A DNA stretch of 38,708 nt from a virus. Below the pieces are notes generated by a model. The model was not told the origin of the DNA. It saw only the letters and a program-made list of their open reading frames with translations, and searched no databases. Location of the stretch: the IMG/VR virus record IMGVR_UViG_3300042549_006369, positions 1 to 38,708 of that record. One strand, written 5' to 3'. Shown here piece by piece: positions 1-38,708 of this stretch (position 1 is its first letter; every line of letters begins with the position of its first letter). Made by a program: the position numbers and the translations under genes.

Positions 1-1
1 G

Positions 2-355
2 AGGTTCTTTGCCAAGCGCGAAAAACACCCCGAATACCTCGACCGCAACGGCAACCGCAAAAAGATCCTGCACACGGTTCGCCAGCACCGCCGAGTTACT
101 GCTTCTGGGGCAACGTCGGTGAAGTGGCACGTTCGGGGCCTTGATGACTTTGAAACACACGGGTTTCGGTTCAGGGTTATCGCCCCTAACGTCTCGGGGG
201 TTTCTCCGGTGGACTTTGCTTTGCGGCCTATCACCATCTCTGAGACGCAACCGGCGCCAAAAGGCCACATTGGCATGGTTGCGCTGGCAAACCTTCTAGC
301 GCGATCTAACCCGAGAAACAGGCAATGGCAAAAGCGGTTGACCTCCGCCGCCTAG
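2..355 (+). CDS. Truncated gene of unknown function (5' end outside window)
   Basis: The reading frame is open from the first bases of the window to TAG at 353-355, so the N-terminus is missing and at least 117 residues remain. The fragment begins RFFAKREKHPEYLDRNG and is rich in Lys, Arg and His. It then has a mixed hydrophobic segment containing WHVRGLDDFETHGFRFRV. I do not recognise the family. A GTG at 119 could serve as a start, but the coding-like sequence continues upstream of it. It overlaps the next gene by 31 nt in another frame. In a circular genome it would follow the helicase gene cut at the right end, so it is probably the last part of the replication/early module. The function is unknown. 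Confidence 0.6.
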   Translation, partial: RFFAKREKHPEYLDRNGNRKKILHTVRQHRRVTASGATSVKWHVRGLDDFETHGFRFRVIAPNVSGVSPVDFALRPITISETQPAPKGHIGMVALANLLARSNPRNRQWQKRLTSAA

Positions 356-609
356 CCGCCGGCCGTCCCTGCATCCTGTGCGGGGCCGAGGGCACCACCG
401 TGCTGGCCCACCTGAACATCAGCGGGCATTTCGGGAAAGGGCTAAAGGCCAACGACTTCCCGTGGGGCGTCTGGCTGTGTCACGCCTGCCACAGCTATGT
501 GGACGGCGAGGGACGGGGCGACTGGAAAATCAAGTTTCGCGCCCTGGGTCAGCAGATGGAACGGTATCTCACGGAAGGGATCATCCATGTCCGAACCAAT
601 CACCATTGA
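325..609 (+). CDS. DUF1364-like zinc-binding (HNH-type) phage protein
   Basis: A 94-residue protein starting at ATG 325. Visible putative metal ligands are C16 and C19 (CILC), H29, H35 and the cluster C52-x2-C55-H56 (CHACH), arranged as in DUF1364 proteins. These are small zinc proteins related to HNH/NinG-type nucleases and are usually encoded between the replication and packaging genes of temperate phages. A role in recombination or DNA end processing is inferred from the family neighbourhood and not shown here. It overlaps the truncated upstream gene by 31 nt and the next gene by 23 nt, consistent with translational coupling. Family assignment is fairly confident; catalytic activity is not. 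Confidence 0.72.
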   Translation: MAKAVDLRRLAAGRPCILCGAEGTTVLAHLNISGHFGKGLKANDFPWGVWLCHACHSYVDGEGRGDWKIKFRALGQQMERYLTEGIIHVRTNHH

Positions 610-799
610 CGGCATCCAGTTCGTGCCGGTGATGGAGTCCCGCGGGAAAAGGGCCGACGGCTCGCTGCGCTACGGTCCCGCCAGTCTCAACGGCCGCGCC
701 CTGTACGCACTACCGGGTGGACTCATGGCCTACGAGACAGATTTGGAGCGCATCGCCCGCTGGCTAAAATCCACTCGCATTCCCCACTCGCACGGATAG
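587..799 (+). CDS. Small hypothetical protein
   Basis: A 70-residue protein starting at ATG 587, with a good Shine-Dalgarno-like GGAAGGG just upstream. It begins MSEPITIDGIQFVPVMESRG and carries a short block (RADGSLRYGPASLNGRALYA) followed by a hydrophilic C-terminus. The start lies inside the previous gene (23-nt overlap). The same frame is open back to a GTG at 497, but the coding-like part begins at 587. The last 30 nt overlap the late-promoter-like element in front of the next gene. Family and function are not recognised. Confidence 0.55.
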   Translation: MSEPITIDGIQFVPVMESRGKRADGSLRYGPASLNGRALYALPGGLMAYETDLERIARWLKSTRIPHSHG

Positions 800-808
800 A
801 CTCTGCCC
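768..808 (+). promoter_or_regulatory. Late-region repeated element, copy 1 (diverged; putative promoter)
   Basis: AATCCACTCG (768-777) followed at 799-804 by GACTCT, ending 4 nt before ATG 809. It is a diverged match to the near-identical elements at 2641, 5527 and 16718 (AATCCACTTG, then GAGTCTCGGGGC). The spacing is about one base different and the GGGG tract is replaced by GCCC. It sits at the start of the packaging operon, where a late promoter would be expected. It is called only by comparison with the better copies. Confidence 0.4.
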
Positions 809-1084
809 ATGCTGTCAGACCAACAGGTGGCGTCCGGCGTCCGCAGTTTTATTTTTCGCGGCCTGCGCGGGCTCAAGGCGTGGATGGCGAGTGCCGACGA
901 CCTGCGCCATGAAAAGCTGACCGAAGCCCTCGTCAGCCAGTTCGCCGAGCAGATCGCCCGCGAACTCGGGGTAACCGAAAAGCCCCACCCGTGGCGTGCT
1001 GGCAATGCCGTGAAGCGTGGACCGGGACGGCCCCGTAAGTCCGACCAGACAGCCGCCGAAATTACCGAAGCGCCAAACATTTGA
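809..1084 (+). CDS. Small protein upstream of terminase; AT-hook-like tail
   Basis: A 91-residue protein starting at ATG 809, 4 nt downstream of the GACTCT of a repeated late element and without an obvious Shine-Dalgarno sequence, so it may be translated leaderless. The N-terminal two thirds look helical (SFIFRGLRGLKAWMASADDL, then EALVSQFAEQIARELGV). The C-terminus contains RGPGRPRKSDQ, which resembles an AT-hook (GRPRK core). It lies directly before the small terminase gene, so a DNA-packaging accessory or regulatory role is possible. That rests on position and the basic motif only. Confidence 0.55.
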   Translation: MLSDQQVASGVRSFIFRGLRGLKAWMASADDLRHEKLTEALVSQFAEQIARELGVTEKPHPWRAGNAVKRGPGRPRKSDQTAAEITEAPNI

Positions 1085-1085
1085 C

Positions 1086-1346
1086 ATGGCCGCTCGACTC
1101 AATCGCCGGCAGCAGGACAGCGTGCGCGAGAACATCCGCGCCAGCCAGATCGTGAACCGCTTGCAGGATCACGTTCAGGGCACTGTGGAACTCAGCCCCA
1201 CGCAGATTCAGGCCGCGCGCATCCTGCTGGACAAGTGCGTGCCGAACCTCGCCAGCATCGACCAGAACGTCACGGGCGAAGTCCTGTACCACGTTGCCAC
1301 GGGCGTGCCTGTCCCCGAGAATGACGGCGTATCCGTCTCGCACTGA
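1086..1346 (+). CDS. terS: Terminase small subunit (putative)
   Basis: An 86-residue protein starting at ATG 1086, 1 nt after the preceding TGA. The central part, VNRLQDHVQGTVELSPTQIQ followed by AARILLDKCVPNL, matches the small DNA-recognition protein found next to TerL in many proteobacterial phages. Its length is close to T7 gp18 (89 aa). TerS recognises phage DNA and hands it to the large subunit for packaging into the prohead. The gene overlaps the TerL start by 26 nt in another frame, so the two are probably co-translated. The assignment rests on the conserved core and on immediate adjacency to terL. Confidence 0.72.
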   Translation: MAARLNRRQQDSVRENIRASQIVNRLQDHVQGTVELSPTQIQAARILLDKCVPNLASIDQNVTGEVLYHVATGVPVPENDGVSVSH

Positions 1347-2640
1347 GACGGTAGACCTCGGGTTCCGGCCCCGTTCCTGGCAGGCCGAGTTCTACCGCAA
1401 GCGGCGGCGGTTCAACGCGCTGGTCGTCCACCGACGGGGTGGCAAGACCCTGCTCGCGATCATGCTCCTGATCGACGAGGCTTTGCGCTGCCCCAAGGCC
1501 CTTGGGCGGTTTGCCTACGTCGCGCCTGAACTCAAACAGGCGAAGGCGATTGCGTGGGACTACCTCAAGCTCACGGCCGCCAAGGTTCCCGGTTCCACCC
1601 GCAACGAGTCCGAACTGTGGGTCGAGTTCCCGAACGGCGCCCGCATTCGCATTTTCGGCGCGGACAATCCCGACAGCCTACGCGGCGCCTACTGGGACGG
1701 CGTGGTCCTGGACGAGGTGGCGCAGATGAAACCCGAGGTGTGGGGCGAGGTGATCCGCCCCGCCTTGGGTGACCGGCAGGGCTGGGCGCTGTTCATTGGC
1801 ACGCCGAAGGGTATCAACCTGTTTTCGGAAATCTATTTCCGCGCCCTCGACGACCCCGAGTGGCACGCCGGGCTGTATCGGTGGGACCAGACCGGGGCGC
1901 TATCGGACTCGGAAATCGACGCCATGCGCGGGGACATGAGCGCCCAGCAGTGGCGGCAGGAAATGGAATGCGACTTCGCGGCGTCGGGCGAGAACAACCT
2001 GATCGCCCTTGACCTGGTGGACGCCGCCATGAAGCGGACGATCCCCGAACACGCCTACCAGTGGTCGGCCTGCCTGCTGGGCGTGGACGTGGCGAGGCAG
2101 GGTGTGGACAAGACCGTGATCCAGCGCCGGCAGGGCATGAAAGCCTTTCCGCCGATCACGCTGGCGCAGTATGACGCCATGGCCGTGGCGGATGCCGTGG
2201 CTGGCGAGATCATGCGCCACAAGCCCGACGGGGTGTTCGTGGACGGTTCTGGTGGCTACGGGGCGGGGGTCATCGACCGGCTGCGGCAACTGAAAATCCG
2301 CGTGACTGAAGTCCAGTTCGGCGGCAAGCCTGAGGATCAGCGGTTTGCGAACAAACGGGCCGAGATGTGGTGGCGGATGCGGGAATGGCTGGAGCAGGGG
2401 GCGAGCCTGCCGAATATCCCTGCCTATCGGGTGGAACTGACCGGCCCGACCTACGATCACCACAACGCCGCCGGCAAGCTGCAACTGGAATCCAAGGAAA
2501 AGCTGATCGCTCGGGGCCTCAAGTCCCCCGACCACGGCGACGCCCTGGCCCTGACGTTCGCGCACACCGTCATTCCGCCGGATATGCGGCCCCGCAGACC
2601 GGCCAAGGCGATCACCGAATACAACGAGTTTCGCCGCTAA
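1321..2640 (+). CDS. terL: Terminase large subunit
   Basis: A 439-residue packaging motor with an ATPase and an RNase H-fold nuclease domain. Visible in order: adenine-binding-like RSWQAEFY (18-25), Walker A HRRGGKT (37-43), Walker B VVLDE (128-132), coupling motif IGTPKG (159-164). The nuclease acidic residues are D256 (GVDVARQG), D308 (FVDGSGGYG) and D407 (DHGDAL). It is shorter than T7 gp19 (586 aa) but carries all key motifs. ATG 1321 is preferred over the in-frame GTG at 1294 because homology-like sequence starts after it and it overlaps terS modestly. It docks on the portal to translocate DNA. The stop codon directly abuts a repeated promoter-like element. Confidence 0.96.
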   Translation: MTAYPSRTETVDLGFRPRSWQAEFYRKRRRFNALVVHRRGGKTLLAIMLLIDEALRCPKALGRFAYVAPELKQAKAIAWDYLKLTAAKVPGSTRNESELWVEFPNGARIRIFGADNPDSLRGAYWDGVVLDEVAQMKPEVWGEVIRPALGDRQGWALFIGTPKGINLFSEIYFRALDDPEWHAGLYRWDQTGALSDSEIDAMRGDMSAQQWRQEMECDFAASGENNLIALDLVDAAMKRTIPEHAYQWSACLLGVDVARQGVDKTVIQRRQGMKAFPPITLAQYDAMAVADAVAGEIMRHKPDGVFVDGSGGYGAGVIDRLRQLKIRVTEVQFGGKPEDQRFANKRAEMWWRMREWLEQGASLPNIPAYRVELTGPTYDHHNAAGKLQLESKEKLIARGLKSPDHGDALALTFAHTVIPPDMRPRRPAKAITEYNEFRR

Positions 2641-2682
2641 AATCCACTTGCCCCCGCTGCCGTGCGCAGCGAGTCTCGGGGC
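2641..2682 (+). promoter_or_regulatory. Late-region repeated element, copy 2 (putative leaderless promoter)
   Basis: AATCCACTTG at 2641-2650, 20 nt later GAGTCTCGGGGC at 2671-2682, then ATG at 2683. It is identical in both blocks and in spacing to the copy at 16718, and nearly so to 5527. Read as a promoter: TTGCCC at 2648-2653, 17-nt spacer, GAGTCT at 2671-2676, putative +1 at about 2682-2684, which is the start codon. No Shine-Dalgarno sequence lies at normal spacing. The repeated blocks are seen directly; the promoter role is inferred. Confidence 0.62.
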
Positions 2683-2868
2683 ATGAGCGGCCTTTTCAGC
2701 CCCCCGAAGGTTTCCACGCCAGCGGTTCCCACGCGGGACGAGGCCAAGGAATCGCAGCAGATCGAGGACCGCCTGCGTAGACGGCAGGGCACGGCCGCCA
2801 CGATCCTCACCAGCCCCTTGGGCGCACCGCCCCCGACGACCGCTGCCAAGACCCTGATGGGCCAGTAA
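2683..2868 (+). CDS. Small hypothetical protein before portal
   Basis: A 61-residue protein starting MSGLFSPPKVSTPAVP, then a charged helical stretch (RDEAKESQQIEDRLRRRQGT) and a Pro/Ala/Thr-rich tail. Such short N-terminally Pro-rich proteins are common just before T7-like portal genes in temperate podoviruses, but I know of no assigned function. The ATG at 2683 is taken because it follows the repeated element exactly as at 16760. An upstream in-frame start would lie inside the element. Its TAA overlaps the portal ATG by one base, so translation is probably coupled. Confidence 0.6.
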   Translation: MSGLFSPPKVSTPAVPTRDEAKESQQIEDRLRRRQGTAATILTSPLGAPPPTTAAKTLMGQ

Positions 2869-4478
2869 TGGACTCCCGGGTCGCGGACATCATTGCCCGC
2901 CAAGCCGCGCTGGAGTCGGAGCGGTACAACTTCCAGTCGCTCTGGCAGGACGTGGCCGAACTGATCCTGCCGGGTGAAGGAAACTTCATCACCCAGTCCT
3001 CGCCGGGCGAGCAGCGCACCGAACGGGTGATGGATAGCACGGGGATGCTGGCGCTGCGGAAGTACGCCGCGCTGGTCGAGTCCCTGCTGATGCCGGCCGG
3101 CAAGACCTACCACCGGATCAAGGCCAGCGACCCGAACTTGGGCGAGGACGACGAGGTCAAGGCGTATTTCGATCAGGTCACCCGCCTGCTGTTCAAGCAG
3201 CGGTACGCGACCAATTCGGGGTTTGGCACGCAGATCGGCATGACGTGCCTGGGCTTCGGGGCCTTCGGCAACGGCTCGTTGTTCATTGACGAGGACGCCA
3301 CCGGGCTCCGGTATCGCACCATGCCGCTGTCCGAGACGTTCTTTACCGAGAACGCGCAGGGGCTGGTGGACGGCGTGCTGCGCAAGTTCAAGCTGACCGC
3401 CCGTCAGATCGTGCTGTTCTACGGCAACCTCGCGGGGGCGACGGTTCCCCAGCAGGCTGAGGAGGCCATGCGCAAGGGCCGGCCCGACCAGCCGTTCACG
3501 CTCGTGCATTGCGTGAAGCCGGCGGGTGAGTACCGCGAGAAGTGGGTGGCGGCCCGGGGGTTCCAGTACGTCGCTCACACCGTCTGCCTGGAATCCAAGA
3601 CCCTGATTCGGGAATCCGGCTACCGGACCTTCCCCTATGCGGTCATGCGGGACATCGGGGTAGCCGGTGAGTTGTACGGCCGCAGCCCCGCGATGTGGTC
3701 GCTGCCCACGCTCAAGATGCTGAACGAGATGAAGCGCACCATCCTCCGTGGCGCGCAGAAGATCGTGGACCCGCCGCTGCTGGCGCCCGATGGGGACGGG
3801 ATCCTCGGCGCCTTCGACCTGCGCCCGGGGGCCATGAACTACGGGGCGGTGAATCCGCAGGGGGTTCCGGTCGTGCAGCCGTTGCAGACGGGGGCCCGGA
3901 CGGACATCGGCGTTGACCTGTTGCAGATGGAACAGCAACTGGTCAACGAGTCGTTTTACATCACCCTGTTCCAGATCCTCGCGGAAAACCCGCGCATGAC
4001 CGCCACCGAGGTCATGGAGCGGGCAGCCGAAAAGTCGCAGCTACTCGCCCCGTCGATTGGCCGGCTGCAATCCGAGTTCCTGGGCGGCCTTGTGGCTCGC
4101 GAGCTTGATGTCCTCGCGGCCCGCATGGAACTGCCGCCGATGCCCCCGCAGCTTGCCGAGGCCGGTGGCGCCTACGAGCTTGAGATGGAATCCCCGCTTT
4201 CCCGTGCCCAGCGGGCCGAGGACGGCGTGGCGATTGTCCGCACCCTTGAGGTGGCGATGCAGGGCGCGCAGATCGACCCGAGCATCCTGGACAACTACGA
4301 CCTTGACGAGATGTTCAAGGGGCTGGCCGAGATCAACGGGGTTCCCGCCAAGATGCTGCGTTCGCGGGATGCCCGCGACCAGATGCGCGAGCAGCGGGCC
4401 CAGCAGCAAGCCTTGGTGCAGGCCGCTGAACTCGCGCCGGGTGTGGCGAAGGCCGCCAAGGATATGCAGGCCGCTTGA
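2868..4478 (+). CDS. Portal (head-tail connector) protein, T7 gp8-like
   Basis: A 536-residue protein, the same length as T7 gp8, of the bacteriophage head-to-tail connecting protein family (PF12236). The N-terminus has the typical pattern of a helical start, then WQDVAELILPGEGNF and DSTGMLALRKYAALVES. GFGAFGNGSLFIDED (about 125-140) and the central MKRTILRGAQKIVDPPLLAP are also characteristic. The C-terminal 70 residues are helical and Gln/Ala-rich, as in the barrel/crown of portals. It forms the dodecameric ring through which TerL pumps DNA and to which the tail attaches. It overlaps its neighbours by 1 nt upstream and 4 nt downstream. Confidence 0.95.
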   Translation: MDSRVADIIARQAALESERYNFQSLWQDVAELILPGEGNFITQSSPGEQRTERVMDSTGMLALRKYAALVESLLMPAGKTYHRIKASDPNLGEDDEVKAYFDQVTRLLFKQRYATNSGFGTQIGMTCLGFGAFGNGSLFIDEDATGLRYRTMPLSETFFTENAQGLVDGVLRKFKLTARQIVLFYGNLAGATVPQQAEEAMRKGRPDQPFTLVHCVKPAGEYREKWVAARGFQYVAHTVCLESKTLIRESGYRTFPYAVMRDIGVAGELYGRSPAMWSLPTLKMLNEMKRTILRGAQKIVDPPLLAPDGDGILGAFDLRPGAMNYGAVNPQGVPVVQPLQTGARTDIGVDLLQMEQQLVNESFYITLFQILAENPRMTATEVMERAAEKSQLLAPSIGRLQSEFLGGLVARELDVLAARMELPPMPPQLAEAGGAYELEMESPLSRAQRAEDGVAIVRTLEVAMQGAQIDPSILDNYDLDEMFKGLAEINGVPAKMLRSRDARDQMREQRAQQQALVQAAELAPGVAKAAKDMQAA

Positions 4479-4765
4479 ACCTCCGCGACGCCATCGACCG
4501 TCGGCTGCACCGGAAGGCCGACTACCAGAACTGTTTCCTCACGCCCGAGGGTAAGCCGACTGCGGCCGGCGAGCGGGTGTTGAAGGACCTGGCCCGCTTC
4601 TGCCGGGCAAACCAGTCCACGACCGTTGTATCCCCCCTCACGCGCACCGTGGACCCCGTGGCGTCGGCCTTGGCCGAGGGGCGACGTGAGGTGTTCCTGC
4701 GGATCGTCCGGCACCTGTACCTGGACGACGCTTATCTGACCCGACTGGAGACCGCCAATGAGTGA
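4475..4765 (+). CDS. Bbp19-like phage protein
   Basis: A 96-residue protein starting at TTG 4475 that overlaps the portal stop (TTGA). The pattern NCFLTPEGKPTAAGERVLKD, LARFCRANQST and VDPVASALAEGRREVFLRI is that of the small Bbp19-like family encoded between portal and scaffold in BPP-1-type podoviruses. The family's role is undetermined; position suggests head assembly. The next gene starts inside it (8-nt overlap). Family identity is fairly secure because motif and synteny agree. Confidence 0.78.
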   Translation: MNLRDAIDRRLHRKADYQNCFLTPEGKPTAAGERVLKDLARFCRANQSTTVVSPLTRTVDPVASALAEGRREVFLRIVRHLYLDDAYLTRLETANE

Positions 4766-5525
4766 CCCGACCCCGAATGCCGCCCCGTGGTACGCCGAGG
4801 CGCTGCCCGCCGAAACCCACGAGTTCGTGGCGAACAAGGCGTGGAAAGGCCCTGCCGACGTGGTGAACGCCTACCAGAGCCTTGAGCGGTTCGTGGGGGC
4901 CGAGAAAGCCGGTCGCGGCGTGATCCTGCCGAAGGACGACAACGACGCCGACGGCTGGAACGGGCTGTACCAGAAGCTTGGCCGGCCCGAGAAGCCCGAG
5001 GGCTACGGGCTGGAATCCGACTTCGGCAAGGCCGCTGCCCCGTGGCTGCACGAGGCGGGGCTGACCCCACGGCAGGCCAAGGCGCTGGCGTCCAAGTGGG
5101 ACGGCTACGTCTCAAGCCAGCAGGAAGCCCAGCAGAAGGCGCTCGCCGACCAGTGGGAGCAGGAATCCGCCGCCCTCAAGTCCGAGTGGGGCGACAAGTA
5201 CGACGCCAACCTCGACGTTGCCAAGCGCGCCGCCCAGCGACTGGGGGTTGACGAAGCAACGCTGGAGAAGATCCAAGCGGGCATGGGTCAGGCCGGGCTC
5301 ATGAAGTTTATGTCCCAGGTCGGCGCGCTGTTCGCCGAGGACAAGTCGCCCGAGGGCACGCGCCCTGCCGGTGGTCGCACGCCGGAAGTCGCGCAGGCCG
5401 AGATTCGCGCGCTGATGACGGATCGCGACTTTGCGCAGAAGCGCATGGCCGGCGACCGCGACGCCATCAGGATGTGGAACGAACTGCACGAGCAGGCGTA
5501 CCCGGGGAAATTCCAAGCCGCGTAA
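4758..5525 (+). CDS. Putative capsid scaffolding / assembly protein
   Basis: A 255-residue acidic protein rich in Ala, Glu, Lys and Gln, without recognisable enzyme motifs. The N-terminus contains WYAEALPAETHEFVANKAWK, seen in phage scaffold-like proteins. The middle (about 110-170) is predicted coiled-coil helix (SQQEAQQKALADQWEQES). The C-terminus has a helical segment (AEIRALMTDRDFAQKRMAGD) typical of the capsid-binding end of scaffolds. Its position between portal and major capsid gene matches T7 gp9. It would act as an internal scaffold during prohead assembly and then exit. Start ATG 4758 has GGAG just upstream. Confidence 0.8.
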   Translation: MSDPTPNAAPWYAEALPAETHEFVANKAWKGPADVVNAYQSLERFVGAEKAGRGVILPKDDNDADGWNGLYQKLGRPEKPEGYGLESDFGKAAAPWLHEAGLTPRQAKALASKWDGYVSSQQEAQQKALADQWEQESAALKSEWGDKYDANLDVAKRAAQRLGVDEATLEKIQAGMGQAGLMKFMSQVGALFAEDKSPEGTRPAGGRTPEVAQAEIRALMTDRDFAQKRMAGDRDAIRMWNELHEQAYPGKFQAA

Positions 5526-5526
5526 G

Positions 5527-5568
5527 AATCCACTTGCACGCGTGAGTGCGCGGTGTTTGTCTCGGGGC
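5527..5568 (+). promoter_or_regulatory. Late-region repeated element, copy 3 (putative promoter of capsid gene)
   Basis: AATCCACTTG at 5527-5536 and, at the same spacing as copies 2 and 4, GTCTCGGGGC at 5559-5568 (TTGTCT replaces GAGTCT at 5557-5562). Unlike the other copies it is not followed by a start codon. The capsid ATG is 127 nt downstream, after a structured leader. This argues that the element acts at the DNA/transcription level and is not simply a translation start signal. Confidence 0.6.
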
Positions 5569-5695
5569 TAGCCGACAAGGTTACGCGCCCCGGCTGACCG
5601 CCTGAAAGCAGGCCGACTGGCCCCACGAAAGGGGCAAGGCAGGCCCCGCAAGGATAAGCCGCCGGAAACCCTCAACCAGTTTTCGGAGCTTTCAG
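5563..5695 (+). promoter_or_regulatory. Structured 5' leader of the major capsid mRNA
   Basis: A 133-nt non-coding stretch with three evident helices. H1: CGGGGC 5563-5568 with GCCCCG 5587-5592, an alternative being AGCCG 5570-5574 with CGGCT 5591-5595. H2: GCCTG 5600-5604 with CAGGC 5609-5613, loop AAAG. H3: GCCCC 5620-5624 with GGGGC 5631-5635, loop ACGAAA. The predicted transcript from the element at 5527 would start at about 5568, at the edge of this structure. A normal GGAG lies 7 nt before the capsid ATG. I cannot assign it to a known RNA class. A role in regulating or stabilising the most abundant mRNA is inferred. Confidence 0.5.
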
Positions 5696-6607
5696 ATGAG
5701 CGTCAACATTCTCAACGCGCAGGTGCAGCGTTTCGCGTCCGACGTGGAACTCCTGCTCCAGCAGACCGACAGCCGGCTCCAGCCCGCTGTTGATGTCGGC
5801 ACCGGCTACATGGGCAAGCAGGTGTCGCCGGTCGAGCAGATCGCGGCGATCACCGCTTCCAAGGTGACCACCCGTGGCGAGCCGATGCCGGCGACCGATG
5901 CGACCTTCGTGCGTCGGTGGGTGCTGCCCGAGGATTGGGATCTTGCCCAGCGGATCGACTCGTTCGATTCCCTGCGGCTGGCTCTCGACCAGGGCATCAA
6001 GTCCAAGTACGCGCAGAACGCCGTGGCGGCGCTGAACCGGGCCAAGGACAACGTGATCCTCTCGGCCATGTTCGGCACCAACCTGACCGGCGAGACGGCG
6101 GGCACCTCGACGACCTTCCCGAACGGGCAGGTGGTTGGCGTGTCGGTGGGCGCTACCACGTCGAACCTGACGGTTGCCAAGCTGAAGCGCGGTATGCGCA
6201 CGCTGCTGGCAAACGACGTGGATCTCTCCCGCGAGCAGGTCTACTGCGCCATCACGGCCAGCCAGCACGAGGCGCTGCTGAACGAGATCGAGATCACCTC
6301 GCAGGACTTCAACCCGGGCGAGCGCCCGGTGCTTGCGGACGGCATGGTGACCCGGTTCCTCGGCATCAACTTCATCCACACCGAGCTGGTCCCGACCGGC
6401 ACGGACGATGCGGCTGGTACCTCGCGCAGCGTCCCGCTGTTCGTCAAGTCGGGCGTTCACCTCGGCATCTGGTCGGACATCGCTGTGGACATCACCAAGC
6501 GCCGCGACCTTCGCTCGATCCCCTGGCAGGTCTACACCAAGCTGACCATTGGTGCGACCCGTCTGGACGAGGAGAAGGTCGTCCGCATCTGGTGCCGTGA
6601 GGCTTAA
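5696..6607 (+). CDS. Major capsid protein (BPP-1 Bbp17-type)
   Basis: A 303-residue HK97-fold-type major capsid protein. Characteristic stretches are QVSPVEQIAAITASKVTTRG (about 41-60), RRWVLPEDWDLAQRIDSFD (about 72-90) and KRRDLRSIPWQVYTKLTIGA, with ATRLDEEKVVRIWC at the C-terminus. These match the capsid family of BPP-1-type podoviruses. It forms the icosahedral shell and is followed directly by the cement gene. ATG 5696 has GGAG at 7 nt, and the upstream region is a structured leader. Codon use looks highly biased to G/C third positions, as expected for a strongly expressed gene. Confidence 0.9.
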   Translation: MSVNILNAQVQRFASDVELLLQQTDSRLQPAVDVGTGYMGKQVSPVEQIAAITASKVTTRGEPMPATDATFVRRWVLPEDWDLAQRIDSFDSLRLALDQGIKSKYAQNAVAALNRAKDNVILSAMFGTNLTGETAGTSTTFPNGQVVGVSVGATTSNLTVAKLKRGMRTLLANDVDLSREQVYCAITASQHEALLNEIEITSQDFNPGERPVLADGMVTRFLGINFIHTELVPTGTDDAAGTSRSVPLFVKSGVHLGIWSDIAVDITKRRDLRSIPWQVYTKLTIGATRLDEEKVVRIWCREA

Positions 6608-6617
6608 GGAGTAGACC

Positions 6618-7121
6618 ATGGCAGTTGTTAATCGCAGTTCGGACACCATCACCAACGCGACCGCGACCCCGGCGACGTTCAACAACGCCGGCAACGTGGG
6701 TGGCACGGTTCGTCACGCGGGTGGCTTCGTCACCGTCGCGGCCGACGACTCGACCACCAGCGTGCAGCGTGGTGCGCGGGTGCCGTCGAACGCCTATATC
6801 CAGCAGGTGCTGGTGTCGGCGGCCGACTTCACCACGGGTGGTGCCATCGACGTGGGCGTGTACCAGATCGCCGCCAATGGCGGTGCGGTCGTGGATGCGG
6901 ACCTGTTTGCCTCGGCCTTCGTGATGACGAACGGCCCGACCAGCAACGTGGACGTGACCCACGAGTCCGGTCAGTACACCGTCGCCGAGCGCAGCCAGCC
7001 GCTGTGGCAGGCGCTGGGTCTGTCCAGTGATCCCAACCGCGAGTACGACATCGCGGCGACGATCACCACCGACTTCAACGGTGGGCAGAACTACCGCATC
7101 GACGTGCTGTACACGCTCTAA
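6618..7121 (+). CDS. Capsid cement/decoration protein, Bbp16-like
   Basis: A 167-residue protein of the Bbp16 capsid cement type. It is almost entirely beta-rich with many small polar residues and ends NYRIDVLYTL, a typical jelly-roll C-terminus. Bbp16-like proteins bind the outside of the shell at symmetry axes and stabilise it. AAGGAG 8 nt upstream of ATG 6618 gives a strong ribosome-binding site, and only 10 nt separate it from the capsid stop. It is followed by a strong hairpin (7128-7145), consistent with a capsid-cement unit expressed above its downstream neighbours. Confidence 0.82.
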   Translation: MAVVNRSSDTITNATATPATFNNAGNVGGTVRHAGGFVTVAADDSTTSVQRGARVPSNAYIQQVLVSAADFTTGGAIDVGVYQIAANGGAVVDADLFASAFVMTNGPTSNVDVTHESGQYTVAERSQPLWQALGLSSDPNREYDIAATITTDFNGGQNYRIDVLYTL

Positions 7122-7127
7122 CGGATA

Positions 7128-7145
7128 GGGGGGCTTCGGCCCCCC
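7128..7145 (+). terminator. Strong GC hairpin with UUCG loop after the cement gene
   Basis: Perfect 7-bp stem GGGGGGC/GCCCCCC closing a TTCG tetraloop, 6 nt after the cement stop codon. No T-run follows (GATTCCC), so it is not a canonical intrinsic terminator. It may act as an mRNA 3'-end stabiliser or partial terminator limiting expression of the genes downstream of the capsid-cement pair. The structure is seen directly; its function is inferred. Confidence 0.55.
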
Positions 7146-7159
7146 GATTCCCTCACCTT

Positions 7160-7171
7160 AGGAGGTGATCC
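7160..7171 (+). promoter_or_regulatory. Extended perfect Shine-Dalgarno sequence
   Basis: AGGAGGTGATCC, 12 nt complementary to the 16S rRNA 3' tail, placed just before a TTG start codon (7173). Such an extended match is unusual. The spacing from the AGGAGG core to TTG is 7 nt. It decides the start of the 63-residue protein and may compensate for the weak TTG codon and the upstream hairpin. Confidence 0.75.
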
Positions 7172-7172
7172 T

Positions 7173-7364
7173 TTGGCTATCGACACCTATCTCTCGGTGG
7201 CGCTGGGCGAGGAAACCGCCAACGCCGTCACCAAGGGTGGCAGCGCCAGCGGCGAAGTGATCGAACTTACGTTCGACAAGAACGCCGTCAGCCGCTACCA
7301 ACTCATCAAGGGCGTTGAGGCGATCCTTCAGCGCATCCAGGCCGACGTGACGGTCACGAACTAA
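7173..7364 (+). CDS. Small hypothetical structural-region protein
   Basis: A 63-residue protein starting at TTG 7173, fixed by the 12-nt Shine-Dalgarno match ending at 7171. Sequence begins MAIDTYLSVALGEETANAVT and has a C-terminal helix (KGVEAILQRIQADVTV). No family is recognised. Its place between the cement and tail-adaptor genes suggests a minor head or completion protein. Its TAA overlaps the next ATG by one base. Confidence 0.65.
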   Translation: MAIDTYLSVALGEETANAVTKGGSASGEVIELTFDKNAVSRYQLIKGVEAILQRIQADVTVTN

Positions 7365-7684
7365 TGGCCAAGCTGCACACGTTCACGCTGACCACGGCGT
7401 CCCCCACGGGGGCGTCGTTCATTCCGGCGCAGCGCAACGAGGTGGGCGGCGTCATCGCCATCGGCGCCACGGGGACGTGGGGCGGCGCGACGCTGACCGT
7501 GCAGGCGGCCGTGGACGGGACGAACTTCGCCGCCGTCAAGCGGCCGGACGGTACGGACCTGACGTTCTCGGCCAACTTCGCGGACGGCCTCAGGCTGCCC
7601 CCGAACGTGCCGGTGCGGATGGTGCTGACCACGGTGGGGTCCGGCGCAAGCGTGGCCTGCGCCATTGCGTCCGACGGTGCCTAA
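7364..7684 (+). CDS. Putative minor structural (decoration-like) protein
   Basis: A 106-residue beta-rich protein. The repeated short strands (TLTVQAAVDGTNFAAVKR, ADGLRLPPNVPVRMVL) and absence of catalytic residues are typical of small phage decoration or head-tail joining proteins. I do not recognise a named family. It starts at ATG 7364 overlapping the upstream stop (TAATG), and the next gene starts immediately after its own stop. Role inferred from position between head and tail genes. Confidence 0.62.
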   Translation: MAKLHTFTLTTASPTGASFIPAQRNEVGGVIAIGATGTWGGATLTVQAAVDGTNFAAVKRPDGTDLTFSANFADGLRLPPNVPVRMVLTTVGSGASVACAIASDGA

Positions 7685-8287
7685 GTGGATGCGGTCGGGA
7701 TCGTCAATGCGGCGCTGGACAAGCTGGGCGTCGAGCCCATCGGGGCGCTGACCGACGACGTTAAGCAGGCGCGGGCGGCGAATCGGGTCTTTGACCGGCT
7801 GCGCGACCTGGAACTGACGCTGCACACCTGGCGATTCTCGGTCGCCCGGACGACCCTCCCCGCGTTGTCCACGGCCCCTGCCTTCGGGTATGCGCGGGCG
7901 TTTCAGGTGCCGGCCGACTTCCTGCGCCTGCTGTGGTGCGGGGACTATGCCCCCGGTGTAGACCTGACCGAAGTCCGGTCCAGCATGGACTCGCAGGATT
8001 GGACCATCGAGGGGCGGAACATCCTCACGAACTACGCCGCGCCCTTGAAGGTCGTGTACGTCCGCAAGGTCACGACGGTGGGCGAGTTCTCGCCCGAGTT
8101 CGCGGAATGTCTTGCCGGGCGGATTGCCGTGGAACTGTCCGGCCCGCTGACCGACAGCAACCCAAGACGTGAACAGGCCATGGCTGACTACCAGATGGCG
8201 CTGCGGATGGCGAAGCGGGCTAATGCGATCCAGCTTCCGCCGCAGCCGCTGGCCGACGATTCCTGGCTGCTAGCGCGGGGGCTGTAA
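7685..8287 (+). CDS. Tail tubular protein A-like adaptor (T7 gp11-like)
   Basis: A 200-residue protein, close in length to T7 gp11 (196 aa). The N-terminal MDAVGIVNAALDKLGVEPI and the following Arg/Asp-rich helix (ANRVFDRLRDLELTLHTW) are hallmarks of the podoviral gatekeeper/adaptor family that sits on the portal. The central block FQVPADFLRLLWCGDY and the C-terminal helices (FSPEFAECLAGRIAVEL) also fit. The start is GTG 7685, directly after the preceding stop. The large nozzle gene starts within its last base (TAATG), mirroring the T7 gene 11-12 order. Confidence 0.86.
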   Translation: MDAVGIVNAALDKLGVEPIGALTDDVKQARAANRVFDRLRDLELTLHTWRFSVARTTLPALSTAPAFGYARAFQVPADFLRLLWCGDYAPGVDLTEVRSSMDSQDWTIEGRNILTNYAAPLKVVYVRKVTTVGEFSPEFAECLAGRIAVELSGPLTDSNPRREQAMADYQMALRMAKRANAIQLPPQPLADDSWLLARGL

Positions 8288-10920
8288 TGCCTCGCGCCAG
8301 TCCGGCCGTCACCAACTTCAACGCAGGGGAACTCTCGCCACTGCTGGACGCCCGCGTCGATCTCGACTTCTACGGGAACGGCTGCGCGGACCTCAAGAAC
8401 TTCATTCCCACGGTGCAGGGCCCGGCGGTGTACCGCCCCGGGACCGTGTATGTGGATGCCGCCCTGTCCTCGGCGCAGCAGTCGTGGCTCAAGCGGTTTG
8501 AGTTCAACTACGAGCAGGCGTATGTGCTTGAGTTCAACAACGACCGGCTGGGCTTTTTCAGCAACCGCGGGCGGGTGCAGGTCAACGCCACGGTCACCAA
8601 CGTCGTTAACGACTTCGGGCTCTGCCGCTACACGACCGCTGCGCCCCATGGGTTGACCACGGGCCAGACGGTGACCATTGCGGGGGTGGTGGGCATCCCC
8701 CTCGCGAACGGGACGTATGGCGTTGTGGTCGTGTCCCCGACCGAGTTTGGCACTCTCGCGGCGTTCTCGGGGGCCTATATCTCGGGCGGGGCGGTAACGG
8801 CCGGCTACAGCATCGCGACCCCGTACACCACGGCCAGCCTCGTGAACCCCGACGGTTCCTGTGCCCTGTCCTCGGTGCAGATCGGCGACGTGGTGTATCT
8901 CGCTGGCGGTGGGCAGCCCCCGCAGACTCTCTCGCGGACGGCGCCGACAAGCTGGACCCTGGCCGAGTTCCGGCCGGACGACGGGCCCTACGAGGATCTC
9001 AACGACGACGAGAGCCTGACGGTGTATGCCTCGGCGGCCACCGGGACCGTGACCCTGACGGCCTCGGCGGCGCTGTTCACGGCCAACCATGTGGGGGCGC
9101 TGTTTCGCATCGAGCCCATTGAGGCCGACGTGCAGCAGTGGACGCCGACCAGCCCGACGTTCTCGGTGGGCTCGTTCTGCCGCTACGGGGCGAACTACTA
9201 CGAGGCGGTGAACCCGTCCTACGGGTCGAACAACGGCACCGTCCCCCCGACCCACACGGCGGGCGAGGAACTGGACGGCACCACGAACGCCGGCCGGACG
9301 TGGCGGTATCTGCATTCCGGGTATGGGGTGGTGCGGATCACCGGCTTCACGTCGGCTACGGTGGTGACGGCCACGGTCCTCTCGCGCCTGCCGGCGGATG
9401 TGGTGGGCTCGGGCAAGGCGACCTGGCGGTGGCGGATGGGGGCGTGGGGCGCCCATGCTGAATATCCGACCCGCGTGACGCTGTGGCGCGACCGGCTGGT
9501 GTTTTCCGGCCTGCGGCGGGTGTGGATGAGTCAGTCAAACGACTTCGACAGCTTCGCCCCCGACGAGTTTGGCGAGACCACGGCGCTTTCGGGGGTGGTC
9601 GTGGAACCCGCCTCGACGGACAACAACGCCATTCGCTGGATCGCCCCGGCGGATGCGCTGCTTGTGGGGACTGCCTCGACCGAGTTCGCGGTGTCCGAAA
9701 TCACCGATTCCGACCCCTTCGGCCCCGCCAACGTCAAGGCGGTGCCGCAGTCGCGGGAAGGGGGGCGAGCAGTTCCCCCCGTGCAGGTGGGGGATTCGAC
9801 GTTCTTTGTGCATCGCTCTGGTGGGCTCAGGGAAACCGCGATCCGGGATACGGGCAAGTACGGCGCCTCGGACCTGAGCGTCCGGGCTGAACACTTGGCC
9901 GACAACATCGTGGACATGGCCTACCAGTCCGAGCCCGACAGTGTGGTGTGGGTGGTGTCGGGCGATGCCCTCACAGGGCTGACGTATGACCCCGGACAGC
10001 AGGTTATCGGCTGGCACCAGCACCCGGGCCTTACCGTCGAGAGCGTGGCTGTAATCCCGTCTCCTGACGGCACGCGGGACGACGTGTGGCTGTCGGTGCT
10101 GCGGGGGACGAGCCGGGCCATTGAGCGGATCGGGGTGGGCCATGAGGCCGGCGCCGATCCTTACGAGGCGATCTATCTGGACGCAGCCGTGAGCTACGAC
10201 GGCACGCAGAACGTGACCCTCAACAGTTCGCCCGTGAGTGCGGCGGTGGGGACGACGGCGACCTTCACGGCGGGGTCAAGCAAGTTTGCGGTTGGTGATG
10301 TGGGGCGGTTCATCCATGCCCGCTATCAGAGCGGATCGACGTGGGTTTCGTGCAAGGCGCAGATTACGGCCTATCTGTCGGCCACTCAGGTACAGGCCAC
10401 GATCCTGGCGGCCTTCCCGAGTGCCATTCCGACGACGTGGCGGCTGTCCGTGACGCAGGTGTCTGGAGTCCCCCCGGTCCTTCAGGGGCGAACGGTGGGC
10501 CTGCTGCTGGACGGCTCGGCCTACGAGGCGACGGGGGCCGAGCCCTTGGTGCTGCCCGTCCCGGCTTCCCGAGTCCATGTGGGCATCCCGTACACCGGCC
10601 AGCTTCGGCCCATGCGGCTGGAGGCGGGGTCGGCTGAGGGTGTTGCCCAAGGCAAGGTCAAGCGGATCAGCAAGGTGGTGGTGCGGATGCAGGACACCGC
10701 CGGCATTCGCTTGGGCTCGACGTTCACGAATCTGGACGAGGTGGTGCTGAGAAAGCCTTCGGACCTCATGGACGAGCCCGTCCCCCTTTACACGGGCGAC
10801 AAGCTCATGGAATTTCGCGGGGGCTTCGACACCGACGGCTATATCTGCGTCGAGCAGTCCAAGCCCCTGCCGGCCACCATCGTGGGCCTGTTCCCGCAGG
10901 TGAACACCAGTGATCGTTAG
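8287..10920 (+). CDS. Tail tubular protein B-like nozzle (T7 gp12-like)
   Basis: An 877-residue beta-rich protein; T7 gp12 is 794 aa. It begins SPAVTNFNAGELSPLLDARV, followed by DLKNFIPTVQGPAVYRPGT, the conserved N-terminus of the podoviral nozzle family. EYPTRVTLWRDRLVFSGLR and VWMSQSNDFDSF (about 395-420) are typical of its propeller core. It forms the hexameric tail tip that binds the adaptor and the fibres and opens for ejection. Its 3' end overlaps the next gene by 11 nt. Confidence 0.9.
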   Translation: MPRASPAVTNFNAGELSPLLDARVDLDFYGNGCADLKNFIPTVQGPAVYRPGTVYVDAALSSAQQSWLKRFEFNYEQAYVLEFNNDRLGFFSNRGRVQVNATVTNVVNDFGLCRYTTAAPHGLTTGQTVTIAGVVGIPLANGTYGVVVVSPTEFGTLAAFSGAYISGGAVTAGYSIATPYTTASLVNPDGSCALSSVQIGDVVYLAGGGQPPQTLSRTAPTSWTLAEFRPDDGPYEDLNDDESLTVYASAATGTVTLTASAALFTANHVGALFRIEPIEADVQQWTPTSPTFSVGSFCRYGANYYEAVNPSYGSNNGTVPPTHTAGEELDGTTNAGRTWRYLHSGYGVVRITGFTSATVVTATVLSRLPADVVGSGKATWRWRMGAWGAHAEYPTRVTLWRDRLVFSGLRRVWMSQSNDFDSFAPDEFGETTALSGVVVEPASTDNNAIRWIAPADALLVGTASTEFAVSEITDSDPFGPANVKAVPQSREGGRAVPPVQVGDSTFFVHRSGGLRETAIRDTGKYGASDLSVRAEHLADNIVDMAYQSEPDSVVWVVSGDALTGLTYDPGQQVIGWHQHPGLTVESVAVIPSPDGTRDDVWLSVLRGTSRAIERIGVGHEAGADPYEAIYLDAAVSYDGTQNVTLNSSPVSAAVGTTATFTAGSSKFAVGDVGRFIHARYQSGSTWVSCKAQITAYLSATQVQATILAAFPSAIPTTWRLSVTQVSGVPPVLQGRTVGLLLDGSAYEATGAEPLVLPVPASRVHVGIPYTGQLRPMRLEAGSAEGVAQGKVKRISKVVVRMQDTAGIRLGSTFTNLDEVVLRKPSDLMDEPVPLYTGDKLMEFRGGFDTDGYICVEQSKPLPATIVGLFPQVNTSDR

Positions 10921-11305
10921 GAAGTTCCGCCGGAACGACCTCGCGGCCCTGCCGGTGCAGACGCGGCAGCGGGCGACGCTGGCCCTGCTGGATGCCGGGT
11001 CCATGGCGCTGATCGATTCCGGCCCTGCCTACACGTTGGACGACGACGGTCCCAAGGCGTGCGCGGGGATTGCGTACACGGAAACGGCCCCGGTGGCGTG
11101 GGCGTGGCTGGCCGAGGACGCGCCGATGCTTGCTCTGCACAGGTACGTCAAGGCGGCCCTTGCGGCGGTCCCGTACTGCATGGCGTATGCGGCCCTCGAC
11201 TGGCCCCAAGCGGTGCGCTGGCTGGAACTGCTGGGCTTTGAGCCGACGGGCGAACAGGAAAACTTGGGAGGCAGCCTTCACGGGCTGTTCGTGCGGTATG
11301 GCTGA
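10910..11305 (+). CDS. T7 gp13-like internal virion protein (DUF2833)
   Basis: A 131-residue protein of the DUF2833 / T7 gp13 type (gp13 is 138 aa), with an acetyltransferase-like fold in some relatives. MIVRKFRRNDLAALPVQ and the C-terminal LDWPQAVRWLELLGFEPTGE resemble GNAT-like motifs around the last helix. In T7, gp13 is needed for virion infectivity. It starts at GTG 10910 inside the nozzle gene, with AGGTGA just upstream. It overlaps the next gene by 8 nt. Confidence 0.75.
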   Translation: MIVRKFRRNDLAALPVQTRQRATLALLDAGSMALIDSGPAYTLDDDGPKACAGIAYTETAPVAWAWLAEDAPMLALHRYVKAALAAVPYCMAYAALDWPQAVRWLELLGFEPTGEQENLGGSLHGLFVRYG

Positions 11306-11756
11306 TCCAGTCACGCTGATGATGGTCGGGTCTGCGGTCAGTGCTGGTGCACAGGGCATTGGCGCCGTCGGCACCTATTTCCAGGGCCGGGGCGACGCCA
11401 AGAACCTCAATGCGCGGGCGAACCAGACCCTTGCGGAAACCGGGGCGGCCGAGCAGGCCCAGCGCCGGCAGTCCACGCAGGCCCTCGCGAATATGCAGGC
11501 CGCGCAGGCGCAGTCCGGTGTGGTTGGTGGCTCTACGGCTGACGTGTACCGGCAGTCCGCCATCGACGCCGAGCTTGACGCGCTGAACATCCGGTACGAG
11601 GGCTACAGCCGCGCCTCGGCCATGAAGCAGCAGGCCCGCGCCACCAAGAAGGCGGCGACGGCTTCGGCCATTCTCGGGCTGGTGTCGGCAGGGGCCACGG
11701 CGGTTGGCGGGGTGGGCGAGGCGAAAGCCTACCAGTCGCGGATGAAGGTGCAGTAA
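11298..11756 (+). CDS. Internal virion protein, T7 gp14-like
   Basis: A 152-residue protein with hydrophobic ends (VTLMMVGSAVSAGAQGIGAV at the N-terminus; ASAILGLVSAGATAVGGVG near the C-terminus) around a Gln/Ala/Arg-rich helix. This layout is that of T7 gp14-like ejection proteins (T7 gp14 is 196 aa), which form the outer-membrane channel of the ejectosome. ATG 11298 overlaps the previous gene by 8 nt and was preferred over an upstream in-frame GTG that would lie deep in that gene. Its TAA overlaps the next ATG. Confidence 0.78.
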   Translation: MADPVTLMMVGSAVSAGAQGIGAVGTYFQGRGDAKNLNARANQTLAETGAAEQAQRRQSTQALANMQAAQAQSGVVGGSTADVYRQSAIDAELDALNIRYEGYSRASAMKQQARATKKAATASAILGLVSAGATAVGGVGEAKAYQSRMKVQ

Positions 11757-13873
11757 TGCCGCAGATTCCCGTCTACACGCAGCAGACTGTTCCCCGTGGA
11801 ACACAGGCGATCCCGCAGCAGCCGGACCTGACGCGGGATCTCGCCATTGCCGGCGCCTCGATCCAGCGGGCGACGGACGCGTGGGCGCGGAAGCTCGATG
11901 CGGATGCGGCGGCGTTTGCCACTACGGCATTCCCCGAGTTCCGGCGCGCCCAGGAAGATGCCCTGAGCAATCGGGCGCTGGCGGAAAAGAACGGCGCCCC
12001 CGACTTCGCGGCGCGGTTCGACAAGGACTTTGAGACTGCCGCCACCGAACTGGTCAAGCGCGCCCCGAACGAGACGGCTCGGGCTTACTTGCAGCAGAAG
12101 GTCGGCCAGTACCGCGAGGAAGTGTTTTCCCGCGCCAAGCGGTTTGAGGCCGAGGAAGGGCTGCGGCACCGCACGTCGCTGGTGGACACGGGCAACAGCG
12201 CGGCGGCTGACTATGCGGGCCGGTTCCCTGACCGGACGTTTGAACTGATCGCGGAGCGGTACGACGCCATTGACGCGTCGATGATCGGCCCGGAGGCGGC
12301 GGCCGAGAAGAAGGCCGAGGCCAGCGCGTCAATCCTGTTTTCGGCCGGGGCTGCCTCAGCGGCCCAAAACCCGCGCGGGACGCTGGCCGCCCTGAACGAC
12401 CCCAATCACCCGATCTTCCGGGCAATGGACGACACCGCCAAGGCGGCGATTGCCAAAGCGGCGGAAGGTGCCGTGGTGGACGGCGCGGCCAATCAGATCG
12501 TGGCTGCCTACGAACGCAGCTTCGCGATGGGCGACCAGGCCCTTGCCGGTCTGGATGCTGAAAACCTGCCGCCGGAAATGTCCTACGAGGTGCGGTCCAA
12601 GGTGCGCGAGCGCGTCAACCTGCTGCAAGAGGAGCGGCGGCGCCAGAACATTGACGCGCTGGCTGGCCTTGAGCGGCGGATTGCTACGGGGGCAGCCGGT
12701 GACGTGGAGGGCGAGGCCCGCCGGCTGTACAACCTCGGGGCGATGTCGGAAGCCGGGTATCTGGAAAAGGTCGGACAGGCCGCGCGGGCGCGCGAGCAGG
12801 CGGCAGCGCAGGGGGCCGAGGCGGCGGCGTTGCGCAGCCTGCTGACGGCCGGTGGCACGCTGGACCCGAAAGACCCGGTGGCCCGCAAGTTCGTGGATTC
12901 GACCTTCGCGGAATCGTCCAAGGGGCTGCCCAAGGGTGGTGAGGCGTGGTCCGCCTTGGCGGCCGACCTGTCGTCGCGGACGGGCGTGGTCCCTGGCGAG
13001 GTGCAGTCCTGGCTGCGCGTGTCGGCCCTTGGTGGTGACCCGCAGGTGGCGGCGCAGTCGGCGGATTGGGTCAGCACCGTGCAGGCCAAGAACCCGCTGG
13101 TGCTGGAATACCTCGACGCCGATACCAAGTCCTTTGCGCTACAGGTGGCGGGCATGGTGGATGCCGGCGCCGACCCGCAGACGGCCGTGGAGACGGTGCG
13201 GAAAAACGTCTATCAGACGCCGCCGCAGCAGAAGGAAGTTTATCGCGAGCAGTTCAACCGGGCGCTCAAGGAGCCGAGCAAGGCACTTAACGGCCTGATG
13301 TCGTCCGACGACACCTTTGACCCGTCGGTGTTCTCGTTCTCGCCCGACCCGCCCCCGGCGATGGCGGCCGACTTTGAGGCGCTGGCGCGGCAGTATTTCG
13401 CGACCTCCGGCGGGGATATGGAAACCGCGCAACGGCTGGCTTATGCCGACCTGAAAACCCGGTGGGGGCGCTCGACCGTCAACGGCAGGCCCGAGGCCAT
13501 GCGCTATGCGCCGGAAATCTTCGGCATCGACCCGAGCCGCGTCCGGGCCGACCTTGAACAAGCCTACCCCGGCCAGCAGACGCGGCTGATTGCCGACGCC
13601 CTGACCGAGCGGCGCGGCTTCCGGCGTGACGGTACGCCGCTGCCGGTGTCGTGGGCGATTGCCGCCGTGGACCCGCAGACGGGTGAAATCCAGATCATGC
13701 CCGACCGCTGGGCGCTGCCGAGTGCCGCGCAGCTTGAGGGCGAGGTGCAGGCCAAGCGCGACGCGGCCGTGGCGGCGGCCCGTGTTGAGAGCGAGCGCCG
13801 CCGCCGGATTGCCGAGGCGTCCGACCGCGCCGAGCGCATCGAGTCTCGCGTCGGCAACCTGCGGCAACAGTAA
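11756..13873 (+). CDS. Internal virion/ejection protein, T7 gp15-like
   Basis: A 705-residue, mostly alpha-helical, Ala/Glu/Arg-rich protein; T7 gp15 is 747 aa. No catalytic motif is visible. Its N-terminus (MPQIPVYTQQTVPRGTQ) and long helical body suit the periplasmic tunnel component of the podoviral ejectosome. Position between gp14-like and gp16-like genes is syntenic with T7. It overlaps both neighbours by one base (TAATG), so the three ejection proteins are co-translated. Confidence 0.8.
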   Translation: MPQIPVYTQQTVPRGTQAIPQQPDLTRDLAIAGASIQRATDAWARKLDADAAAFATTAFPEFRRAQEDALSNRALAEKNGAPDFAARFDKDFETAATELVKRAPNETARAYLQQKVGQYREEVFSRAKRFEAEEGLRHRTSLVDTGNSAAADYAGRFPDRTFELIAERYDAIDASMIGPEAAAEKKAEASASILFSAGAASAAQNPRGTLAALNDPNHPIFRAMDDTAKAAIAKAAEGAVVDGAANQIVAAYERSFAMGDQALAGLDAENLPPEMSYEVRSKVRERVNLLQEERRRQNIDALAGLERRIATGAAGDVEGEARRLYNLGAMSEAGYLEKVGQAARAREQAAAQGAEAAALRSLLTAGGTLDPKDPVARKFVDSTFAESSKGLPKGGEAWSALAADLSSRTGVVPGEVQSWLRVSALGGDPQVAAQSADWVSTVQAKNPLVLEYLDADTKSFALQVAGMVDAGADPQTAVETVRKNVYQTPPQQKEVYREQFNRALKEPSKALNGLMSSDDTFDPSVFSFSPDPPPAMAADFEALARQYFATSGGDMETAQRLAYADLKTRWGRSTVNGRPEAMRYAPEIFGIDPSRVRADLEQAYPGQQTRLIADALTERRGFRRDGTPLPVSWAIAAVDPQTGEIQIMPDRWALPSAAQLEGEVQAKRDAAVAAARVESERRRRIAEASDRAERIESRVGNLRQQ

Positions 13874-16719
13874 TGCCCATCGTCCCTGCCAGCGACTTTG
13901 CCGACCCGTTTGTCGCGGGCCGCACGCCCACGCCGGAGCCGGCCCCCGAGCGCGAGCCCGGCGGGATGGCGATTGCTGCAGCGGCGTTTCGCCAGAACAA
14001 CATCGTGTCGTCCACGATGGCGTACCTGCAAAGCGCGGGGATTGACGACCCCACGGTGGGCTTCGATCCGTTGGAAGCCATCCGCGAAACGCCGTATGCC
14101 CAGTACGCCGACCGCTTCACCGAGGCGACCAGTCCGGCGCAGGTGGCGCGGATCAAGCAGCGGCTGGATGCGGAGGCGGCCGACCGCCGGACCATCGAGG
14201 CGTCCGGCATGACCGGCTTTGCCGCGTCGATGGCCGCTGCCGTCACCGACCCCGTGTTCCTGGCGCTCATGGCAATCCCCGGCGTGGGCGAGGCCAAGAC
14301 GGCCGAACGGCTAGCGACGATGGGTCGGGCGGCGGGCATCGGTGCCGCCACGGAAATCCCCATCGAGCTTGCGTTGCAGGCCACCCAGGACTTGCGGACG
14401 GCCGAGGAAGGCGCCCTGAACGTCGGCGCGGCGGCCCTGCTGTCGGGCGTTCTCGGCGCGGCGATCAAGGGGCGGGTGCCGGCCGAGGAACTGGCTGCCG
14501 TCGAGCGGACGGTGCGGGCCGATATGCGCCCGCCAGACGCCTCGACGGTTGGCGCTGCCGCCGTGGATATGTCCACGCTGGCGGACAACACCATTGCCCG
14601 TGGCGGCGAGACGGTCGCGCAGACCTTGGGCAAGATCAGCCCCAACCTGCGGATGCTTACCAGCCCGTCCAATCCCGTCCGGCAGGCCGCGCAGGAGCTA
14701 CTAGAAACCCCGTTCCTTCTGAACAAGAACCTGCGCGGGGTGGCGACGCCCGAGGCCGTGGAAACCCGCCTGAAGCGCAGCATGGGCGGCTGGTGGCAGG
14801 CATACCGCGCCAAGCGGCAGGCGTATGGCGAGTACCGCGCCCGCGTTCGGGCAGAAGGGAATGACCCGCTGACCCGCGCCGAGTTCGACCGGCAAGTGGC
14901 GTTCACCATGCGCCGGGGCGACGTGAGCGACATCCCCGAAGTGACTGCTTCGGCGGGCGCTTATCGGCGGTTCGTGTACGAGCCCTACAAGCAGCGGGCG
15001 TCCCGCCTTGGGTTGCTGCCTGAGGATGTCGGGGTCACGGGCGCCGAGTCGTACCTGATGCGGCAGTACAACGTCGCCAAGATCAAGGCGGAAATGCCGC
15101 AGTGGATCGAACTGCTGAAGCGGTCGTTTCAGGAGCAGGGGGCCGAGCCCGGCGAAGCGGCTACGGCTGCCTATGCGGTGACGCGGAACATCACGGGGTC
15201 CGAGCGGGGGACGCTCGACCTTGACCTCGTGCCGACCTCGGGGCGGTTCAAGGAACGCACCCTGAAGCTGCCGGACGAGGTTTTGGAACCGTACCTCGTC
15301 AACGACATCGACGCGCTGTCGCAGGCTTACCTGCGGTCCATCGCCCCCCAGGTCGAGATTGTCGAGCGGTTTGGGGACAAAGACCTAAAGTCCGTGATGG
15401 ACAAGATCAAGGACGACTATGCCATCCTGAAAGAGCGGGCCAGCAGCCCCAAGGAAATGCGCCGGCTGGCTGACCGCGAGGAAGCCGACCTGACCGACGT
15501 GGCGGCCATGCGGGACCGGCTGTACGGCATCTACGGCAGCCCGAAAGACCCGGCCAGCTTCTTCGTGCGTGCCGGCCGGTTCGCCCGCGCCTACAACTAT
15601 TCGCGGCTGCTGGGTGGGCAGGTGGTGTCAAGCATGAACGATACCGCGCGAATGCTTGGCACCTACGGGATGCCCAAAATGGCGGCCTCTGCTGTCAAGC
15701 TGGCGACCAACGTCAAGGCCCTGAACCTTGCCCGCACCAGCGCCAGAAAAATGGCGGCCGGACTGGAAATGGTGATGAGCGGGCGCGCGCTCATGCACGG
15801 CGACGCCGACGTGGCTTCGACCTTCGTTGAACAGCGGGTCATGCGGCAGGTGTCGGACGCCTTCGGCATGGCGACCCTGCAAACGCCGTGGAATACGGTG
15901 ATGAAGTCGTGGTCGTCGGTGATGTCGCAGGACGACATCCTTGGGCTGGCCCTGAAGTCCGCCGAGGGCAAGCCGCTGACCAAGGTGCAGCAGGCCCGCA
16001 TGGCCTCGCTGGGGCTGGATGCCGACGGCCTGCGCCGGGTGGCCGACCAGTACCGCGCCAAGGGCGTTGACGAGGGCGGATTGCGGTTCGCCAATTCCGA
16101 CGAGTGGGACGACCAGGCGCTCGCGCAGACCTTTGAGTCCGCCGTGCTGCGTGAAGTAGACACCGCCGTGCAGACGGTCGGGACGGGCGAAACCCCGCTG
16201 CTGTACTCATCCGAGTGGGGCAAGGTCTTGCTGCAATTCAAGTCCTTTCAGATGTCCGCCACATCGCGGCTGCTGATCCCCATGTTGCAGCACGCCAGCA
16301 TGGGCGATATGCGGATGCTGTCGGGGTGGGTGGCACTGTTCGGCACGTCCTCGTTGATCTACGTCCTCAAGCAGCTTGCCGCCGACCAGCCCATCACGGA
16401 CGACCCCACGGCCTTTGCCAAAGAGGTCGTGGACAAGTCGGGAATGCTGGCGTGGGGCGGCGAGATTCTTTTCCCGGCCCTGTGGCAGTTCGGGGCCGAT
16501 GACCTGTCCCGCTGGTCCGACCGCGAGCCGCTGGAAACCCTGCTGGGGCCGTCGGCGGGCGTGTTCTCGGACGCCTACAAGGACCGTTGGCCGGTACGCA
16601 TTGCGGAAGGTGACCTTGACGAAAAGGACATCCACAAAATCCGTCGGCTGATGCCGTTCCAGAACGTCTTTTATGTGCGCCGGCTCATCAACGATCTAGA
16701 GGAAGAAGCCGCGCAATAA
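13873..16719 (+). CDS. Large internal virion/ejection protein, T7 gp16-like
   Basis: A 948-residue protein in the gp16 position. It has a long helical body with a hydrophobic segment near 110-135 (GFAASMAAAVTDPVFLALMA) and a C-terminal domain (SLIYVLKQLAADQPITDD, DKSGMLAWGGEILFPALW) found in podoviral DNA-ejection proteins. T7 gp16 is 1318 aa and carries an N-terminal lytic transglycosylase domain. Here no transglycosylase motif is visible at the N-terminus, so wall digestion must come from elsewhere or not be needed. The stop codon overlaps the next repeated late element. Confidence 0.8.
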   Translation: MPIVPASDFADPFVAGRTPTPEPAPEREPGGMAIAAAAFRQNNIVSSTMAYLQSAGIDDPTVGFDPLEAIRETPYAQYADRFTEATSPAQVARIKQRLDAEAADRRTIEASGMTGFAASMAAAVTDPVFLALMAIPGVGEAKTAERLATMGRAAGIGAATEIPIELALQATQDLRTAEEGALNVGAAALLSGVLGAAIKGRVPAEELAAVERTVRADMRPPDASTVGAAAVDMSTLADNTIARGGETVAQTLGKISPNLRMLTSPSNPVRQAAQELLETPFLLNKNLRGVATPEAVETRLKRSMGGWWQAYRAKRQAYGEYRARVRAEGNDPLTRAEFDRQVAFTMRRGDVSDIPEVTASAGAYRRFVYEPYKQRASRLGLLPEDVGVTGAESYLMRQYNVAKIKAEMPQWIELLKRSFQEQGAEPGEAATAAYAVTRNITGSERGTLDLDLVPTSGRFKERTLKLPDEVLEPYLVNDIDALSQAYLRSIAPQVEIVERFGDKDLKSVMDKIKDDYAILKERASSPKEMRRLADREEADLTDVAAMRDRLYGIYGSPKDPASFFVRAGRFARAYNYSRLLGGQVVSSMNDTARMLGTYGMPKMAASAVKLATNVKALNLARTSARKMAAGLEMVMSGRALMHGDADVASTFVEQRVMRQVSDAFGMATLQTPWNTVMKSWSSVMSQDDILGLALKSAEGKPLTKVQQARMASLGLDADGLRRVADQYRAKGVDEGGLRFANSDEWDDQALAQTFESAVLREVDTAVQTVGTGETPLLYSSEWGKVLLQFKSFQMSATSRLLIPMLQHASMGDMRMLSGWVALFGTSSLIYVLKQLAADQPITDDPTAFAKEVVDKSGMLAWGGEILFPALWQFGADDLSRWSDREPLETLLGPSAGVFSDAYKDRWPVRIAEGDLDEKDIHKIRRLMPFQNVFYVRRLINDLEEEAAQ

Positions 16720-16759
16720 TCCACTTGCTCCCCCTCGCCCCAGCGGCGAGTCTCGGGGC
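16718..16759 (+). promoter_or_regulatory. Late-region repeated element, copy 4 (putative leaderless promoter)
   Basis: AATCCACTTG at 16718-16727 and GAGTCTCGGGGC at 16748-16759, then ATG at 16760. Both blocks, the spacing and the ATG distance are identical to the copy at 2641, while the spacer differs, so selection acts on the two blocks. It overlaps the stop codon of the ejection-protein gene and opens the tail-fibre operon. A weaker look-alike (TTGCCA 16773, 17 nt, GATTCT 16796) follows before the fibre ATG at 16810 and may be chance. Confidence 0.62.
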
Positions 16760-16813
16760 ATGAAACTGCGCGTTGCCACGGCCGCCGGTCACGGCGATTC
16801 TCGGGCGTCATGA
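16760..16813 (+). CDS. 17-codon leader ORF coupled to the tail-fibre gene
   Basis: ATG 16760 follows the repeated element without a gap, as at 2683. It encodes MKLRVATAAGHGDSRAS and ends in TGA 16811-16813, which overlaps the fibre ATG (16810-16812) as ATGA. No Shine-Dalgarno sequence precedes the fibre ATG. A short leaderless ORF delivering ribosomes to the fibre start by termination-reinitiation is therefore a plausible reading. The peptide itself resembles nothing I know. It could also be simply an untranslated leader. Confidence 0.4.
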   Translation: MKLRVATAAGHGDSRAS

Positions 16814-17742
16814 CGGTCTCTGCTGTCACGCCTCGGGTTTCCTATGCGGGTGACGGCACGACCGTCGCTTTCGCTGTCCCGTTCACGTTCCAGGACGCCG
16901 CCGATCTGGTGGCCGTCACGACGACGGCGAACGTGCCCACCACGCTTGCGCTTGGCCCCGACTACTCGGTGACGGGTGGCGGCGGGGCTTCGGGCACCCT
17001 GACCTGCGTGGCTGCCCCAGCTTCGGGGACGACGCTGCAAATCTTCCGTCGCACGGCGCAGTCGCAGGTTCTCGACCTGAGACGCAACGACGCCTTTCCG
17101 GCCGAGTCCGTGGAAACCGCTGTGGATCGCCTGACCCGTCAGGTTCAGGACTTGCAGGACCAGCTTAACCGCTGCGTCAAGTTCGGGGACGGGGAAACGT
17201 CGGCTGTCGGGACGCTGGGCTCGGTGGCCGCCCGCGCGAGCAAGCTGCTGGGCTTCACCGCTGCGGGGGCCTTGGACTACCAGTCCCCCGGTTCGGGTTC
17301 CGGTTCGTTCCTCGGCCTGCCGACGACCCGAGTTTTGGCTGCCGATGACGTGGTGTTGATCCAGACCAACGCCGGCAAGGGTGGGGTCACGACGTTCTTC
17401 ACGACCATCAACGAAATCCAGAACGCGCCGTATCAGACGGCGACCTACGCGACCAGCACGACGCTCTCCACGGGCGACTCGGGCAAGGTCATCAAGTCCA
17501 CGGGTCAGGCGTCGAACATCGTTTATACGCTGCCTGCGGGCGCCTCGGACCTGTTCTACGTCATCCACTGCGATTCCGACGCCTACACGGTGACGGTTGA
17601 TCCCAATGGTTCCGAGCGGATTGCCAACGGCGCCGCTGGCGGTGTCTGCGTCCTGCGCAGTCGCGGGTGGATCGTCCTTCAGTGGGACGGCGGGCGATGG
17701 GAGATCACCGAAGCGGCGGTTCTGTACGGGGTGGCGCAGTGA
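16810..17742 (+). CDS. Tail fibre stem protein, T7 gp17 N-terminal type
   Basis: A 310-residue protein. Residues 1-150 match the T7 tail-fibre N-terminal family (PF03906): a strand-rich start (RVSYAGDGTTVAFAVPFTF), then FRRTAQSQVLDLRRNDAFPA and a trimeric coiled coil (ESVETAVDRLTRQVQDLQDQ). This domain attaches the fibre to the nozzle/adaptor. The C-terminal part (about 215-310) is a small beta domain (FYVIHCDSDAYTVTVDPNGS) often found at the end of short phage fibres. It is much shorter than T7 gp17 (553 aa), so it probably anchors the following receptor-binding proteins. Its TGA overlaps the next GTG. Confidence 0.86.
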   Translation: MTVSAVTPRVSYAGDGTTVAFAVPFTFQDAADLVAVTTTANVPTTLALGPDYSVTGGGGASGTLTCVAAPASGTTLQIFRRTAQSQVLDLRRNDAFPAESVETAVDRLTRQVQDLQDQLNRCVKFGDGETSAVGTLGSVAARASKLLGFTAAGALDYQSPGSGSGSFLGLPTTRVLAADDVVLIQTNAGKGGVTTFFTTINEIQNAPYQTATYATSTTLSTGDSGKVIKSTGQASNIVYTLPAGASDLFYVIHCDSDAYTVTVDPNGSERIANGAAGGVCVLRSRGWIVLQWDGGRWEITEAAVLYGVAQ

Positions 17743-19550
17743 AGGTTGACCACGTTTCCAAGGCGCAGCGGATGGTGTCGCTGTGGGACTGGGCGCAGGC
17801 CGATCCCGCGGGGGTTTCGGATTGCTCGGCCATCCTCACGGCGGCGATTGCGCAGGCCGTATCCGTCGGGTACTGGCCGGTCTACATCCCCGAAGGCCGC
17901 TGGCGGCTGAGCACGTCCGTGGCCCTGAATGCGGGCGTGCCGCTGATCGGTCCCGCGTGGGGGCGCAACAGCAACACCGGGGCGTGGCTGGACCCGCAGA
18001 TGACCGACGGCTCGGCGGCCCTGGTGCTGTCGAACCTCGCGGGCGATGACGGCTTCCACATCGAGAACATCGCCATTCGTGCCGGTGGTGTTGCCGGCGC
18101 CTCGACGGCCCGGAACTGCACGGCGCTGAAGCTGGGCGATCCGACTAACACGACCCTGACGGAATACGCCGTCAAGCGGTCGATGCTGCGAAACGTCTAC
18201 ATCTACGGCTGCGCCATCGGCCTTGACCTCAAGGGGTGGATTAACCGGCTGTACGGCATCCACATCGACGGGTGCGCCGTAGGTCTGCGGGGCAGCTACC
18301 TGAACGACGGCCTGCTTGATCTGGTCTTTGAGAACTGCCTCAAGGATTTCGTCCTTACCAAGTCCAACAGCACGCAATTCCTCTCGCTGTCGATGGAGGG
18401 CAGCGTGGGCAACGCCGCGTCCACCATTGACGAGTGCGAGGAAGTCATCATCGACTACCTGCGCACCGAGCAGGACACCGCCCGCACGGTGCCGTGGATC
18501 AGCGTGGGCGCGACGACTCAGGTGCGCGGGTTCTACATCGACGGCGGCACCATCGACAACGCCGGCGCAGGGGTTGCGCCGATTGCCCTTGACCGGGTGA
18601 ACCGTTACCGCATCCGCGCCGAGTTCCAGAACAACAGCACGAGCCGGCGGACGTACTCGACGACGACCAACACCCGCCGGCATGAGGTGGAAGCGCCCGC
18701 GCAGACGTTCGGGTATCCGTTCGTCTCTCAGGCGTCGACGGGGGTCACCAACAACCGCCGCGACTTCCAGCGGCCGGTCGAGAACCTGCTGCCGAACCCC
18801 TTTATGCACGGCCTGCGGTTCGGCTGCTACAACCTCACCGCCGCCGCTTCCACGGGCGGTATCGCGCTGTCCGAGGACACGACGACGTACCGGACGGGGC
18901 GGGGCAGCCTCAAGGTCAACGCCAGCACGGGCGGGCAGTCGCAGCGCGTCGAGTTCTACTGGAACGACCCGTGGGTGGCGGTCCTCGCCGAACAGCGGAT
19001 TACCTTCGCCGCGTGGGTCTGGTGCCCGAACGAGACGGACATCAAGGGCGAGGAAACGGCGGACAGCAACACGATTTATCCGGCCGTGACAGTCCGCAAT
19101 GCGGCGGGCACGGTCATCGGGGAATCGACCTCCGGTTATGCCCTGCGGGCGGGCTGGAACTTCCTGCATTGCACGGCCACGATCCCGGCCTCGGCCACGG
19201 AAATCCGCACCGAGGTGTGGCTGAACCGGAGCAGCAACAACACGGCCACGAACGACTATATCCTCGTGGACTCGATGTTCCTCTGCCCCGGCGACGTGTG
19301 GGAGGACATCTATTCCGGCCGCATCGTGCAGTCCCCGATGTGTTCGGGGCAGGTAGTGGGCGGGAACATCGTCCTGCGCATGACCACGGCGGCGGCCGGA
19401 ACACTGACCGCCGACACCACGCAGACGTTCGCCGACGGTGACACGATCTGGTACACCGATCCCGCTGCTGCGGGCATCCCTGGCGTGGTCTGCACGACCC
19501 CGGGGGCTGGTGGAACCGCAGTGTTTTCCAACATGGCGGCGCTGGCGTAA
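17739..19550 (+). CDS. Tailspike with pectate-lyase-type beta-helix
   Basis: A 603-residue protein starting at GTG 17739 (GTGA overlap with the fibre stem). The N-terminal block VSLWDWAQADPAGVSDCSAI followed by PVYIPEGRWRLSTSVAL is the signature of the phage pectate-lyase/glycosyl-hydrolase-28-like right-handed beta-helix (PF12708-type). It continues through repeated coils to about residue 330 (IENIAIRAGGV, NVYIYGCAIGL, YGIHIDGCAVGL). Residues about 365-530 resemble a carbohydrate-binding jelly roll (NPFMHGLRFGCYN, RGSLKVNA, ITFAAWVWCPN). It probably binds or cleaves surface polysaccharide. Catalytic residues cannot be assigned from sequence alone. Confidence 0.8.
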   Translation: MKVDHVSKAQRMVSLWDWAQADPAGVSDCSAILTAAIAQAVSVGYWPVYIPEGRWRLSTSVALNAGVPLIGPAWGRNSNTGAWLDPQMTDGSAALVLSNLAGDDGFHIENIAIRAGGVAGASTARNCTALKLGDPTNTTLTEYAVKRSMLRNVYIYGCAIGLDLKGWINRLYGIHIDGCAVGLRGSYLNDGLLDLVFENCLKDFVLTKSNSTQFLSLSMEGSVGNAASTIDECEEVIIDYLRTEQDTARTVPWISVGATTQVRGFYIDGGTIDNAGAGVAPIALDRVNRYRIRAEFQNNSTSRRTYSTTTNTRRHEVEAPAQTFGYPFVSQASTGVTNNRRDFQRPVENLLPNPFMHGLRFGCYNLTAAASTGGIALSEDTTTYRTGRGSLKVNASTGGQSQRVEFYWNDPWVAVLAEQRITFAAWVWCPNETDIKGEETADSNTIYPAVTVRNAAGTVIGESTSGYALRAGWNFLHCTATIPASATEIRTEVWLNRSSNNTATNDYILVDSMFLCPGDVWEDIYSGRIVQSPMCSGQVVGGNIVLRMTTAAAGTLTADTTQTFADGDTIWYTDPAAAGIPGVVCTTPGAGGTAVFSNMAALA

Positions 19551-22375
19551 TGGTCCGCCCGGTCGGTCGGCTCGGGCGCCAGTTCGCGTTTGTCCCCGCC
19601 GTCGTCGGGACCGACTTCCGGGCGTTCCTGGGCGCGGCGACCTTCAACAGCGTCGCCCTGACGTGGGAAGGCACCACCGGGGGGCGGTTCCGCATCTACC
19701 GCTGGACGCCTTCTAGCGCCGGCCTGCTGGCGACGGTGACGGGCAACACCTACACCGACACCACCGTCCTTGCCAATACCGCGTACAACTACAGCATCGT
19801 TGAGCTGGACGGGTCCAACAACGAGGTAGCGTTTTCCAACGAGATCGGCGTGACCACCCCGGTTGCGCCCCTGCCGGACCCTGACCCCACCCCGGGCGAT
19901 ACCGTCGCCCCGACCGACCCGACCATTACGGCCCTGCCGGTGGCGTTCGGCGGGTCGTTCAAGGTGTTTGTGACCGTCGGCGCGTCCTTCGACGCCGGCG
20001 GGCTGGATCGGTACACGGTCAGCCTTAACGACCAGTTCAACCGCACGCTGGACCCCGCCGCCTTCGCGTTCGACGCTTTCACCTTCGACCTTGGGCCGGG
20101 CGATGGCTTGGCGGAAGGGACTGAATACGTCATCACCGTCACGGCCGTGGACCTCGCTGGCAACGCCTCGCAGACCGTGGGCACGACGTTTACCACGCCG
20201 GTTGTGACCCCGTCCTTCCTGCTGACGACCCTTGGTACTGCCACGCCTGCGGCCACGGCGAGCTTTTCCAGCCTGCTGACGGGCGAGTTCGCCGGCAACG
20301 TCGGCGGTACGGGCATCGGTGGGACTGCCGACTCGGGGGGCTTTGCCTATACCCCAGCCCCGGCCGACGACAATTTCAGCATCACCGGTCGGGTGGCCTC
20401 GCTGTTCGGGGGCAACCCCCACGGTGGCATCGCGATCCGCGAGGGCATCGCTGCCGGTTCCCCCATGGTGTCCTTCACCGTGGCCGCTGACGGGGCTTCC
20501 CTGCGCACGCGGACCACGGCCAATGCCAACGCAGTGGGGGAGGCCATCAGCGTCACTCCGGCCATCTGGCTGCGTCTGGAGTACGCCTCGGGGGCCATCA
20601 CCGCTTCGACCTCGCCGGACGGCGTGACGTGGACGGTGCGGGGGACAACCAGCCTGACGTTCAACGGCGTGCCCCTGGTCGGCTTCGTGTTCGCCTCGCG
20701 GGTGAACGGGACCAGCACCACGGCCGCCCTCGACAGCTTCGCCAGAGTACTAACGCCGCCCGATACTACCGCCCCCTCGGTGCCGACCCTGAGCGCGACG
20801 ACCACGGGGACGGGTTCGATCCGCCTCGACTGGACGGCCTCGACCGATGCGGCCTCGGGGGTTCGGGAATACCGGCTGACGCGGAACACCGTTTCCATTG
20901 CCAACGTCCCCTTTGGCGTCCTGACGTACACCGACACCGGCCTCGCCGCCGGAACGGCCTACACCTACGGCATTCAGGCCGTGGACAACGCCGGCAACGT
21001 GAGCGCCGAGGACACCGAGATCGCGACGACCACGGCCGTGGCCTCGGACCTCGGGACGTGGCTGCCGCTGCCGGCCATTGACGTGTCGGCCAGCACGACG
21101 CTGGCAACCGACCTTGCCCCGTACTACGTCCCGCCGTCCGGCTTCAAGCTGGACAGCCTTGCGATTTCCACGACGAACGAGACGGGCGGGGCCGTAACCG
21201 CAGCCTACCCCTCGGGCACGTCGGGCAGCATCGTCAGCAGCACGCAGCTACAGATTGCGGCAGGGTCTACCACAGGGGCCATTACCAACCTGCACGTTGT
21301 CCCGACGATCTCGGCCGTGGGCTCTGGCACGGAAGGAACGGCCGGCGCGAACGCTTCGTGGGCCACCCGCTCGGCCGGAGCGATCTACGCCAACAACTTT
21401 AGCCAGTACGCCAGCAGCGCGGAACTGTCGGCGGCTGGCCGCATTGCTGCGCAGCCGCCGCGTGGCGCTACTGATGGCGAGTATCTCCTTTATACGGGTG
21501 GCGGCGGCCCCGCCACGCTGTCGGGAGGCAAGTGCCTAGAAATTCGGACGTATGACGCTGCCGACGAAAACGGCGGCAATTGGTCGTTCCGACCGCCAGG
21601 GCGCATCAATAACTTCTATCTACAGTTTCACGTCGCTCTGAATCGCGCCGCCCGCGATTGGGTGCGGCAGGCCATTGATAGCGGCCCGAAGTTGCTGACG
21701 CTCAACCAGAGTGACCAGACTGGCGGCGGTCAGATCGCCCTTTACAACCCGCGATACCTCGGATTCCCCGGGGTGTTTACGGACGGCAGCGGAGGAGTCG
21801 AAAGGAACATCGGCGGAAGCGGGGGCAAGGCAAACGATTGGTTCTATTGCCCCGCCATCGACAACGGCGGCAGCGAGGCGACAAACCTCGATCAAGTGAC
21901 GCGCTACGGCCCGTCCCGCTATCTCCGGGCAATTCTCAACCCAATCTCATACGTTGGGACGAATGCCGCCGACAACTACGTTGACGCCCGTGGATTCAGC
22001 CACCCCCATCCGAATGCGCTGGCGTCGGGCGTTCCTGAGTACTTGATTGACGACTGGCTGTGCCTAGAGTTCTACGTTTCGGCCGTTCCTTCTGCCGGCG
22101 GCGACGTGGCGAAACTGTACGCCGCGCACCGTGGCGACACGCCAAAACTTATCTGGTCGCTGGGTGTTCCCCTGACCGGCAACGGTTCGCCGACCAAGAC
22201 GACGTTAGGCGGCTCGCTGAACGGCTACAACCTGTTCTCGTTCATGAACTACTCGACCAATTCCCCGCCGGAACCCGGCTACCGGCCGACGATGAAGGTG
22301 TGGATTGCCGAGGTGATCCTGTCAACCTCATGGAGAGGCTTCCCCGGCCACGAAGCCTCACCGGAGCCGACGTAA
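19550..22375 (+). CDS. Large FN3- and lectin-domain tail fibre/adhesin
   Basis: A 941-residue modular surface protein. FN3-like domains lie at about 22-105, 120-218 and 408-497; each ends in a pattern such as YTYGIQAVDNAGNVSAED. Residues about 225-402 form a laminin-G/concanavalin-like domain (SFTVAADGASLRTRTTANAN, PDGVTWTVRGTTSL). The C-terminal 430 residues hold another lectin-like sandwich (FYLQFHVALNR, DDWLCLEFYVSAVPS, MKVWIAEVILST). No enzyme motif is visible. Such proteins display glycan-binding domains on tails. Start and stop overlap neighbours by one base, so it belongs to the fibre operon. The C-terminal third looks somewhat less GC-biased, consistent with module exchange. Confidence 0.78.
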   Translation: MVRPVGRLGRQFAFVPAVVGTDFRAFLGAATFNSVALTWEGTTGGRFRIYRWTPSSAGLLATVTGNTYTDTTVLANTAYNYSIVELDGSNNEVAFSNEIGVTTPVAPLPDPDPTPGDTVAPTDPTITALPVAFGGSFKVFVTVGASFDAGGLDRYTVSLNDQFNRTLDPAAFAFDAFTFDLGPGDGLAEGTEYVITVTAVDLAGNASQTVGTTFTTPVVTPSFLLTTLGTATPAATASFSSLLTGEFAGNVGGTGIGGTADSGGFAYTPAPADDNFSITGRVASLFGGNPHGGIAIREGIAAGSPMVSFTVAADGASLRTRTTANANAVGEAISVTPAIWLRLEYASGAITASTSPDGVTWTVRGTTSLTFNGVPLVGFVFASRVNGTSTTAALDSFARVLTPPDTTAPSVPTLSATTTGTGSIRLDWTASTDAASGVREYRLTRNTVSIANVPFGVLTYTDTGLAAGTAYTYGIQAVDNAGNVSAEDTEIATTTAVASDLGTWLPLPAIDVSASTTLATDLAPYYVPPSGFKLDSLAISTTNETGGAVTAAYPSGTSGSIVSSTQLQIAAGSTTGAITNLHVVPTISAVGSGTEGTAGANASWATRSAGAIYANNFSQYASSAELSAAGRIAAQPPRGATDGEYLLYTGGGGPATLSGGKCLEIRTYDAADENGGNWSFRPPGRINNFYLQFHVALNRAARDWVRQAIDSGPKLLTLNQSDQTGGGQIALYNPRYLGFPGVFTDGSGGVERNIGGSGGKANDWFYCPAIDNGGSEATNLDQVTRYGPSRYLRAILNPISYVGTNAADNYVDARGFSHPHPNALASGVPEYLIDDWLCLEFYVSAVPSAGGDVAKLYAAHRGDTPKLIWSLGVPLTGNGSPTKTTLGGSLNGYNLFSFMNYSTNSPPEPGYRPTMKVWIAEVILSTSWRGFPGHEASPEPT

Positions 22376-23652
22376 TGGCGACTGGCAAGGTAAGTCCGGC
22401 GATCTCGGCCCGCGTGGTCCCCGTGGTGTCGGTGTCCACGACCCTGCCCGCGTGGGCGCCTGCCGCTGGCGCGTGGACGACGGCGACCACGAACAACCTG
22501 ACCGCGGTGGCGTACACGGTCACCAGCGGGTCAACGACGGCCGACATCAAGGACAGCCTGGAAAGCTGGAACGGCGGCGGGGCGGTGCCGCCGGGCTCGA
22601 CGGCGTACCCCGACGGCGCGCTGCTGGTTCACGGCGGCGGGCACCGCGCCCCTGGCTTCAGCAACGCTGTGTATGGCGTGGACATCGCCACTCGCGCCTG
22701 GGTGCGCGTGGCCGCGCCCTACGGCGGGCCGTTCAACGGCGGCGGGGCGGGGACGTACCCGCAGGGCATCTACCCCGACGGCTCGCCGGTCCCGGCGCAC
22801 ACCTACTTCTACCCGATTGTCGATCCGGTCAACGAGCAGTTCATCGTCACGAAGGGCGTGTCGAGCTACACCGCCTCGACGCGGGACTCGACGCTGGGGA
22901 CGTGGCACATCTACAACCTGGCCGCGGCGGCGTGGCGGCGCGGCGTCCCGCACCCGCTCAACACGCTGCACCGGTCCGGTGGCCGGGCGGTGTGGGACTC
23001 GCGCAGGGGCTGCATCTGGGTCATGACGTGCGACACGTCGGAGCCGGTGCGGGAGATCGTCAAGTACTCCAACCTGACGACGAACAACGGCGACGGCACC
23101 TACGGGACGATCACCCGGTACCCGTTCACGGACAACGGCGGCACGGAATCCGACGCGGTGTTCCTGCGCCACCCGACGGACCCAGATCAAGACCTGATCG
23201 TCTACGGCTCCTACGGCAGCACCTTCGCGCTGCGGGCGGTGCGGATTGTCGGCGGCGAGCCAACCGTGCGCATCACGCTGACCATCGGCGGCGTGCCGCC
23301 GGTCGTCGTGCATCGCTCGGCCTCGCTGATGTGGTCGGCGCGGCGGAACTCGATCCTCTACTACGACAACCGGCAGCCGGACCCGACCACGCCGGGGTTC
23401 TCGTTCCCTGCCGGCTTCGGGCGGTCGCTGGTGTTTGAGCTTCGCCAGCCGACCGCGGGCCCGGATGCCTGGAGCACGGGAACGTGGTCGTGGCAGACGA
23501 TTTCCAACGCTTCGCAGTCGGTGATCCCGTCGCAGCACATCACCACGTCGGGCATCTACAGCAAGGCGCGGCTGTTCGCCTACGACGACGGGGAACTGAT
23601 CGTCGCGGCCACGCGCCATGACACGCCTGCGTACGCATTCCGGGTGCCCTGA
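22375..23652 (+). CDS. Beta-propeller (kelch / galactose-oxidase-like) tail protein
   Basis: A 425-residue protein starting at ATG 22375 (TAATG overlap). Repeated motifs of about 50-60 residues resemble kelch/galactose-oxidase blades: DGALLVHGGGHRAPGFSNAV, WHIYNLAAAAWRRGVPHP, RGCIWVMTCDTSEPVREIVK, DLIVYGSYGSTFALRAVRI and ARLFAYDDGELIVAATRHD. The N-terminal 60 residues (TTLPAWAPAAGAWTTATTNN) recall the start of phage tail proteins attached to fibres. A role as a receptor- or glycan-binding domain in the tail is inferred from location between two fibre/enzyme genes. No oxidase active site could be confirmed. Confidence 0.68.
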   Translation: MATGKVSPAISARVVPVVSVSTTLPAWAPAAGAWTTATTNNLTAVAYTVTSGSTTADIKDSLESWNGGGAVPPGSTAYPDGALLVHGGGHRAPGFSNAVYGVDIATRAWVRVAAPYGGPFNGGGAGTYPQGIYPDGSPVPAHTYFYPIVDPVNEQFIVTKGVSSYTASTRDSTLGTWHIYNLAAAAWRRGVPHPLNTLHRSGGRAVWDSRRGCIWVMTCDTSEPVREIVKYSNLTTNNGDGTYGTITRYPFTDNGGTESDAVFLRHPTDPDQDLIVYGSYGSTFALRAVRIVGGEPTVRITLTIGGVPPVVVHRSASLMWSARRNSILYYDNRQPDPTTPGFSFPAGFGRSLVFELRQPTAGPDAWSTGTWSWQTISNASQSVIPSQHITTSGIYSKARLFAYDDGELIVAATRHDTPAYAFRVP

Positions 23653-24002
23653 TGGATAGCTACTTCCGCAATCTCTACCTGTTCGGTGCCGGCCTCCTGA
23701 AGCTGCGCGAGGTGCGGCTGAAGCCGGGCTGGTCTCTGTGGTGGTTCTTCTGGCTGTACCTGATCGACTACGGGGCGAACGTCATTCTGCTGGCGGGCCA
23801 GGTCGAGACGATCAGCCGGCACGCCCAGGATCATCGCAGCGGCTGGTTCTGGGACAAGCTGCTGGATGTGATCGAGAAGTTCGATGAAGACCACGGGCCG
23901 CGCTCGGGCCCCCCCCTGTGGGAGTCCGAGTTGCCGCCGAAGTGGGTGCGGATCGCGGTTCCGATTGGGTGGGTGGTGCTATGCACGTCGGTCTGGGTCT
24001 GA
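23652..24002 (+). CDS. Hypothetical membrane-associated protein
   Basis: A 116-residue protein with two hydrophobic aromatic-rich segments: WSLWWFFWLYLIDYGANVIL (about 27-46) and KWVRIAVPIGWVVLCTSVWV at the extreme C-terminus, plus a charged middle. Small proteins with this W-rich two-segment layout are found near tail/lysis genes of podoviruses, but I cannot name the family. It is out of keeping with the surrounding fibre genes. It overlaps upstream by one base and shares its last 22 nt with the next gene. Confidence 0.6.
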   Translation: MDSYFRNLYLFGAGLLKLREVRLKPGWSLWWFFWLYLIDYGANVILLAGQVETISRHAQDHRSGWFWDKLLDVIEKFDEDHGPRSGPPLWESELPPKWVRIAVPIGWVVLCTSVWV

Positions 24003-25540
24003 ATCTCGGCGTTGGCCTTGGCGTCGGGAACGCCGCCGTAGACGTGTTCTCGCCGTTCCTGCCGGCGGGCGACTCGACGCTGCTTGAGAACGTCGATTTC
24101 CGCAACGGCCTTAACTCGGGAATCCTGACGGGCTGGACGCAGCGCGGGACGGGGCACACCTACGACACGCGGGGGTTTCACACGGCAACCGGCGGCCTGC
24201 GGCTGGAAAGCGATTCCCTGTCTACGGCGTTGCAGTCGTCGGGGTCGATCATTATCGAGGTTGAACGCTCGGCGTTGGTCTACAACGACGCCAGCAAGGA
24301 CGCCGCCGACTTCGAGGACTTGGGCCTCTACAACCCCGGCGGCGGCTACCCGACGCCGCGCACGGCCACGTCCAATACGCCGTTCCTGTTCTACAGCAAC
24401 GAGCGCACGGGCTTCACCGAGGAGCGGATTCTCTACCTGAACTTATCCGCCACGGCGACGACGTTTGCGTGGACGGACGACCGTGCCGGCGCGGTCAGCA
24501 TGGACCGGGTGGCTGATTACGTCCCCTCGTTCCTCGACCCGCAATACGCCACCGTCATCCTGACGTGGAGCGGGACGACCGAATACCTGATCGTTGATGG
24601 CTTGGTGCTGAGTTCGCAGACGACATCCGGTACGTCTGCCGACCGGCTCAAGCGCATTGAGCTATGCGGCGGCGGCGATGTGGCCTCGCGCTGGTGGGGC
24701 GACTACGCCATCCGCCGGTTGCAGATCTCGACGATGAGCATGGCGCCGACCACTTCCAGCACCAAGGTGGCGTTCCTCGGCGACTCGTTCGTGCAGCGTG
24801 CGACTGATCGGGCGTCGGTTTCCTCTGACACCGTGGCGCAGTTCGACGCGCAGCAGTCCGACCTCGCCATCAACGCTACCCGTCTGGCGCGGATTAATCA
24901 GGGCTGGGGCAACGGCAACTGGGGCTGGTGGTTGCAGTCGTTTGCCTACCTGCGGAACCGCCAGCGCAAGTGGTTCACGATCTACAACGCCGGGTATTCG
25001 GGGCGCGGCTGGCGGTCGGACGTGGGCACGCAGTTTGGCACCGTGGGCCAGCGGGCGGCGGTCATCGCGCACAACCCGAACGTGCTGGTGTGCTTCGGGT
25101 CGGTCAACGACGTGAACCTCGCAGACACCACCGAGGACATCGTGGCCGATATCACGACGTACCTCACGCCGCTTATCGCCGGCTGCACGAACCTGACCCG
25201 CGTGTTCTGGTTCCACACGTTCTTTACGCCGGAGACGTACCGGACCAACAACACGGCGGCGCACTACACCGAAGTCAACCGGCAGATTGCCAAGTTCAAC
25301 ACCTTGTCGCTGACGGTGAATAACGCGTCGGCGCAGCCGGTGACGGTGCAGTTCATCCCGACGTGGGCCGCGTGGGCGCCCGGCGGGACTGGCGTGGCGC
25401 GCTATGGCATCGGCTCGCACCCGGATAACTCGACGGCGACGAAGCGCACGGCGTCCGTGGACGGCGACGTACACCCCACGTCCGAGGGCTCTGCCCGAAT
25501 GGCCGAGATTGTCTGGCCGTACCTGAGACACTTGATCTAG
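23981..25540 (+). CDS. Tail-associated SGNH/GDSL hydrolase
   Basis: A 519-residue protein. ATG 23981 is chosen because the Gly-rich phage-tail-type N-terminus (MHVGLGLNLGVGLGVG) starts there; a GTG at 23918 is also in frame. Residues about 34-255 form a lectin-like beta domain. Residues 260-519 form an SGNH hydrolase: block I FLGDS with nucleophile S269, block II Gly in NAGYSG (336-341), block III GSVND with N376, and block V DGDVH with D496 and H498. All four SGNH residues are present. Such enzymes deacetylate O-acetylated polysaccharides, so capsule or LPS deacetylation during adsorption is likely, though the substrate is unknown. Confidence 0.83.
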   Translation: MHVGLGLNLGVGLGVGNAAVDVFSPFLPAGDSTLLENVDFRNGLNSGILTGWTQRGTGHTYDTRGFHTATGGLRLESDSLSTALQSSGSIIIEVERSALVYNDASKDAADFEDLGLYNPGGGYPTPRTATSNTPFLFYSNERTGFTEERILYLNLSATATTFAWTDDRAGAVSMDRVADYVPSFLDPQYATVILTWSGTTEYLIVDGLVLSSQTTSGTSADRLKRIELCGGGDVASRWWGDYAIRRLQISTMSMAPTTSSTKVAFLGDSFVQRATDRASVSSDTVAQFDAQQSDLAINATRLARINQGWGNGNWGWWLQSFAYLRNRQRKWFTIYNAGYSGRGWRSDVGTQFGTVGQRAAVIAHNPNVLVCFGSVNDVNLADTTEDIVADITTYLTPLIAGCTNLTRVFWFHTFFTPETYRTNNTAAHYTEVNRQIAKFNTLSLTVNNASAQPVTVQFIPTWAAWAPGGTGVARYGIGSHPDNSTATKRTASVDGDVHPTSEGSARMAEIVWPYLRHLI

Positions 25541-25565
25541 CGCACAACCCGATCCGAGTCTGAGC
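25525..25565 (+). promoter_or_regulatory. Late-region repeated element, copy 5 (diverged)
   Basis: CACTTG at 25529-25534 and GAGTCT at 25556-25561, 4 nt before ATG 25566. The -35-like TTGATC (25532-25537) is 18 nt from GAGTCT. Spacing and the lack of a Shine-Dalgarno sequence match the other copies, but AATC and the CGGGGC tail are not conserved. It lies between the SGNH hydrolase and the lysis/small tail gene block. Confidence 0.4.
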
Positions 25566-25808
25566 ATGACCGACGACACCCTCATCCGCGAACTCGACCG
25601 CGACGTGGTGGCCCTCAAGGTGTCCCACGCGCAGTTGGCCGTGACCGTGGCCGCCCTGACCCAGCAGGCGCAGGCGCTACAGCAGACCACGAAGGAACTC
25701 ACGGACACGCTCAACCGGGGGCGTGGCGCGCTGTGGGGAATCATGTTCATCGCGGGGGCGATTGGCAGCGTGGTGCCGACGGCGCTCAAGTGGATTCTCG
25801 GCAAGTGA
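25566..25808 (+). CDS. Coiled-coil plus C-terminal membrane protein (holin/XhlA-like candidate)
   Basis: An 80-residue protein: an amphipathic coiled coil (about 5-50; VAALTQQAQALQQTTKELTD) followed by one membrane segment near the C-terminus (LWGIMFIAGAIGSVVPTAL) and a basic end. This layout resembles XhlA-like hemolysin/holin accessory proteins and similar phage lysis proteins. ATG 25566 lies 4 nt after the GAGTCT of element copy 5 with no ribosome-binding site. The stop overlaps the next GTG (GTGA). Lysis function is plausible but unproven; a second holin candidate lies at 28023. Confidence 0.6.
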   Translation: MTDDTLIRELDRDVVALKVSHAQLAVTVAALTQQAQALQQTTKELTDTLNRGRGALWGIMFIAGAIGSVVPTALKWILGK

Positions 25809-26098
25809 ACCTGCGCGACCAAATCCGGCGGACGCGGCGCAACGCCACCCAGGAAGTCATCTGGGCGGCGCAGGCAGCGCCTACTGAGGTTTCGGTCCAC
25901 GAAGCCGCAGCGGACCCGCACCCGGGCTATGTGCAGGAATCGCTGCTGAACGAACTCGTAGACGACCGCGTGGCCGCCCTGCTGGTGGCGGGCGCGAATG
26001 TAACCCTGACCTACAACGACGGCGCCAACACCCTGACCATCGCTTCAAGCGGTGGGGGCGGTGGCGGCGGTAATGGCTATATGCCGGGAGGCTGGTAG
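25805..26098 (+). CDS. Small tail protein with Gly-rich C-terminus
   Basis: A 97-residue protein starting at GTG 25805. It has a basic N-terminus (NLRDQIRRTRRNATQ). Then comes DDRVAALLVAGANVTLTYND followed by GANTLTIAS, a segment recurrent in phage fibre and collar proteins. The end is glycine-rich (seven Gly in a row) and terminates GYMPGGW. It is probably a minor fibre or fibre-connecting protein. The end overlaps the next gene by one base. The function is inferred from the shared segment and neighbours only. Confidence 0.6.
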   Translation: MNLRDQIRRTRRNATQEVIWAAQAAPTEVSVHEAAADPHPGYVQESLLNELVDDRVAALLVAGANVTLTYNDGANTLTIASSGGGGGGGNGYMPGGW

Positions 26099-26505
26099 TG
26101 AGCAAGTCAAACACTTTCGAGAACGAGCTGTTGTTGTTCATGTTCAACAACACGGCGCTGTCGGGGTACGGCACGACGTATTACGTCGCGCTGCACACCG
26201 CCGACCCCGGCGAGGCGGGCGATCAGACCACGAACGAGTGCGCCCACGGCGGCTATGCGCGGGTGGCGGTCAACCGCAATGCCGGTGGCTTCACGGTGTC
26301 GAACAATCAGGCGCAAAACACCGCCGAGGTGCTGTTCCCGACCTGCACCAGCGGGTCCGAGACGGCGACCCACGCGAGCATCGGCGTGGCGTCCTCAAGC
26401 ACGTCGAAGATTCTGTACAAGGGCGCGCTGTCGTCCTCGCTGGCGATCAGCACAAACATTGCCCCGCGCTTCGCGATCAACGCGATCACGGTGCAGGAGG
26501 ACTGA
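26098..26505 (+). CDS. Small phage tail fibre/structural protein
   Basis: A 135-residue protein starting at GTG 26098. It shows the pattern of a widespread small phage tail protein: FENELLLFMFNNTALSGYGT, then YYVALHTADPGEAG, GGYARVAV, NTAEVLFPTC and a C-terminal ALSSSLAISTNIAPRFAIN. The same layout (start helix, ALHTADPG, GYARV, FP) recurs in many dsDNA phages as a structural protein near fibres. The exact role is unknown. It is followed by AGGAGG for the next gene. Confidence 0.75.
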   Translation: MSKSNTFENELLLFMFNNTALSGYGTTYYVALHTADPGEAGDQTTNECAHGGYARVAVNRNAGGFTVSNNQAQNTAEVLFPTCTSGSETATHASIGVASSSTSKILYKGALSSSLAISTNIAPRFAINAITVQED

Positions 26506-26506
26506 C

Positions 26507-27394
26507 ATGGGTTTTGCCACCTACGACGCCTACATCAACGCCATCACGTCCGGCCAGCGGGCCGGCATCACGGCGAACCGCACCATCCAGACCTCGGCCA
26601 CCTCGGCGGCTGGCCGCTGGCACGAGTGTCTGTCGCAGGCCGGCACGGGCGGCGCCATGACCCTGACCGGCACGGCCGGCACGGGCATCGTCATGTCCTC
26701 GGCCACCACGGGCTCGATCCCCATTGGCGCGGACGTGTCCCCCGCCACCCGGCACCTGACCTCGATGACGGTCTACACCCCCGGCACGACCGTGGTCCCG
26801 GGCATGGTCCTGCTCACGGATATCATCCACATCTACCCGTCCCTGGTCGTGGTCACCACGCCGTCCGCCCTGTCCAACCACCCGACGTGGACGGGCTCGG
26901 GCGATACCCGCATGACCAATGCTCGCGGTGTGCAGGCGTCCATGCTGCTGACCACGGCGTCCTCGGCGGCGGGGCAGATGACGCTGACGTATGTCGATCA
27001 GGACAACAACACCGCACAGGCGCAGACGGGCTCCCTGTTCGGTGTGGTCGCCGCCCACCCGGGCGGGTGCCTGCTCGCGCAGACGCCAGTGTCGGCCACC
27101 GTTGGCGGGCCGGTCATGGCCGTTGGTGCCGGCGATACCGGAGTCCGGCAGGTGTCGAGCTACGCGATCAACGCCAACGCCACCGCGGGCACGGGCTGCA
27201 TCGTCCTGCACCGGCCGATTGCGTACATCCCCCTGCTGGCTGCCAACACCCCGACCGTCTACGACTTCACCACGGGGCCCAATGCGTTCCCGCGCATCTA
27301 CGACGGCGCCTGCCTTGGGATGTTCGTCCTCGCGGGCGGTGCGCTGGCGGCCAGCCAAGTGGTGGTCGCTGACCTGCAATGGGCGTGGGGATGA
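26507..27394 (+). CDS. Hypothetical phage structural protein
   Basis: A 295-residue beta-rich, Ala/Thr/Gly-rich protein. ATG 26507 is set by AGGAGG 6 nt upstream. The N-terminus (MGFATYDAYINAITSGQRAG) and the overall strand pattern are typical of phage structural proteins encoded with the preceding small fibre protein, but I cannot name a family. Cysteines (CLSQAG, GGCLLAQ, GTGCIVLH) are more frequent than in neighbours. It overlaps the next gene by 4 nt (ATGA). Confidence 0.62.
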   Translation: MGFATYDAYINAITSGQRAGITANRTIQTSATSAAGRWHECLSQAGTGGAMTLTGTAGTGIVMSSATTGSIPIGADVSPATRHLTSMTVYTPGTTVVPGMVLLTDIIHIYPSLVVVTTPSALSNHPTWTGSGDTRMTNARGVQASMLLTTASSAAGQMTLTYVDQDNNTAQAQTGSLFGVVAAHPGGCLLAQTPVSATVGGPVMAVGAGDTGVRQVSSYAINANATAGTGCIVLHRPIAYIPLLAANTPTVYDFTTGPNAFPRIYDGACLGMFVLAGGALAASQVVVADLQWAWG

Positions 27395-28026
27395 TCAACT
27401 ACCGCCTGCCGGGTAACGCTGACTCGGGGGCTGCCTTCGGTGGCAGCTACGCGAGTACGCGTCCCGGCAACTGGATGGCGCGCAATCCCCTTGCCATCCG
27501 GAATGCCTTTGCCAACAACTACGCCGGCATTCCGGTGGGCTACCGCGAGCGGGCGAAGATTCGCCCCGTCAAGGACGGCGGCATCGCCATGACCGTCAAG
27601 GGCGCGGCGACGGTTGGCCTCCCGCTGACCGCCTACGGCGAGGCGGCGACGACGATGGAGGGTTCGTCCACCGTCACGGCCAATGCCTTCCTGACCTCGG
27701 AGCGCACGGCGGCCATGCTGGGCGCGGCCACGGTGACCATGAACCCCGCCGGCTCGCGGGGCAACATCGCGGTCACCATCCGCGTCAACACGCTGACGCA
27801 GGACGACGTGACCGGCGCCGTCATGGAAGCGCAGATCGAGGCGGGGCTGACGTTCCGCCAGATCGTCCGGTTGCTGGCGGCTGTTGCTGCGGGCAAGACG
27901 GACATCACCGACCTCGGCGGCGGCAATGCCACGGTCAAGTTCCGCGACCTCGGCGACACCAAGGACCGGATCGTGGCCGACATGACCGGCAGCGAGCGGA
28001 CGGACGTGACGAGGGACGTGACGTGA
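27391..28026 (+). CDS. Phage tail-region protein with conserved C-terminal domain
   Basis: A 211-residue protein; ATG 27391 is chosen for the ATGA overlap (an ATG at 27379 is also in frame). The last 70 residues (AQIEAGLTFRQIVRLLAAVA, then GKTDITDLGGGNATVKFRD and RIVADMTGSERTDVT) match a C-terminal module common in phage tail-region proteins. The N-terminal part (INYRLPGNADSGAAFGG) is structural in character. The stop overlaps the GTG of the holin candidate, linking the tail block to the lysis cassette. Confidence 0.68.
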   Translation: MINYRLPGNADSGAAFGGSYASTRPGNWMARNPLAIRNAFANNYAGIPVGYRERAKIRPVKDGGIAMTVKGAATVGLPLTAYGEAATTMEGSSTVTANAFLTSERTAAMLGAATVTMNPAGSRGNIAVTIRVNTLTQDDVTGAVMEAQIEAGLTFRQIVRLLAAVAAGKTDITDLGGGNATVKFRDLGDTKDRIVADMTGSERTDVTRDVT

Positions 28027-28190
28027 CGACCTGGCGCAGCACCGAGTTTTGGCAGTCCTCCTTTGTCCAAGTGACGGGCTGCGTGGCGCTGTTCGCGGGG
28101 ATCATCGACGGCAGCATTTACGTCGCGCTGTCCACCTTGGCCCTTGGTATCTATGCCGGTGCGCGCACCATCCAGAAGCGGGGTGAGTGA
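28023..28190 (+). CDS. Small holin candidate
   Basis: A 55-residue protein starting at GTG 28023 (GTGA overlap) and ending one base into the Rz ATG. After a short polar start (TTWRSTEFWQSS) it has two hydrophobic stretches, FVQVTGCVALFAGI and SIYVALSTLALGIYAG, separated by a short turn (IDGS), then a basic tail (ARTIQKRGE). Size, two-segment topology, charged C-terminus and position immediately before Rz/Rz1 are those of a class II-like holin. No family match can be checked here. Confidence 0.6.
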   Translation: MTTWRSTEFWQSSFVQVTGCVALFAGIIDGSIYVALSTLALGIYAGARTIQKRGE

Positions 28191-28543
28191 TGTGGTTTCG
28201 GATCATCAATGCTGCCCTCACGAACTGGCGTGTGTTGGCCGTCTGCGCTGCTTTCGCTGCGTCCTTCGCGGCCGGCTGGCAGGCGAACGGGTGGAGGCTT
28301 ACATCCGCGTTTGGGCGCGAGCGGCTGGAGTACGAGCAGCGGATCGCGGCGGGGTGGGAGGCTGCCCTGCGGGCGCACCAGAAGCAGATAGCGGAAGCGG
28401 CGGAAGCGGAGCGCCGCGCCGATGAGGCGATTAAGCGACTGCGCAAGGAGCGCGACAAGTGGCAAACGTCTTACGAGACTGCCCTGAAAGCCGATCCCGA
28501 CTGCGCCGCGCAGGCGTCACAGCCCTTGCGCTGTCCTGTGTAA
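28190..28543 (+). CDS. Rz: i-spanin (Rz-like)
   Basis: A 117-residue protein with an N-terminal signal-anchor (about 13-31; NWRVLAVCAAFAASFAAGW) and a long charged coiled coil (EQRIAAGWEAALRAHQKQIA, EAERRADEAIKRLRKERDKW). This is the usual i-spanin layout: inner-membrane anchored, periplasmic rod. With Rz1 it fuses inner and outer membranes at the last step of lysis. ATG 28190 overlaps the preceding TGA; a GTG one codon earlier is also possible. The Rz1 gene starts inside it in another frame, the classic embedded arrangement. Confidence 0.86.
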   Translation: MWFRIINAALTNWRVLAVCAAFAASFAAGWQANGWRLTSAFGRERLEYEQRIAAGWEAALRAHQKQIAEAAEAERRADEAIKRLRKERDKWQTSYETALKADPDCAAQASQPLRCPV

Positions 28544-28770
28544 CGGCGCTCGCCGGCTGCGCCTGCACCCCTGCCGGGCCGGCTGAGCCAGTCAGGACGG
28601 TTGTTCCTGCCTCCCTCACGGCGGGGTGCCACTACGATCCGCCGCTTGAGACGGTGGGCGACCTGTACGAAGCGGTGGCGGAGGCTCGCGTGGTGATCGC
28701 GGAGTGCGATTACCGGCTTGGGGAACTGCGCCGGCTGACCGAACCTAAAACAACCAAGCCCGCTAATTGA
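28459..28770 (+). CDS. Rz1: o-spanin lipoprotein (Rz1-like)
   Basis: A 103-residue precursor starting at GTG 28459, with AAGGAG (28445-28450) 8 nt upstream. Signal sequence about 18-33 and lipobox LAGC with acceptor C34 give a mature outer-membrane lipoprotein of about 70 residues, beginning CACTPAGPAEP (Pro-rich as in Rz1). The gene overlaps the Rz 3' end by 85 nt in another reading frame. Together they form the spanin complex. The mature part has extra Cys residues (CHYDPP, AECDY). Confidence 0.85.
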   Translation: MANVLRDCPESRSRLRRAGVTALALSCVTALAGCACTPAGPAEPVRTVVPASLTAGCHYDPPLETVGDLYEAVAEARVVIAECDYRLGELRRLTEPKTTKPAN

Positions 28771-28772
28771 GC

Positions 28773-29912
28773 ATGGCAGGCAAACCCGCCTACCACTTCA
28801 CCCCCGACGCGCTCTTGACGGCGCTGCGCGATGCCGGCGGCGTCAAGCTGTACGCGGCTCGCGCCCTTGGCTGTACGGAGATGACGTTCTCCCGCCACCT
28901 GCGGGCAGCCTTCCCCGAGGGCGTGCCGGGCGAAATCCACGTCAATGCCCCGCCGGGGCACGTCGTCTCTGGCGTGTCCACGCTGGTCAAGACCCCCGAC
29001 GGCGGGCTGCAATGGGTCAAGACCCGCGCCCCTGCGGACGCCGCCGCCGTCATCGACGCGCTGCGGAAGTCCATGGGCAAGATCCCCGCCGTCCCCCGCA
29101 TCGTTGCCCCCAAGAAAGGCCCCGCCGACCTTCTGGCCGTCTACTGCATGGGCGACCCCCATGTGGGGATGTATGCGTGGGGCGAGGAGGCGGGCGAGGA
29201 CTTCGACCTGGAGATCGCTGAGCGGATCATGCTCGGGGCTGCCGCCGGGCTGGTGGAAGCCATGCCCCCCGCGAAGGAAGCGTTGATCGTCAACCTCGGG
29301 GACTTCTTCCACGCCGACACGCTGGACGCCATCACCCTGCGTTCAAAGAATCACCTCGACGTGGACACCCGCTGGAACAAAGTTCTGCGGGTGGGCGTGC
29401 GCATCATGCGCCAGATCATCGAGACGGCGCTGACCCGGCACCAGTCCGTGCGGGTCATAAACGAGATCGGCAACCACGACGAACACACGTCGCAAATGCT
29501 GACGGTGGCGCTGTCGATGGCCTACGAGAAAAACCCCCGCGTGAACTTCGACGAATCGCCCGCGAAATTCCATTATCACCGCTTCGGCCGGTGCCTGATC
29601 GGGGTCACGCACGGCGACTTCGTGAAGCCCGAAGCCTTGGGCGGGATCATGTCCGCCGACCGGGCGCAGGACTGGGGCGAGACGGCGCACCGCTACTGGT
29701 ACACCGGCCACGTCCATCATAAACGGCTGTACGAGCTTCCCGGCTGTACGGTCGAGAGCTTCCGCACCCTTGCCGCAAAGGACGCCTGGCACGCGGCCAG
29801 CGGCTACCGCAGCGGCCGGGATATGCAGGGCATCGTCCTGCACCGCGATGCCGGCGAGGTTGAGCGGCACACCATCAACGCCGTGTCGGCCTTGGCGAGG
29901 TCGGCGGCGTGA
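28773..29912 (+). CDS. Calcineurin-like metallophosphoesterase
   Basis: A 379-residue protein; ATG 28773 is preferred, though a TTG at 28767 overlapping the Rz1 stop is in frame. Residues 1-50 look like a helix-turn-helix-type domain (LYAARALGCTEMTFSRHL). The metallophosphoesterase motifs are complete: DPH (128-130), LGDFFHADTLD (GD 176-177), GNHD (233-236), VTHGD with H280 and GHVHH (312-316). It is predicted to hydrolyse phosphoester bonds with a dinuclear metal site; the substrate (nucleic acid or nucleotide) is unknown. It lies between the spanins and the endolysin, linked to both by short overlaps through small genes, so it is expressed late. Similar genes occur in other phages without a known role. 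Confidence 0.85.
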   Translation: MAGKPAYHFTPDALLTALRDAGGVKLYAARALGCTEMTFSRHLRAAFPEGVPGEIHVNAPPGHVVSGVSTLVKTPDGGLQWVKTRAPADAAAVIDALRKSMGKIPAVPRIVAPKKGPADLLAVYCMGDPHVGMYAWGEEAGEDFDLEIAERIMLGAAAGLVEAMPPAKEALIVNLGDFFHADTLDAITLRSKNHLDVDTRWNKVLRVGVRIMRQIIETALTRHQSVRVINEIGNHDEHTSQMLTVALSMAYEKNPRVNFDESPAKFHYHRFGRCLIGVTHGDFVKPEALGGIMSADRAQDWGETAHRYWYTGHVHHKRLYELPGCTVESFRTLAAKDAWHAASGYRSGRDMQGIVLHRDAGEVERHTINAVSALARSAA

Positions 29913-30055
29913 TCTACGAAGGCCGCCCCTACGACGAACTCGTGGCCCTGCTGTACCAGCGTGACCAGGAAATCGACGTGTGGCGGCAGCGGTGGAAAGA
30001 GGAACAGGCCCAGCGAATCGCAGCGGAGGATCGGCAATGCCCCCCGTCGTCCTAG
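29909..30055 (+). CDS. Small hypothetical protein
   Basis: A 48-residue charged helical protein starting at GTG 29909 (GTGA overlap with the phosphoesterase gene) and ending inside the next gene (19-nt overlap). The core DELVALLYQRDQEIDVWRQR is a likely amphipathic helix. It carries the GGAGG that serves the next start. No family is recognised. The tight overlap on both sides argues that it is translated. Confidence 0.5.
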   Translation: MIYEGRPYDELVALLYQRDQEIDVWRQRWKEEQAQRIAAEDRQCPPSS

Positions 30056-30300
30056 TCGTCTGGCTCGACCACTTTTCGGGCCTGCATGAAATAAGCGCCG
30101 AGGACGCCGCCAAGCTAACGCCTCTGCGACGTATGGCGGTGGGCTGGGTGCTGGCCGATACCGAGGCGGGTATCACGCTGGCGATGGACGTGCCCGAGGA
30201 ATACGACGGCCACGGTGACCCGTACCTGTTCCTCGGGCGAGAAATGGTTTCCGAGGTGATCCCGCTGCACGCGGGGCCGGTGCTGGGGGACGAGGATTGA
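30037..30300 (+). CDS. Small hypothetical phage protein
   Basis: An 87-residue protein starting at ATG 30037 with GGAGG upstream. MPPVVLVVWLDHFSGLHEIS, then GWVLADTEAGITLAMDV and a C-terminal GREMVSEVIPL resemble a small conserved proteobacterial phage protein in which a W-hydrophobic start is followed by a TLAMD block. No function is known to me. The end overlaps the endolysin start (TTGA). Confidence 0.6.
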   Translation: MPPVVLVVWLDHFSGLHEISAEDAAKLTPLRRMAVGWVLADTEAGITLAMDVPEEYDGHGDPYLFLGREMVSEVIPLHAGPVLGDED

Positions 30301-30749
30301 GGCCGATACGGAAAATCGTCGTCCACTGCTCGGCCACCCGCCCGACGCTCGACGTGGGCGTGGCGGACATTCGCCGCTGGCACCAAGAACAGGGCTGGCG
30401 GGACATTGGCTACCACGACGTGATCCGCCGGTCGGGGGCCGTCGAAGCCGGCCGGCCCCTCGGTCAGCCCGGGGCGCACACGAAGGGCCACAACCGCGAC
30501 AGCATCGGCATCTGCCTCGTGGGCGGGGTGGGGGCGGATGGGCGGCCCGAAAACAACTTCACCCCCGCCCAGTTCGCCGCGCTGCGGTCGCAGATCGCCA
30601 TGTACCGGGGGGTCTACGGGCCCCTTCAGGTGTTCGGCCACCGCGACCTCAGCCCGGACAAGAACGGGGACGGGAAGATCGACAGCCGGGACTGGGTGAA
30701 GGCGTGCCCGAGCTTCGACGTGCGGGCGTGGCTGGCGTCTAACCCCTAG
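30297..30749 (+). CDS. Endolysin: N-acetylmuramoyl-L-alanine amidase (T7 lysozyme-like)
   Basis: A 150-residue amidase_2-type endolysin (T7 gp3.5 is 151 aa) starting at TTG 30297. Zinc ligands by alignment to T7 lysozyme are H10 (VVHCSAT), H115 (GHRD) and C137 (KACPSF), with Y39 (GYH) and K135 as catalytic partners. It cleaves the bond between muramic acid and the peptide stem. Between H115 and C137 sits DKNGDGKIDSRD (121-132), a perfect 12-residue EF-hand-type loop, so calcium binding is likely. It has no signal sequence and needs the holin to reach the wall. It is the last gene of the late operon before attP. Confidence 0.92.
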   Translation: MRPIRKIVVHCSATRPTLDVGVADIRRWHQEQGWRDIGYHDVIRRSGAVEAGRPLGQPGAHTKGHNRDSIGICLVGGVGADGRPENNFTPAQFAALRSQIAMYRGVYGPLQVFGHRDLSPDKNGDGKIDSRDWVKACPSFDVRAWLASNP

Positions 30750-30931
30750 CTTCGCGCCAGCCGCAATACGAGGCCCATAGGGGCGCGATGTCTAACGCCG
30801 AATACCCTACCAGCGGCTCCGTTGTGCGATTACCCTAGTGGCTTTTAACCAGTGTGTCGCGAGTTCGAGCCTCGCACGGCCCACCACTTTCCTGCCGATT
30901 TCGCGTCTAACAGTTTCGTGGGGTGCCTAAC
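30736..30931. repeat. Four direct YGYCTAAC repeats flanking attP (putative integrase arm sites)
   Basis: CGTCTAAC at 30736-30743, TGTCTAAC at 30789-30796, CGTCTAAC at 30904-30911 and TGCCTAAC at 30924-30931, all in the same orientation, two on each side of the tRNA-derived core. TACCCTA also occurs twice left of the core (about 30803 and 30831). Tyrosine integrases of temperate phages bind short arm-type repeats on both sides of the core. That role is inferred from position and repetition only. Confidence 0.45.
30837..30886 (+). other. attP: attP core: 3' half of a tRNA-Lys(TTT) gene
   Basis: The sequence reproduces a tRNA from the anticodon arm to CCA. Stem strand AGTGG 30837-30841 pairs with CCAGT 30849-30853 (one G-G mismatch) around loop CTTTTAA, anticodon TTT 30844-30846. 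The T arm is GCGAG / TTCGAGC / CTCGC (30859-30875). The acceptor strand ACGGCCC (30876-30882), discriminator A and CCA (30884-30886) follow. The 5' half (D arm, acceptor 5' strand) is absent upstream. It adjoins the integrase 3' end. This is the standard attP layout of phages that insert into a tRNA gene and restore its 3' end. Within the 30750-30926 intergenic region it is the main feature. Confidence 0.85.
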
Positions 30932-31829
30932 GTGTAGCCCCGTGGCGCGTCACGCGGCGGTATAGCGGCAGCAGCCCCATACCCTCGCGGTGGTCGGTTT
31001 CGGCCTTGTGGCGGACCTGGTGCAGCGTCCACGTCACCCCCAGCCGGCGCATGGCGGACTGCACCGCCCATTCCCCCCACGGCCCCCGCTGGCCGGTCAG
31101 GACGTAGGGGCCATCTGATCTGGAACAGGCCCGTTCCACGAACCAGCGCAGGGAGTCCGACCACCCCACGATCCGCCGTTTGCCCGTTTTGGACTCGTCC
31201 ACCACGATCCCCTCGGGGGTTAGCTGGTCCCGCCTGAGTTCCCGAAGGTCTTTCTGCCGCAGGCCGGTAAGGTAGGCGAGGGCGAGAAAGTCCTGGAACG
31301 GCTCGGGCGCCCGGTTGAAGGCGTCGAGAAATTCCTCGTGCGTGAGGTAGCGTCGTCGGGGGGATTCCCGATTTCGCCGCACGAACCGGCAGGGGTTGGA
31401 CTCGCAATAGCCGTTCCGCAGCCCGTACTGGTAGACGCTGCCCAGCATTTCTATCTCGCGGTTCCCCATGACGGGGGCGCCGGCCTGCTTCCGCGTCTCA
31501 AGGTAGCGGGCCACATCACCCGGGGTTACTTGGTCGGGCTGCATATGCCCAAACACGGCGGTCAGGTTGCGGACGTAGCTGCGGTAGTTCTTTTGCGTCT
31601 TGGGACGCAGTTCGGTCATGCCGGCCCTGACGTATTCGTTGATCATGTCCCCGAGGTTCGCGACCCGTTGCGCCGCAAGGCGGGCAAGGGCGGTGTAGAG
31701 GGCCTGGTCACCGTCAGCCGCCCGACTGAGGAACGTCCACCGGACTTTCCCCGCCTGCCGTTTGACGTGGTAGTACGCCCCGTGCTTGACGTGGACGCGG
31801 GGCGGCAACTGCCGCGAAGTTCGGGCCAC
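30927..31829 (-). CDS. int: Tyrosine-recombinase integrase
   Basis: A 300-residue site-specific recombinase starting at GTG 31829 (minus). The N-terminal PPRVHVKHGAYYHVKR is the usual start of this phage subfamily. The core-binding domain spans about 55-150 (MINEYVRAGMTELRPKTQKN) and the catalytic domain about 160-300. Catalytic elements are Arg in LTGLRQKDL, Lys in ESKTGKRR, HxxR in LHQVRH and a nucleophile candidate Tyr in LPLYRR. The stretch from HQVR to that Tyr is only 17 residues and lacks an obvious LGH box. The gene lies next to attP at the end of the leftward operon and overlaps the DUF4224 gene by 116 nt. Confidence 0.88.
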   Translation of the reverse strand: MARTSRQLPPRVHVKHGAYYHVKRQAGKVRWTFLSRAADGDQALYTALARLAAQRVANLGDMINEYVRAGMTELRPKTQKNYRSYVRNLTAVFGHMQPDQVTPGDVARYLETRKQAGAPVMGNREIEMLGSVYQYGLRNGYCESNPCRFVRRNRESPRRRYLTHEEFLDAFNRAPEPFQDFLALAYLTGLRQKDLRELRRDQLTPEGIVVDESKTGKRRIVGWSDSLRWFVERACSRSDGPYVLTGQRGPWGEWAVQSAMRRLGVTWTLHQVRHKAETDHREGMGLLPLYRRVTRHGATR

Positions 31830-31998
31830 GGTTGTTCTTCTTCTGGCCGGTGAGGACGGCCGTTATGGCGTCCTCGGTGGTCAGGATTCTACCGTTGACC
31901 AGCCGGAAGGGTATCCCCGCCCGCTTGAGGTGGCGGGCAATGTCCGCCCCACGGGTCAGCCCCGTCGCCTCGGCTAGCTGTTCCTGGGTGACGATCAC
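31714..31998 (-). CDS. DUF4224 excisionase-like protein
   Basis: A 94-residue protein starting at GTG 31998 (minus). Residues 1-50 match DUF4224: TQEQLAEATGLTRGADIARH followed by LKRAGIPFRLVNGRILTTED. This is a small DNA-binding domain almost always encoded just upstream of phage integrases and thought to act as a recombination directionality factor. The C-terminal 38 residues (Pro/Arg/Gly-rich) are read from DNA that also encodes the integrase N-terminus in another frame. It overlaps the upstream gene by 4 nt. An excisionase role is inferred from family and context. Confidence 0.78.
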   Translation of the reverse strand: MIVTQEQLAEATGLTRGADIARHLKRAGIPFRLVNGRILTTEDAITAVLTGQKKNNRGPNFAAVAAPRPRQARGVLPRQTAGGESPVDVPQSGG

Positions 31999-32357
31999 GG
32001 CCGCAGCGCCCGCGCCGCGCAGTCCCTTACCGCGGCCCCCACGGTGTCGCCACCGCTGGTTCCCCAGTAGTCCGTGGCGTCCTCAAAATCGCTGGCAACC
32101 GTGTATCTCGCCTGCCGCGAAACGATCCATTCATCGTCGTCGGGATCGGTGTGCCGCTCGATCAGCCACTCATCACCGGGCAGCCCGTCCAGTTTCAGGA
32201 TGCGCTCCATCTGCGCGGGCTCGGCGAGGTAGGAGGCGAGGTAATAGTCGGGAACGGCGTCGTCCTGTTGGGGGTCGTTCCATAGGGTCGCGGCCTGCCG
32301 CACCATCCCGATCTCGGTGGCGAGCCGGGCGTAATCGTCGGCTGAGATGTCACTCAC
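31995..32357 (-). CDS. Hypothetical acidic protein
   Basis: A 120-residue protein starting at GTG 32357 (minus). The frame is open further upstream, but that sequence is the antisense shadow of the neighbouring gene. It is rich in Asp/Glu and aromatic residues (IGMVRQAATLWNDPQQDDAV, DPDDDEWIVSRQARYTVASD). No family is recognised. It overlaps the upstream gene by 8 nt and the DUF4224 gene by 4 nt, so it belongs to the leftward early operon. Confidence 0.6.
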   Translation of the reverse strand: MSDISADDYARLATEIGMVRQAATLWNDPQQDDAVPDYYLASYLAEPAQMERILKLDGLPGDEWLIERHTDPDDDEWIVSRQARYTVASDFEDATDYWGTSGGDTVGAAVRDCAARALRP

Positions 32358-32700
32358 GGCGCAGGGCCTCCGCGCGGGTGGTGTCGTACCAGTGCTCGTA
32401 GCCGAACCGCGGGGCGTCCTCAAGGGCCGCCCGCAGCCGCTCGACCTCGGCGCGGGCTTCGTCGGCGCACCGACCGCAAGCCAGAGCGTGCGTGAGGTCA
32501 TGCGTGTGGCAGGCGACTCCGATCTGCGTGGCCCGCTTCTGTAGCTCTGCCGTCAGCCGCTCGACCTCGGCGCGCAGGGCGTCGCGCTCGGCCAGCACGG
32601 ACACGGGCACGGTGATGTGTTCCGGCGGCGGACGGGGCACGAACTGGGCGTCCTGCATCGTGCCGTTCGTCAACTGCTCGATCTTGCCTACGGTCGTCAT
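32350..32700 (-). CDS. Coiled-coil protein with C-terminal YxxWYxTTRA motif
   Basis: A 116-residue protein starting at ATG 32700 (ATGA overlap). It has a coiled-coil middle (ERDALRAEVERLTAELQKRA), a Cys/His pair region (CHTHDLTHALACGRC) that could bind a metal, and a C-terminus EVERLRAALEDAP then YEHWYDTTRAEALRRE. The same C-terminal module (RLRAALE-AP, YxxWYxTTRAxAL) occurs in the protein at 35158-35334 of this operon. The role is unknown. Confidence 0.62.
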   Translation of the reverse strand: MTTVGKIEQLTNGTMQDAQFVPRPPPEHITVPVSVLAERDALRAEVERLTAELQKRATQIGVACHTHDLTHALACGRCADEARAEVERLRAALEDAPRFGYEHWYDTTRAEALRRE

Positions 32701-33026
32701 GGCGTCTCCTGTGGCGGCAGCGCCTCGGCGGCGGCGAGGATGGCTTCTTCAGGCGAGTAGCCTTGCCCTTCTCGCGCCCCGCCGTTCTGCCCGTTCGTAA
32801 CGTTGATCCGCCAGACGCCCGGCTCAAGCAGCCACAGCTCGACATCTGGGCAGAATGCGCCAAGCGCCGCCAGAATCCGCAGCGGCCGGTCGCCGGTGAG
32901 GAGGTAGCGGCGGAGGTTCGCGGCGCTGACCGGGTGATGCTGTGATGCGTTCTCCACGTCCCACCAGTCGTCCCCGTGAGGGCCGGGCTGAAACCCGATC
33001 CGCCGGGCAATCTCGTCCAGGGTCAC
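32697..33026 (-). CDS. Hypothetical protein with helix-turn-helix-like segment
   Basis: A 109-residue protein. GTG 33026 is chosen because it gives a 4-nt overlap with the upstream stop; a GTG at 33038 is also possible. MTLDEIARRIGFQPGPHGDD followed by VSAANLRRYLLTGDRPLRIL suggests a helical DNA-binding-like N-terminus. The C-terminus ends SPEEAILAAAEALPP, a pattern often seen at the end of small phage proteins that act on their own (YSPEEAI-AA). No named function is supported. Confidence 0.58.
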   Translation of the reverse strand: MTLDEIARRIGFQPGPHGDDWWDVENASQHHPVSAANLRRYLLTGDRPLRILAALGAFCPDVELWLLEPGVWRINVTNGQNGGAREGQGYSPEEAILAAAEALPPQETP

Positions 33027-33355
33027 GACACACCCCACTTCGCCAGCAGGGCGCGGCGTTCTTCGGCCTCGCCTTCGGTCAGTTCGTAGTCAAGGTCGTT
33101 ATGGGCCAGCAGCCGCAGGGCCGCGATGAAGTCGGGGACGGCGTTGCGGGAAGCGGCGATCAGGTCGGCATTTGCGACGCCTTCCCCCTCGGCGGTAAAA
33201 GTCGTCTTGTAGTGGACTCGCGCAATCATGGAAACACGCGACGAGGGCGAAGCAGAGGGAACAATCGCAGTCACTCCCGTGGCGTTGGTCGGCGCCGTTG
33301 CCCACGGCGCTGGCGTTGCCGCCAAGTGCGCCTGCTCCAGTTCGTCAATCGTCAT
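33023..33355 (-). CDS. Ead/Ea22-like protein
   Basis: A 110-residue protein starting at ATG 33355 with AGGAGG upstream on the minus strand. LEQAHLAATPAPWATAP near the N-terminus and GVANADLIAASRNAVPDFIA followed by ALRLLAHND match the Ead/Ea22-like family (PF13935-type) found in the leftward early region of lambdoid and other temperate phages. The molecular role of that family is unclear. It lies 68 nt downstream of the SSB-tailed gene and overlaps the next gene by 4 nt. Confidence 0.7.
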   Translation of the reverse strand: MTIDELEQAHLAATPAPWATAPTNATGVTAIVPSASPSSRVSMIARVHYKTTFTAEGEGVANADLIAASRNAVPDFIAALRLLAHNDLDYELTEGEAEERRALLAKWGVS

Positions 33356-33423
33356 ATCAGCCTCCTAAGCCCCACGCAGACGGCCGGGCCAGCCGGGGGA
33401 GAGTGCGCTGCGCTCGCGGGGGA

Positions 33424-33681
33424 TCAAAATGGTATGGTGTCGTCGAACTCGGCCGCCGGCTCGGAATTGCGCGGCGCCTGCTGGGCCTTCGGCTTGTCCT
33501 CCTTGACGGTGAACGACAGGCTCAGGAACTTGCCGTAGTCGCCGTCCTTGAGCCAGGCGCTCACCCAGTAGTCCACGCCGGCAACCTTCGCGCTGCCCTT
33601 GTAGTCCGGGCGATTCTCGACGCCCTTCTTGTCGTTCTTGGTCAGGTTGACCGTGCCGCTGTTGTCGCGCTTCTCGCTCAT
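33424..33681 (-). CDS. DUF736-like small protein with SSB-type acidic C-terminus
   Basis: An 85-residue protein starting at ATG 33681, overlapping the annealase stop by one base. SGTVNLTKNDKKGVENRPDY, then KGSAKVAGVDYWVSAWLKDG and KFLSLSF is the pattern of small DUF736-like phage/plasmid proteins, with OB-like strand content. The C-terminus ends EFDDTIPF, which strongly resembles the acidic tip of single-stranded DNA-binding protein (DDDIPF in E. coli) that recruits SSB partners. Coupling to the ERF gene supports an ssDNA-binding or SSB-mimicking role. It lacks the length of canonical SSB. Confidence 0.68.
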   Translation of the reverse strand: MSEKRDNSGTVNLTKNDKKGVENRPDYKGSAKVAGVDYWVSAWLKDGDYGKFLSLSFTVKEDKPKAQQAPRNSEPAAEFDDTIPF

Positions 33682-34352
33682 TACGCTGCCTTCCGCTGGT
33701 TGTCGATGTAGGTCTTGACGGCCTTGCGCTCGGCCGCCGTGAGGATCGCCCACGCGGCCACGAACACCGGCTTGTCCTCGTTCGCCTCGTCACGCAGGGC
33801 GACGATCTGGCGGGCCCGCTCGGCCTCGTCCACGTCGGCGGACAGCAGCCGGCGGAAGCCCTGCGCAAACTCCTGCGCAAACTGCTCCTGCTTCGTGGTC
33901 AGCTTCTCGCCGTCGTCGCGGGGGTCGATGAGGGTGGGCGACACGCTGGTCCGGCCCTGCGCCGCCTCGGCGTCGTCGTCCACCTGGGCCAGCCCGACGA
34001 TGGCCGCCAGCGCGTAGCGGCGAGCGTAGGTTACCCCCGAGCCCATCGCCTGCGGGCCGTCGTCCTTCGTCTTGACGGGCATCCAGCCGCGCATCCACTG
34101 GCCCGACGAATGGGCGAGGGTGGTCAGGACGTACAGCCTGCCGTCGCGTTCCACCGTGGTCTGGATGACGGCCAGCCCGTTGTCGCTGAGCGCCTTCCGG
34201 CAGGCGTCCCAGCACGCCGCAAGGTCGGCATACTTGGACTTGAAAAACGGGTTGCTGGTGTCCTTGAGCGCCCCCGTGATCTGGCCCTGCGCCTTGGCGA
34301 GCGCGGCGGCCAGTTCGTTGATGGTCTCGCTTGCGTCGTTCGCGTAGTTCAT
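33681..34352 (-). CDS. erf: ERF-family single-strand annealing protein
   Basis: A 223-residue protein starting at ATG 34352 with GGGAGA upstream. The N-terminal 130 residues show the ERF pattern: NELAAALAKAQGQITGALKD, NPFFKSKYADLAACWDACRK, LSDNGLAVIQT and GVTYARRYALAAIVGLAQ, followed by DDDAEAA. ERF proteins anneal complementary ssDNA and promote phage genome circularisation and recombination. The C-terminal 80 residues are helical and acidic. It is coupled to the SSB-tailed gene. No exonuclease gene is adjacent. Confidence 0.92.
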   Translation of the reverse strand: MNYANDASETINELAAALAKAQGQITGALKDTSNPFFKSKYADLAACWDACRKALSDNGLAVIQTTVERDGRLYVLTTLAHSSGQWMRGWMPVKTKDDGPQAMGSGVTYARRYALAAIVGLAQVDDDAEAAQGRTSVSPTLIDPRDDGEKLTTKQEQFAQEFAQGFRRLLSADVDEAERARQIVALRDEANEDKPVFVAAWAILTAAERKAVKTYIDNQRKAA

Positions 34353-34525
34353 TGCGTTATCTCCCGTTGGATCTCATCAGCCGCCCGCGAGCAGTCGCGA
34401 GCGAGGTCAAGCAGGTAGTCGGCCCACACGATGCCGCGGTCATCCCGCGCAGCGGCCATCTTCAGCCGGTCGGCCCGCTCTCTCAGCGCGGCCACGGCGA
34501 GGACGAGGTGGGCGGGCTGGATCAC
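34349..34525 (-). CDS. Small hypothetical protein
   Basis: A 58-residue helical, Arg/Ala-rich protein starting at GTG 34525 (GTGA overlap). The core LVLAVAALRERADRLKMAAA and DLARDCSRAADEIQREI suggest an amphipathic helical hairpin. The frame is open further upstream but that part is an antisense/overlap artefact. It overlaps the ERF gene by 4 nt. No family known. Confidence 0.52.
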   Translation of the reverse strand: MIQPAHLVLAVAALRERADRLKMAAARDDRGIVWADYLLDLARDCSRAADEIQREITQ

Positions 34526-34683
34526 GCCGCCTCCTCCTGGTCCGACAGCACACCCCACGCCAGCGCCCGTGCGCGCTTGCACTCGGTGCAGCTCGCGATC
34601 TCGTCGAGCGCGTCCTCGTAGGCCGTGATCTTGGCGTTTAGGCGGGCGATCTCGGCCAGCAGGTTCAGTTCGTTCTGGGTCAC
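34522..34683 (-). CDS. Small hypothetical protein with CxxC motif
   Basis: A 53-residue protein starting at GTG 34683 (GTGA overlap); an upstream start at 34707 would deepen the overlap. It is a coiled-coil-like helix (ELNLLAEIARLNAKITAYED) followed by a single CTEC motif (SCTECKRARALAWG). No function recognised. Both ends overlap neighbours by 4 nt. Confidence 0.52.
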   Translation of the reverse strand: MTQNELNLLAEIARLNAKITAYEDALDEIASCTECKRARALAWGVLSDQEEAA

Positions 34684-35009
34684 AGCACTTCCTCCAGCAC
34701 GCGCCAAGAAACCATGCGCGTGCCATCAAACGTCACTTCCAGCGGGATTCCGGCCAGTTGCGACACATCGGACTTCCCGGCCTTGTTCAGAAGCTCGATC
34801 AGCCGGCGCGACGTGTCGGCAAAAATTGCCGACTGTTCCTCCGTCGTCCACTTGGAGTATTCGCCCGGTTCATGCGCCCACGTCCCCCAAAAATCACCGA
34901 CCCCCCACGCCTTGCCGCGGATGGTGAACGTCACCCCGAAGCAGGCGTCTTGATAGCCGCCGAAACCGACGTGGACGGAATCAATCTTCCCAAGTTCTGT
35001 GCGTGTCAC
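34680..35009 (-). CDS. Hypothetical conserved-looking phage protein
   Basis: A 109-residue protein starting at GTG 35009. DSVHVGFGGYQDACFGVTFT, then AWGVGDFWGTWAHEPGEYSK and a C-terminal GIPLEVTFDGTRMVSWRVLE make a compact alpha/beta domain of a type repeatedly seen in early regions of proteobacterial phages. I know no function. The conserved aromatic/Gly motifs suggest a small ligand-binding fold. It overlaps both neighbours by 4 nt. Confidence 0.62.
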   Translation of the reverse strand: MTRTELGKIDSVHVGFGGYQDACFGVTFTIRGKAWGVGDFWGTWAHEPGEYSKWTTEEQSAIFADTSRRLIELLNKAGKSDVSQLAGIPLEVTFDGTRMVSWRVLEEVL

Positions 35010-35161
35010 CGTCCCGCCTCCACAAAGATCAAGACCGCGAGGGTCACGAACAGAATCGCGGCCATAAAGCCGGCCGAGAATCCGCAGTTGAAGTCGTCCG
35101 AAGCCAGCGTCCGGCGCTGCAATTCCTTGAGCCAGTGCTTGTGCGCGTAGTCGATCCTCAT
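35006..35161 (-). CDS. Small single-pass membrane protein
   Basis: A 51-residue protein starting at ATG 35161 (minus), overlapping the upstream stop as ATGA and the downstream GTG as GTGA. A charged N-terminus (MRIDYAHKHWLKELQRR) precedes one membrane segment about 29-47 (SAGFMAAILFVTLAVLIFV). It could be an early membrane protein such as a superinfection-exclusion or regulatory factor, but nothing identifies it further. The perfect overlaps at both ends strongly suggest it is a real gene. Confidence 0.6.
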   Translation of the reverse strand: MRIDYAHKHWLKELQRRTLASDDFNCGFSAGFMAAILFVTLAVLIFVEAGR

Positions 35162-35334
35162 AGCAGCGCTCCCGCTCGGGTGGTGCGGTACCAGTCGTCG
35201 TAGTCGTCGTCGGCCGGGTAGCTGCTGACCGGGTCTACTGCCGGCTCGGGCGCCGCTTCCAGCGCGGCGCGCAGCCTCTCGATTTCACGCTCGGCGCTGT
35301 TGAGCAGGGCGGTCAGGTGCTTGGTGTCGCTCAT
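35158..35334 (-). CDS. Small protein sharing the YxxWYxTTRA module
   Basis: A 58-residue protein starting at ATG 35334. It is a helix (LTALLNSAEREIERLRAALE) followed by AAPEPAVDPVSSYPADDD and YDDWYRTTRAGALL. The RLRAALE-AP and YxxWYxTTRAxAL parts match the C-terminus of the protein at 32350-32700, and the underlying DNA is also alike, pointing to a duplicated module. Function unknown. It overlaps both neighbours by 4 nt. Confidence 0.58.
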   Translation of the reverse strand: MSDTKHLTALLNSAEREIERLRAALEAAPEPAVDPVSSYPADDDYDDWYRTTRAGALL

Positions 35335-35657
35335 GACGCCAGCCTCTCGGTGGACAGCAGGTACGCCTGCTGCGCCTCCATGCACGACCGCAGGTAAGCG
35401 CGGATCGCCATGGCGGCCGTGATGCCGTTGAGGTCGGCCGCTTCCTGAGCGATGGCGCACAGCTTCTCGTCGCTGGCCTCGCTGATCGCCTCACTGATGA
35501 AGGCGGCGCACTGGACCGGGTGGCGGTCGGCGAACTCGCGCAGCACGTCGGTGACCTCGCAGCCGGTGATCGGCTCCGACAGTCCGCCGCGCCAGGAATC
35601 GGTGAGCATGGCCGTGACCATGTCAGCGAGGTACGGGGTTCCGATGCGGGTATCCAT
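35331..35657 (-). CDS. First gene of leftward early operon, hypothetical
   Basis: A 108-residue protein starting at ATG 35657 (minus), preceded by GGGAGA. It is helical and acidic (CEVTDVLREFADRHPVQCAA, ISEAISEASDEKLCAIAQEA) with no recognised family. It lies about 80 nt downstream of the predicted start of the strong leftward promoter, so it is the first product expressed from it. Early expression of a small acidic protein could suit a host-takeover or anti-defence role, but this is speculation. Confidence 0.6.
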   Translation of the reverse strand: MDTRIGTPYLADMVTAMLTDSWRGGLSEPITGCEVTDVLREFADRHPVQCAAFISEAISEASDEKLCAIAQEAADLNGITAAMAIRAYLRSCMEAQQAYLLSTERLAS

Positions 35658-35743
35658 GTCTGTCTCCCAGTGCCCGCCCCGTCGGCTGACCCCTCTCGCT
35701 AGGCACCCGGTTGGAGGAACGGGTGGGGGCGGGCTTGGAAGCG

Positions 35744-35772
35744 ATTAGATAGCAAGCTAACAGGATTGTCAA
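35744..35772 (-). promoter_or_regulatory. Leftward early promoter (PL-like)
   Basis: On the minus strand: TTGACA (35772-35767), 17-nt spacer, TCTAAT (35749-35744). The -35 box is a perfect match and the -10 close to consensus, in an otherwise GC-rich genome. Predicted start near 35737, about 80 nt before the first ATG. It reads the operon ending in the integrase. Two TWGC-WW-GCWA palindromes lie in and beside it. Confidence 0.8.
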
Positions 35773-35784
35773 CCTTGCTTGCAA
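35750..35784. promoter_or_regulatory. Paired palindromic operator candidates at PL
   Basis: TAGCAAGCTA (35750-35759) lies in the spacer of the leftward promoter and TTGCTTGCAA (35775-35784) just upstream of its -35. Both are TWGC-WW-GCWA palindromes with centres 25 bp apart. This is what a dimeric repressor would need to shut the promoter. No copy is evident at the rightward promoter, so repressor specificity there would have to differ. Confidence 0.5.
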
Positions 35785-35812
35785 ACACTGCCACAAGCCG
35801 GCGTCCGGCGCA

Positions 35813-35828
35813 TCACCCAAACGGGTGA
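35813..35828. terminator. Hairpin between repressor 3' end and PL
   Basis: TCACCC (35813-35818) pairs with GGGTGA (35823-35828) around AAAC. It sits 27 nt past the repressor stop (minus strand). There is no T-run after it on either strand, so it is a weak candidate for the end of the repressor transcript. A second small hairpin (GCCGG/CCGGC, about 35797-35809) is next to it. Together with the PL promoter and operators this is all I see in the 35658-35854 intergenic region. Confidence 0.35.
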
Positions 35829-35854
35829 GGGCCGCGCAAACAGTCAGTTAACGG

Positions 35855-36220
35855 CTAGGTGGCGTTGGCGGCCCGGAACCGGGCGAACGCCAGGACTTCG
35901 GCTGCCAGCTTCTGGCGGTCGTCGGGCGGCAGGTTGTTCAGGATCCCAGTCAGCTCCAGCAAGTCCGCCTCGGCCCTGTACGGGCCTCTAGGGCCGTAGC
36001 CCATGGCGACGTAGGCCACCGACATATCCGCGATCTCGCACAGGCTAAACAGGTGTTCCCAGCGGAGATTCTCGCTGTCCCCGCTGCACCACTGGTTGAT
36101 GGCCGCACGGGTTACGCCGATGGCGTCGGCCAGGGCCGTGTAAGTGCCGTAGTTCGCCAGTCCGGCCTCGACGGCTTCACGCACGCGGCCAACCCGTCCC
36201 GGCGCCGGGGGGAGTTTCAT
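35855..36220 (-). CDS. CI-like phage repressor (HTH only)
   Basis: A 121-residue DNA-binding protein. ATG 36220 is used; ATG 36235 is in frame and would add five residues. The helix-turn-helix is at about 26-46 (TALADAIGVTRAAINQWCSG), followed by LRWEHLFSLCEIADMSVAYV. The C-terminus is a helical segment (LLELTGILNNLPPDDRQKLA), probably for dimerisation. No S24/LexA-type peptidase domain is present, so RecA-stimulated self-cleavage is not expected. It is divergent from the Cro-like gene. No Shine-Dalgarno sequence is visible at either start, and only a weak AGGACA/AAAACT promoter-like pair is upstream. Repressor role from position and fold. Confidence 0.82.
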   Translation of the reverse strand: MKLPPAPGRVGRVREAVEAGLANYGTYTALADAIGVTRAAINQWCSGDSENLRWEHLFSLCEIADMSVAYVAMGYGPRGPYRAEADLLELTGILNNLPPDDRQKLAAEVLAFARFRAANAT

Positions 36221-36270
36221 TCGCGGTCTACCCATGCGGGAAGTTTTGCGGCGCGCGGATGGCATTGTCC

Positions 36271-36298
36271 TTGACTTGATTTGAAAGATTGGTATACA
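36271..36298 (+). promoter_or_regulatory. Rightward early promoter (PR-like), near-leaderless
   Basis: TTGACT (36271-36276), 16-nt spacer, TATACA (36293-36298), close to sigma70 consensus and the most AT-rich stretch of the region. Predicted +1 at about 36305-36307, which coincides with the Cro-like ATG (36307), so the mRNA is probably leaderless. It lies in the 86-nt gap between the divergent repressor and Cro-like genes. Confidence 0.75.
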
Positions 36299-36300
36299 AA
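36289..36300. promoter_or_regulatory. Operator candidate overlapping PR -10
   Basis: TTGGTATACAAA is a 10-of-12 palindrome centred on GTATAC and covers the -10 box of the rightward promoter. A repressor or Cro dimer bound here would block RNA polymerase. It differs from the GCAAGC-type palindromes at the leftward promoter. Confidence 0.4.
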
Positions 36301-36306
36301 CGCGGA

Positions 36307-36513
36307 ATGACATTTGACGAAGTGATGGCGCACTACCGGACCCCCGCCGCGACCGCAAGGGCGCTCGGGATCACAAGGGCAGCGGTCTGTCAATGGCAGG
36401 GGAAGCGCATTCCGCTGCTTCGGCAGATGCAGCTTGAAGTCCTGACGGCTGGGGCGTTGAAGCGCGACCCCTTGCCGATTGTTGATGCGCCGCTGGCCGT
36501 GGGGGCTGAGTAA
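36307..36513 (+). CDS. Cro-like HTH regulator
   Basis: A 68-residue protein starting at ATG 36307, at or within 2 nt of the predicted transcription start, with no ribosome-binding site. MTFDEVMAHYRTPAATARAL followed by GITRAAVCQWQGKRIP is a Cro/YdaS-type helix-turn-helix. It is the first gene of the rightward early operon and diverges from the repressor, so it should act as the opposing switch protein. The next gene follows without a gap. Confidence 0.82.
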   Translation: MTFDEVMAHYRTPAATARALGITRAAVCQWQGKRIPLLRQMQLEVLTAGALKRDPLPIVDAPLAVGAE

Positions 36514-36762
36514 ATGCCTCTTGACGCCACCCGGTCTGTTCGCTACCGCACAGACCCCCGCGCCGTCCGCGTCCACGCCGACGGTTCGCTGTCCCTTCGC
36601 CCCGGCGTCGATTTCCGCGAGCCGGGCCGCGAGTGCCCCCAGCCGCCCGTGGTCCCCACGGTGCCGCTGCCGGCCTACGAGGTCGTCGAGCATCGCCTCC
36701 CGGATTTCCTCCGCGTGAGGCTCCCGAATGTTTTCTGGATGACGACGGGCGGTGAGGCGTGA
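36514..36762 (+). CDS. Small hypothetical early protein
   Basis: An 82-residue Pro/Arg/Val-rich protein starting at ATG 36514, immediately after the Cro-like stop. RYRTDPRAVRVHADGSLSLR and VPLPAYEVVEHRLPDFLRVR give it a strand-rich look. No family recognised. In lambda-type layouts this place holds regulators such as CII, but no HTH is evident here. The end overlaps the next GTG by 4 nt. Confidence 0.55.
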   Translation: MPLDATRSVRYRTDPRAVRVHADGSLSLRPGVDFREPGRECPQPPVVPTVPLPAYEVVEHRLPDFLRVRLPNVFWMTTGGEA

Positions 36763-36950
36763 TTGATCTCCACCTGGGCGACTTGCTGCGTGAGGCGCGC
36801 ATCAACGATCTGCGCGTCGAGATGACGCTGGCCTATCGCGGCGGTGATCCCAGTCGCGCACGGGTCGCGTGGGAACTCCTGCGCAACGAGATCAAGGGCA
36901 GATCTCCGGCCGTCGTGGAGCGGATGGAACGCGAGAAGGGGCTGCGCTGA
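36759..36950 (+). CDS. Small hypothetical helical protein
   Basis: A 63-residue helical, charged protein starting at GTG 36759 (GTGA overlap). LHLGDLLREARINDLRVEMT and ARVAWELLRNEIKGRSPAVV look like two amphipathic helices. No family is recognised; an accessory role in replication or regulation is possible from position before the replication genes. Confidence 0.55.
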   Translation: MIDLHLGDLLREARINDLRVEMTLAYRGGDPSRARVAWELLRNEIKGRSPAVVERMEREKGLR

Positions 36951-36954
36951 ACAC

Positions 36955-37016
36955 CCACGGCTAGGGCAGATCACCCGAAAAGCCGGGCTTCCCCTCCGGC
37001 CTGCCGTGGACTTTTT
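36955..37016 (+). terminator. Possible attenuator/terminator before the replication genes
   Basis: CCACGGC (36955-36961) can pair with GCCGTGG (37003-37009), followed by ACTTTTTGAG with five T's at 37012-37016. The 41-nt loop contains a second hairpin, GCCGG (36982-36986) with CCGGC (36996-37000). This sits between early gene 3 and the replication gene, where lambda has tR1. The large loop makes it a weak intrinsic terminator, so it may be an attenuator. Confidence 0.35.
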
Positions 37017-37035
37017 GAGGGGCCAAGGAGTGGGT

Positions 37036-37800
37036 ATGGGTGCGATGGCGACAGGGCGGGAGGCGTACTTGCCTCTCTACGTCGGGGACTTCCTGGCTTC
37101 GACGGCGGAATGGGACGGCGAGGAACAGGGACTTTACTTGCTGCTTCTCAGCTACCAGTGGTCTATCGGTTCGCTGCCAGCGGACCCGAACAAGCTGTGC
37201 CGGATGATTCGGTGGGAGCGGAAGCAGTTTGACCGCTGCTGGGCGACCGTCGGCCCGAAGTTCCCCGAGGCGGACGGGCGGCTGGTGAACCAGCGCCTTG
37301 AGGAACACCGGGGCCGGGTCCGCGAGATCGTCGCAAAGCGGTCTGCTGCTGGCAAATCGGGTGCCAAAGGTCGGTGGCAAACGGATGGCAATTGCCATGC
37401 GGATGCCAATGCGTTTGCCAATGGCAATGGCATTGCGGATGCCACGGCTTTGCCAATGGCAACAGGAATGCCATCCAAACCAAACCAAACCAAACCAAGT
37501 AAACCAAGAGAAAACCAAGAGGGGGATAGCGCTGCGCGCAAGCCCGCCCCGAGGAAGGTTGGCATTCCCGAGGGGTTCGCCCTGACGCCCGACCTTGCCG
37601 CCTACGTCGCGGCACAGATCCCCGACGCTGACCCCGAGGCGCTGTTCGCGGGATTCGTGGATCAGGCCAAGGCGCAGGCGTGGCAGTACGCCGACTGGCC
37701 CCGTGCGTTCCAGGTCTACGCCCGGAACTGCAAACCCGGCAGTGGGCACTTCGCCGCTGGCCGTTACCCGAAGCGCGGAGGGCAGGCGGCATGGGTGTAA
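37036..37800 (+). CDS. DUF1376 replication-initiation-like protein
   Basis: A 254-residue protein; ATG 37036 has AAGGAG (37025-37030) 5 nt upstream. Residues about 10-95 match DUF1376 (YLPLYVGDFLASTAEWDGEE, GLYLLLLSYQWSIGSLP, DPNKLCRMIRWERKQFDRCW), a domain at the start of phage replication proteins. A low-complexity linker (about 115-165; NANAFANGNGI, NQTKPSK) is encoded by DNA with origin-like repeats. The C-terminal domain (EGFALTPDLAAYVAAQIPDA, FVDQAKAQAWQYADWPRAFQ, VYARNC) is of the DnaT/primosome-adaptor kind. It probably binds the origin and loads the helicase encoded two genes downstream. Confidence 0.86.
   Translation: MGAMATGREAYLPLYVGDFLASTAEWDGEEQGLYLLLLSYQWSIGSLPADPNKLCRMIRWERKQFDRCWATVGPKFPEADGRLVNQRLEEHRGRVREIVAKRSAAGKSGAKGRWQTDGNCHADANAFANGNGIADATALPMATGMPSKPNQTKPSKPRENQEGDSAARKPAPRKVGIPEGFALTPDLAAYVAAQIPDADPEALFAGFVDQAKAQAWQYADWPRAFQVYARNCKPGSGHFAAGRYPKRGGQAAWV
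37345..37530. other. ori: Putative replication origin inside the DUF1376 gene
   Basis: A cluster of TTGCCA/TGGCAA half-sites: TGGCAAA 37350 and 37376, the perfect palindrome ATGGCAATTGCCAT (37385-37398), ATGCCAATG 37403, TTTGCCAATGGCAATGGCAT (37414-37433) and TTTGCCAATGGCAA (37449-37462). It is followed by an A-rich block of CCAAA repeats (37474-37520) with a sharp drop in GC content. Iterons next to an A-rich unwinding region inside the initiator gene is the lambda O arrangement. The encoded protein segment is low-complexity, which fits selection on the DNA. Origin function is inferred. Confidence 0.6.
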
Positions 37801-38210
37801 CCGAACTGCTTTCGCGCCTTGCCGGCGTGAAGAAAACCGGCGCGGGGACCTGGGTGGCTCGCTGCCCCAGTCACACCGACCGCAGCCCGTCGCTGTCGCT
37901 GCGCGAGGCTGACGACCGGGTGCTGTTGCACTGCTTCGCGGGCTGCGACACGGGCGACATTCTCGCGGCCGTCGGGCTCACATTCGCGGACGTGATGCCG
38001 GAGCGGGTAGACCACCACCGGCCCCGGATGCGGCCGGCATTCCCCCCGGCGGACGTGCTGGAAATCCTCGGGCACGACGTGACCTTGGCGGGTTTTGTCA
38101 TGGCCGACGTGCTGGACGGCAAGCGCGAGTTCACGCAAGCCGACATGGCCGCGATGGTGCTGGCGGTTGACCGCTGCGCCAAGGCCGCGGAGTACGCCCG
38201 TGGCCGGTGA
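37791..38210 (+). CDS. CHC2-type zinc-finger primase domain protein
   Basis: A 139-residue protein starting at ATG 37791 with GGAGG upstream. The zinc-binding part is WVARCPSHTDRSPSLSLRE (C-x2-H), then VLLHCFAGCDTGDILAAVGL (Cys pair), as at the start of bacterial and phage primases. The rest is helical (DVLEILGHDVTLAGFVMADV). There is no Toprim catalytic domain, so it is either a separate zinc-binding subunit acting with the neighbouring helicase, or it uses a host primase. It overlaps the helicase gene by 11 nt and the DUF1376 gene by 10 nt. Confidence 0.78.
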   Translation: MGVTELLSRLAGVKKTGAGTWVARCPSHTDRSPSLSLREADDRVLLHCFAGCDTGDILAAVGLTFADVMPERVDHHRPRMRPAFPPADVLEILGHDVTLAGFVMADVLDGKREFTQADMAAMVLAVDRCAKAAEYARGR

Positions 38211-38708
38211 AATCGTCAGCGTGGTTGAGCGGATGCGCCAGTCGGCGGCGATGTACGTCACCGCGAAGGGGCTGGACACCGGCCCGCCGTCGGACGTGCT
38301 GGTGGACCTCGGCCCCCTGAGCGGGCGCGAGATTCTGGCGGCCTACGAGGCGCGACACGCGAACTTCGCGACCACGCCGATGGACCCCGAGGGCAACGTG
38401 CTGCGCCTGTACCCGGGCGGCGTCACGATCTGGTCGGGGTTCCCGGGCTCGGGCAAAACCACCCTGCTGCGGCAGTGCATTTGCCACCTGCTGGCGAGCG
38501 GTCAGGCGGTGTTCCTGGCGTCGCTGGAGGAGGACCCCTCGGACGTGCTGGTGCGCCTCGCGGCCACGGCTGCCGGGGTCGTGCATCCGACCGCCGATCA
38601 AGTCCAACTGTTCATCGACGCCTACGAGGAACGGCTGCGGCTGTGGGGCGTGGTCGGCATCGCGAAGCACGCCGAGATTCTGGCCTGTATCCGGCGCGTG
38701 GCGGGCGA
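38200..38708 (+). CDS. Replicative helicase, DnaB/gp4-type (3' end outside window)
   Basis: The frame is open from GTG 38200 to the window end: 169 complete codons seen, no stop. Residues about 85-105 carry GGVTIWSGFPGSGKTTLLRQ, a RecA-type Walker A, followed by VFLASLEEDPSDVLVRLAAT, the typical motif H1a-like block of DnaB/T7 gp4-type helicases. N-terminal 80 residues are short and helical, so the full primase-helicase linker is missing. It would unwind DNA at the fork, loaded by the DUF1376 protein. The Walker B and Arg-finger parts lie beyond the window. Confidence 0.82.
   Translation, partial: MAGEIVSVVERMRQSAAMYVTAKGLDTGPPSDVLVDLGPLSGREILAAYEARHANFATTPMDPEGNVLRLYPGGVTIWSGFPGSGKTTLLRQCICHLLASGQAVFLASLEEDPSDVLVRLAATAAGVVHPTADQVQLFIDAYEERLRLWGVVGIAKHAEILACIRRVAG

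Follow-up and report, generated by a model that had tools for sequence, protein, structure and literature searches.

Late-region locus and genome context

In the window, which is the whole 38,708-base viral record (IMG/VR) analysed here, the 42-nt gap after TerL is occupied entirely by one copy of a recurrent two-block element (copy 2), with a 61-aa gene and then the portal gene downstream. The element copies and their neighbouring features are as follows.

765–808, + strand: element copy 1, TAAAATCCACTCGC, then TAGACTCTGCCC directly before ATG 809
809–1084, + strand: ORF downstream of copy 1, followed by a putative small terminase (1086–1346) and TerL (1321–2640)
2641–2682, + strand: element copy 2 (reference), AATCCACTTGC, spacer, GAGTCTCGGGGC; predicted +1 at the A of ATG 2683
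2683–2868, + strand: 61-aa protein (phrog_831) between TerL and portal
5527–5568, + strand: element copy 3, AATCCACTTGC, spacer, TTGTCTCGGGGC; TAG next, no ATG
5569–5695, + strand: non-coding leader from copy 3 to the capsid ATG 5696, with a Shine-Dalgarno GGAG before the ATG
5696–6607, + strand: major capsid protein (Pfam Phage_capsid_2, phrog_3437)
16718–16759, + strand: element copy 4, blocks identical to copy 2; predicted +1 at the A of ATG 16760
16760–16813, + strand: 17-codon ORF whose stop overlaps (TCATGA) the start of a tail-fibre-type gene at 16810
25525–25565, + strand: candidate copy 5 (weak), CACTTG, 21 nt, GAGTCTGAGC, ATG 25566
36271–36306, + strand: probable early rightward sigma70 promoter (for comparison), TTGACT-16-TATACA by direct reading

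Copies 1–4 are found where the packaging, portal, capsid and fibre modules begin, in most cases directly behind a stop codon. Specifically, copy 1 overlaps the end of ORF 497–799, whose TAG stop sits in the −10 of the element, copy 3 comes after ORF 4758–5525 with the capsid gene starting 127 nt downstream, and copy 4 comes after ORF 13873–16719. The sequence-only reading had placed every copy at the head of a functional block, which holds for packaging, portal, capsid and fibre; its assignment of the copy at 25525 to lysis is loose, the amidase gene (30297) lying 4.7 kb further on. Four copies do end 4–6 nt before an ATG, as that reading had it, but ATG 16760 opens just a 17-codon ORF. The start of the phrog_831 gene at 2683 agrees with the family profile and is without a Shine-Dalgarno sequence at normal distance, and the fibre-type gene start at 16810 coincides with the start of PHROG tail profiles. 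One late gap, 7121–7173, is without an element copy and instead carries a strong GC hairpin (GGGGGGCTTCGGCCCCCC, without a T run) and a near-perfect Shine-Dalgarno sequence (AGGAGGTGATCC), together spanning 7128–7172, before a TTG start at 7173.

A contig from another sample (L004) equals window positions 1–7792 and 35813–38708 exactly and bridges the window end to the window start through 2,894 extra bases. Since it closes end to start, the genome size comes to about 41.6 kb, in a circular or circularly permuted form. Encoded on it are TerL, a head-tail connector portal, a Phage_capsid_2 capsid and a T7-tail-type fibre protein, a leftward block of Erf, SSB, excisionase and integrase, a regulatory pair of a repressor and a P22-Cro-like protein, and rightward primosome- and primase-type genes. 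The gene set (TerL, portal, capsid and fibre; integrase and repressor/Cro; a probable attP) identifies the phage as a temperate podovirus. It is a bacterial virus previously unrecorded, and its protein-level kin, as judged from sequence, are BcepC6B and BPP-1. A half tRNA-Lys(TTT) with a CCA end lies at window 30840–30886 beside the leftward integrase and is probably the attP core. Of its bases, 28 agree without mismatch with a tRNA-Lys in a single genome of the collection, a Dehalococcoidia MAG; this was not taken to show the host, since the match is a 28-mer of tRNA sequence only and the relatives of Cro and integrase are proteobacterial phage proteins. Additionally, an int-alpA RNA (RF02996, 54 bits) lies at window 36954–37022, just 5′ of the primosome-type gene at 37036.

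Sequence and statistics of the two-block element

The pattern AATCCACTTG-N20-GAGTCTCGGGGC is exact (0 mismatches) at 2641–2682 and 16718–16759, while the copy at 5527–5568 carries 2 mismatches, both in the GA, its second block reading GTCTCGGGGC. Alignment of the copies gives AATCCACTTGC as the fuller form of the first block. The pattern did not occur in 100 dinucleotide shuffles, which confirms the earlier observation of identical blocks and spacing at 2641 and 16718 with a variant at 5527. In a motif-free paired-block search, the 2641/16718 pair ranks first in the window with 29 identical bases and a spacer that is 47% identical; codon-shuffled windows gave 19–21 identical bases, with a maximum of 21. 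Block identity alongside diverged spacers is thus far beyond shuffles, in agreement with the proposal that the blocks are conserved and not merely duplicated DNA. Because the conserved blocks flank unconserved 20-nt spacers, selection at base level is required. Near-identical contigs from other samples hold the same copies, so the element is not an assembly artefact.

A search with the 16-mer TAAAATCCACTTGCCC, allowing up to 3 mismatches on both strands, returned just 3 non-self sites, all on the + strand and all at these elements, as against 2 such sites in total over 60 shuffles. The first block of the 768 copy, TAAAATCCACTCGC, is among the three. This block has TAAAATCCACT-GC in common with 2641, a match rare in shuffles, and on that account 768 is taken as a true fourth copy. 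Its second block, TAGACTCTGCCC, is diverged and one base nearer the first block, the spacing being 19 (to TAGACT) or 21 (to GACTCT) and not 20. Taken by itself, its two-block score (16) is what chance gives (9 in 10 shuffles). The 25525 copy matches at 7/10 and 7/12 positions at N21, whereas each shuffled window holds about 35 sites that score as high, and its sole support is the core CACTTG-N21-GAGTCT adjoining an ATG. It is a weak candidate, not significant alone and indistinguishable from chance. Of the two diverged copies proposed earlier, therefore, the one at 768 stands through its first block and the one at 25525 scores at chance. All five are + strand sites within the rightward late region, as first described, and the strand bias extends to the motifs themselves, with + to − counts of 4:0 for GTCTCGGG and 3:0 for GAGTCTC.

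Promoter-like geometry of the element

The element can be read against the geometry of sigma70 promoters, the position of class II activators and the spacing of ECF sigma promoters. When copy 2 is numbered with ATG 2683 as +1, TTGCCC occupies −35 to −30, GAGTCT −12 to −7 and AATCCAC −42 to −36. The hexamers TTGCCC/TTGCTC/TTGCAC and GAGTCT/TTGTCT are separated by 17 nt (16 in copy 1), within the 16–18 nt of sigma70 promoters, and 6 nt lie between GAGTCT and the ATG in the reference copies. The hexamer match to sigma70 is poor, with 3–4 of 6 positions for TTGCNN and 2 of 6 for GAGTCT, in line with the earlier remark that the latter is not a sigma70 −10; a scan for consensus sigma70 promoters listed no element copy. 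Of the core −10 bases, A−11 and T−7 are kept in copies 1, 2 and 4, and T−7 in copy 3. An ECF sigma promoter (AAC-type −35, about 15–17 nt, GTC-type −10) was rejected, the distance from CACTT to GTCT being 23 nt in copy 2.

Outside TTG and the −10 hexamer, 14 bases are invariant in the three strong copies, comprising AATCCAC, the C after TTG, and CGGGGC. AATCCAC stands at −42 to −36 in these copies and in copy 1, a conserved motif where an activator could bind, and we infer protein binding there. Since the hexamers are poor yet bases outside them are invariant in the strong copies, a helper factor of phage or host origin is suggested. At 5527 the element is followed by a capsid leader that has a Shine-Dalgarno sequence of its own, which points to a signal for transcription and not for translation. 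The idea of a promoter family, as originally put forward, is supported by sequence alone, through strand specificity, position at module starts, the 17-nt spacing and a +1 where expected. On balance we favour the element being a clade-private family of late promoters of this temperate podovirus, an assignment we hold to be probable though well short of secure.

Under the promoter reading, the host's RNA polymerase carrying the main sigma factor would read TTGC.. at −35 and GAGTCT/TTGTCT (TAGACT in copy 1) as the −10. A phage or host helper would be needed since both hexamers are weak. It would probably contact AATCCAC, whose location (−42 to −36) is that of class II activators, and the CGGGGC discriminator would tune initiation. 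The +1 is predicted 7 nt past the end of the −10 hexamer. Messages would then be leaderless at ATG 2683 and ATG 809, beginning on the A in both. At 16760 the first base would be the A of a short ORF that lies ahead of the fibre gene and is coupled to it, and copy 3 would start transcription 127 nt upstream of the capsid gene. Several such promoters may boost late transcription, replacing or adding to read-through from the early rightward promoter.

The proteins scanned (a subset of ORFs) yielded no sigma factor, RNA polymerase or known late activator; a Q-type antiterminator and an Ogr- or Mor/C-type protein were likewise not seen among them. Two small phrog_1065 proteins (weak match) precede the late genes and are candidates for a late regulator. 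They are adjacent paralogues with a shared RKRR/HKRR-G-THEQA motif, lying between the replication and late genes in L004 (about 4020–4390).

Predicted leaderless starts

Two or three copies may start the message exactly at the start codon. The sequence-only reading had placed the predicted +1 at the ATG; it falls on the A of the ATG at 2683, 809 and 16760, on the G at 25566, and at 5527 there is no ATG to coincide with. Leaderless initiation, likewise proposed for the family as a whole, is plausible at 2683 and 809, where the predicted +1 is the A of the gene's own ATG, and ambiguous at 16760, where the ATG opens the 17-codon ORF; it does not extend to 5527 or to 25566. Many genes in this phage are without a Shine-Dalgarno sequence and overlap the preceding gene, so lacking it does little to support a leaderless start. 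At the early rightward promoter, TATACA ends 8 nt before the Cro-like ATG 36307 and the predicted +1 lies about 1–2 nt before this ATG, and the Cro-like gene also seems nearly leaderless.

An exact-pattern scan of IMG/VR with CACTTG-N21-AGTCTC-N5-ATG returned sigma70-type leaderless layouts (TTG-17/18-TAGTCT-N6-ATG), better-looking than those of this phage, in three unrelated viral contigs, L257, L265 and L272, with TTGACG, TAGTCT and the ATG of a 225-aa ORF in L265, and TTGTCA, TAGTCT and the ATG of a 115-aa ORF in L272. These layouts are suggestive and not proof, because AGTCT was part of the query. Three further unrelated viral contigs (L260, L271 and L275) also show TTG, a 17-nt spacer, TAGTCT, 6 nt and ATG.

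Alternative readings of the element

The element could instead be where a phage protein other than an activator binds DNA, for example a repressor silencing late genes in the lysogen, with mycobacteriophage stoperators as the comparison. The phage is temperate and has a repressor and Cro, and the sites are identical, asymmetric, on one strand and at module boundaries. However, the repressor-Cro region is without any copy, though operators of the same protein would be expected there, the two blocks stand at promoter spacing rather than forming one compact or palindromic site, and three copies are in exact register with an ATG; we therefore regard a repressor site as unlikely. It is even less probable that the sites mark a recombination or packaging landmark, or a recently spread boundary sequence with no regulatory role. 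Module boundaries are where phages recombine, yet a copied boundary would keep its spacer, and here the spacers are unconserved; this is the least probable of the readings weighed.

Two further alternatives act on the message; like the repressor and boundary readings, each breaks down on at least one copy. A hairpin in read-through mRNA might hide the AUG or mark a processing site, and copies 2 and 4 do share a similar two-stem fold (6-bp outer stem, 6-bp inner stem, 5-nt loop; z −2.3 and −2.6) with inner-stem sequences that differ between them. The inner stems are at shifted positions, so these changes are not true covariation, which counts against the hairpin, and copies 1, 3 and 5 fold no better than shuffles (z +0.5 to +0.8), copy 3 still keeping both blocks. 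This lack of a fold in three copies is the strongest point against an RNA-level element, which is quite unlikely. A translation-start signal would resemble the Start-Associated Sequences (SAS) of cluster K mycobacteriophages, a 13-bp GGGATAGGAGCCC with an AGGAG core, typically 3–7 nt before the ATG of non-structural genes (PMC3203893). Short one-orientation repeats a few bases before the ATGs of unrelated genes are found in both, and both are asymmetric, mostly in one orientation, nearly clade-private and sometimes include the upstream stop codon. Unlike SAS, the present element has another sequence, two blocks 20 nt apart, structural genes downstream and one copy without an ATG. Its block 1 sits 32–42 nt 5′ of the ATG, past the usual ribosome-binding site. 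The strongest evidence against a translation signal is the 5527 copy without an ATG, where the first gene start, that of the capsid gene, comes 127 nt later and has a separate Shine-Dalgarno sequence, and we judge this reading very unlikely. Equally improbable is a composite scheme in which an as yet undescribed type of specificity factor, encoded by the phage, would recognise AATCCACTTGC...GTCTCGGGGC and make leaderless late structural mRNAs. In read-through mRNA the same sequence would, in copies 2 and 4, fold into a hairpin that pairs with the AUG region, tying translation of these genes to late initiation.

Comparison with known late-control systems

The favoured late-promoter family has parallels in temperate phages. 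P2 Ogr and Mu C drive activator-dependent late promoters, the P2 site being a dyad near −55. As in P2 and Mu, several late operons each start from a weak sigma70 core that is accompanied upstream by a conserved motif; the Mu C sites differ in sequence, and here the discriminator is conserved down to −1 too. The element also resembles leaderless sigma70-type promoters (TTGACA-17-TANNNT-6/7-ATG) in spacing and in the predicted +1 on the ATG, but its −10 is mostly GAGTCT and one strong copy is without an ATG. Leaderless mRNA is common in mycobacteria (PMC4633059). The phiEco32-like phage 7-11 encodes a sigma factor and places its late genes under a phage-specific promoter class (PMC8948821); such a class is predicted here as well, whereas no sigma-like protein was seen among the proteins scanned. 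The element is best filed, from its sequence features, as a clade-private addition to a kind of phage late promoter already known. If true, it would provide a compact late-control code for an uncultured group of BPP-1/BcepC6B-like temperate podoviruses and would add an unusual example of leaderless messages from a late structural region.

Conservation beyond this genome

After near-identical strains, the nearest phages share at most 58% (TerL), 53% (capsid) and 45% (portal) protein identity. The motif is absent from 21 whole related records, searched with 3 mismatches allowed, and from the TerL–portal gaps of about 110 relatives, and scans of first about 80 and then about 250 related loci gave no homologous copy. 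IMG/VR scans with either block loosened found two copies solely in near-identical strains, and the matches of the loosened block-1 scan were set aside as they look like coding coincidences. No clear comparable two-block family emerged in relatives, either from an exact-seed search or from 50-nt upstream windows of 11 other genomes, the best pairs in both resembling coding repeats. TANNNT-N5-7-RTG is not enriched after TerL in relatives (16 versus 18.4 in shuffles). AGTCT boxes at matching places in three BcepC6B gaps were dropped, having no common partner block at a fixed distance. Absence at 58% protein identity or below would be expected if promoter specificity turns over quickly. The outcome therefore neither clearly bears out nor clearly defeats the sequence-only reading, which had named lack of the two blocks in related phages as a refutation. 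If the promoter reading is true, a late-control code can be confined to a narrow clade, and motif searches across relatives would miss it.

Because the motif carriers are near-identical strains alone, selection on the blocks is shown by comparison within the genome only. The near relative L085 (93% identical overall) is uninformative on selection because its sequence around copy 3 is identical. Over window 5088–11828 the two sequences stay identical until about 6.75 kb, beyond which divergence reaches as much as 17% in 250 bases, a pattern that looks like a recombination junction just 3′ of the capsid gene. In another contig, L026, an operator-like inverted repeat, GTTCCCTCT-N11-AGAGGGAAC, occurs in two copies (1737–1766 and 1964–1993) 227 bases apart.
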